Shown here piece after piece: positions 1-64,000 of a stretch of DNA of 64,000 nucleotides (its first letter is position 1; each line of letters opens with the position of its first letter). The stretch is from an uncultured Lachnospiraceae bacterium (GTDB lineage Bacteria > Bacillota > Clostridia > Lachnospirales > Lachnospiraceae), in NCBI GenBank assembly GCA_946554445.1, contig CAMNSD010000018.1:1-64000 (forward strand), read 5' to 3'. The notes below the pieces were generated by a model. It made no database searches. It saw only the letters and a program-made list of their open reading frames with translations, and was not told the DNA's origin. The position numbers and the translations under genes are program-made.

Positions 1-119
1 CATAGGCGATGGGTATCTGTAAATATGCTGCTTGGACTTATTATAAGGGAGCAGGAGCGGCTCTGAACGACAGATGAGCCATAATAATAAAAAATTGACA
101 ACTATGGAGGAATTGAAAA

Positions 120-764
120 ATGAGCGTAAATGGAATAGGACAGAATTTTTATCAGAACAACGTATCAACGAACAAGTATAACAGGAGCAGGGCCGGACAG
201 TTTTATCCGCAGAAACAGGCAGCAGAGGCATCTGCCCCCACAGGTACAAGGCAGAATGCCAATGTGCAGGATATATATGAATCACTTAAATCAACAAATC
301 CGCTGGCAGGACAGGAGGAAGGCACTGTATCAAATGACAGCGGCCTGACCACGTGGTACAAAGGCAAGACATTGGAAGAGTGGGCGTTGACAGCACCAAA
401 ATATACAGATCCGGCAACGGGTCTCTCATGGTATGTTATAGACGGCAAACAGCCATATATGACAGGGGAAGATGCTGAAAAATTTTGGAAAATGTGCAAG
501 GAGACGGGAGAATTTCCGGTGAAAAAATTTGCGGAAATGACAGGAATGATACAGTACCTTGATGACAATACGGTTGCTTATGTGGGTGATAACGGTACCG
601 TAATCAAGTCAAAGGACGGGAAGGAACTGGAGGTTGACACTTCATCAATGACATATGACATGATTATGAACATGTTCAAGAATCTGCCGAAAAGCGGGAA
701 TTACTTTGACAGTGCATATTGGCAGAAGAATATCCAGAAGGCTATGTTTTCTGCTGAACAGTGA
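120..764 (+). CDS. Uncharacterised protein, 214 aa
   Basis: A 214-residue soluble-looking protein that I do not recognise. A clear GGAGG sits 9 bases before the ATG. The first ~50 residues are rich in Asn, Ser and Gln and look disordered. The remainder looks folded, with an acidic Lys-Asp-Gly stretch near residues 160-170 and aromatic residues near the C-terminus. No signal peptide or membrane segment is visible. It is followed by a second unknown gene in the same direction. The stop overlaps an in-frame GTG of a longer reading frame, but that frame probably starts later, at 947. Whether this gene belongs to the mobile element or to flanking DNA cannot be told from the sequence. Confidence 0.75.
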   Translation: MSVNGIGQNFYQNNVSTNKYNRSRAGQFYPQKQAAEASAPTGTRQNANVQDIYESLKSTNPLAGQEEGTVSNDSGLTTWYKGKTLEEWALTAPKYTDPATGLSWYVIDGKQPYMTGEDAEKFWKMCKETGEFPVKKFAEMTGMIQYLDDNTVAYVGDNGTVIKSKDGKELEVDTSSMTYDMIMNMFKNLPKSGNYFDSAYWQKNIQKAMFSAEQ

Positions 765-946
765 TGCGCTACATATACTTGGAATGGGGATTGAGTGACG
801 GCAGAGGATTATCATGGCATGAATGGGGTGGAACTACACCACCCCATATCCCCCAATACCCCACAGAGCAAGGCAGGCATCCCCGGTTTTCGGCGGATTG
901 GCAAATCGGTGAGCAGGGGCGGCTTCCGCAGAAAGGACATTTTATC

Positions 947-1483
947 ATGGAGATAACGGGAATTAAAAATATACATCCGTCAGCATCAAAGGCATCATCC
1001 AAGAAAGGCTGGAAGCTGACGGACTCCCTGCGGGAGAAGATAACGGCGCTTGCGAGGGAGGATGCGGCGCAGGGTGTCTATATGGGGAACCTGTTCCTCG
1101 CCCTGCGGAAAAGCGAGGTGGCGAAAGTCGCGCCGGACAGGGCGGCTCTGATGGGGAAGGTCAGCCAGAGGATGGCGGACATGGGGAACATGAAGCAGAT
1201 TGAGGAAGCGGACAGAAGGTGGCTTTGCCTCCTGTTCGGAGAGCCGTATGAGGCGAGGTTCCAGTCCGGGGGAGCCGCCGCCCATGTGTATGACGGGAAC
1301 GGTGACGAGGTGCTGACCTATACCGCAGGCGTGGGCTGGCATGAGAAGGAGTCGAGGGCGGAGACGGAGGTGCATGGCGCATTGAAAGCCGCCTACTATG
1401 GTGCGTACCATGCGGCGAGGCAGGAGATAAATGCCGGTGTTTCCGGAATGGAAGCGCAGGGCGGTTTTGACGCGGGGGCGTAG
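947..1483 (+). CDS. Uncharacterised protein, 178 aa
   Basis: The reading frame is open from 761, but I place the start at ATG 947. The 62 residues before it (rich in Gly, Pro, His) look like translated non-coding DNA, and GAAAGGA lies about 8 bases before 947. The protein is mostly helical and charged, with no membrane segment. Its C-terminal half (about residues 110-178) holds alternating Gly, Glu and His residues, ending in a Gly/Ala-rich tail. Base composition is clearly more GC-rich than the gene before it, which hints at different origins. No family recognised. Confidence 0.65.
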   Translation: MEITGIKNIHPSASKASSKKGWKLTDSLREKITALAREDAAQGVYMGNLFLALRKSEVAKVAPDRAALMGKVSQRMADMGNMKQIEEADRRWLCLLFGEPYEARFQSGGAAAHVYDGNGDEVLTYTAGVGWHEKESRAETEVHGALKAAYYGAYHAARQEINAGVSGMEAQGGFDAGA

Positions 1484-1511
1484 GAAAAAATACAAATGAG
1501 GAATAGCGGCA

Positions 1512-1670
1512 GTGCGGCATGACGGGGGAGGCGTTTATTGGACTGCAGTTCCGGGAATTATCCTCCAGCTTTTATTTATCCCGATGCTTATGGTGGCATT
1601 GAATAAGACGGGGGTTGTACGTTTTCACAGAGAACAGAAATTGGCAGTTAAAGCAGGACAGGAACCATAA
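1512..1670 (+). pseudogene. C-terminal remnant of a membrane protein
   Basis: A 52-codon open stretch from GTG 1512 to TAA 1668-1670 encodes one hydrophobic segment preceded by Tyr-Trp-Thr and Pro-Gly. It has the look of the last helix of an ECF-transporter S-component or similar small permease, with the final helix followed by a short basic tail. The rest of such a protein is absent, because an in-frame stop lies just upstream. I read it as a truncated gene remnant. The family assignment is a guess from the helix pattern only. Such a scar is compatible with an old insertion or deletion edge. Confidence 0.35.
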
Positions 1671-1713
1671 GGATTCCTAAAAAGTATCTGTTAGTCAAAT
1701 AGAGGTGATAATA

Positions 1714-2019
1714 GTGGCTGAGACAGATAAAAGTTTAGTTTATGGAGAATTGAAGATAAATTTTGTGCGCAGGGCAGTTTATGTAAATAGAAAGGAAATA
1801 GTTCTTACTAGAATGGAATTTGATGTGCTCTGCTATTTGGCATCCAATCCTGATATAGCTTTCACAAGAGATCAGATTTATGAAGCGGTAAGCAGGGATA
1901 ATTATGTCGGAGGTTCCTATCTTATCAGGGATATTATTTACCGTCTTAGGACAAAGCTGGGGATTTCCAATATACAAACACTGCATGGATATGGATATAA
2001 ATTCAGTCCAAATGATTAA
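1714..2019 (+). CDS. Stand-alone OmpR/PhoB-type winged-helix regulator
   Basis: Small DNA-binding protein of about 101 residues that is essentially the C-terminal effector domain of OmpR/PhoB response regulators. It shows the beta-strand start, the MEFDVLCYLASNP helix, and a recognition-helix/wing region ending LHGYGYKF, the classic Trans_reg_C finish. There is no receiver domain, so it cannot be controlled by phosphorylation in the usual way. GTG 1714 is preferred over GTG 1705 because AGAGGTGA lies at the right distance before it. A strong hairpin terminator follows. Targets unknown. Confidence 0.8.
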   Translation: MAETDKSLVYGELKINFVRRAVYVNRKEIVLTRMEFDVLCYLASNPDIAFTRDQIYEAVSRDNYVGGSYLIRDIIYRLRTKLGISNIQTLHGYGYKFSPND

Positions 2020-2106
2020 ACATGGTATCTGAATGTCGTAAATTGTCGATTAAAAAGACAATCTATCTATTTTTCATCTATATTATAAAGATAATTGTGG
2101 TATAGA

Positions 2107-2144
2107 ATATAACCCAACCGGAAAGACAGTTGGGTTATATTTTT
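2107..2144. terminator. Bidirectional hairpin terminator
   Basis: Perfect 12-bp inverted repeat (ATATAACCCAAC at 2107-2118 with its complement at 2129-2140), 10-base loop, then TTTT. It lies between the converging ends of the winged-helix gene and the XRE gene, so it probably stops transcription from both sides. Confidence 0.85.
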
Positions 2145-2151
2145 GGCAGAA

Positions 2152-2499
2152 TCAGGCTGACGGATTATTCTTTTCACTGACGATTGCTTCCGCTGTGGCA
2201 GCAAGGATTTTTAAGCTGCTTTCATCACACTGGGAGAGCAGCCGCAGCAGCTTTTGATATGTAGAGTCAGTATTGTGGCTGTCGGGAAAAATACAGTCGT
2301 CTGCGGATATATCCAGAGTTCTGCAGATGTGGTAAAAATTCTCAATGCTTGGGGAACAGCGGCAGCGTTCGAGATCTTTCTGGAAAGAAAGGGAGTGTTC
2401 TAAAAGCTCCGCACAGGTTTCCTGTGTCAGATGCAGTTTTTTGCGGGCTTTTTTCAGCACCTGGCTGAAAATACGGGCATCATTGATTGATAAGGACAT
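2152..2499 (-). CDS. XRE-family helix-turn-helix regulator
   Basis: A 115-residue protein with an N-terminal HTH_XRE domain: LKKARKKLHLTQETCAELL, then a turn and a second helix around residues 40-55. The C-terminal half is helical and may mediate dimerisation. AGGAGG lies 8 bases before the ATG at 2499, whereas the longer frame would begin on top of that ribosome site. It is transcribed away from the structured region at 2.5-2.95 kb, so it could repress that divergent promoter region. Its operator is not identified. A gene of this kind next to element functions usually acts as a repressor, but that is inference. Confidence 0.8.
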   Translation of the reverse strand: MSLSINDARIFSQVLKKARKKLHLTQETCAELLEHSLSFQKDLERCRCSPSIENFYHICRTLDISADDCIFPDSHNTDSTYQKLLRLLSQCDESSLKILAATAEAIVSEKNNPSA

Positions 2500-2589
2500 T
2501 CTAATCACCTCCTAGAAGTAGTGTAGTGCCACACTTTCTAAATGTAAAAATGGCAGAAACACACTTGAAACATATGTTGTAAGACTACT

Positions 2590-2659
2590 AAAAGCGCTCA
2601 GTGTGCTGATGAATTAAAAAAAACGTGGTTCATCAGGACATTATTTGAGTGCTTTTTTT
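2590..2659 (+). terminator. Long imperfect hairpin followed by T-run
   Basis: AAAAGCGCTCA at 2590-2600 pairs imperfectly with TGAGTGCTTTT. A nested CTGATGAA/TTCATCAG pair closes the inner part, and a run of seven T follows the stem. No gene precedes it on this strand within the 90 bases shown, so it may end a short transcript starting in the XRE upstream region, or act as an attenuator. Confidence 0.5.
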
Positions 2660-2758
2660 GTGACCATGAGGAAGGATACATGGTCATTGGGGAGTAAGCA
2701 TAAGCCGTTTATCGGCGAGGGAATTTTGTTAAAAAAATATATTTTATCTTACAAGGAA

Positions 2759-2937
2759 AGTGCGCCTCTGCTGGTAGTGTGGCGCACTACTTTTTTGGGG
2801 TAAGTGAAAAACAGGACTGTTATCCGGCATACAGACCGGGTAGCGGTCCTGTTTCTTTTGTATCCGGGAAACGCTGCATTTATCAGGCCAGGGGTCCTCC
2901 GGTTTCATGTCTGAAGTTTCAAGTTGGACATGAAAAA
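2759..2937 (+). promoter_or_regulatory. Structured leader upstream of the sigma-like gene
   Basis: Four potential RNA pairings lie in the 180 bases before the gene at 2955. AGTGCGCC (2759-2766) can pair with GGCGCACT (2781-2788). GTAGTG (2774-2779) can instead pair with CACTAC (2785-2790), directly before TTTTTT, so the two are mutually exclusive. AAACAGGAC (2809-2817) pairs with GTCCTGTTT (2846-2854). TTTCATGTC (2905-2913) pairs with GACATGAAA (2929-2937) close to the ribosome site. The first pair looks like a terminator/antiterminator switch. I recognise no known riboswitch. Apart from these hairpins I see no gene between 2520 and 2954. Confidence 0.5.
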
Positions 2938-2954
2938 GACTGGAGGACAAAAGA

Positions 2955-3401
2955 ATGGAGAAAAAGCAGACAGATTCGGTGCAGAACCGATTTACTGCAT
3001 ACCTGATGGCGGCGGTGGCAAATAAGCGCATCAGTTATATGGAACAGAGGAACCGGAAAAAGGAAAAGGAATACATACAGGTGGATCTCATGGAAAAGAA
3101 CCATGTGGATTTTGAGGCACAGTATCATGCTTATCTGGCAGAGCAGTCCCTTCTTTTTTATTTTGGTGATGTGGAGGCATGGGATAATATGCTGGAGATA
3201 GACAGCGTGCAACTGGCGAAGTGCATAAACCGCCTGAACAGCCGGGAACGCAAGATACTATTCGCGCGGGTATTCGGGGAACTGAATTTTAAGGAACTTG
3301 GCACAAAATTTGGCATGGAGGCAAAGCAGGCGGAAATGGCGTATTACTATATCATCCGCAAGCTGCGCAAAGGAATGGGGGTAGGAAAGGATGAATTTTG
3401 A
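2955..3401 (+). CDS. Sigma-70 family-like regulator
   Basis: A 148-residue protein with a sigma region-4-like helix-turn-helix in its C-terminal half (NRLNSRERKILFARVFGE, then FKELGTKFGM and a basic helix ending YYIIRKLRKG). The N-terminal half is basic and helical but lacks a convincing region 2. It resembles the truncated sigma-like proteins that Firmicutes conjugative elements carry in their regulatory block. GGAGGACAAAAGA precedes the ATG. Its last 11 bases overlap the start of the next gene, so the two are probably translated together. Confidence 0.7.
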   Translation: MEKKQTDSVQNRFTAYLMAAVANKRISYMEQRNRKKEKEYIQVDLMEKNHVDFEAQYHAYLAEQSLLFYFGDVEAWDNMLEIDSVQLAKCINRLNSRERKILFARVFGELNFKELGTKFGMEAKQAEMAYYYIIRKLRKGMGVGKDEF

Positions 3402-3573
3402 AATGCTGCTTGAGAGGGCAAAGACAGGGGATAAGGAGGCACAGGAGGAAATCTTCCGGATGTACCGTCCGCTGCTGATCAAAAACGCAATGGACAGAAA
3501 TGTGTTTGACGAGGATCTGTATCAGGAGCTTTCTGCCACGCTGTTAAACTGTATCCGGAAGTTCCGGCTATAG
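3391..3573 (+). CDS. Short conjugative-element helix-turn-helix protein
   Basis: A 60-residue protein beginning with a motif seen in small helix-turn-helix proteins of conjugative transposons and in sigma region 2: LLERAKTGDKEAQEEIF, then MYRPLLIK and EDLYQELSATLL. It reads like an isolated region-2 piece, complementing the region-4-like partner upstream. It overlaps that partner by 11 bases, so the two could work as a split sigma factor. This is inference from sequence pattern and coupling. It ends just before the resolvase recombination site. Confidence 0.65.
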   Translation: MNFEMLLERAKTGDKEAQEEIFRMYRPLLIKNAMDRNVFDEDLYQELSATLLNCIRKFRL

Positions 3574-3651
3574 GGCAATGGTTCCCGGCCGGAAAACTGA
3601 CAGGCTGGGAAAATTGTTGTAATTTGTCAGCATTCTGCGTATAAAATGATG

Positions 3652-3774
3652 TGTCGCAAAAGGTATACCATTGGAGATATAGATTCCGGCAGGTATATGC
3701 CCCTGTTTTTCTGTCGCAAAAGGTCTGTTTAGAATATTGCGATGTCGCAGGAGCCGTCAACACCTTTTGCGATA
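3652..3774 (+). other. Candidate res site for the serine resolvase
   Basis: TGTCGCAAAAGGT occurs at 3652-3664 and again exactly 60 bp later at 3712-3724. An inverted near-copy ACCTTTTGCGATA is at 3762-3774, and partial half-sites TATTGCGA (3735-3742) and TGTCGCAG (3743-3750) lie between. This gives one separated 30-bp site (I) and two adjacent ~31-bp sites (II: 3712-3742, III: 3743-3774), the usual architecture of Tn3-type res sites. The resolvase gene starts 27 bp downstream. The site implies resolution of dimers or cointegrates and possible autoregulation of the resolvase. Confidence 0.7.
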
Positions 3775-3800
3775 CGGAACTTTATGGAAGGAGGACTGTC

Positions 3801-4436
3801 ATGGCATCAAAGAAATTCGGATATGTGCGCGTGAGCACCCGTGAGCAGAACCCGGATCGCCAGATACATATATTGCGGGATGAGGAGGGTATCGACGAGC
3901 GCGACATCTATGTGGAGAAAGAGTCCGGCAGACAGTTTGAGCGCCCGGTGTACCGATCTCTAGTTGACAACATCCTGCGGGAAGGTGACCTGCTGGTGGT
4001 GACGGAGCTGAAGCGGTTCGGGAGAAATTATGGGGAAATCTACAAAGAGTGGTTCCATATCACAAAGGAGATTGGCGCCGACATCAAAGTAACCTCCATG
4101 CCCATTCTGGATACCACGCAGTCAAAGGAACTGGTGGGACAGCTTATCACGGATGTTGTGCTTGCGGTGTTCGCATATGTGGCGGATGAAGACTGGACGG
4201 AGCGGCGTGAGCTGCAGCGCCAGGGCATTGAGGTGGCAAAGGCAGACGGAAGGCATCTGGGAAGACCAAGGGTAGAGTACCCTGAAAATTGGGAGGACTG
4301 TTACGGCAGATGGAAAAGCGGAGTGATCTCAGCGAAAGAGGCCATGAAGCTGACCGGGCTGAAGAAGGACAGCTTTTACCGGCTGTCAAAAAAATATGAG
4401 TTGGAGCTGGCGGAAGCGGAGGAGGAAAAGCTATGA
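3801..4436 (+). CDS. Serine site-specific recombinase (resolvase)
   Basis: A small serine resolvase/invertase of 211 residues. The N-terminal catalytic domain begins FGYVRVSTREQ with the nucleophile at Ser12. It continues with an LKRFGRN motif (about residues 72-78) and a helical E-region, and ends in a short helix-turn-helix (about residues 165-205). The usual FERELI-type stretch is replaced by an unusual acidic DEDWTERRELQRQG. Start at ATG 3801 is supported by AAGGAGG, while the longer frame reads through the res repeats. It probably resolves multimers rather than integrating the element. Its stop overlaps the next gene by ATGA. Confidence 0.9.
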   Translation: MASKKFGYVRVSTREQNPDRQIHILRDEEGIDERDIYVEKESGRQFERPVYRSLVDNILREGDLLVVTELKRFGRNYGEIYKEWFHITKEIGADIKVTSMPILDTTQSKELVGQLITDVVLAVFAYVADEDWTERRELQRQGIEVAKADGRHLGRPRVEYPENWEDCYGRWKSGVISAKEAMKLTGLKKDSFYRLSKKYELELAEAEEEKL

Positions 4437-4870
4437 GCAAGGCTAAGGATATGGAAAAGAAAGAGATACTGCAGGTCATGGAGAAATACAGAGATTATTT
4501 TAAGGAATGGAACGCGGATGTGGCATTTGGTGTGAATAAGGCTCATATTTTTTATGTGCTGGCATCGGAAAAGGAATTTGAAACTTTTATATTTTTCCGG
4601 ACGGCGGACCAGCTTGAAAAGATCATACTGGGTACGATTGCGGAAAACGTCGATATAATCATGGAAGCAGGAATGGAAGAAATCTCCATGGGATTTTCGG
4701 CTAATGAGATGAATGGGGAGTATGGTAAGAGTATAGAGCATTATCTGCCGGTGCTTGTGCAAAAACTGGATGTGCTCTGTAAAGCAGGGGAGCACTGGCA
4801 GAAGATGATGACAGTGACATTCAATTCCCTGAAAAATGTCTGCTCGGATATGGCGGATAGAGAAAAATAA
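4433..4870 (+). CDS. Uncharacterised protein, 145 aa
   Basis: An unrecognised, mostly helical, acidic protein whose ATG overlaps the resolvase stop (ATGA), implying translational coupling. It has no signal peptide, membrane segment or metal-binding motif. A stretch of aromatic and hydrophobic residues (FETFIFFR, about residues 43-50) may form a core strand. The context suggests an accessory role near the resolvase, but nothing in the sequence shows a function. Confidence 0.65.
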   Translation: MSKAKDMEKKEILQVMEKYRDYFKEWNADVAFGVNKAHIFYVLASEKEFETFIFFRTADQLEKIILGTIAENVDIIMEAGMEEISMGFSANEMNGEYGKSIEHYLPVLVQKLDVLCKAGEHWQKMMTVTFNSLKNVCSDMADREK

Positions 4871-4952
4871 AAATTTATAAAATAGTTTCAAGAAAACAGA
4901 GGCAAAGGAAGTCCTTACTATATGAGAATAAAATTCAGAGGAGGACTGTTTT

Positions 4953-5189
4953 ATGAAGCAGGGCACATTATTTTATGATCAGGAAAGCGGCAGGTATAAT
5001 TTCCATTACATTGACGGTGATGGGGACAGACGTGACTATGGAGGCATTCATTGCGGGGAGGTTCTGGAGTTTAAGCTGAATGAAGTCTGGATTCCCGCCC
5101 GTGTGGAGATGGGCATGGACCGGGAATGGTATCTGGTAGGGCTTCCGGGATTGAAGCTGGACGGGCTGGAGGTGCGTATAGGGGAGTAG
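4953..5189 (+). CDS. DUF5348-like small protein
   Basis: A 78-residue protein made of short beta-strands with many Gly, Asp and Trp residues. It resembles the DUF5348 family found on Clostridia mobile elements: a FYDQESGRY start, a GIHCGEVLEF middle and a YLVGLPG stretch near the end. GGAGGACTGTTTT precedes the ATG, the same ribosome-site style as the resolvase gene. Function unknown. It lies 70 bp before the SRAP gene and may share its transcript. Confidence 0.6.
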   Translation: MKQGTLFYDQESGRYNFHYIDGDGDRRDYGGIHCGEVLEFKLNEVWIPARVEMGMDREWYLVGLPGLKLDGLEVRIGE

Positions 5190-5258
5190 TTTTTGCTGGA
5201 TAGAATATGTGATGCGAGATATAATAAGCGTAGACATTAAGGAAAGCAGGTATTGCTT

Positions 5259-5879
5259 ATGTGTGGACGCTACTATGTAGATGATGATACCGCAAGGGAA
5301 ATTGAGAAGCTGGTCCGGCAGGTGGACGAAAGGATGAAACAGGCTTCAGCGGCAGGAGGTCCGCTGCAGGCAAAGGATATCCATCCATCAGAGGTTGCGC
5401 CCGTGCTTGTGGGTGATGGGCAAAACGTATGCTGCAGGTGGCAGAGGTGGGGATTCCCTGGTTTTCATGGAAAGCAGCTCATATTCAATGCCAGGAGCGA
5501 ATCCGTGACGGAGAAAAGGATGTTCCGGGAGAGTGTGGGACAGCGGCGGATTGTAGTGCCTGCGGCATGGTTTTACGAGTGGAACAGGAACAAAAAGAAG
5601 AACATATTTTACCGGAAAGACCAGCCAGTGCTGTATATGGCCGGATTCTATAACCGGTATCAGGACGAGGATCGGTTTGTTATTCTGACGACAGCGGCTA
5701 ACGATTCCATGCAGCCAGTGCATGACAGGATGCCTTTGGTATTGGAGCAGGATGAAATCCGTAAGTGGCTAGCGGAGGATGTGCTATTGGATGCTTTTCT
5801 TCATAAAGTGCCCCCACCGCTGGAACGGCGGACAGACTTTGAGCAAATGAGTCTGTTTGCTTCAGCAAATTCTAAATGA
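5259..5879 (+). CDS. SRAP-domain protein (SOS response-associated peptidase, YedK/HMCES type)
   Basis: Binds abasic sites in single-stranded DNA and shields them as a DNA-protein crosslink. The start at ATG 5259 gives the required MCGRYY N-terminus, so that Cys2 becomes the reactive residue after Met removal. The other expected active-site residues are visible: Asn77 in FNARSES, Glu107 in WFYEWN and His155 in PVHDRMPL. Length (206 residues) is normal for the family. It precedes a Y-family polymerase, a pairing that makes sense for lesion tolerance on single-stranded DNA during conjugation or damage. Confidence 0.93.
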   Translation: MCGRYYVDDDTAREIEKLVRQVDERMKQASAAGGPLQAKDIHPSEVAPVLVGDGQNVCCRWQRWGFPGFHGKQLIFNARSESVTEKRMFRESVGQRRIVVPAAWFYEWNRNKKKNIFYRKDQPVLYMAGFYNRYQDEDRFVILTTAANDSMQPVHDRMPLVLEQDEIRKWLAEDVLLDAFLHKVPPPLERRTDFEQMSLFASANSK

Positions 5880-5895
5880 CGGAATAAATTTCCTG

Positions 5896-5924
5896 TTGAA
5901 ATTAGAACATATGTTTGCTATAAT
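5896..5924 (+). promoter_or_regulatory. SOS-type promoter with LexA-like box in the spacer
   Basis: TTGAAA (5896-5901), a 17-bp spacer and TATAAT (5919-5924) form a near-ideal sigma-A promoter. The spacer contains GAACATATGTTT (5905-5916), one mismatch from the palindromic Gram-positive LexA box GAAC-N4-GTTC. Repressor binding there would block polymerase directly. The polymerase gene begins 27 bp downstream of the -10 box. Confidence 0.8.
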
Positions 5925-5950
5925 GAAGTTCCACAGGAGGTGACATATGT

Positions 5951-7213
5951 TTGGAAAGCACTATTTTTCATATTGATGTCAATTCAGCCTTCCTTAGTTG
6001 GGAGGCTGTTTATCGTCTGGCCCATAAGGGAGGGAAACAGGATCTCAGGGAAATTGCATCCGCTGTTGGCGGTGATATGACAATGCGCCACGGGATCATT
6101 CTGGCCAAGTCCATTCCGGCTAAAAGGTATGGCATAAAGACAGGAGAAACAATACTGGAAGCACAGCGCAAATGTCCGAATCTGGTAATAGTGCCGCCTA
6201 ATTACAGCCTGTATGAAAAATGCTCTGCAGCATTTATGAATGTCCTGCGGGAGTATTCCGATGTTGTTGAGCAGTACAGCATTGATGAAGCCTTTGTGGA
6301 CATGACTTCCAGCGTCAGGCTGTTTGGAACGCTGGAGGAGGTAGCGGTTCAGATTAAGGACAGCATTCATAATAAATTGGGGTTTACAGTGAATGTTGGG
6401 GTATCCAGCAGCAAGCTGCTTGCAAAGATGGCAAGTGATTTTAAGAAGCCGGATATGGTCCATACGTTGTATCCTGAAGAAATTCCGCAGAAGATGTGGC
6501 CGCTGCCGGTATCCGATTTGTTTTTTGTAGGCCGCGCCACAGCAAAAAAATTGTTTGACTTAGGGATTAAGACCATAGGGGAGCTGGCAGCGGCAGATCC
6601 GATGTGGTTAAAAGGCATCCTCAAAAAGCAGGGGGAAGTCATATGGGGATTTGCAAATGGTGTGGATGTCTCCCCAGTGCTGGCAGAGCCTCCAGCCAAC
6701 AAGGGCTATGGTAATTCCACTACCACGCCATATGATGTGACAGATGTGGAAACCGCTGACAGGGTGCTGCTTGCGCTGGCAGAAACAGTGGGATACAGGC
6801 TGCGGACAGATAATGTGCAGGCTTCGGTAGTAGCAGTAGGTATCCGGTATGCAGACCTGTCTTATGTATCCCATCAAACGGTGTTGAAGACAGCCACGAA
6901 CCTGACATGGGAAATTTATCAGGCAGCTTGCAGGTTGTTCTTGGAATTGTGGGACCACAGACCGATTCGACATCTGGGGATTCACACAAGCCGTGTCAGG
7001 GAGGATGGTTTCTTCAGACAGACAACGCTTTTTGATGAAATAGATTATGAAAAACTAGAGAAAGTGGATAAGACCGTGGATGCTCTTAGAGAGCGGTATG
7101 GAATGGATACCGTAATGCGTGCGACATTTTTGCGCCAACCCATTGACCATATGAGCGGGGGTATTTCAAGGGAGAAACGGACGGTAGATTATGACAAGGT
7201 GAAAGTTCAGTGA
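5951..7213 (+). CDS. Y-family DNA polymerase (DinB/UvrX-like)
   Basis: Translesion DNA polymerase of 420 residues. Catalytic acidic residues are present: Asp9 in FHIDVNSAF, and Asp112-Glu113 in SIDEAFVD. A helix-hairpin-helix region (FVGRATAKKLFDLGI, about residues 191-205) and a C-terminal little-finger domain follow. The first codon is TTG at 5951, with AGGAGG 10 bases upstream. An out-of-frame ATG at 5947 would give only a nine-codon peptide, so TTG is preferred. It is preceded by an SOS-type promoter. The C-terminal FFRQTTLFDEIDYEKLE stretch resembles a beta-clamp-binding region. Confidence 0.95.
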   Translation: MESTIFHIDVNSAFLSWEAVYRLAHKGGKQDLREIASAVGGDMTMRHGIILAKSIPAKRYGIKTGETILEAQRKCPNLVIVPPNYSLYEKCSAAFMNVLREYSDVVEQYSIDEAFVDMTSSVRLFGTLEEVAVQIKDSIHNKLGFTVNVGVSSSKLLAKMASDFKKPDMVHTLYPEEIPQKMWPLPVSDLFFVGRATAKKLFDLGIKTIGELAAADPMWLKGILKKQGEVIWGFANGVDVSPVLAEPPANKGYGNSTTTPYDVTDVETADRVLLALAETVGYRLRTDNVQASVVAVGIRYADLSYVSHQTVLKTATNLTWEIYQAACRLFLELWDHRPIRHLGIHTSRVREDGFFRQTTLFDEIDYEKLEKVDKTVDALRERYGMDTVMRATFLRQPIDHMSGGISREKRTVDYDKVKVQ

Positions 7214-7229
7214 GAGAGGATGGGGTATC

Positions 7230-7547
7230 ATGGCATTTGGGATAGGAACAAATTCACAGAAGGCAGATGTCGGACCAATCAGGGGAAAACAGAGGGAAAT
7301 AGGATGCTATTGCTGGTTTACAAATAAGGGGCGGATGATGCCTACTGCGCTGAAGGTGCAGGACGAGGACGGCGAGATCAGGACAGTCCGCCAGATTAAG
7401 GTACATTCCCAAGAGGAAAAGATGTATGCAGGGGTGTCTTCTGTTGAGTTCAACTGTACCATAACGATTCTGGAACAGCAAATCAATGTTAAGCTGATTT
7501 ATTACAAGGAAGAAAACAGGTGGGCGCTTGTTTACCAACAGGAGTAG
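7230..7547 (+). CDS. Small protein downstream of the Y-family polymerase
   Basis: An unrecognised 105-residue protein starting 16 bp after the polymerase stop, in the same SOS-controlled unit. It begins FGIGTNSQKADVGPIRG, then predicted beta-strands (KGRMMPTALKVQDE, SSVEFNCTITIL) and a last strand containing VKLIYYKEE. No membrane segment. Its position suggests an accessory factor for lesion bypass, but no catalytic motif is visible. Confidence 0.7.
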   Translation: MAFGIGTNSQKADVGPIRGKQREIGCYCWFTNKGRMMPTALKVQDEDGEIRTVRQIKVHSQEEKMYAGVSSVEFNCTITILEQQINVKLIYYKEENRWALVYQQE

Positions 7548-7591
7548 CCGGGAAATGCTTTCTGCCCTGAAAAATTATATTACCGGTATAA

Positions 7592-7610
7592 ATTATACTT
7601 ACAGTATAAT
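7592..7610. promoter_or_regulatory. Palindromic operator-like site
   Basis: ATTATAC (7592-7598) and GTATAAT (7604-7610) form a perfect inverted repeat with a 5-bp spacer, and the right arm doubles as a TATAAT -10 box. Such an arrangement is typical for a small repressor that binds over a promoter. The downstream gene is the 52-aa ORF at 7690. The regulator is not known; XRE genes lie at 2152 and 8053. Confidence 0.45.
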
Positions 7611-7689
7611 GACAAAACAGAAAATAGGTGTTATAGTGGTTACAGTTAGAAAACAAAGCGGACCGGATGAGTCCAGAAAGGAAAGGATC

Positions 7690-7848
7690 ATGGCAACAGT
7701 TAATTTCGCAGCAAATTCATTTGCAACAACTTTAGTTGTTTATTATCTGCATAGCGAACATTATGAGGCACTGTTCAGTAAAGAAAAAGAGCAGAGCTTG
7801 GTTAAGATGCGCTCATGCAAGATAAGAAAAAGGCGAAAAACTGTGTGA
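7690..7848 (+). CDS. Small basic protein, 52 aa
   Basis: Short gene with AAAGGA before ATG 7690. The upstream part of the open frame (from 7528) overlaps the previous gene and the operator-like palindrome, so I exclude it. The product has a hydrophobic central stretch (FATTLVVYYLHS) and a very basic C-terminus (RSCKIRKRRKTV). It could be a small DNA-binding or membrane-associated peptide. Function unknown. Confidence 0.5.
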   Translation: MATVNFAANSFATTLVVYYLHSEHYEALFSKEKEQSLVKMRSCKIRKRRKTV

Positions 7849-7901
7849 TGTCTGTAGGCTGGTCTTTTAGGAGGCTGCCAATATAAAACATGGATTGCTT
7901 G

Positions 7902-7936
7902 TACCGCTTATCTTAAATGAGGTAGGCGGTATTTTT
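7902..7936 (+). terminator. Hairpin terminator before the tRNA array
   Basis: TACCGC (7902-7907) pairs with GCGGTA (7926-7931), followed by TTTTT. It would separate the 52-aa gene's transcript from the tRNA array that begins at 7939. Confidence 0.6.
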
Positions 7937-7938
7937 AT

Positions 7939-8011
7939 GTTCCATTAGCTCAGTTGGGAGAGCACTCGACTTTTAATCGAGTGGTCATGGGTTCGAGTCC
8001 CATATGGAACA
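7939..8011 (+). tRNA. tRNA-Lys (anticodon TTT)
   Basis: A complete 73-nt cloverleaf: acceptor GTTCCAT/ATGGAAC with discriminator A, D-arm TAGCTCAGTTGGGAGAGCA, anticodon loop CTTTTAA (TTT), and T-arm ATGGG-TTCGAGT-CCCAT. The 3' CCA is not encoded. It is the first of five tRNA or tRNA-like genes placed between element genes, so it is probably a mobile-element copy rather than the host's only tRNA-Lys. Confidence 0.95.
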
Positions 8012-8052
8012 CTACCGCCTGATATTGATTCTGATAACAGGAGGTGAGGATC

Positions 8053-8307
8053 ATGGTGAATTTGCCGGTTATAGATATGGTGAGGACAGGACAAAACATA
8101 GGAAGGCTGCGGAAGCAGGCGGGATTATCTGTAAAGGATCTGCAGGATATTTTTGGCTTTGCCACACCGCAGGCTATATACAAGTGGCAGCAAGGCGCTG
8201 CGCTGCCGACCATAGACAATCTGGTGGTGCTTGCAGCGGTTTTGCAGGTGCGCATGGATGATATTCTGGTTACTGATGCGGCAGCGCAGATACGGATCAG
8301 CGCATGA
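8053..8307 (+). CDS. XRE-family helix-turn-helix protein within the tRNA array
   Basis: An 84-residue protein that is almost entirely an HTH_XRE domain: TGQNIGRLRKQAGLSVKDLQ, then the recognition region QAIYKWQQGAALPTIDNL and a closing helix VLQVRMDDILV. ATG 8053 has AGGAGGTGAGGATC before it. It lies between tRNA-Lys and tRNA-Glu, 42 bp after the tRNA-Lys end, so it could be co-transcribed with the tRNAs. Whether it controls them is unknown. Confidence 0.85.
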   Translation: MVNLPVIDMVRTGQNIGRLRKQAGLSVKDLQDIFGFATPQAIYKWQQGAALPTIDNLVVLAAVLQVRMDDILVTDAAAQIRISA

Positions 8308-8340
8308 ATGGAAGATAATAAGCAAAAAAAATAGTGTAAA

Positions 8341-8362
8341 TGCAGGCTGAGAAATGCCTGCA
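8341..8362 (+). repeat. Perfect hairpin between XRE gene and tRNA-Glu
   Basis: TGCAGGC (8341-8347) pairs with GCCTGCA (8356-8362) across an 8-base loop, 4 bp before tRNA-Glu. There is no T-run. It may be a processing signal that separates the tRNA from the mRNA. Confidence 0.5.
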
Positions 8363-8366
8363 GCAA

Positions 8367-8439
8367 GGTTCCCTGGTCTAAAGGTTAGGACACCGGCCTT
8401 TCAAGCCGGAGGTATTGGGTTCAAGTCCCATGGGGATCA
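8367..8439 (+). tRNA. tRNA-Glu (anticodon TTC), slightly degenerate
   Basis: A 73-nt cloverleaf with anticodon stem CCGGC/GCCGG and loop CTTTCAA (TTC). The acceptor GGTTCCC/GGGGATC uses two G-T wobble pairs, and the outer pair of the T-stem (TTGGG/CCCAT) is a T-T mismatch. These irregularities suggest a diverged element-borne tRNA rather than a host housekeeping copy. No CCA encoded. Confidence 0.85.
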
Positions 8440-8443
8440 TCAT

Positions 8444-8516
8444 GGCTCCTTAGTCTAAAGGTCAGGACGCCGGCCTCTCAAGCCGGAAATGTCGGGTTCA
8501 AGTCCCGCAGGAGCTA
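8444..8516 (+). tRNA. tRNA-Glu (anticodon CTC)
   Basis: Four bases after the previous tRNA. Acceptor GGCTCCT/AGGAGCT with one wobble pair, anticodon stem CCGGC/GCCGG with loop CTCTCAA (CTC), T-arm TCGGG-TTCAAGT-CCCGC. It is closely similar to the TTC copy, as expected for a tandem duplication that then shifted to read GAG codons. No CCA encoded. Confidence 0.88.
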
Positions 8517-8540
8517 CTGTGGCCATAGGACAGTGGCAGT

Positions 8541-8561
8541 AAAGCGAACGCAGTTCGCTTT
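8541..8561. repeat. Palindromic element between tRNA-Glu and tRNA-Tyr
   Basis: AAAGCGAAC (8541-8549) pairs perfectly with GTTCGCTTT (8553-8561) around a 3-base loop. It shares the AAAGCG-type arm with the hairpin inside the Ser-like tRNA at about 8750, so the two may belong to one family of small palindromic units. I see no gene between 8517 and 8607. Confidence 0.5.
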
Positions 8562-8607
8562 GCAGATATGTGGCTCTGCGCCGACCGACTCCCCCTGGTC
8601 ACATTAT

Positions 8608-8690
8608 GGATGGGTATGCCTAGCGGCGAGGGCAGCGGACTGTAAATCCGTCACACAGAAACACCGCAGGTTCGAGTCCTGCCCCATCCA
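8608..8690 (+). tRNA. tRNA-Tyr (anticodon GTA)
   Basis: An 83-nt class II tRNA. Acceptor GGATGGG/CCCATCC with discriminator A, anticodon stem GCGGA/TCCGT with loop CTGTAAA (GTA), a long variable arm as bacterial tRNA-Tyr has, and a perfect T-arm GCAGG-TTCGAGT-CCTGC. No CCA encoded. The structure is intact, so it is likely functional. Confidence 0.93.
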
Positions 8691-8695
8691 CTTAC

Positions 8696-8831
8696 GTTTG
8701 CGTGTCCGAGTGGTTTATGGTGCCTCTCCGTTCCACTCCGGTCGTCGCAAAGCGGATGTCCCCCGGACATCCTGCGACCTGCTAAGATGGTGTGCGGCAA
8801 CGCACCGAAGGTTCAAATCCTTCCGCAAACG
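8696..8831 (+). tRNA. tRNA-Ser-like locus (GCT) interrupted in the anticodon arm
   Basis: Clear class II tRNA parts: acceptor GTTTGCG (8696-8702) with CGCAAAC (8824-8830), Ser-type D-arm TCCGAGTGG, anticodon loop CTGCTAA (8779-8785, GCT), long variable arm TGTGCGGCAACGCAC and perfect T-arm GAAGG-TTCAAAT-CCTTC. The total is 136 nt instead of about 88. About 50 extra bases (8728-8778) sit just before the anticodon loop and remove the 5' strand of its stem. The extra DNA folds into GGATGTCC/GGACATCC with a 3-base loop, flanked by an imperfect GGTCG..CGCA/TGCGACC pairing. It is either a pseudogene broken by a palindromic element or an intron-like insertion. Confidence 0.7.
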
Positions 8832-8862
8832 CTTCAGAGCCGGGATGAAATGCCCGACTTTC

Positions 8863-9786
8863 TTAGTCGATATCCTCTGGGGTCATGTCTGTACGGAATC
8901 CTTTGAAGACAGCCTGGCGCAGTGAATTTTTCGTGTTGGGCATGTATTCCACGGTGCATACCCGATCCGGATAAACCCAGATGGCAGATTCGTTGCCCGC
9001 ACCTGCAGGGATGGCGGTGAACGGCATGATTCCGCTTTTCTTTAGCTGGCTGACTGCTTCTTTAGTAACGCCCAGTGTTACATGTCCTTTATAAAGATAG
9101 GCACCGTCATGGTATTTTCCAAGGATGATGCTGAAAACCTTATTACTTTTTCGGATATAGCCGCATACGACAAATTCTTCATCAGCCATGCGCTTGAATT
9201 TGATCCAGTCCTTTGTACGCTTGCCGGGATAATACAGGCTGGCAGCTCTTTTGGCAACTACGCCCTCCAGTTCCTTTTCATCGGCAGCGCGGAACAATCC
9301 AATGCCATCCGTGGGGATATAGCGGGATATGGCAATAAGGCGGTTCTCGCGGATGGATGACCGCAGGATTTCCTTGCGTTCAAGGAGCGGCTGGTCCATG
9401 ATACTGCGGCTGCCTTCATAAAGGCAGTCATAAGCGACAAAGGAGGCAGGGTATTTTGAGGCTGCCAGCTCAATCTTAAAACGGTCTGTCAGAAAGGTAC
9501 GCCGCTGTAGTTCAAAAAAATCAGGGACACCGTTCCGAAGTACCACCAGTTCACCGTCAAGCACAGTCCGCTCCGAGACGTTGTGGTGGAGGTTTTTCAG
9601 TTCAGGGAATCTGGGGAGCAGTTCCATATTTCTCTTATTCCGTAAGCAGGTGCCGTTTAGATCAAAATAGCCGATGCATCTGCAGCCGTCCAGCTTCAGC
9701 TCATAGATCCAACTGTCATCATTGAAGGGTTCCTGCATCTGCGCGATCAGCATGGGACTGATTTTTTTATTCTCGAACAAATCCAT
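8863..9786 (-). CDS. ligD: ATP-dependent DNA ligase (LigD ligase-domain type)
   Basis: Seals double-strand breaks in bacterial non-homologous end joining. The nucleotidyltransferase motif ELKLDGCR places the adenylated lysine at Lys31, followed by DGELVV (motif III region), EGVVAKR (IV) and DWIKFKR (V). An OB-fold forms the last third. At 307 residues it is the ligase domain only, lacking the polymerase and nuclease domains of large LigD proteins. Its ATG overlaps the stop of the Ku gene (TAATG), so the two are made together. Unlike LigA, it uses ATP. Confidence 0.93.
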   Translation of the reverse strand: MDLFENKKISPMLIAQMQEPFNDDSWIYELKLDGCRCIGYFDLNGTCLRNKRNMELLPRFPELKNLHHNVSERTVLDGELVVLRNGVPDFFELQRRTFLTDRFKIELAASKYPASFVAYDCLYEGSRSIMDQPLLERKEILRSSIRENRLIAISRYIPTDGIGLFRAADEKELEGVVAKRAASLYYPGKRTKDWIKFKRMADEEFVVCGYIRKSNKVFSIILGKYHDGAYLYKGHVTLGVTKEAVSQLKKSGIMPFTAIPAGAGNESAIWVYPDRVCTVEYMPNTKNSLRQAVFKGFRTDMTPEDID

Positions 9787-10574
9787 TACGCTGTCCCCGT
9801 CTTTTTCCGCCCGCTTCCTTTGGACATCTCCAGACTTTTCTGAAGGGCTTCCATCAGGTCGATCACATTGCCCGGTTCACTGGTATCGGCGGTAACAATT
9901 TCCTGCCCTTGTATCTTTTTCATAATCGCATCCCGCAGCCTTGCCTGGTACTCATCCCTAAAGTCTTCGGGAACAAAAGGCTTAGTCATATTTTCCACCA
10001 GCATTTTTGCCATATCCAGTTCGTTCTTGTCAACCGCAACTTTGGGCATCTGTTTCGGTACGGCGGCAATTTCATCATGGTAAAACAGTGTCTTGACAAT
10101 CATACCTTCCTTGGTCGGATAGAGAACCAGAAGTTTTTCGTTGGTTCCCATGACGGTTTTTGCGATGGCTACCTTCTTTTGGGAGAGCAGCGCCTGACGC
10201 AGCAGCTCATATGCTTTTTCCGCACCGGTGTCGGGTATGGCATAGTAGTCTTTTTCATAATAAATGGAATTGATCTCCGCTATTTTGGCAAATTGAAGGA
10301 TGTGGATTGTCTTGTCCTTTCTGGTCTTAATTTTCTCCAGATCGTCATCCGTCATTACCACATATTTGTCCTTCTCATATTCGTATCCTTTGATGATGTC
10401 GTCCGGACCTACTTCCTTATTGCAGTGGCTGCAGTATTTTTTGTATTTGATGCGTGCCTTGCTTTCTTTGTCAAGCTGGTTAAAGTGGATGTCATTGTCT
10501 ATGGTGGTCTTATACAGTCCGACTGGAATCAGTACAAGTCCCATGGAAATAGAGCCTTTGTGCGCAACGGCCAT
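9786..10574 (-). CDS. ku: Ku family DNA end-binding protein
   Basis: Homodimeric ring that loads on broken DNA ends and recruits the ligase encoded next to it. Start at 10574 gives the typical N-terminus MAVAHKGSISMGLVLIPV, with GAAGGAATT before it, while the longer open frame has no such support. A CSHCNKEV segment and the central beta-barrel sequence follow, ending in a basic tail KGSGRKKTGTA, as bacterial Ku often does. Length is 262 residues, normal for the family. Together with the ligase it forms a minimal two-gene NHEJ unit carried by the element. Confidence 0.94.
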   Translation of the reverse strand: MAVAHKGSISMGLVLIPVGLYKTTIDNDIHFNQLDKESKARIKYKKYCSHCNKEVGPDDIIKGYEYEKDKYVVMTDDDLEKIKTRKDKTIHILQFAKIAEINSIYYEKDYYAIPDTGAEKAYELLRQALLSQKKVAIAKTVMGTNEKLLVLYPTKEGMIVKTLFYHDEIAAVPKQMPKVAVDKNELDMAKMLVENMTKPFVPEDFRDEYQARLRDAIMKKIQGQEIVTADTSEPGNVIDLMEALQKSLEMSKGSGRKKTGTA

Positions 10575-10644
10575 AGTAATTCCTTCTTTCTTTTTTACGA
10601 TTAGTGTCTGTAATTTAGGCATTTTCATACAGGAGTAGGAAAAA

Positions 10645-10669
10645 GAAAAGGACTGGCGCAGCCAGTCCA
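10645..10669 (-). terminator. Terminator of the 10677 gene
   Basis: GGACTGGC (10650-10657) pairs with GCCAGTCC (10661-10668) around GCA. On the minus strand the stem is followed by TTTTCTTTTT. It ends the small nuclease-like gene and insulates the Ku-ligase pair. Confidence 0.85.
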
Positions 10670-10676
10670 GTTTCCT

Positions 10677-11318
10677 TTATTTTCTGTTTATGAATCTGTC
10701 GGTGGCAAGTGTCATGGCGGCGAGGACAAAAGCACGTTGTTCCTCATCCGGAATATTTTCTGCCAGGGACGAAATCTCGTCAAATAATTGTGTTTTTCTT
10801 TCAGAACCGGGAACAGACAATGGCAGAACCACCAGCTTCATCAGGTCATCATCTGTAAGTAAAAATCCGGAATGGATTTTCTGACGGATGGATTCTAATT
10901 CGGCGTTTCCATCCATGCGGGACAGGAAGACCTGCTCTGGGTGTAAGATCAGGCATCCAAAATCAAAAACCGATTCAGCCCTTTCCACATCGCCGGTATA
11001 GATAATGATGAGATGCAGATTAAACCTGCCATCTCCTTTGTCATACCTTTCCATGATTTTTGCAATTTGTTCCGGATATTTAATCATATCTGCTTTGTGG
11101 CATCCGGATGTGTATTCCACAACTGCATAGGCTCCGTCTTCCAACAGGAACAGACTGTCAATGAAGCCGTCCCTTAGCGGAATTGCCGGGAGCAGCTCAC
11201 GGATGGGTGGGAGTTCGATTCCAAAGACGGTAAAAATTTTTCCTTTATATGCCTGTGCAAGAACCTTATGTAAATCCTCCCTGTCAGGACTGTTCTTTCC
11301 TTTTGAAATTGTATTCAT
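10677..11318 (-). CDS. Rpn-related PD-(D/E)XK nuclease-like protein
   Basis: A 213-residue protein with the fold pattern of Rpn/transposase-like PD-(D/E)XK proteins: DGFIDSLFLLEDGAYAVVEYTS (about residues 50-71), where Asp and the Glu of VVEY take the nuclease positions, but the usual following Gln/Lys is not obvious. The C-terminal part is helical (LTDDDLMKLVVLPL, EEQRAFVLAAM). GGAGG precedes the ATG. It may be an inactive or diverged relative of the neighbour at 11469. Rpn proteins are implicated in recombination and, in some cases, phage defence. Confidence 0.55.
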   Translation of the reverse strand: MNTISKGKNSPDREDLHKVLAQAYKGKIFTVFGIELPPIRELLPAIPLRDGFIDSLFLLEDGAYAVVEYTSGCHKADMIKYPEQIAKIMERYDKGDGRFNLHLIIIYTGDVERAESVFDFGCLILHPEQVFLSRMDGNAELESIRQKIHSGFLLTDDDLMKLVVLPLSVPGSERKTQLFDEISSLAENIPDEEQRAFVLAAMTLATDRFINRK

Positions 11319-11409
11319 TTTTCCTCCAATCTACGATATGCAAAATCAGGGAAAGTATAACACTCTCCCTGATAATAATGTTACTGCCTCTTTCGTTTTT
11401 ATTCGCATC

Positions 11410-11460
11410 CTACTTCAATATTTTCCCGATTTCTCTGTAATAGAGTCATAGGGTATACCC
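11410..11460 (-). pseudogene. Fragment of an Rpn-family gene
   Basis: On the minus strand a short reading frame encodes MTLLQRNRENIEVGCE and then stops. The intact neighbour contains MTLLQRDRENIELGRE at the matching place (about 11619-11665), and the DNA is alike too. This is the leftover of a second copy of that gene, truncated on both sides. Confidence 0.6.
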
Positions 11461-11468
11461 TTTACAGC

Positions 11469-12305
11469 TTAATCATTTTCATAGTCAGATATAACAGAGT
11501 TGACATATTCAAGTTCAAGCTGCAAGGACGATGAAATGCTCTCATTATCCATGCCCTTATTATAGAGCTTGATGATTTTAGTGGCAGAAATGCTGCCTTC
11601 TTCACGTCCTTCTTCACGCCCTAATTCAATATTTTCCCTATCTCTCTGCAATAAAGTCATATACTCGACCTCCATTTCCTTACTCTCTTTTACCTCAGTA
11701 ACCTTTTTATGGATCTCTTTTATGAGCGGGCTTCTTGCCTGCGCTGCAAAGTCATCCGTTGTATTTTCTACATAAGAAAGAAATTCCTGCATTTCGGGAT
11801 CAACGTCGTGCATGTTGCCTTTGGTATTCAGGAAAATCTTTGTGGTTTCATCCCCCAGTGTGAGGAAAGGGCTCTCCACGCACCTGTTCTCAAAGGTGTA
11901 GATATGGCGGCGCTCTCCAAACGGATCAAAGGTACAGATAAAAATGACAAAGGATTTTTTCAGTTTCCTGTAATCTTCCCCTGCAGAAATGATGTCAAGG
12001 TCTATATTTCCCTGATAGTACCTCGACCTCTTGGGGAGAATGGACTTTTTCTGCTTCCCACGTTCCATCTCTACATTGTATACCGTTCCCTTGTCATCGT
12101 TGATGTATACGTCGAGCCGGATGCCTTTTCCGTCATAGATCATATTGATGGTTTTCTGCGTGGCAGGCATGGAAACTTCCCGTATGGAAACGCCCGGTAT
12201 TTTTTCTAAAACTTTTCTGCAGATCTCCTTATCGCTCATAACCTTTGCAAAAAGGAAATCGTCCTCTAGATTTAACTGCTGGATGGTTTTGTCTGTGTTT
12301 GACAT
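11469..12305 (-). CDS. Rpn family recombination-promoting nuclease / PD-(D/E)XK transposase-like
   Basis: A 278-residue member of the large family labelled PD-(D/E)XK nuclease family transposase or Rpn. The N-terminus has the standard LEDDFLFAKVMSDKEICRKVLE. The nuclease core includes GIRLDVYINDDKGTVYNVEMER (about residues 79-100), giving Asp and Glu metal ligands. The C-terminus carries the tandem GREEGREEG motif typical of the family. No terminal repeats or target duplications are visible around it, so it is not an insertion sequence in the normal sense. A partial second copy lies just downstream. Confidence 0.85.
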   Translation of the reverse strand: MSNTDKTIQQLNLEDDFLFAKVMSDKEICRKVLEKIPGVSIREVSMPATQKTINMIYDGKGIRLDVYINDDKGTVYNVEMERGKQKKSILPKRSRYYQGNIDLDIISAGEDYRKLKKSFVIFICTFDPFGERRHIYTFENRCVESPFLTLGDETTKIFLNTKGNMHDVDPEMQEFLSYVENTTDDFAAQARSPLIKEIHKKVTEVKESKEMEVEYMTLLQRDRENIELGREEGREEGSISATKIIKLYNKGMDNESISSSLQLELEYVNSVISDYEND

Positions 12306-12456
12306 AAATATACCTCTCTTTCTCTTATTATAGCATGGTGCCGCCGTTTTGTCAGTTGCGGTTTGAAAATTGTTTTACAGTTTTGGCTGGGAGCCTTTAG
12401 AAGTTAAATGCTCTTAATAAATAAGGACTCTGCAGGGTAGAAATACTTGAAAAATT

Positions 12457-12945
12457 TTATGGAAGAAGAGCTGCTGTTCCATTAGTAAGGTGAAAAGGGG
12501 AACCCGGCGCACCAGATTCCCGTTTCTCTTCTTTTTGCTTTACAGTAAAAAGTTCTGCCATTACTCTTGCAACATGAAATTCAACCGTTAATCGGTCACA
12601 TTCCCATACGCTCATATGCGTCTGGATGAAGTCCTCCAGATCCTCAAGCAAGACATGGTTGAACGTATCAGTTAGGGTATTTTCCAAAGCCTTGGCATCT
12701 ATGGATGTGCCTTCCAGCCGTTTACATACCTGCTTTATCCATTTATACTTATTGCTGGCATAAGTGGAATCAGCATGGAACATATTCCAGTCATACAGCA
12801 TATAGCACGCGGTCCATCGCTGCCAGAGGACATCCGTGATGTCATTCTCACAGATGAAAATATTTTCCAGCGCTGCTTCTGCCGGTGTGTTTCCGGCGGG
12901 GAGACCTGTTAATGTTACCTGCAACGGAATGCCTGAAATGTTCAT
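12457..12945 (-). CDS. Uncharacterised protein, 162 aa
   Basis: An unrecognised soluble protein behind a strong AGGAGG site. The central part is helical with many Trp and Tyr residues (VLWQRWTACYMLYDWNMFH, about residues 39-57). It lies downstream of the NAD-dependent ligase in the same direction, separated from it by a 12-bp hairpin, so it may be partly co-expressed. No domain or motif recognised. Confidence 0.65.
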   Translation of the reverse strand: MNISGIPLQVTLTGLPAGNTPAEAALENIFICENDITDVLWQRWTACYMLYDWNMFHADSTYASNKYKWIKQVCKRLEGTSIDAKALENTLTDTFNHVLLEDLEDFIQTHMSVWECDRLTVEFHVARVMAELFTVKQKEEKRESGAPGSPFHLTNGTAALLP

Positions 12946-12973
12946 CTGTCGTATCCTCCTTCGTCTTTTATGT

Positions 12974-13005
12974 CCCAGATGCAGACTGTGTTATCTGCAT
13001 CTGGG
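12974..13005 (-). terminator. Strong hairpin after ligA
   Basis: CCCAGATGCAGA (12974-12985) pairs perfectly with TCTGCATCTGGG (12994-13005) around an 8-base loop. On the minus strand no long T-run follows, so it may act as a weak terminator or as a 3' end stabiliser. Confidence 0.6.
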
Positions 13006-13028
13006 GATCAGGTAAAAACCGGTCATGC

Positions 13029-15050
13029 TCAGGAAGCAATCATATCCAGAAATTCCTGCTCAGTCAGTACCCTCACGCCGAGCTGTTGCGCCTTTGCCAG
13101 TTTGCTGCCGGCTTTCTCGCCGCAGATCAGGTAGTCCGTCTTTTTGGTGACGGAGCTGCCGGGTGTGGCGCCGAGGCTGATGATCTTGGCGTTGATACCG
13201 TCGCGGGTAAAGTTCTCAAGTTTTCCTGTAGCTACGATAGTGCATCCTGCAAATGTGCTGTTATTTGTCATATTGTTCTCCTCTCCGGATGCCTGTGCAT
13301 CCAAACCATTGTCAAAGTGTAATTCTTTCTGTAAGTTCCTCCATAACAGGATGTGGTCCGAATTGCGAAACCACTCATGGATATTGCTGCTCATAACGCT
13401 GCCGATCCCTTCAAGGCAGGTAAAATCAAAGCGGTCAAGTGCAGCCAGCTCCAGATCCCGCAAGTTCCCATGGAAATGTCCTTCCAGTATCCTGCTGGCC
13501 GTCCTGCCGATCAGGGGGATGTCCATTGCCACCACAAAGCGTACAAAGGTGGTGTTGCGGCTTTCATTGATGGAAGCAATCAGGTTCTCATAGGATTTTT
13601 CCCCGAAGCCTTCCAGTGCGGTGATCTCATCCCGGTAGCGGTCAAGGTGGTATAAATCCTGATAGCCCTTTAAGGCGCCGATCCGGATGAGCTGATCCAG
13701 GGTTGCCTCCGAAAGCCCCCTGATGTTCATGGCTTTCTTCTCCGCAAAATGGACAAAACGCTGAAGGATGCGGCTGCCGCATTCAGGATTGTCACAGTGG
13801 AGTGTTTCCACAATGCGTCCCCTGTCACCGGCTCTGGAGTAGATGCGCGTGGGCTGCCCGCAGCAGGGACAGGTTTTCGGCACCATGTCCGCGTATGCGC
13901 CACGGTCAAGATTCTCCTCCACATGGGGGATGATCATGTTCCGTTTGCATATAAGGATGCGGCATCCGGGGTGCAGTTCCAATTCTTTTATGAAGGACAG
14001 GTTGTGCAGGGAAGCTCTTGTAACGATACAGCCGTCTATCTCTACCGGATCAAATACTGCAACGGGAGCAATCTCACCGCTGCGGCCAGTCTGCCATTCA
14101 ATAGAGCGGAAGACTGTTTCGTAGGTGTCATCCTCGAATTTGAAGGCAATGCCGTCGTTGTAATGGTGTCCGGTCCTGCCGAGGCTTGCGGAATAGGAAA
14201 GGCTGTCATAGCGCAGCACCATCCCGTCAATGGGAATATCCGAACGCTCTGCAAGGTCTTTCAAAGTCTGGATCTGCTTTTCAATATCTTCCGCAGATGA
14301 ACCTGCCGGAACCGGCACAAAAGGACAGACCCCGAAACCGTAATCCATCATGAAAAGCAGCAGTGCGCTGCGGCTGTCCCGTATGTCAGGGAACTCGTCC
14401 ATGCCTTCAAGATGGTTAAAGGCGAAAAAGCTGACTGCCCGTTCCCTGCAGGTGTTTGCGTCCAGACACCGGATGGAGCCGGAGGCAAGGTTCCTTGCGT
14501 TGCGGTAAGGCTTTCCGTCGCTGCCGGTAAGCGTATCCTTTAAGCGTTCAAAATCGCCCTTATGGATGAAGCCTTCGCCGGATAATTCAAGGCGTTCCTT
14601 ATAGGGGATGGATAACGGCACGTTCCGGAAGGCGGGAATGTTGTGGGTAATGAGTTCCCCTTCATCGCCGTCGCCTCTGGTGGAGCCTTCCACAAGTTCC
14701 CCGTTTTCATAAACGAGTTTTACGGTAAGCCCGTCCAGTTTCAGCATAAGCAGCGCCGCATGGTTTTTGACAAAAGAAACCAGATCGTTCACCAGTTTGG
14801 TCTTGTCCAGTGAAAGCAGCGGGATGGTATGCCGTACCTTTTCCAGACGGCTGACTGCCTTGTAGCCTACAGTCTGGGTAGGGGAATTGCTCAGGATGAT
14901 CCCTGTTTCCTTCTCCATGCGTGCCAGTTCGTCATAAAGATGGTCGTAAACGGCATCAGATACGCTGGGTGCATTTTCATTGTAGTATTCGTGGCGGTAC
15001 TGGTTGAGCTTATCCACCAGTTCGTGAATACGTTCTGTTGTCTGTGACAT
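13029..15050 (-). CDS. ligA: NAD-dependent DNA ligase LigA
   Basis: Joins nicks using NAD+. The 673-residue protein has the full family layout: an N-terminal Ia domain (HEYYNENAPSVSDAVYD), an adenylation domain with KLDG at residues 104-107 (Lys104 adenylated), an OB-fold, a four-Cys zinc finger (CPCCG ... CDNPECG), a helix-hairpin-helix region, and a C-terminal BRCT domain (FAGCTIVATGKL to the end). Several residues around the active site differ from housekeeping LigA (MLKLDGLTVKL), so this is likely a second, element-borne ligase. AGAGGTAAAACG precedes the ATG. Expression starts about 320 bp upstream through an attenuator leader. Confidence 0.94.
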   Translation of the reverse strand: MSQTTERIHELVDKLNQYRHEYYNENAPSVSDAVYDHLYDELARMEKETGIILSNSPTQTVGYKAVSRLEKVRHTIPLLSLDKTKLVNDLVSFVKNHAALLMLKLDGLTVKLVYENGELVEGSTRGDGDEGELITHNIPAFRNVPLSIPYKERLELSGEGFIHKGDFERLKDTLTGSDGKPYRNARNLASGSIRCLDANTCRERAVSFFAFNHLEGMDEFPDIRDSRSALLLFMMDYGFGVCPFVPVPAGSSAEDIEKQIQTLKDLAERSDIPIDGMVLRYDSLSYSASLGRTGHHYNDGIAFKFEDDTYETVFRSIEWQTGRSGEIAPVAVFDPVEIDGCIVTRASLHNLSFIKELELHPGCRILICKRNMIIPHVEENLDRGAYADMVPKTCPCCGQPTRIYSRAGDRGRIVETLHCDNPECGSRILQRFVHFAEKKAMNIRGLSEATLDQLIRIGALKGYQDLYHLDRYRDEITALEGFGEKSYENLIASINESRNTTFVRFVVAMDIPLIGRTASRILEGHFHGNLRDLELAALDRFDFTCLEGIGSVMSSNIHEWFRNSDHILLWRNLQKELHFDNGLDAQASGEENNMTNNSTFAGCTIVATGKLENFTRDGINAKIISLGATPGSSVTKKTDYLICGEKAGSKLAKAQQLGVRVLTEQEFLDMIAS

Positions 15051-15265
15051 TCGTTTTACCTCTTTTCTTTTTTATTTTTGCCAGTGAATTTGTGAATCCC
15101 TGTTTCCGGCCTCCTTTCCTGAACTCGCCTGTCGCCTCGTTGTTGCGGTATTCGCGCAAAAAAGGCAGGAGATGATGACGGCTATTTGCCGTAGTTATTC
15201 CTGCCTGCGTACAGATATGCTGTATGACAGTCTGCAATATGATTGGTCATGCAGACATAAAAAAG

Positions 15266-15366
15266 AGCCAGAAGGCGTAAAGTGTCCTGCACTTTATACT
15301 TTCTGACTCCGTACAAACTTAAACAGCGTGTGCTTTTCGTTCTGGAACTGCACAAAATTCAATAAC
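15266..15366 (-). promoter_or_regulatory. ligA leader RNA with intrinsic terminator (attenuator)
   Basis: Transcribed on the minus strand between the ligA promoter and gene. It has a 5' box ATTGAATTTTGTGC (15363-15350), then GCACACGCTGTTTA (15333-15320), then GTCAGAAA at the foot of a long hairpin. The hairpin arms (15290-15308 and 15266-15284) enclose TCCTG and are followed on the minus strand by TTTTTT. TGTGC of box 1 can pair with GCACA of box 2. The same three boxes occur in the ssb leader, so this is likely a shared control RNA. Of the gap 15051-15517, the part 15051-15265 shows nothing else to me. Confidence 0.65.
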
Positions 15367-15372
15367 ATAATC

Positions 15373-15421
15373 AGGATACCACAAGATATAGATATAGTCA
15401 ATAGCAAAACACAAGATATAG
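15373..15421 (-). promoter_or_regulatory. ligA promoter with flanking direct repeats
   Basis: On the minus strand, TTGACT (15401-15396), 17 bp and TATCCT (15378-15373). ACAAGATATAG occurs at 15381-15391 within the spacer and again at 15411-15421 upstream of the -35 box. This is a 30-bp period, so a regulator could bind both copies on one DNA face. Confidence 0.65.
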
Positions 15422-15424
15422 AAA

Positions 15425-15450
15425 ATGGGAAGGCCAAAAGACCTTCCCAT
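15425..15450 (-). terminator. Terminator of the 15.5-22.7 kb gene block
   Basis: ATGGGAAGG (15425-15433) pairs perfectly with CCTTCCCAT (15442-15450) around an 8-base loop, and TTT follows on the minus strand. It ends the long run of minus-strand genes just before the ligA promoter. Confidence 0.75.
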
Positions 15451-15517
15451 GGTGTTTAATTCTGCCGGAAAAAGATGTCATTCCAAAGAACCTTTTCAGA
15501 GTATTCGTTAAGAGAAT

Positions 15518-16339
15518 TTAGGCTTCAGAAGGGGTGATGTACTTTGCAATCATTTCCGCCCTGAAGATGGAATCCTCCAGTACCCGGTTAAATTCTGCTA
15601 TACGGTTTTCGGATAACAGGAGTTTCAACAATGCCGCCATTTGATCTTTTCCCTCTGCAACGCCTTTTTCGTAACATGATTTAGTTATCCGTTTCTTCAG
15701 CAGCGCCGCATTTGCAAGCGTGAGAAAATTGTCAGTCAGATACAGGCTTTTCTGCTCTATCTGGATGGAATAGTGGTTCTCGGAATACTGTCCGTCAAGG
15801 TAGCCTTCGTAAAAATCCTCGGACGACTCGGTGCAGAAATCTTCCCGATGTTTCCAGATGTCAAGTATGCTGCTGTGTAGTTCATAATGCAGCCTGTTAT
15901 GGAAAATGTACCTTGCATCTTCATAGTTAGCACACAGTTCCACTGTGCATCCGGTGCTGCCGTCAGAAGCCCAGTCCTGAATAATTGCAAAAACCGGAAC
16001 ATCAGGGCAGTCTTTTTCAGGGGTTCCGAGTGGTTTTATCATTTCCGGAGCCATGATGACTTCATCAAGGCAGATGTCATCAAGTTCTTTGGGTTCCCCG
16101 CATAGACATGAAAAAGTTTTTTTCAGATCCTCAATTTCATGGGGTAACACCGGAGGTTCAAAGCAGCAGTAAATGTCCGGTGTATCGTTTTCAGTTTCTT
16201 TGTTATCGCCGTCGCGGATTTCAGTAATGGTTCCGTATAGTCCCTTATATTCGCTGGCATCAGTTCCGATTACGGCTTCACCGATGATATATGTGGTTCC
16301 TTTGTGTTTGAAAGTAGCGCCCGTTCTGTCAATGACCAT
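15518..16339 (-). CDS. Uncharacterised protein, 273 aa
   Basis: An unrecognised acidic protein, last gene of a block of seven short unknown genes. The N-terminal part has beta-strand character (TTYIIGEAVIG), a middle Cys/Pro-rich stretch includes CCFEPPVLPHE, and the C-terminal third is helical with KKRITKSCYEKGVAEGKDQ. That last pattern (basic, then GxAEGK) is similar in feel to Rpn C-termini, but no nuclease core is present. AGAGGATAATTTT precedes the ATG. Confidence 0.65.
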   Translation of the reverse strand: MVIDRTGATFKHKGTTYIIGEAVIGTDASEYKGLYGTITEIRDGDNKETENDTPDIYCCFEPPVLPHEIEDLKKTFSCLCGEPKELDDICLDEVIMAPEMIKPLGTPEKDCPDVPVFAIIQDWASDGSTGCTVELCANYEDARYIFHNRLHYELHSSILDIWKHREDFCTESSEDFYEGYLDGQYSENHYSIQIEQKSLYLTDNFLTLANAALLKKRITKSCYEKGVAEGKDQMAALLKLLLSENRIAEFNRVLEDSIFRAEMIAKYITPSEA

Positions 16340-16365
16340 AAAATTATCCTCTCTTTCGTTTAAAG

Positions 16366-17112
16366 TTATTTTGCTGTTTTTGTTCTGTTTTTTAGTTCCT
16401 TCAGGTTTTCCATGTGCCTCTCGGCAAAGATGCTGAAGCTCTCGTCCAGATAAGTCTGTCCAGTTTCCTCCATTAGTTTCATGGCTTCTCTTTGCTGAAG
16501 ATACCAGTCTGTCTGGGAGGTTTTCTCCTTATTGCAGACGAGGAGGGTAACGATGGACTTTGGGTATTTCAAATCATGCAGCCTGAAATTTTCTGCATAG
16601 TGCTGTGCTGCTTCCAGATCGTCAAAGATGTCGTGATAGAGCCTTTGCACCAATGGAACGCCTTTGGACGGTGTAAGGAAATCCTCCGTCACGATATAGC
16701 CGAGCTGCTCATTCGGGATGTCTTCTGCATGGTAGGTTGTGATATAGGAAACCTGACCGAAAGCGTAATCCCGCATCAGCGCCCGTTCATTGCCGTCAAA
16801 GGCAGCTTCGTTTTCAAAATATATCTTCCCGTTTGCTTCAAAGGTTTCACATTCCTGATAGGTCACGTTTCCGGAAATGTCCTTTTCTTCAGACTTGATC
16901 ATAAACTGAAAGCAGGATTTTTCGGAGAGCGCCTGCAGGACTTTTTCCCTGATACCTTCCACATAGGGGAAGTCTTTGGCAATGTCATCAGCAATGACTT
17001 CCGGGACAAGAGCATCGTCAATATCATAGGAACCGCTGCTTTTTAACTGTTCGTTGATAGTACGGGAGTCATGCCAGTCGATGCCCCCGTAGGTTGATGC
17101 AGTAATATACAT
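16366..17112 (-). CDS. Uncharacterised protein, 248 aa
   Basis: I place the start at MYITAS (17112), which has GGAGG 5 bases upstream, rather than at the frame's first ATG, which lies ahead of that ribosome site. The protein is acidic and soluble, with many aromatic residues and no visible domain. It ends in a basic tail (ELKNRTKTAK). It shares style with its neighbours, which look like a set of element-specific accessory proteins. Confidence 0.65.
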   Translation of the reverse strand: MYITASTYGGIDWHDSRTINEQLKSSGSYDIDDALVPEVIADDIAKDFPYVEGIREKVLQALSEKSCFQFMIKSEEKDISGNVTYQECETFEANGKIYFENEAAFDGNERALMRDYAFGQVSYITTYHAEDIPNEQLGYIVTEDFLTPSKGVPLVQRLYHDIFDDLEAAQHYAENFRLHDLKYPKSIVTLLVCNKEKTSQTDWYLQQREAMKLMEETGQTYLDESFSIFAERHMENLKELKNRTKTAK

Positions 17113-17165
17113 AAGATCCTCCATTCTTATCATTTCATATGTATTTGTTACCTGACTTACTGCGC

Positions 17166-17720
17166 TCAGACATATGCAGTTTTGGGGAGAGTGACACCCT
17201 CCCGGCTTTTTATGGCAGACTGGTGGTAATCCAGCTCCGTGATGACCGCCTCGATGGTGTCAAATGCTGCGGACAGTTCCAGATACCGGGTGATAAAACC
17301 GGTGACCTCCGTATAGAGGAACATCTGCTGCTGTTTGGTCAGCCGGTTCAGGGCGGAAATCCGTTTCTGTTTTTCCACCCATTCGTCTGCGCAGTAGATA
17401 TTTTCATGTTCCAGAAGCTCCTTCATGTCGGTGTCGGATAGCATTGCCGCCGCCGTGTTGAACCAGGCAGTAGCCGTCTGGCTGCAGTTGTCCTCATCAC
17501 AAAAGGCAATCTTTTTTGCAGGCATCTGCCACCAGAGCCTGCTCTTAATTTCATCCAATTCTGTATACAGGTCAGCCGCCATGTTGCATAATTCATTGAT
17601 CTGGTCGCAGTAATGATCCCAGTAAGGGCTGTCCTTCTCATTTCCGTTGTAGCAATAGTCCATTATTTTATCCAGCCCATCTGATATGGACCATATATCC
17701 AGCTTTTTATAAAGTGCCAT
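17166..17720 (-). CDS. Uncharacterised helical protein, 184 aa
   Basis: Largely alpha-helical, acidic protein with alternating Leu and charged residues throughout. The middle section (WWQMPAKKIAFCDEDN) is the only part with a distinctive pattern. It belongs to the same minus-strand block, 15 bp downstream of the next gene up, with a perfect GGAGGAGT site. No family recognised. Confidence 0.65.
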   Translation of the reverse strand: MALYKKLDIWSISDGLDKIMDYCYNGNEKDSPYWDHYCDQINELCNMAADLYTELDEIKSRLWWQMPAKKIAFCDEDNCSQTATAWFNTAAAMLSDTDMKELLEHENIYCADEWVEKQKRISALNRLTKQQQMFLYTEVTGFITRYLELSAAFDTIEAVITELDYHQSAIKSREGVTLPKTAYV

Positions 17721-17735
17721 TTCCTACTCCTCCTA

Positions 17736-18329
17736 TCAGTATGGGTTCACAAATTCATGGATGGAAACGCAGTCTTCATCCAGATGTTCTTTTAATTCCT
17801 CCAATGTAGCGGCAGAAATACCGCCGCGTTCCTGAAACCACTGGAACATTTCTTTGTCTGTCTCAAAGTAGAAATCCGTATCGCCTTCTGCAGCATCAAA
17901 GAGTGCATCCAGTGAACCGTCCGCCGCCCTTTCCGACAGATATGCTTTATAGTGAGCTGTCAAATAGGAACCGTTTATGTCCGTATTGATATATATACCA
18001 CACCCGGGTTCCTCCGCCTGCAGTTCAAAACTGACATTGAAGTAGTTTGCAAGGCGTAAATAGGCTTCATACTTAGGACTCCATGCGGAGTCGCAGTACA
18101 GGGTAATGTGCCCGTCTTCCACAAGGGAGGTATCCACCACATCGCTGCGGAGGCACAGACCTTCCGTTGGGATGCCGCTTCGCTCAAATATTCGGCAGAG
18201 CATGGAACCATCCACGGAAGTCCCCGTGGGATAACAGGCGATGAGCGCTTTTCTCAGCGTGGCAAGTCCGCATTCCTGTTCATCAGATGCAGCATAAAAT
18301 ACAACGGTATCCATACAGATATTTGCCAT
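17736..18329 (-). CDS. Uncharacterised protein, 197 aa
   Basis: Start chosen at MANICMDTV (18329), preceded by GGAGGCGGTGTGAA. The product opens with a beta-strand-rich segment (MDTVVFYAAS, then a helix ATLRKALIACYP), a fold resembling proteins annotated as having ferredoxin-like or YubB-type domains. A loop with many Gly, Asp and Ser residues follows. The match is too loose for a firm call. It overlaps nothing and starts one base before the neighbouring gene's stop, so it is probably coupled to it. Confidence 0.6.
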   Translation of the reverse strand: MANICMDTVVFYAASDEQECGLATLRKALIACYPTGTSVDGSMLCRIFERSGIPTEGLCLRSDVVDTSLVEDGHITLYCDSAWSPKYEAYLRLANYFNVSFELQAEEPGCGIYINTDINGSYLTAHYKAYLSERAADGSLDALFDAAEGDTDFYFETDKEMFQWFQERGGISAATLEELKEHLDEDCVSIHEFVNPY

Positions 18330-18330
18330 T

Positions 18331-18933
18331 TCACACCGCCTCCTTCCCGTCATCTGCGTGGAAGAACGCAGTGATGTCCCATTCGCCTTTTAGGTATTTT
18401 GCCGCCGGGCATTCCACGCTGCCGTCTTCCTTATTGCACGAACAGCTTCCGTTATGGTGCGTGGAGATCAGGGAGGCGAGGGTTTCCCACCGGACTATCC
18501 TGTCATTTGCCTCGGCAATGCTGCTGCAGCGGTGGTATCTGCCGCAGTCCTGCTCACAGTCTGCCATATCTTTCTCAACGCCCATGCAGACCGCAGGGAC
18601 CATCTCTGAGAGAGTCAGGAAAAACTGCGGCTTGAGGGATTCGTTGTGAAGGTGGTTGAGTGTGAGTTCGATCAGGTCATTATGCCCCATGTTGGCGTCA
18701 TAAAAATCATCAAAGCACATACAGAGCCAGTCCGACAATTCAGGAAATTCCTCAAGGTGTCCTGAATGGAAACGGGTATCCGGGTCCTGTGCGGCATCCG
18801 CAAGGGCATTGGCAAAGTCCTCATCCAGATAGCGGCGTTCCATGATGCGGTAGGCTTTCCCCAGCTCATCGTCAGTGAGGGTGATGGTGGTCTTTTGCCG
18901 GTTTATGGTTCTTTCAATCTGTAAATCTTTCAT
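18331..18933 (-). CDS. Uncharacterised protein, 200 aa
   Basis: An acidic protein starting with TINRQKTTITLTDDELGKAY, a form seen in short element proteins that open with a beta-strand pair. The middle is helical. A Cys-rich section near the C-terminus (CEQDCGRYHRC, then CSCNKEDG and VECPAAKY) could bind a metal such as zinc. No enzyme signature. Its stop lies directly before the start of the 17736 gene, indicating one transcript. Confidence 0.6.
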   Translation of the reverse strand: MKDLQIERTINRQKTTITLTDDELGKAYRIMERRYLDEDFANALADAAQDPDTRFHSGHLEEFPELSDWLCMCFDDFYDANMGHNDLIELTLNHLHNESLKPQFFLTLSEMVPAVCMGVEKDMADCEQDCGRYHRCSSIAEANDRIVRWETLASLISTHHNGSCSCNKEDGSVECPAAKYLKGEWDITAFFHADDGKEAV

Positions 18934-18964
18934 TTTGTCCTCCTGTTCTTATGCTGTTTGCTTG

Positions 18965-19504
18965 TCATGCGCTTTTTTCCTGTGGATGCGCATTGTTCTT
19001 TCTGTAAAGCTCCAGTGGAATCCATTTCCCGTCCTGCCAGAAGCAGTGGGTAGCCACGCAGTAGAGCAGCGGCGGCACCTCCGGATTATCCAGACATTCC
19101 TGCGTGATATACAGGGCAAGGTGCCTGGCATAGAAGGATTCCAGATCCGCAAGGATTTTTTTCCGGAGCATTCCCGCAAGGGTTTCAAATTCCGCTATGT
19201 CCTGATGGGAAAAAGCTGCCTTTGAGAGCTGTTTCAGGATGCCGGAGCATCCGATTGTTTCGTTGACAATGGAAACTGCCTCATCAAGATAATCCTTGTG
19301 GATACGGATACCGTCCAGCGCGATTTCCGCCGCATAATCCGATGCCCTGCGCCTGATTTCCGAGCATAACGAGTCATAGGCTTTTTTATACTTTGTCTTC
19401 AGAATGTCAAGGGAAACATTCTCCCGGTTATTCTTCAGGGTAGTCAGGAGCTTTGCAAGTTCCTCCCTGAGCCGGGCAGTTTCCCTGACCTGTGTTCCGT
19501 TCAT
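18965..19504 (-). CDS. Uncharacterised helical protein, 179 aa
   Basis: Start at MNGTQV (19504) with AAAGGAGGACACACC upstream; the six extra codons before it are not needed. The first 90 residues are strongly helical and basic (RLREELAKLLTTLKNNRE), suggesting a coiled coil. The end of the protein holds a compact, aromatic-rich part (YCVATHCFWQDGKWIPLELY). No known family recognised. Confidence 0.6.
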   Translation of the reverse strand: MNGTQVRETARLREELAKLLTTLKNNRENVSLDILKTKYKKAYDSLCSEIRRRASDYAAEIALDGIRIHKDYLDEAVSIVNETIGCSGILKQLSKAAFSHQDIAEFETLAGMLRKKILADLESFYARHLALYITQECLDNPEVPPLLYCVATHCFWQDGKWIPLELYRKNNAHPQEKSA

Positions 19505-19578
19505 GGTGTGTCCTCCTTTCAAAAGGGCCGCCGCATACAGCAGGCAGCCCTTAGTCAGTTTATTTAGGTTTGCAGGGT

Positions 19579-19845
19579 TCAGGCTGTCACACGGAAGCCT
19601 TCCACCGGCGGGGTATTGTAGGAAATGGTGTAAATGCTGTTCTGCGTTTCAAACCGCACATGGCTGGCGGAAGCCTCTAAGATGGACTGTACGGTGGAAG
19701 TGCGGATCAGGTTTCCGTGGTAGAGGTATGTGACAGGGCTGCCCGGCCTTAATACTTCAGCCAGGGAGCCTGTTACGGAAACCTCACGCTTGGGTGTCTG
19801 TCCGTGGTTCTGGTTATTGCTTTTATTTTTGAATATGGTAAGCAT
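19579..19845 (-). CDS. Uncharacterised small protein, 88 aa
   Basis: A short protein with a basic, Asn/Gln-rich N-terminus followed by predicted beta-strands (SPVTYLYHGNLIRTST, HVRFETQNSIYTISY). The all-beta layout suggests a small SH3-like or OB-like fold, which is inference. AAAGGAGGGATATT precedes the ATG. It lies 12 bp downstream of the methyltransferase gene and is likely co-transcribed. Confidence 0.55.
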   Translation of the reverse strand: MLTIFKNKSNNQNHGQTPKREVSVTGSLAEVLRPGSPVTYLYHGNLIRTSTVQSILEASASHVRFETQNSIYTISYNTPPVEGFRVTA

Positions 19846-19857
19846 AATATCCCTCCT

Positions 19858-20913
19858 TTAAGCGACCTTATAGTTCAGGCGGTATGTGCCGTTCCCACAG
19901 GCGGTATACTGGCTCCGGTGTTCATAGATGGTTGCCCGGATACGATCCTTATAGTGATTGTTTTTCTTTGACTTCGGATGGTTCTTCAGCTTTTCGTACA
20001 GTTCTGTCAGCGTGATCTCCCCGCCAACGCTTTCAAGCGTCATGCGGATCAGGTGATGCCATGTCAGGGCAGTCAGGTCCGTGTCGGCAACGGAAAAATA
20101 GCTTTCCCTTGCATAGAGGAAAGGCACCATGAGGGCGTCTTTCTTGTGCAGAAGGAGCAGGTATTCCGTCACAATGGGGATGAACGGTTTCTGGTAGCGC
20201 CTGCTGTCAGAAACACAGTTGAACTGCCCTTTTACGAGAAAGGACTCGAAATCCCCCATGCGCATCATGTCATGCTGGATGGAATAAAACCTGCCCTGCA
20301 TCCGGATGTCGCCCACAAGGACAGCCATGCGGCCGTCTTTACGGAGCGCCATATAAAACTTCCGGATACAGAGGTTCAGCTTTTCCAGAAAGTCGTTGTA
20401 ATTCTCGCAGCGTGACAGGTCATCTGGGTGAGGTTTTCCCCACATATTCCCGGAATACTGAATAATGTTGTGGTAAGGCGGATGGAAAAAGATCAGATCC
20501 GCCGAGTCCTCCACATCATTTTTCAGGGCGTTCCACCCGCCCCTGCCCGCAGACGGGGCAGGGTTTAAGTCATACAGGATGGAGTTTACGCCGAACCGGT
20601 CAGCGGCAGCCTTGCTGGTGCCTGAACCGGACATGGGATCGAGCAGGGTAAACTGTGATGTGTCCTTTCCGTAGTAATGCTTGGTGTCGAGGACGTAGCG
20701 CAGGATGGCGGCTACCACCTCCGGGGAGCAGTTGCCCCGCCACTGGCTGCTTCCGCCGTTTCCGCGCTCAGGAAATGCCATGAATGAGGTCAGCTCTTTC
20801 CCGACACGTTTCCTCAGATTTTCCGTTCCTAATTCCTGTGCGATGCCCTGCCAGTCCGGGCCAAATTCCTGCTCTAAGATGGCGGCTGCACGTCTGATGA
20901 TATTCTGGTCCAT
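19858..20913 (-). CDS. DNA methyltransferase (N6-adenine or N4-cytosine type)
   Basis: A 351-residue SAM-dependent DNA methyltransferase. The SAM-binding motif I is DPMSGSGTSKAA (about residues 92-103). The catalytic motif IV is HPPYHNI (about residues 145-151), an HPPY variant of the D/N-PPY signature. The C-terminal 80 residues look like a winged helix (LTELYEKLKNHPKSKKNNH). The start at 20913 is coupled to the upstream stop (TAATG). No restriction enzyme lies next to it, so it is probably an orphan, perhaps protecting the element from host restriction. Confidence 0.88.
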   Translation of the reverse strand: MDQNIIRRAAAILEQEFGPDWQGIAQELGTENLRKRVGKELTSFMAFPERGNGGSSQWRGNCSPEVVAAILRYVLDTKHYYGKDTSQFTLLDPMSGSGTSKAAADRFGVNSILYDLNPAPSAGRGGWNALKNDVEDSADLIFFHPPYHNIIQYSGNMWGKPHPDDLSRCENYNDFLEKLNLCIRKFYMALRKDGRMAVLVGDIRMQGRFYSIQHDMMRMGDFESFLVKGQFNCVSDSRRYQKPFIPIVTEYLLLLHKKDALMVPFLYARESYFSVADTDLTALTWHHLIRMTLESVGGEITLTELYEKLKNHPKSKKNNHYKDRIRATIYEHRSQYTACGNGTYRLNYKVA

Positions 20914-21368
20914 TATGACACCTCCGCAAGCCGGCTCTGGGCGCATACGGTGATGCGGTCCCTGTAATCAAGAGTTTGTCCGTCCTGAAAGAGAAGGCAG
21001 GCGGATTTTAATGTGACTGGCAGATACACCATGCTTTTTTGATAAAAATATTCCGTGTATACTTCCAGAAGGTAGGTGTCGTGGTATCTGGCGGCAAAAA
21101 AACTAAAATCCAGTTCAGATGCTTCCAGCCCCAGTTTCTCATATTCGTCCGCAAAAATCTTCGGATCAAAATTCCTGATACACGCATTGATGCGGACAAT
21201 GGAGCCTGCGTTTCCTTCCGTGCCGCCCTCTGTGATACTGAAGTCAAGCGGCAGCTCCTTCCCTTCCATCAGGAAGGTCACGGTGCCTACCGAAAGGAAG
21301 GTATCCTTCGGGCGTTCAATGGGAACCAGACTCTCGTACTGCAGTTCCATTCCGTATATTCCATTCAT
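20913..21368 (-). CDS. Uncharacterised protein, 151 aa
   Basis: A beta-strand-rich, acidic protein with no signal peptide. It contains KDTFLSVGTVTFLMEGKELPLDF (about residues 21-43, split here by its strand pattern) and a second half with many Tyr and Phe residues. It is translationally coupled to the methyltransferase downstream by a TAATG overlap, hinting at a shared role. No domain recognised. Confidence 0.6.
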   Translation of the reverse strand: MNGIYGMELQYESLVPIERPKDTFLSVGTVTFLMEGKELPLDFSITEGGTEGNAGSIVRINACIRNFDPKIFADEYEKLGLEASELDFSFFAARYHDTYLLEVYTEYFYQKSMVYLPVTLKSACLLFQDGQTLDYRDRITVCAQSRLAEVS

Positions 21369-21386
21369 GTTTTCTTCACTCCTTTG

Positions 21387-21923
21387 CTAAAAATTTATTT
21401 CCGTAAGTCGCATCCTCATGCGGCGGAACCGCCCATTGATGCTATGCACGGTGGTAGAAAATATTTCTGCGATTTCCCGGCAGGTCAGCCCGTCTGCTTT
21501 CAGGTGTACCATCTGCTGTTCTGTTTCTGTCAGGCAGGAAAGTATCTCCATTGCAAGCAGGCGGTCAGCCGTTTGAGTCGGTATGTCCTTCTGGCGGTCA
21601 GGCAGGACTTCATCCAGAGCCAACCCGTTATTTGTAACGGCATAGATACTGACGGTAGGCGCCTTGCGCTTTGGCTTGTTTTCATAAGCGTAATGTTTGC
21701 TCAGGCAGTCGCTCATTTTTGTCCATGCAATCGTGTCAAACTGGAAACGGGACAGGGCAGGGTTTTCGTTATATTCCTGAACTGCGTGGAGATACCCGAA
21801 GATCACGATGTCATAATAATCGTCAACCGGGAGTCTTTTCTGCTGCAGGAAGCGGAATACAATATTCTGGTGTTCCTCTGCGAACTGTCTCTGTAAGGGT
21901 GTCATTTCATGTAATCTGCTCAT
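21387..21923 (-). CDS. Sigma-70 family RNA polymerase sigma-like factor
   Basis: A 178-residue protein with a region-2-like first half (RQFAEEHQNIVFRFLQQ, DDYYDIVIFGYLHAVQ) and a clear region 4 helix-turn-helix at the end (LTETEQQMVHLKADGLTCREIAEIF, then a basic helix). Such small sigma-like factors on Clostridia elements direct polymerase to element promoters or act as activators. A terminator just upstream at 21949 separates it from the preceding genes, so it likely has its own promoter or depends on read-through. AAGGAGAAAAACAT precedes the ATG. Confidence 0.75.
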   Translation of the reverse strand: MSRLHEMTPLQRQFAEEHQNIVFRFLQQKRLPVDDYYDIVIFGYLHAVQEYNENPALSRFQFDTIAWTKMSDCLSKHYAYENKPKRKAPTVSIYAVTNNGLALDEVLPDRQKDIPTQTADRLLAMEILSCLTETEQQMVHLKADGLTCREIAEIFSTTVHSINGRFRRMRMRLTEINF

Positions 21924-21948
21924 ATGTTTTTCTCCTTTTCCTGAAAAA

Positions 21949-21983
21949 AAGGGAATACCGCTCCGGCATTCCCTTCTTAAACA
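21949..21983 (-). terminator. Terminator after the 22013 gene
   Basis: AAGGGAATACC (21949-21959) pairs with GGCATTCCCTT (21965-21975). On the minus strand a run of seven T follows. It ends the VWA/MoxR block and reduces read-through into the sigma-like gene. Confidence 0.85.
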
Positions 21984-22012
21984 ATGTTTTATTTGTTGAT
22001 TTATCTGTTCTT

Positions 22013-22669
22013 TTATGCTGCTCTCTGGGCTGCCTGCCTTGCCGCCACCGCGTTTTTCGCTTTGGTGATGAGCGAGGGGGCAATGGCGTGTTCCCAGCAG
22101 TCAATATAGGAGGATACGCTGCTTAAGAGATCAAACAGGTCAAGGTCACTTAAATTGGCATATACCTTTCCCGTACTGACAAAAGAGTTGGGTTTCATGT
22201 AGGTTCCGCCATTGGCATTCTGCTGTGGTATCCCTTTGCCGTTCTCCACTTCAACATACCATGGGAGTTTCCGTACATTCCCTTTGCCGTCCTTGGTGGC
22301 GCGGATGATCCGTACCTTTGAAACTTTTGAGTAGCCCTGTTCATCCTTGTCACCGAAGATTTTATCCTGCTGGAAAGTGTATTCCTGAAAACCGGCGCTC
22401 AGGCGGCTTAAGATGAACTTTGCCTCCTGCGGGGAGATGTTGGCGCATACAGTGACCGCCTTATCCCCGGTGCCTTTGGAATAATCCTTCATCAGAATCC
22501 CGATCAGGGAATGCACCCGCTTCCCGTCTGCGCCTTTTTCACCGCCTGCGTGGATATGGGCATAGGATGTGATGGGTGCGACTTTGAGCTTGTCCTGAAA
22601 TTCCAGCAGTGTCTTGCTGTTCTTATAGACTGCTATCTGGTTTGAGATGTAATCTTCATTCGTATTCAT
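22013..22669 (-). CDS. Uncharacterised protein, 218 aa
   Basis: A basic protein of unknown family following the VWA gene. It has scattered Lys and Gly residues, a central KVRIIRATKDGKGNVRK stretch with strand character and an Ala-rich helical C-terminus (AKNAVAARQAAQRAA). No membrane segment. The close spacing (27 bp) and shared terminator place it in one unit with the VWA protein and AAA+ ATPase, so it may be a substrate or partner of that chaperone-like system. Confidence 0.65.
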   Translation of the reverse strand: MNTNEDYISNQIAVYKNSKTLLEFQDKLKVAPITSYAHIHAGGEKGADGKRVHSLIGILMKDYSKGTGDKAVTVCANISPQEAKFILSRLSAGFQEYTFQQDKIFGDKDEQGYSKVSKVRIIRATKDGKGNVRKLPWYVEVENGKGIPQQNANGGTYMKPNSFVSTGKVYANLSDLDLFDLLSSVSSYIDCWEHAIAPSLITKAKNAVAARQAAQRAA

Positions 22670-22696
22670 GCTGATACCTTCTTTCTGAATTTTGTT

Positions 22697-24772
22697 TTAT
22701 GCTGCAAATCTGTTCTTTACCTGCTGGATGATGAGCCTGCCCAGATTGACGGGAAGTTTTTCAAGGTTTGTGATGTCAAGGAACCCGTCCCCGTAGATCC
22801 GCTGGATATTGGGCTTGTCGCTTCCGATTGCTGCGGCAAACATCTGTATCCCTTTTGCGGAATATTCCTTCTTGATGCCCCGCAGGTCTGCCTCCGCTTC
22901 CGTGCCGTAGTAATTCTCCGCTGCAGGCTGTCCGTCCGAGATGATGATCAGGAGTTTGATAGCCTCCGGTCTTGTCATCAGGCGTTCCGCCACATAGCGC
23001 AGGGCGGCGCCGTCACGGTTCCCGGATCTGGCGCTCATGTCCATCAGCCGGTACTGGTCTTTGTTGTCGATGGAGTCAAACTCTGCATAAGCGTAAAGCT
23101 CCACATCGTCAAATTCCGTGTGGCCGTAAATGGCAACCGGGATATCCAGCCCCTTGCAGAAATCATGCAGGATAATGGATGCGGAGCGGGCATAAGTGAT
23201 GCGGTTGCAGGAACTCATGGAGCCGCTTTCGTCATTTAAGATGGCAACGGCGATGTCTGTCCGGTCATTGGGGAGCTTGAGCTTGTAAAAGAGCCTCCCG
23301 TCATTGCGGACAGCGTTGCGCACGTTGATCCGTTTTCCCATGGGAAGGTTGTCCAGCTTCCCGCCTTCCTTATAGTCTTTTAATATCTGTTCTATCTGTT
23401 TCTGAAGCCGCTTGGAAATTAAAAGAAGCGGAGGAGCCACTTTTTGGTAGGCTGCCATATAGGAGGGATCGACATAGGACATACGGTTAATATTGACGTG
23501 CATACCGCGGTGCGCATTGCCGTAACGGATCTTATCCGATTCTGCCTGAAGCTCCTCGGAAAGCTCCTCCTCAAAGTCAGCATAAGATGCCTCCTCTGCG
23601 AGCTGCGTCAGGATGTGTTCCATGTCTTCCGCTGCCTGCGACACATAACCTGTGCCTGCATAGTCAGTCGTGCGGCTGATGCCGCCGTCCCCGTCTTCCC
23701 CGATTTCTTCCGTTTTCTCCAGGGCAATCCGCCCTTCCTCATAATCAAGGGCCTGCTGGAGCTGTTCGCGCTCATCCTCGTCAGAAGACGGATCATGTGA
23801 TGCCGCTGCACCTTTTACTGGTGTCCCGGTGCCTCCCGGAAGGGGCGCACCGCCGGCAAGCTGGCTGCTTAAGTCAGCTTCCGCCTTGCTTGTGCCGTTC
23901 TTGATGTCTTCCCGCACCTGCTTGATGTAGCTTTCCATATAAGGCCACAGAAAGAGCAGCATCTTGTTGGCGGCATCGAATCGTACCTTTGAATCGTCGT
24001 CATAGGCGGCATCGTCAATATAGGGGATGCACTCATAAACGGTATTAAGGTACGGTCCCTTATAACCGCCCAGATTGTTGATGTCCCCGGTCTTTGTGTA
24101 CTGGATCAGCAGGTTTGCCACGATGATCACTTCATGGTGCTGCTTGTCTATTTCTTCCGTGACGGAATCCATTTCATCGGCAAAGCGCAGGTTGTTTAAC
24201 AGGATGCCTGTCTTTAAGCTGCCGGGAAAGGCGTCGCACATACGGCCTTCGATATAAACGTCTTCCATCATGTTTACCAGAGAGTGCGCAATATCGCACA
24301 GCGCCTTGATGACCGCCTCATCCTTTTCCTCAAAAAATTCAAGGATTTCCCTCAGACTTCTTTCCTGTTTTGCTGACAGGTCCTCCGGCATCTGCGGATA
24401 AAACCTGCCGCCCTGTAAGGACTGGCGGTAGGTAGCCAGCATGGTAAAATCCGAGAACAGGATGTGCCCGCACTCGTGTCCCACGATTCCCAGCAGGCTG
24501 TCTGCCCGCAGGGGCCTTGTGGGGAAACTCCGCGTAAGGAAGTTCCCTGTATTGACGGTAATGGTGCGGTTGTCTGTATGGGCGACCTCGGCACGGGGCA
24601 GCGCATCCCAGTAAGTCTTTACGCTGCTTTTTCTCCGGTAGCGGCCGGTGGTTCCTTCTGCTATGTCTGTCAGGTATGCGGCAAACTGCGGCGAGGCAAA
24701 GAGCTGTTCGTCCGTCAGTTTACTTTTTTTCTCAGCGATCCTGCGTCGGATTGCCATATGTGATGTCCTCAT
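22697..24772 (-). CDS. VWA-domain protein with HExxH motif (CobT/VWA chaperone-like)
   Basis: A 691-residue protein with two recognisable parts. The first third contains GHECGHILF (near residue 98), an HExxH motif like that of zinc metallopeptidases. The last third is a von Willebrand A domain with the MIDAS motif NDESGSMSS (near residue 515) and a following ISDGQPAAE stretch. A low-complexity acidic linker (DEDEREQLQQALDYEEG) joins them. With the MoxR-like ATPase two genes upstream it forms a MoxR-VWA pair, a combination known for remodelling or metal-insertion complexes. The ATG overlaps the XRE gene by 41 bp. Substrate unknown. Confidence 0.88.
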   Translation of the reverse strand: MRTSHMAIRRRIAEKKSKLTDEQLFASPQFAAYLTDIAEGTTGRYRRKSSVKTYWDALPRAEVAHTDNRTITVNTGNFLTRSFPTRPLRADSLLGIVGHECGHILFSDFTMLATYRQSLQGGRFYPQMPEDLSAKQERSLREILEFFEEKDEAVIKALCDIAHSLVNMMEDVYIEGRMCDAFPGSLKTGILLNNLRFADEMDSVTEEIDKQHHEVIIVANLLIQYTKTGDINNLGGYKGPYLNTVYECIPYIDDAAYDDDSKVRFDAANKMLLFLWPYMESYIKQVREDIKNGTSKAEADLSSQLAGGAPLPGGTGTPVKGAAASHDPSSDEDEREQLQQALDYEEGRIALEKTEEIGEDGDGGISRTTDYAGTGYVSQAAEDMEHILTQLAEEASYADFEEELSEELQAESDKIRYGNAHRGMHVNINRMSYVDPSYMAAYQKVAPPLLLISKRLQKQIEQILKDYKEGGKLDNLPMGKRINVRNAVRNDGRLFYKLKLPNDRTDIAVAILNDESGSMSSCNRITYARSASIILHDFCKGLDIPVAIYGHTEFDDVELYAYAEFDSIDNKDQYRLMDMSARSGNRDGAALRYVAERLMTRPEAIKLLIIISDGQPAAENYYGTEAEADLRGIKKEYSAKGIQMFAAAIGSDKPNIQRIYGDGFLDITNLEKLPVNLGRLIIQQVKNRFAA

Positions 24773-25043
24773 TCGTTGTATTCCCTTCTTTCTTATTCAT
24801 ATTTTCAGGAAGTTCCGCCATAAAGAGCGCATCCGTGGTCAGCCCGAAAAAATCCGCTATCGCCACAAGTACATGGGCAGGCGGCAGGCTTATGGCATTT
24901 TCATACCGGGAAATGCTTTTCTGGGTGACTTCCAGCTTTGCTGCGAGCATCTGCTGGGACAGGTAGGGTTTGCGCTGCTCCCTGAGATACCGCAGGTTTC
25001 TTGCAAGGTTCTGTTTTAACTGGTCTTCCTTTACCGGTGCCAT
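24732..25043 (-). CDS. XRE-family helix-turn-helix regulator
   Basis: A 103-residue protein with an HTH_XRE domain: LARNLRYLREQRKPYLSQQMLAAKL, recognition helix TQKSISRYENAISLPP, and closing helix LVAIADFFGLTTDALF. The tail is polar. It lies between the AAA+ ATPase and the VWA gene, overlapping the latter by 41 bp, which suggests strict co-expression. It may autoregulate the module. GGAGGGAACGCCT precedes the ATG. Confidence 0.85.
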   Translation of the reverse strand: MAPVKEDQLKQNLARNLRYLREQRKPYLSQQMLAAKLEVTQKSISRYENAISLPPAHVLVAIADFFGLTTDALFMAELPENMNKKEGNTTNEDITYGNPTQDR

Positions 25044-25055
25044 AGGCGTTCCCTC

Positions 25056-26843
25056 CTATGCTGCAAATTTCTGCTCCAGACAGGATGAGAGGATGTCGGC
25101 GCGGTTTTCCGGATCGCTGGAAACAGAGGAGAGTACGGTATACTTTGCCGCTTCCATGATGTTCCCGCAGACCATAAAGGACTGCACCCAGCTTATCAAC
25201 TCCCGCACGCCGCAGCTCCCATCAGTAATCATGGTTTCCCTGCAGCGTTCACTGATCTCCTGTATGGAGGCGGCCATATCTGAAACGGCTGACCTGTCCG
25301 TGCATCCGGTCACTTTCATGGTGCGTTCCGTCAGTGTATCCACATCGGGTTCCTCCATGTCCATGATAAGGTTCATTCTTGAAATAACGGACTGGTTCAT
25401 GTCACGGCAGCCTGCGTAGTTGTTGTTTGTTGTCACCACGACCACTGTATCGGGATGTCTGTGTATCACCTCACCCGTAGTCAGCGTGACGCTTGCGCAG
25501 CGGTCCAGAAGGGCGTTTAAGCCCACCAGCACGCCCGGATTGGCAATTACTGTGGGTTCCTGTATCTCAATCACATATCCGTTCCTGATAGCGGTGATCA
25601 AGGGTGTTTCCACATAACGGAACCGCTGCCCGGAGGCATTGTCTGCCATCAGTGCCTTTGCATCCTGCGCCATGACCTCCAGCAGTTTTTCATATACTTC
25701 CGCATCCGTAACGGCTTCGTCGTAGATTCCCGTCAGTTTCTTATAGGCGGAAGGCGGGTCCATCTGGATGTCGGTCAGTGTCGGGTATTCCTTGTTTCCC
25801 TGCGCCTTTTCATCCGTTTCAGGAAGCATCTGCCCAAGAAAATCATAGATCTCCGTATTTGCGGAGCAGGTGTAATACAGGTAGGGAAGCCCCAAGCCCG
25901 CAGCGATTGCCTTTGCGCCCTCGGTCTTGCCGGTTCCTGCCGGCCCCCGCATCATAAAATTGCGCATGGGCTGGCTGCCTGCCGTTGTCATTTGGGCGTG
26001 CCTGCAGATGGTGGTGACTTCCGGCGGAATGACGTACCAGTCCTCGATCCGGGGCACCATCAGCTCCTCCTTCGCCGTAAGTGTCCTGTCCGAAAGGGGA
26101 TAGTGTTTTACGAAGTCATCCCTGTTTACGGAAACAGCGGCGGCAGAGGCAGCCGTACCCGTCAGGATGCGGAAGCTGCCAAACAGCACGCTGCTTGGGG
26201 AATAGGCGTTTCTGGATAAGTTCACAGCGGTGAGCTGCGGGAGGTTTCCTGTGGACGGTATGTTCAGCTTGATGCCGGCAGAGGGCAGCGTATCTGCGCC
26301 CTCAATCCTCCGGTAGAGGTTGTCGCACAGGATGAAAGCGGCTTTTGATGCCTCATCCATGTCCGTAAAGCCGTCGTTTTTACATTTTCCAAGCAGGTCG
26401 TAGTTTTCCCGGAACTCATCATCCTTCATGGCTTCCGGGATCAGCACAAAGAAAAGCGCTGTGCCGATACTGCCGCCGTCCTTTAGGGAATAGACCTTCG
26501 GGGCGGAGGTGGCATCTTCAAACCGGCCTACATTGAATTTGCCGTTCTTTCTGTTAAATACTGCCACATGAATCTCACCTGTACGGCTCTGGTATTCCGC
26601 CACGGTTTTGTCGCCCTGTGTGCCGATGGCGCTCTGGGAGGAGCTGCCCGGTGTCAGGCTGGTATCCATCTCCATGTAGGCAAGGACTGCCGCAAGGAGA
26701 GGGGAGTGCAGCGTGGCTTTTTTGGAAGCCACTGTACAGTAAGTGGAGTAGTAGGTGGTGCTTGTATTTGATGCGATCTTGTCGAAAGGCTCAGGAAGAC
26801 CGATTTTCCATGTCCAGTTTGCAAATAATTGTACTTTTGCCAT
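25056..26843 (-). CDS. MoxR-like AAA+ ATPase
   Basis: A 595-residue protein whose C-terminal half is an AAA+ domain: Walker A GPAGTGKTEG (about residues 300-309), a Walker B-like hydrophobic strand with YVIEIQEP, sensor-1 TTNNNYAG, and an arginine-finger region SVISRMNLI. The N-terminal 280 residues are unfamiliar and beta-rich. It resembles MoxR/dynein-like ATPases that work with VWA proteins, matching the VWA gene downstream. ATP-driven remodelling of a DNA or protein complex during element transfer is a plausible role but is inference. Confidence 0.87.
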   Translation of the reverse strand: MAKVQLFANWTWKIGLPEPFDKIASNTSTTYYSTYCTVASKKATLHSPLLAAVLAYMEMDTSLTPGSSSQSAIGTQGDKTVAEYQSRTGEIHVAVFNRKNGKFNVGRFEDATSAPKVYSLKDGGSIGTALFFVLIPEAMKDDEFRENYDLLGKCKNDGFTDMDEASKAAFILCDNLYRRIEGADTLPSAGIKLNIPSTGNLPQLTAVNLSRNAYSPSSVLFGSFRILTGTAASAAAVSVNRDDFVKHYPLSDRTLTAKEELMVPRIEDWYVIPPEVTTICRHAQMTTAGSQPMRNFMMRGPAGTGKTEGAKAIAAGLGLPYLYYTCSANTEIYDFLGQMLPETDEKAQGNKEYPTLTDIQMDPPSAYKKLTGIYDEAVTDAEVYEKLLEVMAQDAKALMADNASGQRFRYVETPLITAIRNGYVIEIQEPTVIANPGVLVGLNALLDRCASVTLTTGEVIHRHPDTVVVVTTNNNYAGCRDMNQSVISRMNLIMDMEEPDVDTLTERTMKVTGCTDRSAVSDMAASIQEISERCRETMITDGSCGVRELISWVQSFMVCGNIMEAAKYTVLSSVSSDPENRADILSSCLEQKFAA

Positions 26844-26872
26844 AATTCATTCATCCTTCTTTCTATTGTTTT

Positions 26873-27778
26873 TTAGATCCATGAAACCTGCAGACTGTTG
26901 TCTGAGATTTTTCCTTTGAGTTCGTTTTCCTCCAGAATGGAGAGCAGTTCCTTCCAGTAAGTTTTTCCCGGAAAAGAGTCGAGGGTTGCCTTCAGGATTT
27001 TCTTTTTCTGGCAGCTTACGACAATATCCCCGTTTTCCTTGATTGTGAGCATGGAGTGGCCGTTGGCATTTAAGTCAGTGATCAGTTCCTCCAGTACCTT
27101 TTGCCCAATCAGCTCATACCATACCCTTACATCCACGACGGATGGTTCCGGATTTGTTTCTGCGTCTGCGCTGCCGGATTCAGGTCTTTCGTCCGCACTG
27201 TTTTCCGTAGGTTCGGCAAAACTGCCGATTACCATTGGCTCTACATGGATGCGCCCGAAGCGGTCAAAGGAAATATCCGCATGGGTGTAGGCATCCATGT
27301 TCTCCACCAGAATACGGGTGGTTTCACCGTTCAGGATGCCCTGCAGGGAAGGTGTGTCCTTCCATTGCCAGACAGACTGGGGGTAAGCAGATTTTAGCTT
27401 TTCCGTGATCCGCAGCGAGATATGGAGCAGTACGGTTTGGCATTCCCTGCTGTCAGAAGCGGGAAGTGCGGGTTTTGCAGGAGAAATGGGTTCCTCAGAT
27501 TGTGCTGGCTGGTCCTGTACTGGAACCGGCGGTAATGTCTTTTCCGAATCTGCCAATATCTGCCCGACTGACTGTTTCAGGGCAGATAAAAGTGCGCGGC
27601 ATTTTTTGATAAGTTTCCCTGACTTTCGCAGCAAAAGGAAACCGATTGCCGCGGCAATCCATAAGATGAGGGCAAGTGCCATCAGCTTTTGGGAGCGGTC
27701 TTTTGGGAAAAAGACAGCCAGAAGCAGCAGGGATATGATCAGGATTTTCATACTTTTGGTAAATACGGTTTTTCTCAT
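26873..27778 (-). CDS. Membrane-anchored uncharacterised protein, 301 aa
   Basis: Two hydrophobic segments near the N-terminus (about residues 11-24 and 32-49), then a polar linker rich in Pro, Glu and Ser. A cytoplasmic or extracellular C-terminal domain of about 170 residues follows, with ordered strands (TLLHISLRIT-like, MLTIKENGDIVVS). No signal peptidase site is obvious. It is the first gene of the MoxR-VWA block and could tether that complex to the membrane. Confidence 0.65.
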   Translation of the reverse strand: MRKTVFTKSMKILIISLLLLAVFFPKDRSQKLMALALILWIAAAIGFLLLRKSGKLIKKCRALLSALKQSVGQILADSEKTLPPVPVQDQPAQSEEPISPAKPALPASDSRECQTVLLHISLRITEKLKSAYPQSVWQWKDTPSLQGILNGETTRILVENMDAYTHADISFDRFGRIHVEPMVIGSFAEPTENSADERPESGSADAETNPEPSVVDVRVWYELIGQKVLEELITDLNANGHSMLTIKENGDIVVSCQKKKILKATLDSFPGKTYWKELLSILEENELKGKISDNSLQVSWI

Positions 27779-27805
27779 TTGGTTTTTTCAGTCCTTTCTC
27801 TTCTT

Positions 27806-27862
27806 AAAATAAAAAAAGAGGAATCACATCCGGGGATTTGTTTCCCTGGTGCAATTCCTCTT
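27806..27862 (-). terminator. Terminator of ssb
   Basis: AAGAGGAAT (27816-27824) pairs with ATTCCTCTT (27854-27862), with an inner CCGGGGATTTG/TTTCCCTGG-like pairing. On the minus strand TTTTTTTATTTT follows. It ends the ssb transcript. Confidence 0.85.
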
Positions 27863-27886
27863 GTACCGCCAGCCGTGCCAAAGGCA

Positions 27887-28309
27887 TCAGTTGAACGGCA
27901 GTCCATTCTCGCCACAGTTTTCCATGTCCATAAAACCGTCATCTGTGTCTGCAGGTGCGCCGCTGCCAGTATTGGCATTGTTGTCCGTGCGTTTCCCTGT
28001 CGGGACATAGTTCCAGTCATGTACCGTGATCTTTGCAATCGTGCCTTTGGAGTTGTCCGACTTGCGTGTAAATTCCACAAGATCAAGGTCGCCCGTGATA
28101 AAGAGCAGGCTGCCTTTTTTGACTCCAGCCTTGCTGATCCTCTCAGTTGCTTTACCAAACAGGACGCACTGGTAGAAATTGGCGTGTTCCTGTTCGCCGT
28201 AGCCTTTGTTGACCGCCACGTTGAACTGGATGTAATCGGTTCCGCCCGCGCTGGTCTGGATTTCAAGGTCTGCTGTAACCCTGCCCATGAGTGTGATTTG
28301 TGTGAACAT
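27887..28309 (-). CDS. ssb: Single-stranded DNA-binding protein
   Basis: OB-fold protein that coats single-stranded DNA during replication and conjugative transfer. Start at MFTQITLMGRVTAD (28309), with AAAGGAGA before it; the 40 extra codons of the longer frame run through the leader RNA. Characteristic SSB stretches follow: FNVAVNKGYG and NFYQCVLFGKATERI (about residues 29-60). The flexible tail ends GLPFN, a variant of the acidic tip that binds partner proteins. At 140 residues it has normal length. Expression passes through the attenuator leader at 28352-28474. Confidence 0.93.
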   Translation of the reverse strand: MFTQITLMGRVTADLEIQTSAGGTDYIQFNVAVNKGYGEQEHANFYQCVLFGKATERISKAGVKKGSLLFITGDLDLVEFTRKSDNSKGTIAKITVHDWNYVPTGKRTDNNANTGSGAPADTDDGFMDMENCGENGLPFN

Positions 28310-28351
28310 AGTTTCATTCTCCTTTCCTGATGAAAAAATTTTTGGTTGCAT

Positions 28352-28474
28352 CAAAAAAAGTGCCAAAAAACTGCCACTTACCGGCATGGTTTTTCTGACA
28401 CTTAATTCAATCATAAACAGCGTGTGCATCTATGCGCATGGCATATCCCTGTGGGAAGCACAAAAATCAATTAC
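28352..28474 (-). promoter_or_regulatory. ssb leader RNA with intrinsic terminator (attenuator)
   Basis: Same plan as the ligA leader, minus strand. Box 1 ATTGATTTTTGTGC (28471-28458), box 2 GCACACGCTGTTTA (28427-28414), box 3 GTCAGAAA (28399-28392). Then AAGTGTCAGAAAAAC pairs with GTTTTTTGGCACTT and a T-run, forming a long terminator stem (28357-28405). A competing pairing AGTGGCA/TGGCACT inside it offers an alternative fold. Box 1 starts at the same distance from the -10 box (9 bp) as in ligA. The rest of the gap to 28562 holds only the promoter. Confidence 0.65.
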
Positions 28475-28480
28475 AGGAAC

Positions 28481-28509
28481 ATTTTAGCACAATATATGGA
28501 GTATGTCAA
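28481..28509 (-). promoter_or_regulatory. ssb promoter
   Basis: On the minus strand, TTGACA (28509-28504), 17-bp spacer, TAAAAT (28486-28481). A near-consensus sigma-A promoter, similar in sequence over its full length to the ligA promoter. Confidence 0.8.
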
Positions 28510-28562
28510 ATGGTTAGATACAATATATTGATTAAAATACCTATGCACTTACGCACAGAAGA

Positions 28563-29003
28563 CTATTGCAATTCCTCTATGCCAAGCAGGTTATCTGTCA
28601 GCGCTGCTTTGGTCAGGAGAGGATTTTGTCCGGTTGGGATACAGTCTGCGGTTTTGAAATAAAACCGGTAGGAAAGACCGCGCTGGACTTTATGATCCTT
28701 TCCAATCCGGAGCAGATGCTCGCTGCCATCCTGACCGGTCAGCACAATGTCATGGCTGTTCCTGAAAAGTTTCAGGCGGACGTCCGTGCAGGTGCCCTCC
28801 AGCACAAAGTAGGTTTTTCTTTTAATCCGGATACCAAGCAGTATGGCTTTTGCAGCGGAAATGATAAACAGCAGGCTGCTCAGGATGAAAAAGGAAGTAT
28901 CCCTTTCATGGAGAAAGAATAGCAGCCCGGTAAAAAAGCAGCCGGTCCCGACAAGAAAAGTCAGGACCAGCCGCCGGAGTAACGGTTTTGGCATGGGTTC
29001 CAT
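28563..29003 (-). CDS. Small two-helix membrane protein, 146 aa
   Basis: Two adjacent hydrophobic helices (about residues 11-29 and 35-54) with a short loop, and a C-terminal domain of about 85 residues that is beta-rich (TYFVLEGTCTDVRLKL, then DIVLTGQDGSEHLLR). Such proteins resemble small membrane proteins with a C-terminal soluble lobe. It is the last gene before the ssb promoter. Function unknown. Confidence 0.65.
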   Translation of the reverse strand: MEPMPKPLLRRLVLTFLVGTGCFFTGLLFFLHERDTSFFILSSLLFIISAAKAILLGIRIKRKTYFVLEGTCTDVRLKLFRNSHDIVLTGQDGSEHLLRIGKDHKVQRGLSYRFYFKTADCIPTGQNPLLTKAALTDNLLGIEELQ

Positions 29004-29015
29004 AGGTAATCTCCT

Positions 29016-29693
29016 TTATAAAATCTGAAAAGTGATCTGCTGCTTGAAGTACAGGTTGGCAACAGCGGTGAGTATGGGAAATCTTGTTTCCGAGATGCGG
29101 CAGTCTGTCACAATGCTTTCACAGTCGGTTGTTTCGTCGTGGTACAGGCATTCCATCAGTTCATTGCTGTCTTTCAGACGGTGCTTTCCTTTTTCCGTAC
29201 AGCCGATCAGCTCTGCAGTGGAAAGCATCTGGTGCCGCAGCAGTGCCATGACCTGTTTTTCCATTGGCTCAAGTTTTTCCCTGTGGAATACCAGCATGGC
29301 TTTCCGGAGGGGAAATCTCCGCCCGAACAGGAGCTTGAAAAAGGAAACGGTCTTGACCAGCAGGCTGTCAGGGGCAGGCTGGAGATAAAGATGTCCGAGC
29401 AGATCGTACAGGGCGTCCACGCCGGTACAGTCTTTTCCGGAAGCAACCAGCCTGCGCATGATGAGGCGGTTTAGGTAATGGTCAAAGTCCAGCTCTCCGA
29501 GGATATGCAGTTCCCGTTCTTTTTCATAAAATTCCGCCCTCAGCTCCTGATAGGTCAGGATGCGGAAAGCGAGGCTGGACCACAAAAGCAGCTCATGTGC
29601 ATCCAGTGCGCAGTCGCGTCCGCCAGCAGTTACAAGGGGCAGTCCCTTTTCGGTCAGACGGTAGCTTCCCACGGCAGTATAAAGTGTCATCAT
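29016..29693 (-). CDS. Uncharacterised protein, 225 aa
   Basis: A helical protein with a Leu-rich N-terminal half and a basic middle (LLFGRRFPLRKAML). Its length and helix pattern could suit a regulatory or scaffolding protein. No DNA-binding motif is clear. It lies directly between a sigma-like gene and a membrane protein gene in the downstream end of the pilus operon, starting after AAAAGGAGG. Confidence 0.6.
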   Translation of the reverse strand: MMTLYTAVGSYRLTEKGLPLVTAGGRDCALDAHELLLWSSLAFRILTYQELRAEFYEKERELHILGELDFDHYLNRLIMRRLVASGKDCTGVDALYDLLGHLYLQPAPDSLLVKTVSFFKLLFGRRFPLRKAMLVFHREKLEPMEKQVMALLRHQMLSTAELIGCTEKGKHRLKDSNELMECLYHDETTDCESIVTDCRISETRFPILTAVANLYFKQQITFQIL

Positions 29694-29711
29694 ATGGTAT
29701 CCTCCTTTTCA

Positions 29712-30269
29712 TCAGGCTGTCAGTTTTTCTTCCCGCAGCATTTTTGCGGCTCTGGAGATCCATGCCGCCACATGGTTCGGCGGGGCGCCGTAGTGCGCGG
29801 CAATCTCCACCCCGGTATGTCCCCTGCATTTCAGCGCCAGCGCTTCCATCCCTTTCCGTGTAATGCCGGAACAGCGTTTCCCGGCTTCGTCGAGAAAGAT
29901 AAAGATGTCGGTGTCTGACAGTGCGTGGAAATTCCGGTCAGGAAAAGTTTCCGCAAAGGTCAGATCCGAACCGTCAGATTGTGGTGCATCCATGTATTCC
30001 AGTGGCCTCTGTATCCTTGTGGCTTTCCTGCACTGGGAAATCAGGCGGTTTTTGATGACCACGGATGCAAAGGTGGGGAAGGATGCGCCGCCGTCTTCCC
30101 GATATTTCTGGGCGGCATGGCATAGCGCTTCGCAGGCGGTCTGGTAGAGATCGTCATATCCCAGCCCTTGTACGGACTCGTTGATGGTCACTGTACCCAG
30201 TACCGTGTCCCGCACAAGATACAGGTGCCTTTCCACCAGTTCTGTTTCCTGTCTGCTCATTGCTGCCAT
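29712..30269 (-). CDS. Sigma-70 family sigma-like factor
   Basis: A 185-residue protein with a region-2-like segment (LGYDDLYQTACEALCHAAQKY, PTFASVVIKNRLISQCRK, about residues 36-80), similar to the sigma-70 core-binding and -10 recognition helices. The C-terminal part (GHTGVEIAAHYGAPPNHVAAWI) is a helix-turn-helix like region 4. This sigma factor lies at the end of the Tad pilus operon, and may recognise promoters used by other element genes. Confidence 0.8.
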   Translation of the reverse strand: MAAMSRQETELVERHLYLVRDTVLGTVTINESVQGLGYDDLYQTACEALCHAAQKYREDGGASFPTFASVVIKNRLISQCRKATRIQRPLEYMDAPQSDGSDLTFAETFPDRNFHALSDTDIFIFLDEAGKRCSGITRKGMEALALKCRGHTGVEIAAHYGAPPNHVAAWISRAAKMLREEKLTA

Positions 30270-30317
30270 ATTATCACCCCTTCCTGTTCTATGAATGACG
30301 CAATCTCTTTTAACGCT

Positions 30318-30734
30318 CTAGCAGGCAATTTTTACATGGTTATTCTGCAGTACCCTGCGGCACTCATCCTTCAGACAGTCGCAGCGATAGTCCGAAAACT
30401 GCCCGATGTGCGCCTCGGAGCTGGTCAGGGCGAAGATGTCCTGCATCCAGCGGTATGCCTCTCTCCGGGACAGGATGCCGTGTTTCCATATGGCATCAAA
30501 CATCCGGTGTGTTTCAATCCGTTTGTGCCGCAGGTCCCCGTTGGCGAGTGTGCCCTTGGGACGCAGGGTTCCGGCATGGACACCCACATAGGCATCACAT
30601 TCAGGGTATCCGGCGCAGACATAAAGGTATTCGTCCAGCGCCTTTTCCTTATAGACGTAGGATGCTTTCCGGAGTACGGCGCTTTTCCCGCAGTATGGGC
30701 ATTTGATGTTTGCCGGTTTGTTTTTTCGTTTCAT
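30318..30734 (-). CDS. Zinc-finger protein (DUF3268-like)
   Basis: A 138-residue protein opening with a CPYCGKSAVLR zinc ribbon, with a second pair of Cys ligands in CAGYPECD (about residues 41-48). The middle carries GTLANGDLRHKRIETHRMFD, a typical run for DUF3268, and the C-terminal part has CDCLKDEC. Nucleic-acid binding is the likely role. GGGAGG precedes the ATG. It is a common small gene of Clostridia mobile elements. Confidence 0.75.
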   Translation of the reverse strand: MKRKNKPANIKCPYCGKSAVLRKASYVYKEKALDEYLYVCAGYPECDAYVGVHAGTLRPKGTLANGDLRHKRIETHRMFDAIWKHGILSRREAYRWMQDIFALTSSEAHIGQFSDYRCDCLKDECRRVLQNNHVKIAC

Positions 30735-30854
30735 GGCTGCAGCCTCCCTTCTGGTCTTTGCGTATGGATTAAGTATCCTGTAAGTATATTGTAGAGAAAA
30801 ACGGACATTTTTCCCATAGTTTGGGCGTTGATTTTTAAGTCATTTGCGAGTAAT

Positions 30855-30897
30855 TAGAGGGAAAAGCCCCCTAAAGTCCCTTTACGGGACAGGGGGC
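30855..30897 (-). terminator. Terminator at the end of the pilus block
   Basis: GCCCCCT (30866-30872) pairs with AGGGGGC (30891-30897), with inner AAGTCCC/GGGAC pairing. TTTTCCC follows on the minus strand. It lies over the stop of the 30882 gene and probably ends the main pilus transcript. Confidence 0.8.
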
Positions 30898-31238
30898 CTG
30901 TTCATTAAGTGTAAGATCTGATGGATGGGACAGTCTTTAGAGGAAGTGGTGGCAAGCTCAAGCCACTTGGCATAAAGCCGGGTGAAGCACCGGCTGTCCA
31001 TGACGCAGGAAAAGTTCGTCCGGTCGATGGCTGTCCCCATAAAATTTTCCGCATCCGAAACCGGAAGCAGGACAGGGCGGCAGTCATGTCCCGGAATATA
31101 CAGGAAGTCCCCGCATCCGGATTCCTTCTGGTAGTCACAGGTACAGAAAACATACACGGCGTTGCGGTAGTTGCCCCCAGCCGCCTCGAAGAAGGCGGCA
31201 ATGGTGGCATAGCTGACGCTTAATATAGGATCTGTCAT
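30882..31238 (-). CDS. Uncharacterised protein, 118 aa
   Basis: Start at MTDPILSV (31238) with GGGAGGAAACAT upstream. The sequence begins with a helix and then a strand-rich region that contains CTCDYQKESGCGDFLYIPG, whose Cys residues could bind zinc. It is the last gene before a strong terminator. No family recognised. The position, right after the pilin-like genes, suggests a link to the pilus, without direct evidence. Confidence 0.6.
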   Translation of the reverse strand: MTDPILSVSYATIAAFFEAAGGNYRNAVYVFCTCDYQKESGCGDFLYIPGHDCRPVLLPVSDAENFMGTAIDRTNFSCVMDSRCFTRLYAKWLELATTSSKDCPIHQILHLMNRPPVP

Positions 31239-31251
31239 ATGTTTCCTCCCT

Positions 31252-31476
31252 TTAAGGCCCGAATAATCCCTCAATTTCCCGTGTGATACGGGGAATGACG
31301 GTATCGTTAAAGATCAGCGTCAGTGCGGCTAACAGAAGTGCGCCCAGCACGACGGCAATGATGATCTTGACGCCATCGGAAATATAGAAGTCCCCTGCCT
31401 CATTGTGCAGGATATTTCTGGTACGGATGGCGGCGCAGGCTGCCTTTGCTTTCAAAGTCTGAATCGTTTTACGCAT
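31252..31476 (-). CDS. DUF6133-like small membrane protein, pilin candidate
   Basis: A 74-residue protein with a basic N-terminus, a short NEAGDFYISDG stretch, then one hydrophobic helix (IIIAVVLGALLLAALTLIF, about residues 38-56). This pattern resembles DUF6133 proteins of Clostridia elements and Flp-type pilins, where prepilin peptidase cuts just before a Glu-containing helix start. A canonical Glu at +5 is not clear. In this Tad-like locus it is the best candidate for the major pilin. Start overlaps the tiny gene upstream. Confidence 0.65.
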   Translation of the reverse strand: MRKTIQTLKAKAACAAIRTRNILHNEAGDFYISDGVKIIIAVVLGALLLAALTLIFNDTVIPRITREIEGLFGP

Positions 31477-31576
31477 AGTTCTTGTTTCTCCTTTTCGCTC
31501 TGATGATAAAGAATGTTGTTACTGCCGCCGCTGCTGCATAGATGAGCAGGGCGGGAAATGATACAAATTTTTTCAT
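31469..31576 (-). CDS. Short single-helix membrane peptide, 35 aa
   Basis: A 35-codon gene with a strong GGAGGAACCCT site. The product is MKKF followed by one hydrophobic helix (VSFPALLIYAAAAAVTT) and a very basic tail (RAKRRNKNYA). Its stop overlaps the start of the DUF6133-like pilin candidate, so they are coupled. It could be a second tiny pilin or a small assembly factor. Too short for ordinary gene finders. Confidence 0.7.
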   Translation of the reverse strand: MKKFVSFPALLIYAAAAAVTTFFIIRAKRRNKNYA

Positions 31577-31590
31577 AGGGTTCCTCCATG

Positions 31591-31720
31591 TCTGCAAAAG
31601 TTTACGGGTTCAGCGTGAAAAGAAGTTCTAAGGCGTCACAAAACGCCGCCTGAGAACATCTAAGTCTGCAAGGCAGACTTTTTCGCGCGGAAGAATGCCA
31701 AATGCGTGCATTCTTCTTGA
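31591..31720 (-). promoter_or_regulatory. Three consecutive hairpins between tadC-like gene and pilin genes
   Basis: In minus-strand order: AAGAATGC pairs with GCATTCTT (31691-31698/31708-31715), AAGTCTGC with GCAGACTT (31662-31669/31673-31680), and GGCG with CGCC (about 31632-31648). None has a good minus-strand T-run. They may act as processing or stabilising elements that separate the machinery mRNA from the pilin mRNA, allowing higher pilin levels. Confidence 0.55.
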
Positions 31721-31785
31721 AAATTGGTCAGATTCGTATAGGCACCACCTCCCTTACTGTGTGCATCAGGTTTTTGCGGGCGTTC

Positions 31786-32664
31786 CTAAAAGAAGGAGCC
31801 TAAAGAGCCGACTACTTCCACGGAAAGGACGACCACATAGATCAAGAGGATGCAGAAAAGCATCATCATGGAATATTTCTGCATCTGCTTGGGGCGCTTT
31901 CCTGCTTCTTTCTTCAGGTTGTTCTGTTCAATCTGACGCATATCGAATACCAGCATCTTGAAATACATCTGCTGGTCATCCCCGCGCAGCGTCCCGATCA
32001 GCCCGCGCACAATGTCCGAGAGCATGGTGCTGCCTACCCGGTTCTGGAAGTGGAGCAGGGCGTTCTCATAGTTGCCTGTCCGCATATCCGCCACGGTGGT
32101 GTCAAGCTCCTGCCCCAGATGCGGCCCTGCAATGCGCCGGTAGGAGGTCAGCAGCTTTAAGACGTCCCTGTCCGTGGCAAGCCCCTGCTGGATGCTGACT
32201 GCAAAACGTGGCAGCTCCGCCTCGATGAGTTTCCGCCGCTTTTTCACAAGGTCAAAGGCTTTGTAATAAGTGGAGAACCACATCATTACCGCAAGCCCCA
32301 GGACCAGCAGCCCCATGAGCGGCATGAACAGGAAAAAGGGGATGGCGGCAAGCCCTGTGGCGGATGCGGTCAGGAACGCTTTCATGGTATAGCACTCCGG
32401 TGTCAGCGGGATGCCCGCAATGTCCAGCGTCAGGGCAAGGCGCCCTTTTTTGATGGGATCAAGCCGAAGCAGCGGGGCGAGCTTTGCGGCAATCTTTGTC
32501 AGGTACACGTCAAAGAGTTTCTCATTGGCGGTGCCGGTCTGCTTTCTGGCAAGCATCATCATCCGGGAAGTCTGTGCCGTGGGGACATCCACAAAGGCAC
32601 AGGATAAGTGGTAGCAGCCAATCCCCGTGAAGACGGCGGCAAAAAGGATCAGTAATCCGGTCAT
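31786..32664 (-). CDS. tadC: TadC-like pilus inner-membrane protein
   Basis: Type II secretion/Tad system inner-membrane platform protein. It has hydrophobic segments near residues 1-20, in the middle (about 95-135) and at the C-terminus (about 268-290), with a helical cytoplasmic domain (LPRFAVSIQQGLATDRDVLKLL, a GspF-like motif) between them. It follows the TadB-like gene, with a 30-aa gene in between, as expected of the TadB/TadC pair. The two proteins together form the platform driven by the CpaF-type ATPase. Confidence 0.85.
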   Translation of the reverse strand: MTGLLILFAAVFTGIGCYHLSCAFVDVPTAQTSRMMMLARKQTGTANEKLFDVYLTKIAAKLAPLLRLDPIKKGRLALTLDIAGIPLTPECYTMKAFLTASATGLAAIPFFLFMPLMGLLVLGLAVMMWFSTYYKAFDLVKKRRKLIEAELPRFAVSIQQGLATDRDVLKLLTSYRRIAGPHLGQELDTTVADMRTGNYENALLHFQNRVGSTMLSDIVRGLIGTLRGDDQQMYFKMLVFDMRQIEQNNLKKEAGKRPKQMQKYSMMMLFCILLIYVVVLSVEVVGSLGSFF

Positions 32665-32728
32665 ATCGTTACCTCATTTCTGCGCTACGGATTGGTGGGA
32701 CAGACGGTGCGTAGCGCGGCACCGGCAG

Positions 32729-32821
32729 TCATTTTAAGAGCGGGGTAAGGCACAGGGCGATTGTCACCATAAGCACAAAAGCAATAAGTACCATTACCGC
32801 ATAGCTGGCGTAAAAATACAT
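32729..32821 (-). CDS. Short single-helix membrane peptide, 30 aa
   Basis: A 30-codon gene behind GGAGGTGTCTGTC. Nearly the whole product is one hydrophobic helix (SYAVMVLIAFVLMVTIA) ending in LTPLLK. It sits between the TadB-like and TadC-like genes, so it may assist platform assembly. Too short to be found by most annotators; the ribosome site and position support it. Confidence 0.65.
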   Translation of the reverse strand: MYFYASYAVMVLIAFVLMVTIALCLTPLLK

Positions 32822-32838
32822 GACAGACACCTCCGTAT

Positions 32839-33759
32839 TTATGCCTTATATTCGATTGGTTTTGAAAGCTGCATGATCCGTGTAAAGGAAAACAGCACGA
32901 TACTGCAGCAGATGGCAAGCGTGACCTTTCCCGGTGTGGAGAACATCAGGGTTTCAAACCATGAATGGTTCAGCACATATAAAAGCGGGATATTCCCTAT
33001 GACAAGGAACATCATGGTGACCGCTTCCTTCTTTGGTTCGTTGATGATGGCCTCCAGCTCCGACTGGATGATGCGCTGGTCGGAGAATTTCTGCACGGTG
33101 AAGGTCAGGGTGTTTTTCATGCTGCGGTCGCTCTGGCACTGGATCAGGGTGTTGCACCATTCATGGAAGACACGGTTGGGTATCTTCATCTTCAGGGTGT
33201 TTATGGTGGAAACCATGTTGGCATTGAGCATCTCCGATTCCGTGATAAAAGCCTCAAAGTGTGCTTTAACCGGCGGGTTCAGGTAAGGGATGTTCTCTTT
33301 GACCGCTTTCGGAAGATCCCCGCTTCTGAGGTAGGAAGTTGTGATAACGGAGATTGCGGTTTCCAGTTCCTCGTTTAAGTGCTTTTTGTAGGCGGCTGCG
33401 GTGGAGCGCAGATACCATACCGGCGCAAAGGCAAACCCTGCGCCCAGTACCGGGATCAGGAACGGGTTGTTTAGGAGCAGCGCTGCCACGGCCCCCAGTG
33501 CAAACATAAAAAGGGATACCCGCTTGATAAGGGTAAACCGCCCCTCCCGCCCTGTAGCCGCAAGGAGCTGTTCGACTTCCAGCGTCTCCCGGTTGAAAAA
33601 GCCCTTTGCCGGTTTCCCCAGCATGACGTCCACATCATCCTGGAGGCTGCTTTTCCTTGTCCTTGCAAGCATATGCAGGAAGTCGTTGAAGCGGACGGCG
33701 AACAGGGTGAACAGGCCGTTAATGACCAACAGGAAGATGATGATCTGTATCCACTGCAT
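32839..33759 (-). CDS. tadB: TadB-like pilus inner-membrane protein
   Basis: A 306-residue platform protein with N-terminal (about 5-22), central (about 82-118) and C-terminal (about 250-295) hydrophobic segments. The cytoplasmic part contains ELETAISVITTSYLRSGDLPKAVKE, the GspF-type sequence found in TadB. It overlaps the ATPase gene by 41 bp, indicating tight translational coupling and complex formation. Only with TadC and the ATPase does it make a working pilus motor. Confidence 0.87.
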   Translation of the reverse strand: MQWIQIIIFLLVINGLFTLFAVRFNDFLHMLARTRKSSLQDDVDVMLGKPAKGFFNRETLEVEQLLAATGREGRFTLIKRVSLFMFALGAVAALLLNNPFLIPVLGAGFAFAPVWYLRSTAAAYKKHLNEELETAISVITTSYLRSGDLPKAVKENIPYLNPPVKAHFEAFITESEMLNANMVSTINTLKMKIPNRVFHEWCNTLIQCQSDRSMKNTLTFTVQKFSDQRIIQSELEAIINEPKKEAVTMMFLVIGNIPLLYVLNHSWFETLMFSTPGKVTLAICCSIVLFSFTRIMQLSKPIEYKA

Positions 33760-35155
33760 TGCGTGTGCCTCCTTTCGTTGTTTTTTCCGGTGCCGGTGCG
33801 GACAAAAACGGCGCCAGCTTACCGGCGGGGATGCCGTTGTCCAGCATCCGCTTTTTCAGGGTGTCGGAAAGGCTGCCGAGACGTTTATGCTTTCCCACCA
33901 CGGTAATTTTGCCGTTTTCATCGGTGCGGTTGTCCGATACGTCGTACTGGTACAGGGGGCGGTAGATGAGCTGCCCGTCCCGGTAGTCCTCCCCCTCGAT
34001 GATCTGCATGATCTTCCGGCTGCCGTCCTCTAACTGCTTAGTGAATACCACAATGGGGTAGGCTTCCACCATGATCTGCATCAGGATGTCATCCGCCATG
34101 TTGTATTTGCGCTTTGCCAGCGTCATCATCCTCCGGTAAGTGGACTCGGAGGAATTGGAGTGGATGGTGGTCACGACGGTATGCCCGGTACGGGAGCTTT
34201 CCGCCACGGACAGCGCCTCCTTAGCGGAACGCATCTCGCCCACGCCGATGACATCCGGGTGTTTACGCAGGACACGCTCCAGAAGTAAATCCTGGTCGAT
34301 GTCCAGCGATGGGTTTTCATGGGGCCTTGTGAGCAGGTGTACCACGCTGTTCATGGCATGGCCGTTCTCATCCCTTTTAATCAGGTCAAATTCCCGGCTG
34401 CCCTCCTCAATGGTGATGAGCCTGCGGTTGTCAGGCACCATGGACAGGAGCCAGCTCATAACGGTTGTCTTGCCGGAGCCGGTGCTGCCTGCGATGCAGA
34501 CCGAAACGCCGTAGCGGATACAGCAGGTCAAAAGCTCCAGCATTTCATCCGTGGCGGAACCGGACCGGATCAGTTTTTCCCTCGATACGGTCTGCTGGTT
34601 GACGATACGGATGGAGGCATTGATGCCCACCTCGGAGTCTACAATGGGTGTCTTGTCCACAGAGATACGGATGTTCTTGTCTAAAAAGCCGATGACGGAG
34701 GGCATGGTGTCGTCGATTACCATGCCGCAGGTATTTAAGAGCCGCCTTGTCACATCAATGGCGTGCTGGGGCGACTGGAAGCGGTCCGGAATTTTCATGG
34801 ATCGCCCGCCGCTCATAATCACTTCAATGTCATCATAGGCATTGACATTGACCTCCTCCACACCGGGCATATAGATCCATTTTTTTAAGAAGGAAATGCC
34901 TGCCATGTCTTCATAGAGGGTGTCGCACAACTCCTCCGTGGAGAAGCCTTCTATATGGTAGGAGCGGCTGATGACGTACTGGAGGATGAACTCCCGCAGG
35001 AGTTTCCGTGCCTCGTCCCGGTCCCCTTCCGTGGTCAGCTTGTCAGCGTGCTTCTCGGTACAGTATTTCTGGACGTCCTCAAGGATCTGGTCATAGGTAA
35101 GGGATTCTTTGCCGGCGGAGGTAAAGAACATATCATTTAAGGATTCCATGCCCAT
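33719..35155 (-). CDS. cpaF: CpaF/TadA-type pilus ATPase
   Basis: Secretion ATPase that drives pilus assembly. The 478-residue protein has the N-terminal CpaF domain (about 1-210), Walker A GSTGSGKTT (about 223-231), an Asp box region (TIEEGSREF), Walker B-like VIGVGEMRS, and a His box HTVVTTIHSN. The C-terminal tail (KTTKGGTRNAVDTDHH) is rich in polar residues. It overlaps both TadB and the CpaE-like gene, which fixes it in the pilus operon. It is of the type IVc (Tad) class, not a VirB11 ATPase. Confidence 0.92.
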   Translation of the reverse strand: MGMESLNDMFFTSAGKESLTYDQILEDVQKYCTEKHADKLTTEGDRDEARKLLREFILQYVISRSYHIEGFSTEELCDTLYEDMAGISFLKKWIYMPGVEEVNVNAYDDIEVIMSGGRSMKIPDRFQSPQHAIDVTRRLLNTCGMVIDDTMPSVIGFLDKNIRISVDKTPIVDSEVGINASIRIVNQQTVSREKLIRSGSATDEMLELLTCCIRYGVSVCIAGSTGSGKTTVMSWLLSMVPDNRRLITIEEGSREFDLIKRDENGHAMNSVVHLLTRPHENPSLDIDQDLLLERVLRKHPDVIGVGEMRSAKEALSVAESSRTGHTVVTTIHSNSSESTYRRMMTLAKRKYNMADDILMQIMVEAYPIVVFTKQLEDGSRKIMQIIEGEDYRDGQLIYRPLYQYDVSDNRTDENGKITVVGKHKRLGSLSDTLKKRMLDNGIPAGKLAPFLSAPAPEKTTKGGTRNAVDTDHHLPVGH

Positions 35156-36131
35156 AGCGGTCGTTCTCCTTTCCGGCAGGGTTGCCCTGCCTTTGTTTTC
35201 CTGTCATGGGTGCTGCAGGTATGTCCGCATCCCATGAGTCGGGTGTGTGGGGTTCGGAAGCTGCCGGGCTGACCTGATCCGTAAAGCTGCCATTGTCTGC
35301 AAAACCCTTATTTTCCGCAGGATAATCCTGTTCTGCGTATTCATTTTCCACATAAGGTTCACTCTTTGGAGCCGGTCTGCTGTCAGCGGGAATATCTTCA
35401 GGCTCCGTAAGACGTTCCCGGACCAGCTTCAGGGAGTTGATGTAGCGCTGGTTGCAGTAGGCGAGCGCCTTGAACATCTGCCCGCCGGTGCCGCAGCGCT
35501 CAATCTCCTTTGCGTAGGGGAGCAGGCCGTCAAAACCGCCGATCAGGTGGTCCATCTCGTCAATGGCGTGGAAGGGACGGGCAAGCCCGGCAAAAGTCAG
35601 GTGGCTGCCATAGTGGAACTTGTCATCCGTGAGCAGCGGCCTGTGCGCCCGCAGGTAGTTTAAGCCCCGCAGGTCCGGTGTGATGATGCGTACAGCCACA
35701 TCCGCCGCCTCGATTGCGGTGGGCGTGAAAAAGTTCAGCATATGGGAGCTGCAGTCCAGAATGATGTAGTCCACAAGTTTTGCCGCTTCTGCGATAAAGA
35801 GCTTTATCTTGTCATACTTCAGCTCTGGGTAGGAGAAGGGGTTCTCCCCTGCGGCATAGCCCATGACGCCGATAAAAGGGTATTCCTTTAAGATGGTGAC
35901 ACGTTCTGCCACCAGCGCCGTATTGATCTCCAGCCCGGTGAGCACGTTCCCTATGGAAGCGTTTGTCTCAAGGATACGCTCAGGCATCCATACGGGCAGC
36001 ATGGGTGTGCTGGAGTCCGCATTGATGATAAGGGCTTTTTCCTTGTTTGCCGTCAGGACTTTTGCAAGACAGCAGCAGAACATGGATTTCCCGCAGCCGG
36101 GATTGCCCCATACAGTAATAATCTTTGACAT
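35133..36131 (-). CDS. cpaE: CpaE/TadZ-like ParA-family ATPase
   Basis: A MinD/ParA-type ATPase that in Tad systems localises the pilus assembly complex. Walker A GNPGCGKS is at residues 9-16, and the NADSSTPMLP stretch follows. Switch/Walker B is seen in VDYIILDCSSHM. The C-terminal 80 residues are an acidic, Pro/Glu-rich linker without structure. The 332-residue length fits TadZ. It overlaps the CpaF gene by 23 bp. A plasmid partition role is less likely, as no ParB is next to it. Confidence 0.85.
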   Translation of the reverse strand: MSKIITVWGNPGCGKSMFCCCLAKVLTANKEKALIINADSSTPMLPVWMPERILETNASIGNVLTGLEINTALVAERVTILKEYPFIGVMGYAAGENPFSYPELKYDKIKLFIAEAAKLVDYIILDCSSHMLNFFTPTAIEAADVAVRIITPDLRGLNYLRAHRPLLTDDKFHYGSHLTFAGLARPFHAIDEMDHLIGGFDGLLPYAKEIERCGTGGQMFKALAYCNQRYINSLKLVRERLTEPEDIPADSRPAPKSEPYVENEYAEQDYPAENKGFADNGSFTDQVSPAASEPHTPDSWDADIPAAPMTGKQRQGNPAGKENDRYGHGILK

Positions 36132-36145
36132 CTGTTTATTCCTCC

Positions 36146-37024
36146 CTATTCCTCCCCGGATGTTTCTTCCGGTTCCTTGTCATGGCTGTCATCTGGTTTG
36201 GTGCTGCTGTTTTCGCCGCCTTCTGCTTCCGGTTCCGACTGTCCGGAAGTATTCATGGAAGATTCCAGCTCCTCATCAGACAGCTCCAGACCATCGCCGT
36301 AAAGGGAAGTCAGGATCTCAGCCTGACGCTCCAGCAGTTCCTTTGCTAATTTCTCATTGCCTCGGCTGATCAGGGCGACGTGCAGGACACCTTCATTTTC
36401 ATAGCGTGTCAGCAGCATGGCCTGCTCAGGAGTGGCAAGGACAGTAATGGTTGCCGTCTGCTGTTTTTCCTCATCCTCCTCCGGCGGAGTGGTGTAATCC
36501 ACATCAAGCCCTTTGGAATCGGAAACGGACAGGACTTTCAGAAAACGCAGTTCCGGGATGTCGGAAACCGGCTCCAGCACGTTGTTGTCATCATAGTGGT
36601 ACAGGCGGATGATGTCACCGCTCTGCAGCTTGTCTGACAGTGCAGTGGCAAGTGTCTGGGTGGTGATGGATATGGCTACCATGCCGTCCGGGATCTCGTT
36701 GAGGGAAAGGTCTGAGGACAGGGGAACGCTGCTGACCTTTTCCGGCAGGAGATAATCGCCGGGATACAGGTCCGCTGCAGCGTAAGTGCCTGCCACATCC
36801 TCTATCCTGCGGGCAACGCTGTCGGGCAGGTTAAAACCGCCCACTTCCACAAGTTCAAGGTCTTCCGTGGTGATGAGGGTGCCGCGCGTCACGGCAGTCT
36901 TCATGCGGACGATCTCGCAGGTGCTGCTGGTCCTGCTTGTCACGGCAGGAATGGCTATAAAGGCAATGACGGCAGCAAGCACAATGCTCAAGATGCCGTA
37001 AATAAATCGGTTATTCATTTTCAT
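36146..37024 (-). CDS. cpaB: CpaB/RcpC-like pilus assembly protein
   Basis: A 292-residue membrane-anchored protein. One N-terminal transmembrane segment (about residues 10-27) is followed by an SAF domain (about 40-100; VTRGTLITTEDLELVEVGG), the usual CpaB/RcpC arrangement, and a beta-rich region. The C-terminal 60 residues are acidic and Ser/Glu-rich, likely disordered. In Gram-negatives CpaB acts in the periplasm; here it would be outside the membrane. It is encoded directly before CpaE/CpaF. Confidence 0.85.
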   Translation of the reverse strand: MKMNNRFIYGILSIVLAAVIAFIAIPAVTSRTSSTCEIVRMKTAVTRGTLITTEDLELVEVGGFNLPDSVARRIEDVAGTYAAADLYPGDYLLPEKVSSVPLSSDLSLNEIPDGMVAISITTQTLATALSDKLQSGDIIRLYHYDDNNVLEPVSDIPELRFLKVLSVSDSKGLDVDYTTPPEEDEEKQQTATITVLATPEQAMLLTRYENEGVLHVALISRGNEKLAKELLERQAEILTSLYGDGLELSDEELESSMNTSGQSEPEAEGGENSSTKPDDSHDKEPEETSGEE

Positions 37025-37039
37025 TTTGTATAAGCCTCC

Positions 37040-37153
37040 TTATCTGTGCTGGTCTAAGAACAGGTATGTTTTCTGTAACAGGGCAACACCGGTAATGCCT
37101 GCAGCAAGAAACAGCAGGAGTATTCCGGCAGTAAACAGTAAAATAAATTTCAT
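37040..37153 (-). CDS. Short single-helix membrane peptide, 37 aa
   Basis: A 37-codon gene with AAAGGATACTGCC before the ATG. MKF is followed by a hydrophobic helix (ILLFTAGILLLFLAAGITG) and a polar tail (QKTYLFLDQHR). It sits between prepilin peptidase and the CpaB-like gene. With the 35- and 30-aa genes it is the third tiny membrane-protein gene of the pilus operon. Confidence 0.65.
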   Translation of the reverse strand: MKFILLFTAGILLLFLAAGITGVALLQKTYLFLDQHR

Positions 37154-37180
37154 GGCAGTATCCTTTCTCTATACAATTTT

Positions 37181-37648
37181 TTATGGAACCAGTTGCAGTA
37201 GCATGGCAGTCAGGCACCCAAAAAACAGGTAGGGCGCAAAGGGTATCCTTTCGGCAGGTTTCTTTTTATATGCCTTCCGGATGCCCAGGTGGGCTAGGGC
37301 AAGCAGGCAGGAGAGGGCAAGCACAGCCATCAGCCCGGATACCCCGAAGGGAATGCCCAGCAGCGCCACCAGCTTGATGTCCCCGCCGCCGATCCCGCCG
37401 TCTGTGGCAAGGGAAACGGCAAGCAGGAGAATAAAGCCCGCCAGAAATCCCGCAGCGGACCGTATGCCCCAGTATGCCGGGGAAAGGCTTGGAAAAGCGC
37501 AGTACATCAGCACGGGCGATAAGAGGCACCACGGCAGGAAAGCAAGCAGGGCAGTGTTGCGTATTCGGTGGCGCCTTTCATCATACAGTGCAAATCCCGC
37601 AAGAAACAGCAGGGTAAGGGCATGGTAGGCAGGCAGCAGCTTACTCAC
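37181..37648 (-). CDS. tadV: Prepilin peptidase (TadV/CpaA, A24 family)
   Basis: Aspartyl membrane protease that processes prepilins. The two catalytic aspartates are visible: Asp23 in YDERRHRIRN and Asp90 in GGGDIKL, the GxGD signature. The protein has several hydrophobic helices and, at 155 residues, lacks the methyltransferase domain of larger prepilin peptidases, as TadV does. The start codon is GTG, overlapping the stop of the secreted protein gene by 8 bp. It should process the pilin candidates in this operon. Confidence 0.9.
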   Translation of the reverse strand: MSKLLPAYHALTLLFLAGFALYDERRHRIRNTALLAFLPWCLLSPVLMYCAFPSLSPAYWGIRSAAGFLAGFILLLAVSLATDGGIGGGDIKLVALLGIPFGVSGLMAVLALSCLLALAHLGIRKAYKKKPAERIPFAPYLFFGCLTAMLLQLVP

Positions 37649-39395
37649 GCTTGGAATACCAGTCGTCGAACAGGCTGCCCTGGATCTGTACGGCGTCGTT
37701 CACATTGACGGACAGCATCCCGGAGGGCGTCCATGCGTCGATGATGTAGGTGTATACGGTATATGCGGCGTTGTCCGGATACCATACCGGCGTGAAATGT
37801 ACGTTCCGGTTATAGGTGGAGTATTCGTTGGGCTTAAAGGCAAAAGTGGCCGTGTTTCCACCGCTGCAGGATAAGAGCCGCCAGTACATATCGTAGCCAA
37901 ACTCTGGGAAATAGGATACTGCAGTCTGTGCCGGGGCATAGTGGCTGCCCGGCGCATTGGAGGAGAAAACTGCCGTGGCGCCCTCCTTGATGCCGTAACC
38001 GCTTTTCATGGTATCCCCCTGCGCTGTGGGCACAATGTCATCCGGGTGGATCTCCATGGAGCCGGACAGGGAAGCGGAGTAAGAGGTGGTGGTAAAGTCA
38101 TACCAGCCGTTGTCCACCCATTCCCCGTTATCCACCCATTTGCCGTGGCTGCTTGTGCAGTCCGCAGGGCAGTCAGAACCGTGGCTGCCGTCCTCCCATT
38201 CCCAGTCGCTTTCCCATTCCCATTTTGCGTGCCATCTTGCGCTCCAGACACTCCAGGATGCGGAGGTTTTCTGTGGGTTGGACGGCAGGGAGGGCGTGGA
38301 AAAATGCGGGTTGGTGTCCGTTGCCAGCGGGTCGGGCGGCAGGTTTTCCTCCAGCGAGATGATCCTTGCGATGAAGCTGGTCTTTGCCGTGGATGCGCCG
38401 TCCACGGATACCTGTATGGTCAGGGTGGTGGGTTCCGGAGGTGTATGCCATTTTGCCCAGACCACCTGCGAGCCGCCTGCAGGCATCACAATGTCGTTTA
38501 CGGTATAGGAGCTGCCGTTGATATGGAAGGTGACGCTTGCCGGATCGTCAGGGTTTACTTCAGCGCTGCTGGTCAGTGTGATGCTGGTGATGACATCCGT
38601 ATCCACCCGGTAGGTATAGTCGGGCGCCTGCAGTTCCGCCTCCGGCACATCTTTATAGCTGACGATGCCGATGCCCAGTGCGGAGAGGATTTCATCATCC
38701 GATACCTTCCCGCTGGTGGTGCCGCCCCATGCGGGGTATCCCAGATCCGGTGTTTCAAGGAAGATGGACAGGGGCAGGTTCTGGTGCGTCAGGCTTGGCA
38801 TTTTGCTGCGCAGGGTACCGCCGGATCTCTGGTTGTAGAGCGCCGCCTCCGTTGCAGTCATGGCGTAGTTACGTCCGCCGTGGGTGAAGTAGGCGATTGG
38901 CTCGATGACCAGCTTGTACGAACCGGAGATCAGTTCCTCAAAGGGGATACCGGCCTTGTCAGCCACAAGCTGGGCGGCATACTCGGAGCAGAAATACCGC
39001 CGGATTGCCTCTATGCTTGCGCGGGATCTGGTTCCGCTGATGATGCGGGGCAGGGCAGTGCCCGGCTTGGAGCAGACATAGGTTCCTGCATCCAAAGACA
39101 GGGAAGCGCCTCCGCTGTACTGGAGTTTACTTACCTTTCCGAAATGCAGGATGTCACCGGATATGTTGAAGTTGCTTAAGTCAAACGGGGTGGAAGCTAC
39201 GCTGCCTTCTGCCGTAACGACTGTGATGCGCACACCGTCCTGACTGTGCCAGACATCCGTTGCCGTTCCGCTTCCCATGCCGCCGCCACCGCCGTCTATA
39301 TTTCCCTCTCCGGAGGCCAGCGCGGTCACGCCCATGGAGAGCATCAGGAGAAGGGAAAGAAAAAGCGGAAAGATGCGCTTGGTCAGTTGTTTCAT
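37641..39395 (-). CDS. Large secreted Trp-rich protein, candidate pilus tip or adhesin
   Basis: A 584-residue secreted protein. Start chosen at MKQLTKRIFPLF (39395), with AAAGGAGGATCAC before it; a signal peptide (hydrophobic residues about 8-24, cleavage near ALASG) follows. The mature part starts Gly-rich, then has beta-rich domains. A striking Trp-rich stretch includes WHAKWEWESDWEWEDGSHG and KWVDNGEWVDNGWYDF (about residues 398-440). Pairs of Cys suggest disulfides. No LPXTG is seen. Its place in the pilus operon suggests a surface or pilus-associated binding protein. Function is inference. Confidence 0.75.
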   Translation of the reverse strand: MKQLTKRIFPLFLSLLLMLSMGVTALASGEGNIDGGGGGMGSGTATDVWHSQDGVRITVVTAEGSVASTPFDLSNFNISGDILHFGKVSKLQYSGGASLSLDAGTYVCSKPGTALPRIISGTRSRASIEAIRRYFCSEYAAQLVADKAGIPFEELISGSYKLVIEPIAYFTHGGRNYAMTATEAALYNQRSGGTLRSKMPSLTHQNLPLSIFLETPDLGYPAWGGTTSGKVSDDEILSALGIGIVSYKDVPEAELQAPDYTYRVDTDVITSITLTSSAEVNPDDPASVTFHINGSSYTVNDIVMPAGGSQVVWAKWHTPPEPTTLTIQVSVDGASTAKTSFIARIISLEENLPPDPLATDTNPHFSTPSLPSNPQKTSASWSVWSARWHAKWEWESDWEWEDGSHGSDCPADCTSSHGKWVDNGEWVDNGWYDFTTTSYSASLSGSMEIHPDDIVPTAQGDTMKSGYGIKEGATAVFSSNAPGSHYAPAQTAVSYFPEFGYDMYWRLLSCSGGNTATFAFKPNEYSTYNRNVHFTPVWYPDNAAYTVYTYIIDAWTPSGMLSVNVNDAVQIQGSLFDDWYSKRE

Positions 39396-39461
39396 GTGAT
39401 CCTCCTTTTCACAAAAAAAGACATGGAGTTTATCCATGCCTTTTCAGTATATTTCTTATAT

Positions 39462-40073
39462 TCAGTTACCGCCCATGGTGCCGATCTGCTTGTTGATGTC
39501 ACCGTCGCTGTCGATATTGTCCTGCTGGGTGTTACTGGGCGTTACCCATCCGAAGACCGGATCATAAACCTGTCCGGGGTGGCTGTCATCCGTGCTGCCT
39601 CCGCCTGCAGGTGCGCTTGGTTCCGGCTGCGGGGAGGGCGTTGGTTTCTCAGTAGGTTCCGGCTGTGGTACGGACGGTTCATAATCCGGCTGCTTGTCGG
39701 GATCAGTGACGTCATCCGTGGTCTCAGGCGGAGCCGTGGGTTTTTCCTGACTGGCCTCCTCTTTACCAGTGCTGTCGGAAAGGCTTGTGGTGGAGCCACT
39801 CTCATCCTCGGAAATAACCGTCTGGGTGTCGTCGGAAGGCGTGCCCGTTATCTGGGTACTCTCAGGAGTGGCGGAAGGAAGGGGTGTATCCGTATTGGAA
39901 TTTTCCTTCCATGTGTCTGTCATGTCAGCACGTTCTGCGGAAGCAGGGGTAAAATCCCTTTCGGGTTCCCTTGTCAGGAACCATGCGCCTGCGAGGACGG
40001 CTATGCACAATGCGGATAATCCGCTGATAGTGGCGATTTTCTTCTTGTCGGTGTGTTTATCGTTCTTTTTCAT
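39462..40073 (-). CDS. DUF6550-like membrane-anchored protein
   Basis: A 203-residue protein with a basic N-terminus, one transmembrane helix (about residues 15-33), then a long Pro/Thr/Ser/Glu-rich linker ending in a small conserved-looking module GQVYDPVFGWVTP near the C-terminus. This looks like the DUF6550 pattern of Clostridia elements; I hold that name loosely. The linker would span the cell wall. Start at 40073 (GAAAGGAGTCCAATATT upstream). Encoded between the secreted protein and the TadE-like gene. Confidence 0.65.
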   Translation of the reverse strand: MKKNDKHTDKKKIATISGLSALCIAVLAGAWFLTREPERDFTPASAERADMTDTWKENSNTDTPLPSATPESTQITGTPSDDTQTVISEDESGSTTSLSDSTGKEEASQEKPTAPPETTDDVTDPDKQPDYEPSVPQPEPTEKPTPSPQPEPSAPAGGGSTDDSHPGQVYDPVFGWVTPSNTQQDNIDSDGDINKQIGTMGGN

Positions 40074-40143
40074 AATATTGGACTCCTTTCGTCGTGTTTC
40101 CATTATATACGCATCAGATAGCAGGATGTCAACAACTTTTCTA

Positions 40144-40626
40144 TCAGTATTTCGTATTATGGGAACCTGTCAGTGTGATATGCTGCGTAATGGGCGGGAA
40201 CAGTTCCCCGAACATATGGATCTGGAAAACAGCATCACAGGTCACCACATATTCAATCTTGTCGGAATACTGGTTGAACTGCAGGTTGATGTTCTCCACC
40301 CTGTAATCCTCATTGGAAAGCTGTATCCGCTCCTCCATACCGTTGATGAAGCCTGCACGGAGGGCATCCTGATAGGCGGAGCTTAAATGCAGGTCTGCCA
40401 TGTAGGAGTCAAGGTTTGCTTCCCTCTGGGAGTGGAACGTATCCGCATAGATGCGTGCGCTGACATTGTTCAGCTCCATTTTGGCTGCATTGCGGATGTT
40501 CATGCAGTTGATCTTGACGGAAGCAAACAGCAGCACGAAGGACATCAGCATGACGACTGCCAGAATAACAAAGATGGTAAAGAAGGACATATCTCCCCGT
40601 TCATTCCGGATGATTTTCTTATACAT
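40144..40626 (-). CDS. TadE/TadF-like minor pilin
   Basis: A 160-residue protein starting MYKKIIRNERGDMSFFT, then a hydrophobic helix (about residues 17-38). This matches the TadE/F class of pseudopilins: a short basic lead, a Glu/Asp-rich junction and a membrane helix, then a soluble domain with beta-strands. It overlaps nothing but is 11 bp downstream of the DUF4320-like gene. A minor pilin role in the Tad pilus is likely. Confidence 0.8.
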   Translation of the reverse strand: MYKKIIRNERGDMSFFTIFVILAVVMLMSFVLLFASVKINCMNIRNAAKMELNNVSARIYADTFHSQREANLDSYMADLHLSSAYQDALRAGFINGMEERIQLSNEDYRVENINLQFNQYSDKIEYVVTCDAVFQIHMFGELFPPITQHITLTGSHNTKY

Positions 40627-40637
40627 GGCAATCCCCC

Positions 40638-41063
40638 TTACTTCCAGTAGTGTTCGCTGACGCCTGCGCCCTGCGAACGGATGTTGATGGGAACAAGGTT
40701 GAATTTCCAAAAACCTCCGAGATGGCAGCGTCCTGTTACCGTAACGTAAAAAGGTGTTCCAATCTGTATGCGTCCGGTATTGCCGGGACCGGATACCTGA
40801 TAGGAAAGCCCTTCCACTTCGCTGATCTCACTGGAGAGAAAGGAAAAGAGGGCATCTGTCTCCCCGCTGACGCCGCCGTTTAGCTGGATCTGTTTGACAA
40901 GCTGATCCGCTATGTGGTCCATTTCCTGTTTGGAGGAAATGATATGGAATACATTGATGATGAATGCAATCAGGATCACAGCCACCAGAATGTAGATAAA
41001 GCTGCTGATATAAGAGGAATCACCTCTCTCGGACAGCAGGAGCCGTTTCAGTTTCTTTTTCAA
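40638..41063 (-). CDS. DUF4320-like pseudopilin
   Basis: A 141-residue protein read from TTG at 41063, with GGAGGTGACCTG in front; the longer frame begins with no ribosome site. The sequence LLLSERGDSSYISSFIYILVAVILIAF shows a TadE-like junction and a hydrophobic helix (about residues 20-38). The C-terminal domain is beta-rich. It is the first gene of the pilus operon, about 130 bp after the promoter. DUF4320 is the closest family I know. It is likely a second minor pilin. Confidence 0.75.
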   Translation of the reverse strand: MKKKLKRLLLSERGDSSYISSFIYILVAVILIAFIINVFHIISSKQEMDHIADQLVKQIQLNGGVSGETDALFSFLSSEISEVEGLSYQVSGPGNTGRIQIGTPFYVTVTGRCHLGGFWKFNLVPINIRSQGAGVSEHYWK

Positions 41064-41194
41064 CAGGTCACCTCCCGGATAATATAGAACGCAGGCGGGA
41101 AGCCGGGGTGGGACTTCCTGTCTGCGTCTAAAGTGTGGCGGTACTCCCATGGAATATGGGGTGTTCCGCCTGTGTATGAATTATCACGATACAC

Positions 41195-41223
41195 ATTCTA
41201 ACATATGGGATTTACCCTGTAAA
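41195..41223 (-). promoter_or_regulatory. Promoter of the Tad pilus operon
   Basis: On the minus strand, TTTACA (41223-41218), 17-bp spacer, TAGAAT (41200-41195). The same -35 sequence, spacing and upstream site are found in front of the secretion operon. Its leader (41063-41194) folds into several hairpins, such as GTGTAT/ATACAC and GGCGG..CCGCC, without a good T-run. Confidence 0.8.
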
Positions 41224-41233
41224 TCGCAAAGCT

Positions 41234-41272
41234 GTGCCAGTTTGCGAAAGTTCTGTGCCAATGTTGTGCCAT
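41234..41272 (-). promoter_or_regulatory. Three phased TTGGCAC-like repeats upstream of the pilus promoter
   Basis: On the plus strand GTGCCAG (41234-41240), GTGCCAA (41255-41261) and GTGCCAT (41266-41272); spacing is 21 and 11 bp, two and one helical turns. They lie 11 bp upstream of the -35 box, where a class I activator would bind. An identical layout precedes the type IV secretion operon. Confidence 0.75.
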
Positions 41273-41319
41273 GCGTTTGTTATTTATTTTGCGGGATTAA
41301 AAAGGTTAAATACATCATA

Positions 41320-41348
41320 TTGTGATTAGGAACTAAATCATTTATAAT
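41320..41348 (+). promoter_or_regulatory. Promoter of the AlbA_2 gene
   Basis: TTGTGA (41320-41325), 17 bp, TATAAT (41343-41348) followed by GGGAGGG and the ATG at 41374. It diverges from the pilus promoter region. Confidence 0.7.
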
Positions 41349-41373
41349 TTAAGTAAAGTGATGGGAGGGAACG

Positions 41374-42531
41374 ATGGAAAGGGATCAGGAACTTTTAGAA
41401 ATAATAAATGATTTGCTCTTGAAAGGATATGAGGGCGGTTATTGGGACTATAAATCAGATTATCCGGCTACAAGTGAAGATAAACTGCATGATATTATCT
41501 GTATGGCAAATAATCTGGAGGATAGGGATGCCTATTTAATATATGGTGCGAATGATGATGGAACGGTGTGCGGAATTGAGAATAGCAATAAACGCTGTGT
41601 TACAGCGGACTTTATTAAATTTTTAAGGGATAAACACTTTGCGGGTGGGTTCATACCCCAAGTCGAGATGCGCACCTTAAAAATTGGGGGACATGAATTA
41701 GATGTCCTGATAATTTTACGGGGAAATCATACGCCATATTATTTGCAGTATGATTTTGGTAAAGATCCTCAGATTAGTAAACGCATCAGGGCGGGTGCCA
41801 TTTACACGAGAACTGCGGATATGAATACTCCGAGGGATAAGACGGCAAGTATTGAGCATACGGAATATTTGTGGAGAAAGCATTTTGGGTATGATTTAAG
41901 ACCTGCTCAGCGCTTTGAGCTTTTGTTAGAAGACTATGCAGGGTGGTCAGAAACAAACTGGGATAACTGCAGGCAGAGTTATCATAAAGATTATCCGGAA
42001 TATAGGATAGTGGTAGGAGAATCAAAGGATGGGAGAGAAACTTTAAGTTATTTTTATGATGATGAGAGTATGCCTTGGGCAAAATTAAAACTGGAATATT
42101 TTTCCACGGTTTTATATGAAACCGAATTATGGTATATGGATTTGGGAAGATGTATTATACCAAAACCAGAATGGAGATTTATTATTGGAAAAGGTTTATA
42201 CTATTACTTTTTGAAATACAGTATCAATGGAAGACTTCTCGGGCTTTTTACGGAAGGAACCTATCAATGTAATGACAGAAGCGGGATTGAAATGCCAATA
42301 ATGATTTTTGAACATGAGCGTGAAAGAAAACGCTTTGAAGAGTGGTTTTTGAATGTCGATGATGAGTTAAGGAAAGACATAATGTTAAAGATTGAAGAGG
42401 ATGCAATTATACAACATATTGTTGGAAAAGAAGAGCGGGATGGGAAACCGGAACTAGGAGTAAAAGATGTTGCCCTCGCATTTGCGCTGTATAAACGATG
42501 GAGAAAGATAAGAAATTTTACTGAAGAATAA
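41374..42531 (+). CDS. AlbA_2/Schlafen-domain protein
   Basis: A 385-residue protein. The N-terminal ~170 residues match the AlbA_2 (Schlafen) domain: EGGYWDYKSDYP, DIICMANNLEDRDAYLIYGANDDGTVCGI, and later GAIYTRTADMNTP. The C-terminal 200 residues are of unknown type, with several aromatic-rich strands. Proteins of this class are often regulators or anti-phage effectors in bacteria. The gene starts an AT-rich island placed between the two minus-strand operons, which marks it as cargo. Confidence 0.8.
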   Translation: MERDQELLEIINDLLLKGYEGGYWDYKSDYPATSEDKLHDIICMANNLEDRDAYLIYGANDDGTVCGIENSNKRCVTADFIKFLRDKHFAGGFIPQVEMRTLKIGGHELDVLIILRGNHTPYYLQYDFGKDPQISKRIRAGAIYTRTADMNTPRDKTASIEHTEYLWRKHFGYDLRPAQRFELLLEDYAGWSETNWDNCRQSYHKDYPEYRIVVGESKDGRETLSYFYDDESMPWAKLKLEYFSTVLYETELWYMDLGRCIIPKPEWRFIIGKGLYYYFLKYSINGRLLGLFTEGTYQCNDRSGIEMPIMIFEHERERKRFEEWFLNVDDELRKDIMLKIEEDAIIQHIVGKEERDGKPELGVKDVALAFALYKRWRKIRNFTEE

Positions 42532-42568
42532 TGCTGTAAATTAACACGCATATTTGCATTGCTATTTT

Positions 42569-42597
42569 TTTGTATTTTGTATATAATAAAATTTAGA
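42569..42597 (+). promoter_or_regulatory. Probable toxin-antitoxin promoter
   Basis: TTTGTA (42569-42574), 17 bp, TATAAT (42592-42597), 15 bp before the antitoxin start. The -35 box is weak; autorepression by the antitoxin is expected for this class. Confidence 0.45.
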
Positions 42598-42611
42598 AGG
42601 AGTTGATAACT

Positions 42612-42857
42612 ATGCCAAACATAAAACCAATATCAGATTTACGGAATTATACAGAAGTGTTAAAAGAAGTAAGCACTAATCAGCCAGTATATCTTACCCG
42701 CAATGGCAGAGGTGCTTATGCCATTGTTGAGGTGGATGAATTAGACAGGCTGAAGGCAACGATAAAGCTTTTGGCAAAATTAGAGGAAGGAGAGCAGTCT
42801 GCTAGAGAAAAAGGCTGGTTGACAGCGGATGAAGTAGAGGCTGCACTGGGATTATAA
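42612..42857 (+). CDS. Phd/YefM-type antitoxin
   Basis: An 81-residue antitoxin with the Phd/YefM DNA-binding fold: IKPISDLRNYTEVLKEV, then PVYLTRNGRGAYAIVEVDEL. The acidic C-terminal part would bind the toxin. Start at ATG 42612 with GGAGTTGATAACT upstream. It is directly followed by the toxin gene with one base between stop and start. Confidence 0.9.
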   Translation: MPNIKPISDLRNYTEVLKEVSTNQPVYLTRNGRGAYAIVEVDELDRLKATIKLLAKLEEGEQSAREKGWLTADEVEAALGL

Positions 42858-42858
42858 T

Positions 42859-43218
42859 ATGCCAAAGCTGATATATGCACCGAAAGCACTGGAGGATTTG
42901 CTGGGTATAAAAGATTATATTGTGGGACAATTTGGCGCAGACAGAGCAAAGGGGATTATACATGATATTACAACAACTGTAAGACAACTGGAGATGTTTC
43001 CAGAGGAAGGTTTCCATTTGGAAAAATTGATTGATTACCCTACGGATTATCGTTTCTTAGTGGTAAAACCCAACTATATATTTTATAGAATTGAAAGTGA
43101 TATGGTAAAGATAGTCCGAATTTTGAATGAAAAACAAGATTTTCTTCAGATACTTTTTGGAATTAGTAGTATTTCTGAAGAAGGAGAAAAATATTGGGAG
43201 AAAATGGAGGAGGATTAG
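42859..43218 (+). CDS. RelE/ParE-type toxin
   Basis: A 119-residue toxin of the RelE/ParE superfamily: YAPKALEDLLGIKDYI, then the core DYPTDYRFLVVKPNYIFYRI and the closing strand VKIVRILNEKQDF. It either cleaves ribosome-bound mRNA or poisons gyrase. Which of these applies cannot be told from sequence alone. The pair would stabilise the element. The last 25 residues (SISEEGEKYWEKMEED) extend past the normal fold. Confidence 0.88.
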   Translation: MPKLIYAPKALEDLLGIKDYIVGQFGADRAKGIIHDITTTVRQLEMFPEEGFHLEKLIDYPTDYRFLVVKPNYIFYRIESDMVKIVRILNEKQDFLQILFGISSISEEGEKYWEKMEED

Positions 43219-43219
43219 A

Positions 43220-43849
43220 ATGTACTTTAGTTTGAATTGTTATAAGGGTCTTTTAGGTTTAGAAGATACCTTTCGTTTGAAAAAAGATGAAACATGGGAA
43301 AGAATCAGTGACTATCAAGAATATTGTAATGATGATATGTTGTTTCCCAATTATGAATCTGCAAGCTATTGGCTGAAAGAACATTCAAAAGTCAATGTTA
43401 ATGGTATGGATATTTCCACAAAGGAAAATGAGATATATGAATTGAATTTTTCTTCATATGAGTTTGAAATAATAACTCATAGAATTAAGAAACCAAGGTT
43501 GTTCAATAAACAAGAAATATACGAAGTCCTAAACGAAGGAAATGATTCGTACAATAATGTTTTGGTAATTGATTATGATGGAAATCCTCATTTATTTAAT
43601 TGGGATGAATATTGCCAAGATGATATTGAACGTTATCCAGTAAGACTTGAGGTGTTTTGTGCTGGAAATGGTTATGTAGGAGTAAATGTGAAAAGTAGCG
43701 AAATTGACGACATATATAGGTGCTGTTTGGAAGGATGGGAAATGCACCTTTCTTCTGGGAGAGCAGTTCGACAAGATTATGTGTCTAAAAAAGAAGGTGT
43801 GTTGTTGGCAGAAATAAATAGAATTATGGAAAGATATGATAAAGAATAA
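43220..43849 (+). CDS. Uncharacterised cargo protein, 209 aa
   Basis: Start at MYFSLN (43220), one base after the toxin stop and with a GGAGGAGG site. The product is acidic and rich in aromatic residues, with no recognised domain. It has YDGNPHLFNWDEYC in the middle and a final helix with EGVLLAEINRIMERY. The close link to the toxin-antitoxin pair could mean an accessory or immunity function, but this is speculation. Confidence 0.6.
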   Translation: MYFSLNCYKGLLGLEDTFRLKKDETWERISDYQEYCNDDMLFPNYESASYWLKEHSKVNVNGMDISTKENEIYELNFSSYEFEIITHRIKKPRLFNKQEIYEVLNEGNDSYNNVLVIDYDGNPHLFNWDEYCQDDIERYPVRLEVFCAGNGYVGVNVKSSEIDDIYRCCLEGWEMHLSSGRAVRQDYVSKKEGVLLAEINRIMERYDKE

Positions 43850-44003
43850 GTACGTTTATGAATATATGATAAATCAAGGTAGAAAACAGTTATTGCAAGG
43901 GTTGGGGGCATGAGGATTGATGAGTTTGTCAAGTAAAGTATGTAAAATTGACCATGCTACAAGCTGCATTTGTTTTGAGCTATTTTGTAAATATCAGAAA
44001 GAC

Positions 44004-44040
44004 GAGCAGGCATGGTATCATACTTCGCCTGCTCTGTTTA
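44004..44040 (+). terminator. Terminator in the cargo island
   Basis: GAGCAGGC (44004-44011) pairs with GCCTGCTC (44027-44034), then TGTTTATT. It probably ends the transcript of the toxin-antitoxin and 43220 genes. Confidence 0.6.
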
Positions 44041-44116
44041 TTGTTAGTATATTTTCTTGTTGGAAAGTGGCTATTCAAATAGCTATGGGTGTTTTATGGG
44101 GAAAGAGGTGAGTTGT

Positions 44117-44275
44117 GTGGATATAGTACAACAGACTTTTGATTACCAAAGGGAAATAGAGGAAAACCAAAAGCGGATACGAAAGATGGTATTGGAAAGT
44201 TTCCATGATATTGCTGCGGAAAAGGGTCGGGACTGTAATGAGTTTTTTGAGGAACTGGAAAGAAGAATTAAATAA
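44117..44275 (+). CDS. Small helical protein, 52 aa
   Basis: A short, charged, helical protein from GTG 44117, with AGAGGTG at good distance; longer in-frame starts exist. It begins DIVQQTFDYQREIEENQKRIRK, a coiled-coil-like stretch. It lies 12 bp before the large DUF4365-like gene and is probably co-expressed with it. This could be a partner or inhibitor, which is inference. Confidence 0.6.
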   Translation: MDIVQQTFDYQREIEENQKRIRKMVLESFHDIAAEKGRDCNEFFEELERRIK

Positions 44276-44287
44276 AGGGGTTGCATT

Positions 44288-46072
44288 ATGGACTTGGAGA
44301 AAATAGCAACGGCAAGTGTTAAAACAAGTATATCAATCACAGACGAATTATCTTCATTTATTAACGATGGGGATAAGGAACCATCATGGGATGGAAATAT
44401 ATATATTTATGCAAATAAAGATAAAAGAAAGGAAAGCATAAAAAAAGTTCCAGTACAAGTTAAAGGGAAACAAAGTGATGATTTTTCTTTAGATACAATA
44501 AAATATCCAGTAACAGTGGTAGATTTAGAAAATTATCTTAATGATGGCGGGGTAGTGTTCTTTGTCGTTTATATTAGTAAAGATGGAAGAGATACAAAAA
44601 TATATTATTCTTGTCTACTTCCGGTGAAAATACGAAATATCTTGGATAGGAATATTAAAAAGAATAAAAAGCTGATTATTGAATTTAATTCCTTCCCAGA
44701 AGATAATGCAGAAAAGGTATCATTATTTTTGAATTTTTACGACCATATGAAGAAGCAGACCAGTTTTGCCAAGACTACGTTACATTCTTTGGATGAATTA
44801 GAAAAGCAAGGTGTTTTAGAAGGAGTAACATTTTATGCAAATAATTATGGAAAATCCAATATAAATAATTATAATCTACTTTTTGAAGACGAGATTTATA
44901 TGTATGCTCATATTAAAGGAAGTGCTGTACCCCAGCCACTTTTAGACATGCCGTTGGACTTACATATAGCAGAAAACGTTGAAACAGAAATTGGCGTAAA
45001 TGGAAAAGTTTATTATACAGGGTTTCAGAGGATTCGCTCAAAGGACAAGGCGGTATTAACCATAGGAAAAAGCGTCACTATTTCGATAGAGAAGAAAAAA
45101 CAAAGTCTCACTATTAAATTTGCGCCAACTTCAAATTTGAAATATTCAGTAATTGATTTTGAATTTATTCTTGCTCTTTATAAATATAATCAATTTGAAA
45201 TGATGGGACATACATTGCCTTTAGATCCAAATAGATTGTTTGATGGAGACAAAGCAAGAAAATTACAGGAAAACCTAGAGTTTCGTAAGAATTTAATTAA
45301 GGTATTAAATATCTTTCAATTAGATACTGATGTTGACATTAACAGCTTTTCTAAGGATGATAGCCGACATAGTAATTTGTTCATAAAGGGGTTGGTAAAA
45401 AATGAACCTGTAGATGGCTTAAAAGAAGGGTTGCCTTTTGCGTTGAGATTAAATTACTTAGGATCAAAGGTAATAATTGGACTTGAAAAGGAGGAGCAAC
45501 CAGGGACATACAGAATATATGATTATCTCGGTAAGCCTGTTAAGTTGTGGTATAGAGATGATACAGGGGAGGGCAGAACTTCAAGGTATGACTTTTTGGA
45601 TGTGGATGATTTTCTAAAAATTCCCAACATTGATTATAGAGATGTTTTGCAGTCATATAAGGACATATTGGATGAAAATATTTATGTAAGGGCTAATTGG
45701 GTGCTTCTAAAGCTGCTTTTGGCCTATGATAAAAGTGAAGATAAAAGAAAAGATATTTTGGATGCGGCCTATAGTTTTGCAGAATGGTTGTGCAATACAA
45801 ATATATGCGAGGAAACATTAGAACTTATTTCTCGAAAACTTAATTTTTATCAAGTATTAAAAAGGCAAGGGAGTCTTGCAAAAGAACAAAAAGAGGATTT
45901 ATTCAATATTGCTGATAACCAGCAGCAAAATAAAATGATAAGAGTGGGTGCGTATTTGTTATTGGATAACCAATTAGCAGCAGAAAGACTATTTGATGAA
46001 TTGGATACTGATGTGAAACAGGAATTTCAAATGTTTCCAATTTTTAGATTTTGGGTGGAGGACAAACAATAG
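44288..46072 (+). CDS. DUF4365-like nuclease-fold protein, candidate defence effector
   Basis: A 594-residue cargo protein. Its N-terminal ~110 residues resemble the DUF4365 domain, a PD-(D/E)XK-like fold: an Asp in EPSWDGNIYIY, and VPVQVKGKQSD where the usual Glu is Gln before Val-Lys. This is followed by VVDLENYLNDGGVVFFVVYIS. The remainder (about 140-594) is unfamiliar, containing beta-rich and helical parts. The gene is AT-rich and has the feel of anti-phage systems that sit in such islands. Function not shown by sequence. Confidence 0.65.
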   Translation: MDLEKIATASVKTSISITDELSSFINDGDKEPSWDGNIYIYANKDKRKESIKKVPVQVKGKQSDDFSLDTIKYPVTVVDLENYLNDGGVVFFVVYISKDGRDTKIYYSCLLPVKIRNILDRNIKKNKKLIIEFNSFPEDNAEKVSLFLNFYDHMKKQTSFAKTTLHSLDELEKQGVLEGVTFYANNYGKSNINNYNLLFEDEIYMYAHIKGSAVPQPLLDMPLDLHIAENVETEIGVNGKVYYTGFQRIRSKDKAVLTIGKSVTISIEKKKQSLTIKFAPTSNLKYSVIDFEFILALYKYNQFEMMGHTLPLDPNRLFDGDKARKLQENLEFRKNLIKVLNIFQLDTDVDINSFSKDDSRHSNLFIKGLVKNEPVDGLKEGLPFALRLNYLGSKVIIGLEKEEQPGTYRIYDYLGKPVKLWYRDDTGEGRTSRYDFLDVDDFLKIPNIDYRDVLQSYKDILDENIYVRANWVLLKLLLAYDKSEDKRKDILDAAYSFAEWLCNTNICEETLELISRKLNFYQVLKRQGSLAKEQKEDLFNIADNQQQNKMIRVGAYLLLDNQLAAERLFDELDTDVKQEFQMFPIFRFWVEDKQ

Positions 46073-46098
46073 TAGCATTACATAGTGGTTAAATAATG

Positions 46099-46132
46099 AT
46101 AGGCTTTTAGATTTGGTAAACTAAAAGCCTAT
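46099..46132. terminator. Hairpin between converging genes
   Basis: ATAGGCTTTTAG (46099-46110) and its perfect complement CTAAAAGCCTAT (46121-46132). It sits between the converging ends of the DUF4365-like gene and the secretion operon, and probably stops both. Confidence 0.75.
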
Positions 46133-46153
46133 CAAATGTTATGTCGAGAGGAA

Positions 46154-47509
46154 TTAAATATTCTGCTTAATAATCCGTGAAATCAACCCAACCGCCACAT
46201 TCCGTTCTGCATCAATCCGTGTTACCACAAAACTGACCTCATCCTTCTTTCCGGGAAGGCGGTTATCATAACAGCTATGGGCGACTGCATTGACGCCGAT
46301 ATGGAGGCGGACAAAGACAGTGCCCTTGTGGATGTCTGTGACCGTTCCGGCATATTTACCCTGAATTTTGCACTTGCTCAGGTTTTCCTTGCTGGTGTTG
46401 CCGCCTGTGCTCTTAACATCTGCCTTCACGGAGATGTCTTCGAGGGAATGGACCTTGACGCTCAGGATGCGGACAAGGATCTGTTCGCCAACATGGAAGC
46501 GTTCCGTGGCATCCCCCAGCCAGTCCCACGACAGGTCGCGGGCAAGGATGGAACATTCCGTACCGAAAATCTCCACGCGGACTACCTTTTCTGCCACGGC
46601 AATGACTCTCGCCTGTACGATACGGTCTTCACATACGCGGGAAATCCCGTTGGCATCAGGAAGATAGAAAATCTGCCGTTTCTTATACATGGCATCTTTG
46701 CGGCTTGCTACTATGCTGCGGCTGGCATTGTCAAGGCCCTTGATAATGAAGTCGATCTCGCATCCGAGCATATTCCCAAGTATCTTATTCTGGCGCTGCA
46801 CCAGTTCCCCGTAATCATGCGCCGCATCCTCCACAAGATTGATCATCATCTCCGCAAGGGGGATCACAACACGCATTTCCTTGTAATAGACGACTGCAAT
46901 GGTGCCGCCGCCCTCCATTTTCTCAACACCGCCTAAAGTGCCGGTCAGGATCTTCCGGGTACGGTAGGCGTTCTGCAGCTCATGCCAGATGGTATCCTCA
47001 CGGCTTTCCGGCGTTTCCACTTCCGCATCGGCGCTCAGGGTAAGGATGGAAGGAGGGGAAGCCTTCCTTGCAGGTGTGGGCGTGTCGGGCACCGCCGTTT
47101 TTGGTGTGGAAACCTTCTTTCCCTTTCTGGCAGGCTTGGGGGCAGCTTCGTCGGGTGATGCTTCCGGCATTTTCCCATTTTCTGCTGCAGGGTTTGCTTC
47201 GTCACCGGAGGGAAGGGTACTTTCGCTGCCATTCTCATCGGGGGAAGCAGTTTCTTCTATGGGAGGCAGGGGGTCTGCCGTGTCAGGGCTTTCCATGGCG
47301 GATACCTCATCAGAGGTAGGGGCAGAGCCTTCCACGGTTTCTTCATCAGTGGAAAAGCCTGCATCCATATCGCCGCTCAGGGGATCGGGACTTTCGCTGT
47401 CTATTCCGGATGCTTCCGGGGCAGGTGCATTTTCCGTTTCCATGTCATTTTCATGGAGGATGTTCTCATCGGTTACAACAGTTTCTTCAGTTTTTGCTTT
47501 TCTGGGCAT
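46154..47509 (-). CDS. S1-domain protein with acidic low-complexity N-terminus
   Basis: A 451-residue protein. The first ~165 residues are Glu/Pro/Ser/Ala-rich and disordered, with a Lys-rich patch ARKGKKVSTPKTA. The rest contains three S1-like RNA-binding repeats, e.g. TLGGVEKMEGGGTIAVVYYKEMRVVI (about residues 192-217) and the last KYAGTVTDIHKGTVFVRL (about residues 390-407). It resembles ribosomal protein S1-like proteins. It is the last gene of the secretion operon. It could bind mRNA or transferred DNA, but the role is unknown. Confidence 0.8.
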   Translation of the reverse strand: MPRKAKTEETVVTDENILHENDMETENAPAPEASGIDSESPDPLSGDMDAGFSTDEETVEGSAPTSDEVSAMESPDTADPLPPIEETASPDENGSESTLPSGDEANPAAENGKMPEASPDEAAPKPARKGKKVSTPKTAVPDTPTPARKASPPSILTLSADAEVETPESREDTIWHELQNAYRTRKILTGTLGGVEKMEGGGTIAVVYYKEMRVVIPLAEMMINLVEDAAHDYGELVQRQNKILGNMLGCEIDFIIKGLDNASRSIVASRKDAMYKKRQIFYLPDANGISRVCEDRIVQARVIAVAEKVVRVEIFGTECSILARDLSWDWLGDATERFHVGEQILVRILSVKVHSLEDISVKADVKSTGGNTSKENLSKCKIQGKYAGTVTDIHKGTVFVRLHIGVNAVAHSCYDNRLPGKKDEVSFVVTRIDAERNVAVGLISRIIKQNI

Positions 47510-47562
47510 AGTTTAATCTCCTTTTTTATTTTTGCTGCCGTAAAGCCGGCAGGTGGATCACG

Positions 47563-49533
47563 TCAGGACATGATGGATTTTTTGTCCGTCATAACAATCT
47601 CACAATCCCCGTCAGGGAATGGGACTGTGGGAGGGCTGTCCGGTGTTTCGGGGTAATGGGGTTCCAAAACAGGTTTTTCCGGTGCCGGTTTCTTTTCAGG
47701 TGCCTTTGGTTTCTTTTGCTTTGGCGCCGGTTTTATCAGCCGGGAGAAGTCCGGCTCAGGTGCCTCCGGATTGCTGCGCCACTCCGGGATATGGTCACTG
47801 GCACGGCTTTCCTTCAGTTTTTTGCTTTCCGGGTGGAGGGTATAGTCATATTTCCCTACCTTCAGTACCTTCTGGCCCCGCAGGATGATCAGTGCCTCAT
47901 CTAACGGCAGGCGCAGCACCTCGTCCGGTGTCAGGAGCTTGCGCTTCCCGATGGAGTGGGTTTCTCGGTATTCCGGTGTGTAATCCGATACCCGCCATGT
48001 GTTGAGCTGCTTTGCCTGGCTGGATACCGCCACACTGACCTCCCCGGTACGGTTTGAGATAAATTCCGCTGTCAGCTCATCCGTGCATCCAAGGAAAAGC
48101 TGGGTGTCGCAGTTGCCGATGATCTCCTGCCACTGGTTTAACGGGTAGCGGTTCTGCATCTGGGGCAGGTTCTGGAAGATGCAGCTTATGGAGAGCTGCC
48201 TTGAGCGGATGGTGCTGATCTTCTTGGTAAGGTCTGCAATGGTGCAGCCGCCGTTGGCAAGCTCGTCTGCAAGGATGTGTACCGGAACGGGCAGCTTCCC
48301 GCCGTCCCCGTATTTGTCCGCATATCTTACCAGCTTGATGAACACGAAGGACATGAACAGGGAGGAGAGGAAGTCAAAGGTGGAATCCTGATCCGAGGTA
48401 ATGCAGAAATAGGCACACTTCTCGTAGCCCGGCTGCGTCAGGCTGATCTCGTTGTAGCTGGTGATCTGCCGGATCAGCTTGTTCTGGAATACCTGCAGCC
48501 TTGTGCCAAGCCCTATGATGACGCCGCTGCGCACCGTGTCGGACGCCTGCTTGAAGATGTTATAGGGCGCCTTTGCCGGGTGGGTGACCGGAAGCAGGTC
48601 GAAAAGGCTGTTTAGTTCCTTCTCGGAGTTCATGGTCAGCAGCTTATAGACCTGCCCGATGTTCTTTCCCTCCGGCGGGAATCCCTGGTCCACATACAGC
48701 ACAAGGGCTTTCAGCAGGTTCATCTCCGAGTTGTCCCAGAAATGGTCGCCTTTCGGGGAGCCGGTGTTTTTGATGATGACATCGGAAAAGAGCTGCGCCA
48801 TGATCTCCTGTCCCTCAATCTCCGCAAGGCAGTTCCAACTGTCGGAATTTTCAGGGTTGATCAGGTTGAACACCCGAACCGTGTAGCCGTTTTCCTCAAG
48901 ATAAAGGTGCAGATCCGCGTAGAGCTCTGATTTGGGATCTGTAATGATGAGGCTCTCCCCGCGTTTCACGCACTGGAATACCACATTTCTCGCATAGGCG
49001 CGGCTTTTCATGCTGCCGCTGGCGCCAAAGACTGCCACGTTGCGGTTCATCCGGGTTTTCTCCGGCAGGCAGACTGCCTTCCCGTACAGCTTTCCTAAGA
49101 TGACGCCCCTGCTTTTTGCAATGTCCGGAACAAGCTCCAGCACTTCACGCATCTCTGCGTCGGTCATAAAGCCGGAGGTGCCGTAGGTTCCCTGATCCGA
49201 ATAGGTCAGGTTCCGCTCCTTATCATAAGTGCCTTTCCTGCCAAAGCCCATCCGCATCACCATGAAGATGAGAAGGCAGGAGATGCCGATGCACAGGGCA
49301 ATCCCATACAGGCTGTAAGGGAATACGGTGAGCGCACGCAGGCACGCGCCGAAAGAGCCATCCGGGAAATCGGGCGAGGTGCCGTTCCCCGGCGTGCCCC
49401 CGGAAGATGTCCATATCCGATAATTGATGATGAACTGGGACACATAGCCGCCTGCATAGGCAAGGGTAAAGAGCAGGGCTGGCATGGCAGTGAACAGGGT
49501 TATTTTTTTCTTCTGGTTTTCTGTCAGTTTCAG
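47563..49533 (-). CDS. virD4: VirD4/TraG-type conjugative coupling protein
   Basis: DNA-translocating ATPase that links the relaxosome to the secretion channel. N-terminal membrane helices (about 10-30 and 60-90) precede the ATPase, with Walker A GASGSMKS (about residues 166-173) and Walker B HILADELAN (about residues 415-423). The C-terminal tail is Pro/Lys-rich. No ATG, GTG or TTG lies at a proper distance from the AGGAGG; the best start is CTG 49533, overlapping the upstream stop as CTGA. This adds 16 residues (a basic LKLTENQKKKIT start) before the ATG at 49485. Confidence 0.88.
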   Translation of the reverse strand: MKLTENQKKKITLFTAMPALLFTLAYAGGYVSQFIINYRIWTSSGGTPGNGTSPDFPDGSFGACLRALTVFPYSLYGIALCIGISCLLIFMVMRMGFGRKGTYDKERNLTYSDQGTYGTSGFMTDAEMREVLELVPDIAKSRGVILGKLYGKAVCLPEKTRMNRNVAVFGASGSMKSRAYARNVVFQCVKRGESLIITDPKSELYADLHLYLEENGYTVRVFNLINPENSDSWNCLAEIEGQEIMAQLFSDVIIKNTGSPKGDHFWDNSEMNLLKALVLYVDQGFPPEGKNIGQVYKLLTMNSEKELNSLFDLLPVTHPAKAPYNIFKQASDTVRSGVIIGLGTRLQVFQNKLIRQITSYNEISLTQPGYEKCAYFCITSDQDSTFDFLSSLFMSFVFIKLVRYADKYGDGGKLPVPVHILADELANGGCTIADLTKKISTIRSRQLSISCIFQNLPQMQNRYPLNQWQEIIGNCDTQLFLGCTDELTAEFISNRTGEVSVAVSSQAKQLNTWRVSDYTPEYRETHSIGKRKLLTPDEVLRLPLDEALIILRGQKVLKVGKYDYTLHPESKKLKESRASDHIPEWRSNPEAPEPDFSRLIKPAPKQKKPKAPEKKPAPEKPVLEPHYPETPDSPPTVPFPDGDCEIVMTDKKSIMS

Positions 49534-50651
49534 TGCAGGAACCTCCTTTCAAATTTTTTCAGGTCAATGGTTTCAATGGTGGCTGCTTCTCCAAAATATT
49601 GCTGCAGCACAGGTTTCTGGAAGTCAAAACAGATCAGGCAGCCTGTAAGTCCACGGAGGGACAGGGCGGTGCGGAACCTTGAAAGCCGTAGCATATCAAA
49701 GTCAAATGCCAGCAGCACTGGCAGCCCGTCCGATACGGCGTCATGTTCCAGCCCGTAATCTGCGCAGGGTGGATGCAGGTCGGACAGGAGCAGGGTTCGC
49801 AGTCCTTTCAGCAGGGCCGGGGAGCAGAGCAGTTTCAGCATGGTCACTCCGGTGCTGTCATCCGGGATATAATGGAAATAGTCAAAGCTGGAATCCAGAT
49901 AAAAGTAGCTTTTCTGAAAACCGCCTGTGCTTTCCATCAGTTTCAGCGCCGTGTCCATGCCTTCCCCGATGATGAGCGCCTTTATGGGGGTGTCCGGATG
50001 GTATCCGGTCTCCGTGCCGGAGAGGATTCCCCTGCTGGCATGGTAGGAGAGCAGCGCTTTTACCTTCAGCTCCGTCCGGTATTCCCATTTCATCAGTGCG
50101 CCGCCTGTGCAGAATACGGCGTAGATACATTCCGGTGCAGGCAGGATGCCGATGGTTCTGGAATTGTTGATCTTTACGGCTTCCGCCCCAAGTTCCTTGA
50201 CTTCGCGGGAATGGTAAAAGGCTGGCAGAGCCATGCTGCAGGGGGCTGCCGTATTATCACGGGTTCCCGGCTGGAACAGCAGCGGTTTTCTGTCCCGGTA
50301 TATTTCCACACCGGCATCCTGAAGCATGGCGTAGGCAATGGATGCCTGCTGGAGCCTGAGCCTCCTTGGGAAATCGCTGCGTGGGCGGTTGGTGTCGGAG
50401 CTGCCGGAGAGGTAAAAGGAGAAGCGGGCGGGGTTCTCTGAAAGGAGCAGCTTTTTTCCCCTGCTTGTAAGCCTGTATCCCCGCAGCCCATCCTTATAGT
50501 GGGTACGGATGCAGCCTTCCTTTTTGAGCCGGGTGATGAGTTTTTCTCCATAGCTGCTGCTCAGGTTCAGATGCGGCAGCACACGGGGGCTGCACTCCCC
50601 GGAAATGGCAGCCAGTTCCATGAGCCGGTATGCGCTGGTTGAAGTATCCAC
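49530..50651 (-). CDS. Winged-helix protein upstream of VirD4 (relaxation-protein-like)
   Basis: A 373-residue protein read from GTG 50651, preceded by AGGAGGCTTACCT; the longer frame lacks a ribosome site. The N-terminal ~80 residues form a winged helix (SAYRLMELAAISGECSPRVL, GCIRTHYKDGLRGYRLTSRGKKLL). The rest is unfamiliar but strand-rich. Proteins with a winged helix at this place in Gram-positive conjugative elements are sometimes called replication-relaxation proteins, so a DNA-processing helper role is possible. Its stop overlaps the CTG start of the coupling protein. Confidence 0.6.
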   Translation of the reverse strand: MDTSTSAYRLMELAAISGECSPRVLPHLNLSSSYGEKLITRLKKEGCIRTHYKDGLRGYRLTSRGKKLLLSENPARFSFYLSGSSDTNRPRSDFPRRLRLQQASIAYAMLQDAGVEIYRDRKPLLFQPGTRDNTAAPCSMALPAFYHSREVKELGAEAVKINNSRTIGILPAPECIYAVFCTGGALMKWEYRTELKVKALLSYHASRGILSGTETGYHPDTPIKALIIGEGMDTALKLMESTGGFQKSYFYLDSSFDYFHYIPDDSTGVTMLKLLCSPALLKGLRTLLLSDLHPPCADYGLEHDAVSDGLPVLLAFDFDMLRLSRFRTALSLRGLTGCLICFDFQKPVLQQYFGEAATIETIDLKKFERRFLH

Positions 50652-50792
50652 AGGTAAGCCTCCTTTCCGTTTTTTTACCGTACACGTCTGCATCTCCGGT
50701 AAATTCCGGCAGGTACGGGGTTTTGTTTTTGCCTGTATCAAGGCGGTTTTGGCGGCATTTTACCCTAGTCGGATTTTATTCTGAAAAAGTGC

Positions 50793-51452
50793 CTAAAAAT
50801 CCGATATGCTTTTTTCCCTGTCCTCCCGCTCTTTCAGCCATCCGAGGAAGCAGCTTTTTTCCATGACGGCGAGGATGGTGCAGTCCCGATCCCCAAATTC
50901 CGTGGTGTGGTAGGCGTCGCAGAACAGCCCGCTGTCGTCGGTCATCAGGAAGCCTGCCACCGTGTCCAAAAGCTGTTTGCATTCCAGATTGTCATAATCC
51001 CTTACCCGTCTGTCGGAGAGGTTTTTATCAAATACATGGGAAAAGCAGACCACGCACTGCGTAAAATGGGGCAGACGGTGGTTCCGTGTGTAGGATTCAA
51101 GGCTTGCATACAGTGGATCAGTCAGGAAAGTGGTGTTAATCCGCTGATTCCGCTTTGGCATCAGTCCGGGCAGGGTGATCTCCACGCAGTCCTGCGTATG
51201 CTTTATGGAAATGCCGTGTATCTGTGCTGCTGCTTCCATAAGGACGGGTTTCGGAACAAGGTCCGCCGCATAGATCAGGTTGCGCAGGGAACAGGCAATC
51301 CGTTCCGCACGTCTTGCGGCATCCATGCTCAGTTCCTCATAGTTTTTTCCGTAAGTGCCGGTGTTGGCTGCCATGGCATTTAAGGTGTTTGCCAGCCGGG
51401 GGAGTTCATCCCCGATCCGCGCAAGGCGGGATGATAAAGTGTTTCGGTCCAT
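50793..51452 (-). CDS. DUF6100-like protein, 219 aa
   Basis: A helical N-terminal half (RLARIGDELPRLANTLNAM) and a more compact C-terminal half with FTQCVVCFSHVF, DYDNLECKQLLD and EFGDRDCTILAV. It looks like the DUF6100 family seen with DUF5697 proteins in Clostridia elements; the name is held loosely. The ATG overlaps the stop of the upstream gene (TAATGG). Function unknown. Confidence 0.6.
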   Translation of the reverse strand: MDRNTLSSRLARIGDELPRLANTLNAMAANTGTYGKNYEELSMDAARRAERIACSLRNLIYAADLVPKPVLMEAAAQIHGISIKHTQDCVEITLPGLMPKRNQRINTTFLTDPLYASLESYTRNHRLPHFTQCVVCFSHVFDKNLSDRRVRDYDNLECKQLLDTVAGFLMTDDSGLFCDAYHTTEFGDRDCTILAVMEKSCFLGWLKEREDREKSISDF

Positions 51453-51991
51453 TAAGTATCTGTTACTCCTTGTTTTCTGTAATACTGCACTGTTCCGTCA
51501 GGCGCCACCGTACAGAAAGCGGCAATGCCGGGGAAGTTAAGGAGGGGTATCTGCCCCGCATGGTCCACAACGGCGATACGGCGGGGAGCATCCTCTTTAT
51601 AGGCGGAAAGCGCATGATTCATAAGCATCTCTTTTTCTTCCGGTATGTGGATGACATCATAGGCATCCGACTGGGTGTAAAAGGTCAGCGCTACCGGAAA
51701 ATCACTGGCCGTATGGTAGGTAATGTCCTCCCGGAAGTCTAAAAGCACCCAGAAGGCGGAAAGGATGGACGGTTCAGGAACACAGTCCTTTGCGTATAAG
51801 ACAAGCTCCCTTTCCGGCATCAGGGCAAGCCGCCCGGTCTTTTCCAGTTTTCTGATAAGAAAGAGCAGCTTTTGTTTCGCAAGTTCCGGAAAAAGCACCT
51901 CAAGCTGCTGCAGACTTAGGGCATGGTACATGGAAAGCAGCCGGATGATCTCCTGCAGGTGGCTTTCCTGTTGTTGGTTTTTCTGCTGCAT
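51452..51991 (-). CDS. DUF5697-like winged-helix protein, 179 aa
   Basis: A 179-residue protein with a winged-helix-like N-terminal part (HLQEIIRLLSMYHALSLQQLEVLF, then LIRKLEKTGRLALMPE) and a C-terminal strand-rich part. It fits DUF5697 of Clostridia mobile elements. Preceded by AAAGGAGGCTGTATT. It may be an auxiliary or regulatory DNA-binding protein of the transfer operon. It is the first gene after a 250-bp gap with repeats. Confidence 0.65.
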   Translation of the reverse strand: MQQKNQQQESHLQEIIRLLSMYHALSLQQLEVLFPELAKQKLLFLIRKLEKTGRLALMPERELVLYAKDCVPEPSILSAFWVLLDFREDITYHTASDFPVALTFYTQSDAYDVIHIPEEKEMLMNHALSAYKEDAPRRIAVVDHAGQIPLLNFPGIAAFCTVAPDGTVQYYRKQGVTDT

Positions 51992-52083
51992 AATACAGCC
52001 TCCTTTATCCTGCGGCGTGCGGGCGTCCGTAAGGACACCGGGATATGCCCGCCGCAGTGAGCGTTTTTTATATTAGGAAGTAA

Positions 52084-52240
52084 CTCTGCGTACAGATTAC
52101 ATAAACTTTACATAAAGCACTGGTACAGAGGCGGGGAATATGCGGTGTATGCGTAAACCGTACATAAAGTGTACTTATACATTGCTTTCCAGTAAGGGAA
52201 AGCCCCTGTCATGCGTAAACTGTATGTAAAGCCTGCGTAT
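52084..52240. repeat. TGCGTA-type direct repeats with a hairpin, gap 51992-52239
   Basis: TGCGTA occurs at 52087, 52150, 52212 and 52234. The first three are 63 and 62 bp apart, about six helical turns. The second and third open a longer repeat with TACATAAAG or TATGTAAAG 10 bases on. TACATAAA also occurs twice near 52098-52115. GCTTTCC (52184-52190) pairs with GGAAAGC (52197-52203). The mix of phased repeats and a hairpin could be an oriT, an iteron-like site or an operator. No known oriT core was recognised. Confidence 0.5.
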
Positions 52241-55239
52241 CAGACAGCCTCCGCCATCTGTTTGCGCTGTTTCTCCCGCTCCAGTATCTTTTTTAACTCA
52301 TTGCGGTCTGTGGTGATCAGTTCCTTTTCCAGTTCGGAAGCCTTGAACTCCACGGTGACGTTGTTGTTATTGGTGGAGATCAGGCCGTTGCCACGCTCAA
52401 AGTGGGTGACTGCCATTGTTTCCGCTTCGGACAGGTGCAGGATGGACTGCACGCGCATGGCCTCCTCGTCCTCAAGGTTTAAGACGATCTTGGTCTTTGA
52501 GTTGTTGATGATGCCTTTGCCGTATTTGCCGTCCTCCAGCGCAAAGAAGTCATTTAAGTCCTGTGTGGCGCAGATGGCAGAACCGCCATACCCGCGGATG
52601 ATCTTAAATATCTCCAGCACGAACTCTGCCGCGAGACGGTTGGATGCCGCGCCGATGAGCTGCCATGTCTCATCAATGAAGATGGCTTTTTCCACGGTAC
52701 GGTCCTCCTTCGCCTTGTCCCATACATAGTCCAGCGCAACGAACATACCCACCGTCAGCAGGTCGCCTGTCAGTTCCGAAATATCCAGCACCGTATATTT
52801 GTTGTCAAGGTTCACGTTGGTCTGCTGGTTAAAGGTGGAGGCGGAGCCATGCACCAGCCTGTTCATAATGTTCGCAAGGCGTTTGGTGTCAGGGTTGTCC
52901 TTCAGGATATTGAACACATCCTCCAGCACCGGCATTTCCCTGTACTTATCAGGGCATTTGGGATCAGGAAGGCTTTCATTGTTGTGGGTGATGCCTTTCC
53001 GGTTATAGGTCTGGATCAGCGCCTCATCCAGAAGCTGCCGCTCCTCATGCGTCATGTCCGGGATCAGCAGCGAAAAGAAGATATGGAGCCGCTGTATCTT
53101 TGCCGCAAGCTCTGATTTTTCCGTCTGCGGCCCGTCAAGGATGTCGTTGGCGGAGGAATCCACCTTCCGGATCTCCATGATGTTGATGCAGTTTCGGGAG
53201 GCTGGGGAAATCTGGATGAACTCCCCGCCGATGTTGCTGCAGGCCCGGTGGAACTCATGCCCTTTTAAGGGGGCGATGATGAACACCTGTATGTTCCTGC
53301 GGCGCATCCGCAGCGCCATGAGCTGCATGGTAAAGGTCTTGCCTGCGCCGGAGGTTCCGAGGATTGCCATGTTTGCGTTCTTATAAACGCGGGAATTAAA
53401 AATATCCACGATGATCAGGGAGTTGTTGTGCTTGTTCACCCCCAGAAGGATGCCGTTGTCGTCGCACATCTCAAAGGAAGTAAAAGGGTAACACCCTGCC
53501 ACGCTGCCCGTAAGGATGTTGCGCTTGGAGCGCTCAAACAGTTTTTTCTCCAGCGATACCAGCGGCAGGGCGGAGAGCAGCGCCTGTTCTTCCCGGAAGT
53601 GGCAGGATACCGCCTCCATGTCCTGTGAGAGCATCAGCTTTTTCATTTCATTGGTGCGCCACTCCAGTTCCTCAAGGCTGTCTGCCGTGATGGTGATGAG
53701 GATGTTCATGTAATAGAAATCCTCGTTGTTTGCAAGCCCTTCCTTCAGGAAATAGCCGGAGCGGATGGCGCTGTCAAGGTCATCGAAGTCCGAGTTGGTG
53801 TCTGAGGTGTCCTTGATCTTGGAGCGGTTGATCCTCAGCTGCTGTCCGAGCTTCTGCTGGATGCGGTCTTTGGGCTGCCGGTCAAAGAAAATATCCACGT
53901 CAATCCCCTCGCCTGCATTGACAAGGAGGGAGATCCATCCGGCGCACACCTGCGGGCGGTAGCCCCCGGAAGGCACTAAAAGGTAGGTATGGTAGGTGCC
54001 GTCCATGATGACATAATTGCCGTGGGTGTAGTCGATGGTCTCCGGCGCGATAAATTCCATGGCGGGGATCTTGCCGATCTCATCCCGCCTGCCCGCATTG
54101 ATGTACTGCCCGATGACCTCGTTGACGCGCACGCCCAGAGGCTTTGCCACGCTGGTCCTGCGGTTTAGGATGCTGTAAAACACCTCCGCCGCCATCTCAT
54201 CCTCATTGTCGGGGACCAGAAGTTCATTCCCGCATTGCTGCAGGTAGGTCTTGGCCGTCCGCACCGCAGTCGTGAGGGCGGAAATGGCGTCGCTTTCCTC
54301 ATTTCCCCTGTTGGCGGAAAAGGGTTCGTACTCAAAGATGATGAAAAAGCGCCTTGTGATGGCTTCCCTTGAGCCGATCCGCCGGATCAGGTTTTCGTAA
54401 TCATGCTGCAGCGCAAGGCAGCGCTCATCCGTTTCCATGCGCATTTCTTCCCGCAGGGTTTCCAGATGCTTATTGATGTCGGCGCGTCTGGTAAGGACCT
54501 TGAACTGGAGTTTTACCGGGCTTATCTTTAGGTAGCTGATAAAGGAATAGATGATGTTACGCTGTTCCCTGGCGCTCCGCAGCAGGAAGTTGATGGGGAT
54601 GACCTCTATGATCTTCACATAGCGGCGGTCTTTTGTGTAGATGATGCCGTTTTCGATCTTCCGGATGGGGAGGTAGGAGGCGGAAGGGTTTATCAGTTCC
54701 GGTTCCGGCTCCTCCCGCATACGCTCCCTGATCTGGGAGACGCCCCGTTTTTTATTCCGGTGTTTGCCTGCCGCCTCGTCCGCTGCCTGCTTTGCCTGCC
54801 GGCGCTCCTTAAACTGCCCGAACTCCTCGGCATAGTCCTCTTTTTTTGGCTTTACTTTCTTTTCCGGCTTTGGTTTCTTAGCTTTCTTTGGTTTCCCGGA
54901 AGTTTTCTCCCCTGCCGGTGTTTCACATGTTTCCTCCTGAAGCCCCACAATGCGGCGGTTTTTCAGGTAGACAAAAAAGTTGATGACAAAGGAACTGAGG
55001 CTTTCCCCGTTTATGCCGATGACGGCAAACAGGGCTGCCGGAAGCACGGTAAGGCAGGCGACAATAATCTTTGTTGTCAGCGTTGCCGGGATATGGAATA
55101 CCGGGAAACCAATGAGCAGCGAGAGGATCAGCGCCTCCGCCGCGTTCCTGAGTTTGATGGTCCCGCCGAACACCGTTCCGGTATCAATGAAATTCGGCGG
55201 GATGATGTATATGTCGTTTTCTTCGTGTCGCATGGACAT
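52240..55239 (-). CDS. virB4: VirB3-VirB4 fusion, conjugative ATPase
   Basis: Large ATPase that powers the type IV secretion channel. Start at MSMRHEEND (55239) with GGAGGTG upstream; the 64 extra codons are not plausible. Residues ~1-100 contain two hydrophobic segments and resemble PrgI/VirB3 (IYIIPPNFIDTGTVFGG), fused by a basic linker (KPKKAKKPKPEKKVK) to VirB4. Walker A GTSGAGKTF is near residue 625, Walker B near VEKAIFIDETW (about residue 850). Length 999 aa. The fusion saves a separate VirB3 gene. Confidence 0.93.
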   Translation of the reverse strand: MSMRHEENDIYIIPPNFIDTGTVFGGTIKLRNAAEALILSLLIGFPVFHIPATLTTKIIVACLTVLPAALFAVIGINGESLSSFVINFFVYLKNRRIVGLQEETCETPAGEKTSGKPKKAKKPKPEKKVKPKKEDYAEEFGQFKERRQAKQAADEAAGKHRNKKRGVSQIRERMREEPEPELINPSASYLPIRKIENGIIYTKDRRYVKIIEVIPINFLLRSAREQRNIIYSFISYLKISPVKLQFKVLTRRADINKHLETLREEMRMETDERCLALQHDYENLIRRIGSREAITRRFFIIFEYEPFSANRGNEESDAISALTTAVRTAKTYLQQCGNELLVPDNEDEMAAEVFYSILNRRTSVAKPLGVRVNEVIGQYINAGRRDEIGKIPAMEFIAPETIDYTHGNYVIMDGTYHTYLLVPSGGYRPQVCAGWISLLVNAGEGIDVDIFFDRQPKDRIQQKLGQQLRINRSKIKDTSDTNSDFDDLDSAIRSGYFLKEGLANNEDFYYMNILITITADSLEELEWRTNEMKKLMLSQDMEAVSCHFREEQALLSALPLVSLEKKLFERSKRNILTGSVAGCYPFTSFEMCDDNGILLGVNKHNNSLIIVDIFNSRVYKNANMAILGTSGAGKTFTMQLMALRMRRRNIQVFIIAPLKGHEFHRACSNIGGEFIQISPASRNCINIMEIRKVDSSANDILDGPQTEKSELAAKIQRLHIFFSLLIPDMTHEERQLLDEALIQTYNRKGITHNNESLPDPKCPDKYREMPVLEDVFNILKDNPDTKRLANIMNRLVHGSASTFNQQTNVNLDNKYTVLDISELTGDLLTVGMFVALDYVWDKAKEDRTVEKAIFIDETWQLIGAASNRLAAEFVLEIFKIIRGYGGSAICATQDLNDFFALEDGKYGKGIINNSKTKIVLNLEDEEAMRVQSILHLSEAETMAVTHFERGNGLISTNNNNVTVEFKASELEKELITTDRNELKKILEREKQRKQMAEAV

Positions 55240-55306
55240 CTGCGATGCACCTCCTAAATTCATGGTTGTGGCGGACGGGCATAGGAAAGCCTGCATCCGC
55301 CGGTGG

Positions 55307-56521
55307 TTATTCTGTATACGGCCTGCCGCACAGGACAATGCTGCGTATGCTGTAAATGGGGCGGTATACAACCCTTTTCTTGGAAAAGGAAGCATCCACC
55401 ACATAGCCGTTTCCGGCATAGATTGCAACATGGCTGATATTTAAGTAGCGGTTGTTCACTTCAAAGGAATAGAAGATCAGGTCGCCGGGGGCAAGGCTGT
55501 CATAGGATACGGCAAGGTTGTTCTCCGTAATGTACCTTGCCTGTGCCGCCGCCGTGTTGGAACCGCCATGCTGCAGGGAAATCCCCAACTGGCTGTATAC
55601 CCAGTAGGTGAAGGAACTGCAGTCAAAGTACCCCTCCTGGTTCCTACGTTCCTGGCTGTACGGCGTGCCCAGCTTTGTCAGGGCAAGGTCAACAGCCCCG
55701 TTTCCGGTTTCTCCCGGTATCAGGTCAGGATTGACCTCCACCAGATAAACCGTGTCAAATAAAAACAGGTACAGGTTGGCGGCATATTCTTCCGCTGTCT
55801 GCGCCTGTTCATCCGTCAGGTGGAACACGTTCTGGGAGAAATAGCTGTCGCCTGCGTATTCCACGGTATATTCATAATGGTGTATAGTATAGGTTTCGCC
55901 TGTCTCCTCATCTGTTTCTTCATAATCCGTGACCTGCACGGTGTAGGAAAAGATGCCATCCGTATTGTCACGCAGCATCCCCTCCAGCTTTTTTAAGTTG
56001 ATCTCCCGGTAATCCTCCTGTGATGCGCAGAACTGTGAAATGACCAGTGCGCTTTCATAGATGATGCGGTCAGAAAAATCATCCGTGATGCTGTATTCGC
56101 AGTCAGAGCCGAGGGAGGCTGCCTCCTGTTCTATTTCTTTTAACAGGGCATCATGTTTCTCCCGCAGGATGGATTCAATGGAGGTTTCCGCCTCCGCGAT
56201 GTTTTCCATGATGAGGGTATTATCGTTCAATACGTCTCCTGCAGTGTCATCCAGCCCAAGGTTTCCAAAGATAAGTGCCGGGAGGGAGAGGATAAATACA
56301 ACAGGGAGCAGGAGCAGGGCGGCAATCACAGCCAGCACTTTCCCGACCGCTTTCCGGTTTTCCCATAATCCTGCCGCCAGCATCCCATACGGACCGGCGG
56401 CAGCGCCTTTGGCAGCCCCGGCAATGGCTTTTCCTGCTTTCAGGGCGCCTTTTGCGGCACCCGCTGCGGAGGCTGTCCGGGATAAGGCGGACTGTTCCTG
56501 TTTTTGATTTTGTTCTGCCAT
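55307..56521 (-). CDS. NlpC/P60 cell wall hydrolase of the secretion system (VirB1-like)
   Basis: A 404-residue protein. An Ala/Gly-rich cytoplasmic start, one transmembrane segment (about 60-85), a long extracellular linker, and a C-terminal NlpC/P60 domain: catalytic Cys in FDCSSFTYWVYSQLGISL (about residue 300), then His in ISHVAIYAGNG (about residue 363). It cuts peptidoglycan peptides so that the secretion channel can pass the wall. Lysozyme domains that other VirB1-like proteins carry are absent. Starts adjacent to the gene before it. Confidence 0.9.
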   Translation of the reverse strand: MAEQNQKQEQSALSRTASAAGAAKGALKAGKAIAGAAKGAAAGPYGMLAAGLWENRKAVGKVLAVIAALLLLPVVFILSLPALIFGNLGLDDTAGDVLNDNTLIMENIAEAETSIESILREKHDALLKEIEQEAASLGSDCEYSITDDFSDRIIYESALVISQFCASQEDYREINLKKLEGMLRDNTDGIFSYTVQVTDYEETDEETGETYTIHHYEYTVEYAGDSYFSQNVFHLTDEQAQTAEEYAANLYLFLFDTVYLVEVNPDLIPGETGNGAVDLALTKLGTPYSQERRNQEGYFDCSSFTYWVYSQLGISLQHGGSNTAAAQARYITENNLAVSYDSLAPGDLIFYSFEVNNRYLNISHVAIYAGNGYVVDASFSKKRVVYRPIYSIRSIVLCGRPYTE

Positions 56522-57427
56522 TTACACACGGTCCTTTCTCTTGGGCATATTGGGGAGTTTCTGCACGATATTCTCATGGTAGGCAATCTTGCCTTCTCCG
56601 GTCATGTAAGGAGTCCGGTCCACGGTATCCACCGCATACTGCCTGTACCATGTGGCATTGTCAGCCGTGGTGACTGTTTCGTAATTTCCTTCCGGCGCCA
56701 TGTACTGTTCGGTGTTATACATACCGAAGGCGGTGCCATTGGGGTAGGTGGCGGAGGTTTCCGTTCCCATGATGCGCCCGCCCCCGATTTCCACATCAGA
56801 ATAGCTGGGTGCATCGGGGATGCCGGTCTGCCCCATGTAAGAGGTAAGCGCCTGTGCCGCCTGCATTCCGGTCATGGAGCCGGTATAGCTGATATTTCCT
56901 TTTGCCACAGCCCCGGTGACGCCGTTTGCAAAGTCCCCGCCCTTTTTCACCGAAGACTCAAAAGCCCTGCGGCTGATGGGGTTGCTGGCGTGCCCGGTCA
57001 TGGTGTGCATGGCGCTCTGGGTAAACTGGCGTCCCACGGCACCGGCAAGGCCGCCTGAAAGGAAGGAGGACTGGCTGACACTGTTTGAACTGCCTCCCAT
57101 TCGGAAGGAACCGCCACGGAAATTTGCGCCTCCGCCTATGTTCTTTGCGGTAGTCAGTCCCCTTGCGGCAACCATCAGCTCTGCTATCATGCTTCCGCCG
57201 GTATGCCCCACGTTGATGCCGAGGCTGGATAAGAAGCTGTCAATCTTCTGGCTGATCTTAAGGAAGGCAATAGCGCATAAAAACCAGATAAACACGTTCC
57301 CGGCGGCAGTTTCCTTCCCAACGGCCTCCACATCGCTTTCCGTTACCGCAAATACAGTCATGGACTGGGAGAGGAAAAGCACAGCCGAGGATAATAAAAT
57401 GTATAGTTTCTTTTTCCTGTTTTTCAT
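56522..57427 (-). CDS. Secretion-system membrane protein with glycine-rich tail
   Basis: Signal peptide-like start (MKNRKKKLYILLSSAVLFL, cleavage near VFAVT), a second hydrophobic helix (about residues 44-58), then a Gly/Ser/Asn-rich soluble part (NIGGGANFRGGSFRMGGS) of about 220 residues. It matches the family of conjugal transfer proteins that follow the VirB6-like gene in Clostridia elements. Likely outside the membrane, perhaps lining the channel. Function is inferred from position. Confidence 0.75.
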   Translation of the reverse strand: MKNRKKKLYILLSSAVLFLSQSMTVFAVTESDVEAVGKETAAGNVFIWFLCAIAFLKISQKIDSFLSSLGINVGHTGGSMIAELMVAARGLTTAKNIGGGANFRGGSFRMGGSSNSVSQSSFLSGGLAGAVGRQFTQSAMHTMTGHASNPISRRAFESSVKKGGDFANGVTGAVAKGNISYTGSMTGMQAAQALTSYMGQTGIPDAPSYSDVEIGGGRIMGTETSATYPNGTAFGMYNTEQYMAPEGNYETVTTADNATWYRQYAVDTVDRTPYMTGEGKIAYHENIVQKLPNMPKRKDRV

Positions 57428-57436
57428 AGATACCTC

Positions 57437-58147
57437 CTAAAGTGACAGCGGGTTGGAAAGGAAATTTCCCACCATGGATGTGAACAGGCGCAGGCACCAT
57501 GCGTTCATCATCAGCAGGAAAATCTGCCCGCCGAACATCCGGCACCATGATTTGAAGATGTTTGAAGTGGACTGGGAAGCGCCGGTGGCAAATGCCATGG
57601 GAGCCGTATATACGACCACGCCCAGCAGGACGTAGCGTTCCGCCGCTTCAAACAGCAGCTTGATATAGTTCCATGCGAGGATCAGTAGCAGGATCAGTGC
57701 AATCAGGGTAACGGAACCGCTGGCGCACACACCGAGGATTGTCAGCAGCACGGAATTAAAGTCCGCAAAGTTTAAGGGCGGCAGCTCCGAGGAGAGTATC
57801 CATGAATAGGGCGTCCCGCCGATGGAAAGCACAATGTCCGTGATCTGGTCACAGTAGTAGATCAGCCCGATAAACAGGACGGAACGGATACTCAGCTTGA
57901 ACGGATCTTCCGCCTCCACGCCTGCAATCAGCCCGAAGTTCTTAAAAAGCTGCCATATCCAGTTCAAAAGGACAAGCCCTATTGCGGTTCCGACAAATAT
58001 CTTGTACATGGTTTCTGCAGCGGGAAAATACCGTAGGAAAGTCCCCATGTCACAGCCCAGGGCACCCAGTACCGAGGTGGAGATCAGGTCAAGCCCGTTC
58101 ATCACCTGTTTGGCAATCCATTCCACGATGCCGTCAAGTATGCCCAT
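57437..58147 (-). CDS. VirB6/TrbL-like channel protein
   Basis: A 236-residue polytopic membrane protein with about five hydrophobic segments, including ETMYKIFVGTAIGLVLLNWI and SGSVTLIALILLLILAW. It lacks charged domains. VirB6/TrbL-like proteins make the inner-membrane channel of type IV secretion systems. Its place between the pilin-like gene and a large membrane protein supports this. AGAGGAGGGTGAGTC precedes the ATG. Confidence 0.85.
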   Translation of the reverse strand: MGILDGIVEWIAKQVMNGLDLISTSVLGALGCDMGTFLRYFPAAETMYKIFVGTAIGLVLLNWIWQLFKNFGLIAGVEAEDPFKLSIRSVLFIGLIYYCDQITDIVLSIGGTPYSWILSSELPPLNFADFNSVLLTILGVCASGSVTLIALILLLILAWNYIKLLFEAAERYVLLGVVVYTAPMAFATGASQSTSNIFKSWCRMFGGQIFLLMMNAWCLRLFTSMVGNFLSNPLSL

Positions 58148-58162
58148 GACTCACCCTCCTCT

Positions 58163-58555
58163 TTATCCATTCCATTTTCCGTCTGAAAAGAACGGCGTGA
58201 CATAAGCGAGGATAAATCCGAGTCCGTTCAGGATCACCCATGAGATTGCAATGCGCTTGAGCCATGCGCGGGACTCATCCACGGTCTTGCCGGACTTGGA
58301 GAAGTTCATAAGGAGCAGGGCCACGGAAGCGGTGACAATGGCGGCAATGGTGGAAATGCCCAGTATCTTGCCGTAAACGTCCTTCATAATGGTCTCTGCC
58401 TTGGTCCACATATCCGTTGCAAGCACCTGATTGGTCTGCAGGGTAAAGAAGTAGGCAAAGGCCGCCGCCCCTACGATAAGGTTCTGGTAAGGGATGCGGA
58501 ATTTCTTTTTCTTGGGAAGCTGGTTCCCGTCGGGGTTACAATTTTCTTTTTTCAA
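58163..58555 (-). CDS. VirB2-like pilin or small channel protein
   Basis: A 130-residue protein with a basic N-terminal stretch and two or three hydrophobic segments (about 27-45, 67-87 and 104-123). The layout (long basic leader, central Ala-rich helix, second helix) is like TrbC/VirB2-type proteins, though homologs of this size in Firmicutes are varied. Start codon TTG at 58555, with AGGAGGTAATTCA before it. First gene of the secretion operon. Confidence 0.7.
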   Translation of the reverse strand: MKKENCNPDGNQLPKKKKFRIPYQNLIVGAAAFAYFFTLQTNQVLATDMWTKAETIMKDVYGKILGISTIAAIVTASVALLLMNFSKSGKTVDESRAWLKRIAISWVILNGLGFILAYVTPFFSDGKWNG

Positions 58556-58590
58556 TGAATTACCTCCTGTGAAATTTGATATGGTAGAAA

Positions 58591-58737
58591 AAACCGGCAG
58601 TTCCCGAAGGAGTGCCGGTTTTCAAAGCCCCGTTTTACGGGGGCTGCCATGCAGAAAACACATGGCGTCTGTACTGCAAAAAAATAACACCTGCGTATGC
58701 AGATGCCTTAAAAAATGGAATGGATATGGGTGCAGAT
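58591..58737 (-). terminator. Leader of the secretion operon with tandem hairpins
   Basis: On the minus strand the 200-base leader (58755-58556) has AACCGGCA/TGCCGGTT (58592-58599/58613-58620) followed by TTTT, an AGCCCC/GGGGCT hairpin (58626-58645), GCCATG/CATGGC, and ATCTGC/GCAGGT followed by TTATTTTTTT. At least two are classic intrinsic terminators located before the first gene. Transcription must therefore be relieved by antitermination or read-through. Confidence 0.7.
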
Positions 58738-58755
58738 ACAATTTTGAGCATGACC

Positions 58756-58784
58756 ATTATAACATGGGCATTTTTACCTGTAAA
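58756..58784 (-). promoter_or_regulatory. Promoter of the type IV secretion operon
   Basis: On the minus strand, TTTACA (58784-58779), 17-bp spacer, TATAAT (58761-58756). The -10 box is perfect, the -35 box identical to that of the pilus operon. The distance to the upstream repeats is the same (11 bp). Confidence 0.85.
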
Positions 58785-58794
58785 TCGCAATACA

Positions 58795-58833
58795 GTGCCA
58801 GTTTGCGCAATTTGTGCGCCAATTTGGTGCCAT
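58795..58833 (-). promoter_or_regulatory. Three phased TTGGCAC-like repeats upstream of the secretion promoter
   Basis: On the plus strand GTGCCAG (58795-58801), GCGCCAA (58816-58822) and GTGCCAT (58827-58833), spaced 21 and 11 bp, as at the pilus promoter. The segment TGTAAATCGCAA, lying between the -35 box and repeat 1, is the same in both. The site ends 5 bp before the stop codon of the ArpU-like regulator gene. Confidence 0.78.
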
Positions 58834-58837
58834 TTTA

Positions 58838-59377
58838 TTATTTGCCTTTTGGAAAGAACTTATCCAGCGTTTCCAAGCAGTCTTTTGAGGTATATCCCCA
58901 CAGAATAGAGCTGAGAGCATTGACTGCCTCCGGACGTTTCCGGTAGTAAGTTCTGTGGGAGATGTTCGCAATATGCGGGCGCAGGTTCTCAATGATCTCA
59001 TCCACATTTTGGAGCTGCTGGGGGGAGAGGTAGCTGTAATAGAGTATCCAGTAGTATTGTTCCCCGTGTTTATGCTTACTTCGCAGGATGTCTACGGCGG
59101 AGTTTAAGAGTGTCAGCATCCTGTTGCTGCGCTCAATGCTCTTTGCATAGTCCTCCAGCTTGGAACCGCCGATGTCTGCCCCGGCAAGGTAGATGGAGTC
59201 CAGAAATTCCTCTATGCTGCTTCCGTACTCAATCTCAAAGGTGCTTCTTACCTGCTGGACAGCAAGTTCAAGGTTCCAGACGGCATCCCGGTAGTTCTTA
59301 AGCAATTTCCATGTGTCGTGGAACAGGGGATTTTCCTGCTCGGTGGGTATGTTCTTGTTTGGTCTTGTGTTTGGCAT
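58838..59377 (-). CDS. ArpU/RinA-like transcription activator
   Basis: A 179-residue helical protein. Its C-terminal part (EQYYWILYYSYLSPQQL, NISHRTYYRKRPEAVNALSSILWG) has the tail of ArpU/RinA-type phage and element activators, a sigma region-4-like HTH with TYYR motif. The gene ends 5 bp upstream of the phased repeats of the secretion promoter, a good position for a dedicated activator. That it binds there is inference. AAGAAGGTAAAACATT precedes the ATG. Confidence 0.6.
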   Translation of the reverse strand: MPNTRPNKNIPTEQENPLFHDTWKLLKNYRDAVWNLELAVQQVRSTFEIEYGSSIEEFLDSIYLAGADIGGSKLEDYAKSIERSNRMLTLLNSAVDILRSKHKHGEQYYWILYYSYLSPQQLQNVDEIIENLRPHIANISHRTYYRKRPEAVNALSSILWGYTSKDCLETLDKFFPKGK

Positions 59378-59383
59378 AATGTT

Positions 59384-60571
59384 TTACCTTCTTTCTTCAT
59401 TTTTACTTTCAGTCTGGTTGGCAGGTACAGGGGTATGGCTGTCTTCCGGCGGGCTGACAGGGGAGAGCGTCAGTTCAAACCGATAGGGCATCTTCCCATC
59501 CGGGCAGGTAATCTGTAAGGAATACTTAACAATACTTTCTTTGCAGTCGGATAAGGGATATAACTTATATTGGGTTCGAGAACACTCGCAGCACGAAACC
59601 CCTTGTGCCGCAAGGATTTGAGCCACTTTTTGGACTATTTTTTTCATGTGCGGTTTTGAAACGCAAGCGTCCTGCCCTGAAACGCTGCTGTCCGCCTCCA
59701 TGATGGTGATCTGTTCATCCCGGATGGGTTCTGTTTCAGGAATGGGTGATGTATCCGAAATATGTACGGGAACCTGAAAGGTCATGGAAATTTCCTCCTT
59801 ATCAATCATTACGTCACTGATATTAAACATGGTGGACAAATAGCTGCACAGGTAGATGACGCTGCCATGCCTGCCGGTGAAGGACACCAGTGAGAGATAT
59901 TCTTTGTCCTGCAGCTTGCTTAAGATGCGGCTTACCGTTGATTTTGAGATGCCCCAGCGCAGGGCAAGGTCACTGAAACTGATCAGTGGGTTTCCGGTGC
60001 AGTTGCGGAAATACACCACAGGCCCAAGTTCGGAACCCTGCACCTGCCCGTCGTTGTAGATAGCGTGTACCCATAAGTCCAGCACAATATCCATTTCAGA
60101 GCATTTTCCTATGCTGATCAGCTCATGGACGGCTGCAACCGGGAAAAAGAAAAAACCCACATCCTTCAGACATGGGTAATTGTAGTCAAGCGCCGTATTG
60201 TGCTGCTTCCAGTTGGTGATACTGAATTTGACAAGATTGTTCCTGCCAAGCCGGGTATAGGTAATGTAGTTCTGCTTCTGCAGGAAGTCCAGAATGGACA
60301 GCGCTTGGTGCTGGAAACGTGTGCGGAACCATTCCGCCAGTTCCGAGGTTCTGCAGATCCATTCGCCCGGACCTACCAGATAGGAAATTCCCTCTATCCG
60401 GCGGTAAGAGGAGCGGAAGTTGGCATAGGAGCAGAGTGTCATGTAATAAAAAAGATAGGAGCTTCCGTTGGTGCGGATGTCCCTATCTTCCATAAGGCTG
60501 CGGAGGAACTCACGGTAAATGCGGCACCGTGGGTAGTCTACGATTTGTTTTAGTTCTAATTGATATTCCAT
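59384..60571 (-). CDS. Double winged-helix protein, possible replication or regulatory protein
   Basis: A 395-residue protein. The first ~110 residues contain an SYLVGPGEWICRTSELAEWF region and a helix ending LDFLQKQNYITYTRLGRNNLVKFSITN, a winged-helix pattern. A second (ISFSDLALRWGISKSTVSRILSKLQDKEYL, about residues 199-228) is a clear MarR/GntR-like helix-turn-helix. The C-terminal part is polar and disordered. This architecture is like Gram-positive replication initiators or element regulators. AAAGGAGAAATT precedes the ATG. Confidence 0.65.
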   Translation of the reverse strand: MEYQLELKQIVDYPRCRIYREFLRSLMEDRDIRTNGSSYLFYYMTLCSYANFRSSYRRIEGISYLVGPGEWICRTSELAEWFRTRFQHQALSILDFLQKQNYITYTRLGRNNLVKFSITNWKQHNTALDYNYPCLKDVGFFFFPVAAVHELISIGKCSEMDIVLDLWVHAIYNDGQVQGSELGPVVYFRNCTGNPLISFSDLALRWGISKSTVSRILSKLQDKEYLSLVSFTGRHGSVIYLCSYLSTMFNISDVMIDKEEISMTFQVPVHISDTSPIPETEPIRDEQITIMEADSSVSGQDACVSKPHMKKIVQKVAQILAAQGVSCCECSRTQYKLYPLSDCKESIVKYSLQITCPDGKMPYRFELTLSPVSPPEDSHTPVPANQTESKNEERR

Positions 60572-60582
60572 AATTTCTCCTT

Positions 60583-60620
60583 TTCAATACAAAATGCCCC
60601 GCATATAGCTACGGGGCATT
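60583..60620 (-). terminator. Attenuator-like hairpin in front of the 60571 gene
   Basis: AATGCCCCG (60593-60601) pairs with CGGGGCATT (60612-60620) around 10 bases. Read on the minus strand it is followed by TTTTGTATT, just upstream of the ribosome site of the gene. A terminator there would attenuate the regulator gene. Confidence 0.6.
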
Positions 60621-60635
60621 AGGAATAAATAGTTG

Positions 60636-60665
60636 TTGAAATACGGTTGACCGTTATTGTATAAT
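60636..60665 (+). promoter_or_regulatory. Plus-strand promoter with palindromic operator at the element's right side
   Basis: TTGAAA (60636-60641), 18 bp, TATAAT (60660-60665). The spacer holds ACGGT-TG-ACCGT (60643-60654), a palindrome that could be an operator. It reads toward the chromosomal Sua5 gene. Rest of the gap 60572-60879: only this site, the attenuator hairpin and the fragment at 60715-60858. Confidence 0.6.
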
Positions 60666-60714
60666 TGCAAGAAGCAAGGTGCATTTTGGATAGGTTATCT
60701 GTAATTCAGTATAA

Positions 60715-60858
60715 GTCTGTCTATTAGAAACTGAATCCGAGTGCGGTTTTTTGTCAAACAATGAGGAGGCACAGAAGTTATCTTCCGCTATTTATCAGGA
60801 AAAAGCAGCTTGGGCGATTCATTTGGCGATTCTGCAGTATTTGAACAGTAAGAAATGA
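60715..60858 (+). pseudogene. Gene fragment near the element's right boundary
   Basis: A 47-codon open stretch after an in-frame TAA, ending LSSAIYQEKAAWAIHLAILQYLNSKK (helical). No ribosome site precedes any start codon in it. It reads like the C-terminus of a protein cut off by the element insertion, or a very small gene with TTG start at 60751. Twenty-one bases later comes the Sua5 gene, clearly chromosomal. Confidence 0.4.
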
Positions 60859-60879
60859 GGATAAAGGAAGCGTACTGAC

Positions 60880-61932
60880 GTGAAGACCAGAATAGTAGAG
60901 ATAGAGGAAGAACATATAGATCAGGAAACAATTCGAGAGGCCGGAGAGATCATACGTTCCGGTGGCCTGGTGGCTTTTCCGACAGAGACGGTGTATGGTC
61001 TGGGTGGGGATGCCTTAAACCCGGCGTCTTCCCGTAAAATTTATGAGGCCAAGGGCAGACCTTCCGACAATCCGCTGATCGTACATATTGCCAAGTGGGA
61101 GGCGCTTTCGGCCATTGTGAAGAACATACCGGAAGAGGCGGTCAGACTGGCGCAGGTCTATTGGCCGGGACCGCTTACTATGATCTTGGAGAAATCAGAT
61201 TTGGTGCCGGCAGAAACCACAGGGGGCCTGAATACAGTGGCTGTACGTATGCCTTCCCATAAGACGGCTCTTGCTTTTATTGAGGCGGCGGGCGGTTATG
61301 TGGCCGCTCCCAGCGCGAATCGTTCAGGCAGGCCTAGCCCTACCCTGGCCAGATATGTATCCCAGGATTTGGCAGGCAGGATTGAGATGATCATAGACGG
61401 CGGGGATGTGGAACTGGGGCTGGAATCCACAATCGTGGATTTGACTGCCGGGACGCCTGTCATTCTGCGTCCGGGTTATATTACTAGGGTGATGTTGGAA
61501 AGTACCCTTGGGCGGGTGGAAGAGGATGTCACAATCCTATGCGATGACAGCGGACAGGCCCCGAAAGCGCCGGGCATGAAATACAGGCACTATGCGCCGA
61601 AAGGAGAACTGACGATTATTTCCGGGCCGCAACAGGCAGTGACGGACTATATTAATGCACAGTTGGATCGATACCGGACTGAGAATAAGAAGACGGGAGT
61701 GATTGCTTCTGAGGCAACGGTTAGCGCCTACCGCGCTGATGTGTGTAAGAATGGAGGCAGCCGCCAGGATGAGAGCGCTCTGGCCAGAAGGCTTTATCGT
61801 ATTCTGCGGGAATTTGATGACGAGGATGTGGAGATCATATACGCAGAGAGTTTTGAGGGCGCCGGCGTGGGACAGGCTGTGATGAACAGACTTTTGAAGG
61901 CGGCGGGACATAGGGTAACGGAGTTGAAATAA
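60880..61932 (+). CDS. L-threonylcarbamoyladenylate synthase (Sua5/YwlC)
   Basis: Makes threonylcarbamoyl-AMP for the t6A modification of tRNAs reading ANN codons. The 350-residue protein has the TsaC/Sua5 domain (VAFPTETVYGLGGDAL, YEAKGRPSDNPLIVHI, PSANRSGRPSPT) and a C-terminal Sua5 domain, so it is the long form. Start codon GTG at 60880. It marks the resumption of ordinary chromosome after the mobile element and is followed by rpiB. Confidence 0.96.
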   Translation: MKTRIVEIEEEHIDQETIREAGEIIRSGGLVAFPTETVYGLGGDALNPASSRKIYEAKGRPSDNPLIVHIAKWEALSAIVKNIPEEAVRLAQVYWPGPLTMILEKSDLVPAETTGGLNTVAVRMPSHKTALAFIEAAGGYVAAPSANRSGRPSPTLARYVSQDLAGRIEMIIDGGDVELGLESTIVDLTAGTPVILRPGYITRVMLESTLGRVEEDVTILCDDSGQAPKAPGMKYRHYAPKGELTIISGPQQAVTDYINAQLDRYRTENKKTGVIASEATVSAYRADVCKNGGSRQDESALARRLYRILREFDDEDVEIIYAESFEGAGVGQAVMNRLLKAAGHRVTELK

Positions 61933-61998
61933 CGCGTATTTTGGTGTAAGATAATAAAATAATAAAAAGAGAGAAGTCACTTATGGAGGAGGAAAAAT

Positions 61999-62430
61999 AT
62001 GATAGCAATCGGCAGTGATCATGGCGGATTTGATTTAAGACAGAAAGTGATGGCGCATCTGAAAGAGCGGGGATTTGAGTATAAGGATTATGGCTGCGAG
62101 GATAAGAGTTCCTGTGATTATCCGGTTTATGGAGCGGCGGTTGCCAAAGCGGTGGCTTCCGGGGAGTGTGACCGGGGAATCGTTATCTGTACCACAGGTA
62201 TCGGCATTTCCATGACAGCAAATAAGGTGAAAGGAATACGCTGTGCACTCTGCGGCGATCCGGTGTCTGCGCGACTTACGAGAGAGCATAACAATGCCAA
62301 CGTGCTTGCCATGGGAGCGGCGATCATTGGAGAGAGCGTGGCACTCAATATTGTAGATATCTTTTTGGATACGGAATTTTCCGGGGTGGAGAGACACCAG
62401 AGGAGAGTAGATCTGATCGAACAATGTTAA
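61999..62430 (+). CDS. rpiB: Ribose-5-phosphate isomerase B
   Basis: Interconverts ribose-5-phosphate and ribulose-5-phosphate in the pentose phosphate pathway. The 143-residue protein starts MIAIGSDHGGFDLRQKV, the sugar-phosphate site typical of LacAB/RpiB, with the catalytic Cys64 in IVICTTGIGISM and the HNNANVLAMGA stretch. GGAGGAGGAAAAAT precedes the ATG. It lies 66 bp after the Sua5 gene. Chromosomal housekeeping gene. Confidence 0.96.
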   Translation: MIAIGSDHGGFDLRQKVMAHLKERGFEYKDYGCEDKSSCDYPVYGAAVAKAVASGECDRGIVICTTGIGISMTANKVKGIRCALCGDPVSARLTREHNNANVLAMGAAIIGESVALNIVDIFLDTEFSGVERHQRRVDLIEQC

Positions 62431-62445
62431 GGTCGGAGGGAATAT

Positions 62446-63645
62446 ATGGAGAGAAAGCAAAAACTGGCAGCTTGTCTGGCTCTTATTTTGCTATGCACTG
62501 TTATGCCCTTCTCCGTACAAGCCACGGAGGAGACCAAGGAGAAAATCCGTCAGGCGGAGCGGGAGAAACAGGAGACGGAATCTCAGCTTGACCAGACGGA
62601 GGAGAACCTGGAAAAACTGAATCAGCAGCAGAGTTCCCTGCAAGGCGCGTTATCGACTTTGAATACGGAATTGACGCAGGTGAGTAATAACTTAAGTGAA
62701 CTGGAGCAGAACATCGTTGATAAGGAAGCCGAGATCGCAGCGCTTGACGAAGAGATAGAGGTTGTAACGGGAGAACTGGAAGAAGCGATTGCACTGAAGG
62801 ACGATCATTATAATACGATGAAGCATCAGATTCAGTTTATGTATGAGCGCGGCGACTTTTTATATATGGAACTCTTTTTTTCGTCAGGCAATTTTTCTGA
62901 TTTTCTGAATAAAAATGATTATATTGAACAGTTAGCTTCTTATCAGCAGAAAGTGCTGCAGGAATATAAGGATTCCCAGGCGGCCATGGAGCAGAAACAG
63001 GCGGAACTGGAACTGGCGAAAGAAAAGCAGGAGGAGAACAAGGCGGAACTGGATGAATATAAGATTCAGGTAGTGGCGGAACAGAGCCGTGTATCCGGCC
63101 TGGTCAGTCAGACGTCCAATTCCATCAATGCCACGGCCAGCCAGATTTCTGAGGCGGAGGCGGAAGCGCTCGCCTATGAGCAGAAAATCAAGGAGCAGGA
63201 AGAAAACCTGACCGCCCTGCGTGCCAAGCTGGCGGAGGAAATGCGGATGTCGGAACTGGCGGCCCAGTCCAGCTGGCGTGATATTTCGGAAGTGGATTTT
63301 GCCGAGGGGGACAGATATCTTCTGGCCAATCTGATCTACTGTGAGGCCGGGGGAGAACCCTATGCCGGTCAGGTGGCGGTGGGATCGGTGGTGATCAATC
63401 GCGTGCTCAGTTCGGTCTATCCTGATACAGTAACGGGTGTTATTTATCAGAACAAGCAATTTTCTCCTGTGGGCAGCGGCAGACTTGCGCTGGCATTGGC
63501 GGAAGGCAGGGCTACAGCCAGATGTTATCAGGCGGCGGATGAAGTGATGAGCGGCGCTACCAATGTGGGAAACTGTGTATATTTTAGGACGCCGATAGAT
63601 GGGATTACCCCCCAATACAGAATTGGCGGACATATATTCTATTGA
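62446..63645 (+). CDS. Secreted coiled-coil cell wall hydrolase (SleB/CwlJ type)
   Basis: A 399-residue secreted enzyme. A signal peptide (hydrophobic about residues 8-22, cleavage near VQATEE) precedes a long coiled coil (about 30-270, rich in Glu, Gln and Leu). The C-terminal Hydrolase_2 domain begins RYLLANLIYCEAGGEPYAG (catalytic Glu) and includes VGSVVINRV, as in SleB/CwlJ. It cleaves cortex or wall peptidoglycan, with the N-terminal part similar to PcsB-type coiled coils. Gene starts 15 bp after rpiB. Confidence 0.9.
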   Translation: MERKQKLAACLALILLCTVMPFSVQATEETKEKIRQAEREKQETESQLDQTEENLEKLNQQQSSLQGALSTLNTELTQVSNNLSELEQNIVDKEAEIAALDEEIEVVTGELEEAIALKDDHYNTMKHQIQFMYERGDFLYMELFFSSGNFSDFLNKNDYIEQLASYQQKVLQEYKDSQAAMEQKQAELELAKEKQEENKAELDEYKIQVVAEQSRVSGLVSQTSNSINATASQISEAEAEALAYEQKIKEQEENLTALRAKLAEEMRMSELAAQSSWRDISEVDFAEGDRYLLANLIYCEAGGEPYAGQVAVGSVVINRVLSSVYPDTVTGVIYQNKQFSPVGSGRLALALAEGRATARCYQAADEVMSGATNVGNCVYFRTPIDGITPQYRIGGHIFY

Positions 63646-64000
63646 TTTACATATTGCGTGAGAGGAGTCTGCAACTGATCAAATCCACCGTTATAAATGA
63701 TCTGTAACAGGTGGTTCAGGCTGAGAAGTGATTTTTTGAGCATATCATCGGTGAGCAGACCGCTTTCCTGGGCGGTGACAAGTTCATCGAGGTCAACGAC
63801 TTTGACAAAACCGTCCGGATAAACGATCACATCTGCGAGGAGATCCGTGATTATATAGGTATCTGTGCCGGCATCATAATCATAGTCGACAATATCGCAG
63901 TACCAGTACAGAAGTGAGTTGTCTTCTCGATAGAAGCGGCTCACTTTAATACCTTCTTGCAGATAGTAGCAGGAAAAGCCATGATGGAGATCCTTGCGGG
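63639..64000 (-). CDS. DUF402-family protein (5' part outside the window)
   Basis: Only the C-terminal 120 residues are in the window; the frame stays open to the edge and the GTG at 63944 is internal. The sequence contains SLLYWYCDIVDYDYDAGTDTY and LLADVIVYPDGFVKVVDLDEL, typical of DUF402, a nucleotide phosphatase-like family. Its 3' end overlaps the end of the SleB-type gene by 7 bp. Partial at its start. Confidence 0.85.
   Translation of the reverse strand, partial: RKDLHHGFSCYYLQEGIKVSRFYREDNSLLYWYCDIVDYDYDAGTDTYIITDLLADVIVYPDGFVKVVDLDELVTAQESGLLTDDMLKKSLLSLNHLLQIIYNGGFDQLQTPLTQYVNQ

Follow-up and report, generated by a model that had tools for sequence, protein, structure and literature searches.

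The window, the whole 64,000-nt stretch of DNA from an uncultured Lachnospiraceae bacterium that was analysed, carries ligA and an ssb operon on its minus strand. The original prediction had placed a promoter, two conserved boxes and a terminator in front of both genes, and our analysis confirms these leaders on the minus strand for each. The features are listed below; model R1 and helices P0 and P1 are described further on.

15259-15367, minus: ligA leader RNA including terminator 1 (match to model R1, E=3e-9)
15373-15401, minus: ligA leader promoter, TTGACT-17-TATCCT (from sequence)
15350-15367, minus: ligA leader box 1, TGTTATTGAATTTTGTGC, the 5' strands of helices P0 and P1
15312-15333, minus: ligA leader box 2, GCACACGCTGTTTAAGTTTGTA, the 3' strands of P1 and P0, then TTTGTA
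15265-15310, minus: ligA terminator 1, starting GGAGTCAGAAA (-21.9 kcal/mol)
15163-15206, minus: ligA terminator 2, before ligA (-20.5 kcal/mol)
13029-15050, minus: ligA, NAD-dependent DNA ligase, 673 aa
15409-15424, minus: upstream NrdR-type box of the ligA promoter (next box 30 bp away between centres; pair score 23/32)
15379-15394, minus: downstream NrdR-type box, inside the ligA promoter spacer (tandem-box scoring)
28354-28475, minus: ssb leader RNA including terminator 1 (match to model R1, E=4.4e-11)
28481-28509, minus: ssb leader promoter, TTGACA-17-TAAAAT (from sequence)
28458-28475, minus: ssb leader box 1, TGTAATTGATTTTTGTGC, the 5' strands of P0 and P1
28406-28427, minus: ssb leader box 2, GCACACGCTGTTTATGATTGAA, the 3' strands of P1 and P0
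28358-28403, minus: ssb terminator 1, starting AAGTGTCAGAAAA (-18.2 kcal/mol; 48 nt from its end to the start codon of ssb)
27887-28309, minus: ssb, single-strand DNA-binding protein, 140 aa (Pfam SSB, 1.3e-17)
27816-27862, minus: terminator 2 of the ssb operon, directly 3' of the ssb stop codon (-25.4 kcal/mol)
26873-27778, minus: second gene of the ssb operon, 301 aa, with no Pfam match
28518-28533, minus: upstream NrdR-type box of the ssb promoter (next box 31 bp away between centres; pair score 26/32)
28487-28502, minus: downstream NrdR-type box, inside the ssb promoter spacer (tandem-box scoring)
21948-21976, minus: a further intrinsic terminator downstream, between two co-directional genes (-18.6 kcal/mol)

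Frame 28317-27775 of the open-reading-frame list was rejected as ssb; it has no Pfam match, and ssb is 28309-27887 (Pfam SSB). The second gene of the window's ssb operon is related to gene 2 of a canonical ssb operon (L021; 34% identity over 185 aa, E=8e-35). The second terminator of each operon, the tandem NrdR-type boxes and a third copy of the leader elsewhere in the same genome (G000:C1:12874-13043) had not been part of the original prediction.

The distance from the -10 box to box 1 is identical in the ligA and ssb leaders, in agreement with the equal promoter-to-box 1 spacing noticed at the outset. The motif GCACACGCTGTTTA occurs exactly twice in the window (8 matches at up to 3 mismatches, against 3.85 expected). 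Across the whole 4.39-Mb genome, GTGC..GCACACGCTGTTTA as a gapped pair likewise has exactly two matches, and the reversed control pattern has none. The isolated box 1-box 2 cores have unremarkable folding energies in a simple fold (z of -0.30 and -0.12); with terminator 1 (T1) included, z reaches -2.78 and -2.07, mostly due to the terminator. The case for the leaders rests on comparison and not on folding energy.

Covariance model R1, which includes T1, was built from 29 members of other genomes with the window left out, and it retrieves both window leaders (E=4.4e-11 and 3e-9), the next-best window match having E=3.8. The idea of a candidate unnamed leader RNA family has held up, with 123 of 138 pattern matches kept as members on sequence criteria and no match in Rfam 15. 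Among the 15 dropped matches, 12 came from records labelled as other phyla, while none of the kept record titles names another phylum. Membership required TTTT behind box 2 and a -35 element within 26-43 nt; no complete pattern match failed on TTTT alone. In 119 of the 123 members the -35 element lies 39 nt from box 1, a distance that falls within the selected range. When the window was searched against Rfam 15 at gathering and permissive thresholds, only tRNAs scored above threshold and the leaders were unmatched; six member loci gave just two irrelevant matches, both below threshold. The sub-threshold matches fall far below the gathering score. No description of such a leader family was recognised in the open-licence PubMed Central literature, for the most part in titles and the beginnings of abstracts.

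Behind the leaders lie ssb, ligA, yqaJ and other mobile-element genes, and the first long genes are yqaJ, the ssb operon, ligA and unknowns. Leaders often come in convergent pairs, found 58-88 kb apart on seven named contigs; on OY725878 the distance is ~78 kb, and one genome (G552) holds seven R1 matches, one of them partial. Loci with the leader include strains of Enterocloster, Anaerotruncus and Eisenbergiella. An exact-pattern search across 392 genomes of the order matched the own genome alone, as the pattern was too strict and members are sparse. A viral scan with GTGC..GCACACGCTGTTTA gave nine stretches, none with box 1; two stricter viral scans gave one member each, and a fourth scan yielded the same two again. 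One of seven matched genomes (G107, locus L018) was set aside as a chance match, and four 24-nt Pediococcus matches, from a blastn search of plasmids with the ssb leader, were likewise taken as chance. Judged by sequence comparison, the leaders are a new family of predicted 5'-terminal leader RNAs in conjugative and integrative elements of gut Bacillota.

Sequence comparison gives a common architecture in which helices P0 (UUGAU/GUUAA) and P1 (UGUGC/GCACA) enclose zero to three variable hairpins, followed by a linker, UUUGUA in most types, and T1; the interior of the ligA type is just 16 nt. In alignment A3, compensatory changes occur in all six helices, and 26 of 32 pairs are changed on both sides. 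Cells with changes on both sides number 169, compared with 44.8 +/- 6.4 in shuffles (0/500 shuffles reaching the count) and at most 41 when the alignment is slid. In A3, 94.9% of cells are paired; the alignment was fitted to the covariance model, which favours the model's own pairs. Alignment A2 was left out of the pair counts; it misplaces the third hairpin between subtypes. The pairing of TGTGC in box 1 with GCACA in box 2, proposed from the two window copies, is borne out by compensatory changes in P1, where one pair reads GC in 71 rows, GU in 6 and AU in 2, and another CG in 71 and UA in 1. P0 is imperfect, its outer pair being open in 11/80. The two sequence-based points on which the original prediction was to stand or fall, further members and covarying base pairs, were thus both found.

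The boxes are near-invariant beyond what pairing needs, which among the pattern-found members is partly so by construction and is also seen in members found by the model and not by the pattern. Of 86 aligned members, 80, both window copies among them, have the leader beginning 5 nt behind the -10 box, and this distance holds for -35 spacers of 17 (73 members) or 18 (7 members), which places box 1 at the 5' end of the RNA.

The leader promoters carry a pair of 16-bp boxes that match the NrdR consensus. Tandem NrdR-type boxes score at least 23 in 93 of 96 leader promoters as compared with 13 of 1920 dinucleotide shuffles, and their centres are 30 bp (67), 31 bp (28) or 32 bp (1) apart. Similar box pairs lie upstream of two of four host nrdD-type genes (L194, score 25; L196, score 26). 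A strict box pattern matched eight loci of the own genome, and inspection by eye recognised no reductase gene at any of them; the host genome has one NrdR match, on G000:C23, outside the window contig. The spacers between the leader-promoter boxes, mostly 14-15 bp, are inside the 14-17 bp range at which every NrdR tested is described as binding (PMC12051234). The operons under the control of known NrdR boxes are those of ribonucleotide reductases, whereas the predicted boxes here stand before replication and recombination operons of mobile elements. Taken together, the boxes suggest that the leader promoters are repressed by NrdR.

In addition to T1, a second strong terminator (T2) usually lies before or just after the first gene. 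At least two strong terminators were found in 35 of 74 leader gaps and in 1 of 164 control gaps, the comparison being based on gap positions because the crude detector, at loose settings, marks many sites inside genes. At the threshold used, 21 of the 74 leader gaps have no terminator, some of them because the leader faces the other gene. T1 was detected in 99/106, and in 87/106 the chosen gene is preceded by one more terminator, the presence of T1 among members being partly conditioned because TTTT was required behind box 2 and R1 contains T1. Between 21 and 39 kb of OY725878, no further strong terminator was seen in those co-directional gaps that were examined, so this anatomy need not imply long range.

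Tandem terminators behind a leader are what processive antitermination predicts, and we consider it somewhat probable that the leaders are antitermination RNAs of the put and canT kind, of a new sequence family, that permit read-through. By itself or together with host factors, the folded 5' RNA would attach to the elongating polymerase from which it emerged, and the RNA-bound polymerase would ignore T1 and T2, as happens with HK022 put RNA and Tn916 canT. Polymerases lacking the leader RNA would halt at T1 or T2, which would insulate ssb, ligA, yqaJ and recD2 from stray transcription. If the promoters are repressed by NrdR, the element genes would become active whenever the host lifts the repression of its own nucleotide-reductase genes. 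Only tentatively do we go as far as an RNA-only, multi-copy antitermination regulon, in which one 5'-terminal RNA would serve several operons per element and license only polymerases from the element's own NrdR-controlled promoters, with host stray transcripts stopping at T1 and T2 and the genes opening on host dNTP sensing by NrdR. The limitation of the licence to the element's own promoters would follow, in this regulon, from the need for the RNA to be at the 5' end of the transcript.

The leader might instead act like a nut site, at which an element or host protein complex (N/NusB-like) binds the RNA and antiterminates, the RNA alone being inactive. Conservation of the boxes beyond the needs of pairing is what a protein-binding site would show, and CGCTGTTTAAG in box 2 is faintly like the boxA consensus, CGCTCTTTA. 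However, GCACTTTGAAAACAG, which we read as boxA in the rrn leader of a member-bearing genome (G897), is unlike box 2 beyond GCAC, and the best match to CGCTGTTAAG in that rrn leader, in this one genome, has three mismatches; in the own assembly the 16S gene was not found. In addition, open reading frames of at least 60 aa at the operon starts include no common dedicated protein gene. We regard a nut-like site as unlikely.

The original prediction had called the element an attenuator, and this part calls for revision. A regulated attenuator, in which a ligand or protein on the leader decides gene by gene whether T1 forms, would account for a structured 5' leader that ends at an intrinsic terminator close before a gene, and the variable number of hairpins could hold a sensor. 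However, among 38 representatives the pairing that competes with T1 was -12.15 kcal/mol for the own leader, -12.62 for swapped and -12.93 for shuffled leaders, so that the own leader does not outdo the swapped ones (p=0.82) or the shuffled ones (p=0.97). The T1 pair probability is 0.95 for T1 alone and 0.93 in the full leader of the same 38, with a single exception (L046:6743) in which T1 is weakened from 0.96 to 0.26. Because no leader pairing that competes with T1 was found on average, a classical attenuator is unlikely. The interior varies from zero to three hairpins, down to the 16 nt of the ligA type, and offers no conserved pocket besides the boxes, nor does any Rfam family match at gathering score. 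Moreover, a single switched attenuator would not overcome the second terminator that often follows, where transcription would still halt; hence antitermination acting on RNA polymerase fits better, and we consider attenuation at T1 distinctly improbable.

Antitermination also has to be weighed against a leader that stops at T1 and acts in trans as a small RNA, with the downstream genes expressed through leakage or other promoters. The leaders do own a promoter and a terminator, and with several similar copies on one element they could make up a small RNA family. At the window ssb gene, a weak promoter-like pair (TTGGCA-17-AAAAAT, 9/12) overlaps T1, and 11 of 15 ligA-type members have a 9-of-12 promoter match in the gap after T2. 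The ssb start codon with its ribosome site was placed in 27 of 31 ssb-operon members, 38-48 nt past T1 and 104-118 nt after box 2, so any other ssb promoter would have to overlap T1; the promoter-like score there is 9 of 12 in 4/27 members and just 5-8 in 23/27. This, together with the repeated position of leaders before DNA-metabolism genes, makes a small RNA very unlikely. That the boxes are merely operator sites in DNA with incidental pairing is hardly credible. A strongly conserved tandem operator does exist at the promoters, but it is a separate element that lies upstream of boxes 1 and 2 and is distinct from them, and P0, P1 and the inner hairpins all have compensatory changes, which point to RNA.

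The published accounts consulted name only a few RNA antiterminators, put, EAR, conAn2 and canT. The 86 aligned matches, with their compensatory changes, allow a structure to be hypothesised, supply natural variants, such as the P1 variant UAUGC/GCAUA of member L151, and make a compact test case. If the antitermination reading is correct, control by antitermination RNA would be widespread among the mobile elements of abundant gut bacteria, and the replication genes of these elements would be linked to host nucleotide sensing via NrdR.

EAR is among the Rfam families, whereas the leaders here match none. EAR is found in the chromosomal exopolysaccharide (eps) operons of Bacillales, unlike these leaders, and is similar in being described as an RNA antiterminator with no known dedicated protein (PMC11658703). 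The conAn system of pLS20 likewise provides antitermination at the start of terminator-rich conjugation operons in Gram-positive bacteria, but it heads a conjugation operon and requires the protein ConAn1 in addition to the RNA conAn2 (PMC8955417).

The put RNA of phage HK022, as described, needs no dedicated protein, is a structured RNA of similar size with putL just downstream of a promoter, and has two copies that serve two early promoters (PMC9378689). In its cryo-EM structure the first duplex begins at nucleotide 3, near the would-be start of P0 here (PMC9378689). It is an RNA of about 70 nt with two stem-loops from an E. coli phage (PMC9378689), whereas the leaders, set apart by these descriptions of architecture, are closed by P0 and P1 around zero to three inner hairpins, belong to Bacillota and have an adjacent terminator. 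The canT element of ICE Tn916 is reported as a cis-acting, processive antiterminator, most likely an RNA; the region under study was 452 bp long, and the structures predicted for it left its activity unexplained (PMC11658703). By description alone, the leader core here differs in being compact, 5'-terminal, adjoining T1 and present in several copies per element, while canT sits at the opposite end of the integrated element from its own terminator T1 (PMC11658703). In canT, as would also be so for the leaders, an antiterminator is paired with a terminator that insulates the DNA-processing genes of the element (PMC11658703).

The original prediction placed one leader anatomy before ligA and ssb, and it is present in both, on the minus strand: a TTGAC-N17-TA promoter, box 1 at an identical distance from the -10 box, box 2 and the adjoining intrinsic terminator, T1. 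Within the window, the 14-mer GCACACGCTGTTTA has exactly two occurrences, and the gapped box 1/box 2 pair has exactly two matches in the 4.39-Mb own genome, where a reversed control pattern has none. The contig bears an apparent conjugative element, judged by VirB4-like, VirD4-like and Tad/Flp-type genes.

15050-13029, minus: ligA
28309-27887, minus: ssb gene proper (Pfam SSB, 1.3e-17)
21976-21948: further terminator in the ssb operon
33719-41150, minus: Tad/Flp-pilus-like gene set (T2SSE ATPase, AAA_31, RcpC, DUF4320, DUF6550)
47563-49485: VirD4-like gene
52240-55431: VirB4-like gene

By eye, a similar Tad/Flp-like set lies upstream of an ssb leader in record OY725878. The element also encodes two sigma-70-type-like proteins (21387-21923, weak similarity, and 29712-30269, minus strand), and adjacent Ku and ATP-dependent DNA ligase genes (8863-10628, minus) lie near a tRNA cluster at 7939-8691.

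A covariance model, R1, built from 29 aligned canonical members, none from the window, recovered the ssb leader (28475-28354, E=4.4e-11) and the ligA leader (15367-15259, E=3e-9), while its third-best match in the window reached only E=3.8. Rfam 15 gave no match for the leader RNA. With further members and covariation, the proposed unnamed leader RNA family is established at the level of sequence comparison. Canonical members carry helices P0 and P1, three inner hairpins and then T1; box 1 holds the 5' strands of both helices and box 2 the 3' strands. Inside P1, the ligA type has only a 16-nt loop and the window's ssb type one or two hairpins.

For covariation we aligned 86 R1 matches from 77 sources, picked for diversity from the window and 197 loci. 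In this alignment, whose fit to R1 favours R1's own pairs and whose pattern-found members have box letters fixed by construction, 94.9% of cells in the 81 distinct rows are paired and both partners vary in 26 of 32 pairs. Such two-sided changes occupy 169 cells; shuffling gives 44.8 ± 6.4 (0/500), and sliding the partners gives no more than 41. The outer pair of P0 (UUGAU/GUUAA) is UA in 58, AU in 6, CG in 3, UG in 2 and unpaired in 11. The predicted TGTGC/GCACA pairing corresponds to P1 (UGUGC/GCACA) and has compensatory variants: one pair is GC in 71, GU in 6 and AU in 2, another CG in 71, UA in 1 and unpaired in 1. Variants are directly readable in model-found members, for example UUUUUAUGC..GCAUACG in L151 and GUGU..ACACAC in L167. 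A third own-genome copy (G000:C1:12874-13043; L151, L159) has the compensatory P1 variant UAUGC/GCAUA; it precedes a 387-aa protein without a Pfam match, which has a relative (47% identity) behind a leader of genome G552.

The first R1 position lies 5 nt past the -10 box in 80 of these 86 matches (spacer 17 in 73, 18 in 7); among the remaining six, the scan chose a different hexamer pair in four, the distance is 4 nt in L021, and L111:5680 has no recognisable promoter. Because it is from the -10 box, and not from the -35 box, that the distance stays constant, box 1 is linked to the putative transcription start. L111 contains three matches within 3.4 kb (4150-4295, 5680-5797 and 7355-7502, all minus), the middle one also without P1. 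In L028, from a Gemmiger genome, matches at 2611-2710 (-) and 2867-2982 (+) stand back to back, divergent.

Pattern searches over all loci gave at least 138 matches, of which at least 123 were kept as members by GT behind box 2, a -35-like motif and a T-run; one contig pattern scan had at least 118 stretches, and the member total is a lower bound. The T-run criterion alone rejected none of the complete matches among the 138 listed. Of the 15 dropped, L083 is a member truncated at a contig end and 14 are chance-like, 12 in records titled other phyla and two in Bacillota (L049, L057). No title among the 123 listed members names another phylum; where a group is named, it is Clostridia (Lachnospiraceae, Oscillospiraceae and relatives), except for Merdibacter (L061), of the Erysipelotrichia, and several read just 'bacterium'. 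Some of these members are close copies of one another: among the matches listed, 98 have a unique core, and a 90% identity cut-off leaves 42 of the 122 with full flanks. Through blastn, the ssb leader was also traced to a Subdoligranulum record and to two contigs labelled fecal 'phage'. Across genomes the family is sparse: R1 matched at E<=0.001 in 17/299 of the own family, 4/391 of the class and 2/398 of the phylum (own genome counted in each; stricter filters in the large censuses), and in 1/38 of the family of G552, namely G552. The second phylum hit, G1305, lies outside the class; its members (C252; L201, L202) seemingly have an extra hairpin between the two parts of box 2. ligA-type copies match in 7 of 145 same-genus genomes, including the own genome and one chance match (G107).

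Among the matches listed, the 900 nt next to the leader contain a long ORF in 118 of 123 members; with cluster identities taken from representatives, these are yqaJ-type exonuclease (39), ssb operons (27 + 4), an unknown family (21), ligA (15) and singles (12). The unknown family, cluster 2, has a median of 401 aa, and its representative (L036:824-2206, minus) could not be matched convincingly in Pfam, NCBIfam or PHROGs. Convergent leader pairs 58-88 kb apart occur on at least seven named contigs (L033/L036, L030/L143, L039/L089, L044/L106, L122/L059, L073/L107, L031/L113). In OY725878, a forward yqaJ leader (20582-20734) precedes yqaJ and a recD2-like gene, with a ligA-like gene farther along (named by resemblance, with an opposite-strand frame in between); an ssb leader of opposite direction lies ~78 kb away. 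G552 has seven R1 matches on two contigs, one partial. One RNA type therefore heads several operons per element.

Sequence comparison also shows an association with terminators. Of the 106 listed members that fall into the five main gene clusters, 99 have a detected T1 and 87 an additional terminator ahead of the chosen gene. This second strong terminator, T2, lies mostly 90-165 nt past box 2 in the yqaJ, cluster-2 and ligA types; in cluster 1 (ssb operons) it is found behind ssb, since the gene chosen there is mostly the operon's second. Gaps preceding genes were compared at loci L026-L143, with chance-match loci included. Of 74 such gaps with a leader, 35 contain at least two strong terminators in the gene's direction, 18 contain one and 21 contain none (in some of these the leader faces the other gene), versus two in 1 and one in 29 of 164 gaps without a leader. 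In 27 of 31 ssb-cluster members, the ssb start codon with a ribosome site was placed 38-48 nt past T1, which would force any other promoter into T1. Hexamer pairs in that stretch score at best 5-8 of 12 in 23 members and 9 in four, including the window's ssb (TTGGCA-17-AAAAAT). Promoters past the last terminator were no better than in shuffled sequence in the non-ssb, non-ligA types, and in the ligA type 11/15 have a 9-of-12 match there (shuffled mean 7.5). In OY725878, the co-directional gaps inspected behind the yqaJ leader, as far as 39 kb, showed no further strong terminator; the anatomy therefore calls for passage of T1 and T2 and does not by itself imply long range.

A classical attenuator is unlikely. 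In 38 representatives, the leader pairs with its own T1 arm no better than with swapped or shuffled ones (-12.15 versus -12.62 and -12.93), and T1 formation is 0.93 in the full leader versus 0.95 alone; one representative, L046:6743, departs from this.

The promoters themselves may be controlled by NrdR. Relative to box 1, 48 promoter representatives conserve CNATATMTTGTG at -29 to -18 and CWATATATRG at -59 to -50. A tandem NrdR-type pair scoring at least 23 is found in 93 of 96 unique promoters versus 13 of 1920 dinucleotide shuffles, with box centres 30 apart in 67, 31 in 28 and 32 in one; 22 of 3000 random window stretches, those over both leaders included, score at least 22. Within 1,500 nt upstream of host nrdD-type genes, pairs score 25 and 26 at two of them (L194, L196) and 21 and 19 at the other two. 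The single nrdR match in the host is on a contig other than the window's. Box pairs with 14-17 bp spacers are bound by every NrdR tested (PMC12051234).

By analogy, the leader RNA would act in antitermination. It is structured, lies at the 5' end, recurs ahead of several operons of a mobile element and often has tandem terminators behind it; its closest parallels in mode of action are probably put RNA of HK022 (PMC9378689) and canT of Tn916 (PMC11658703). In Tn916, a terminator insulates the DNA-processing genes and canT allows passage of the element's own transcripts (PMC11658703). conAn of pLS20 (PMC8955417) is a functional relative made of protein plus RNA.
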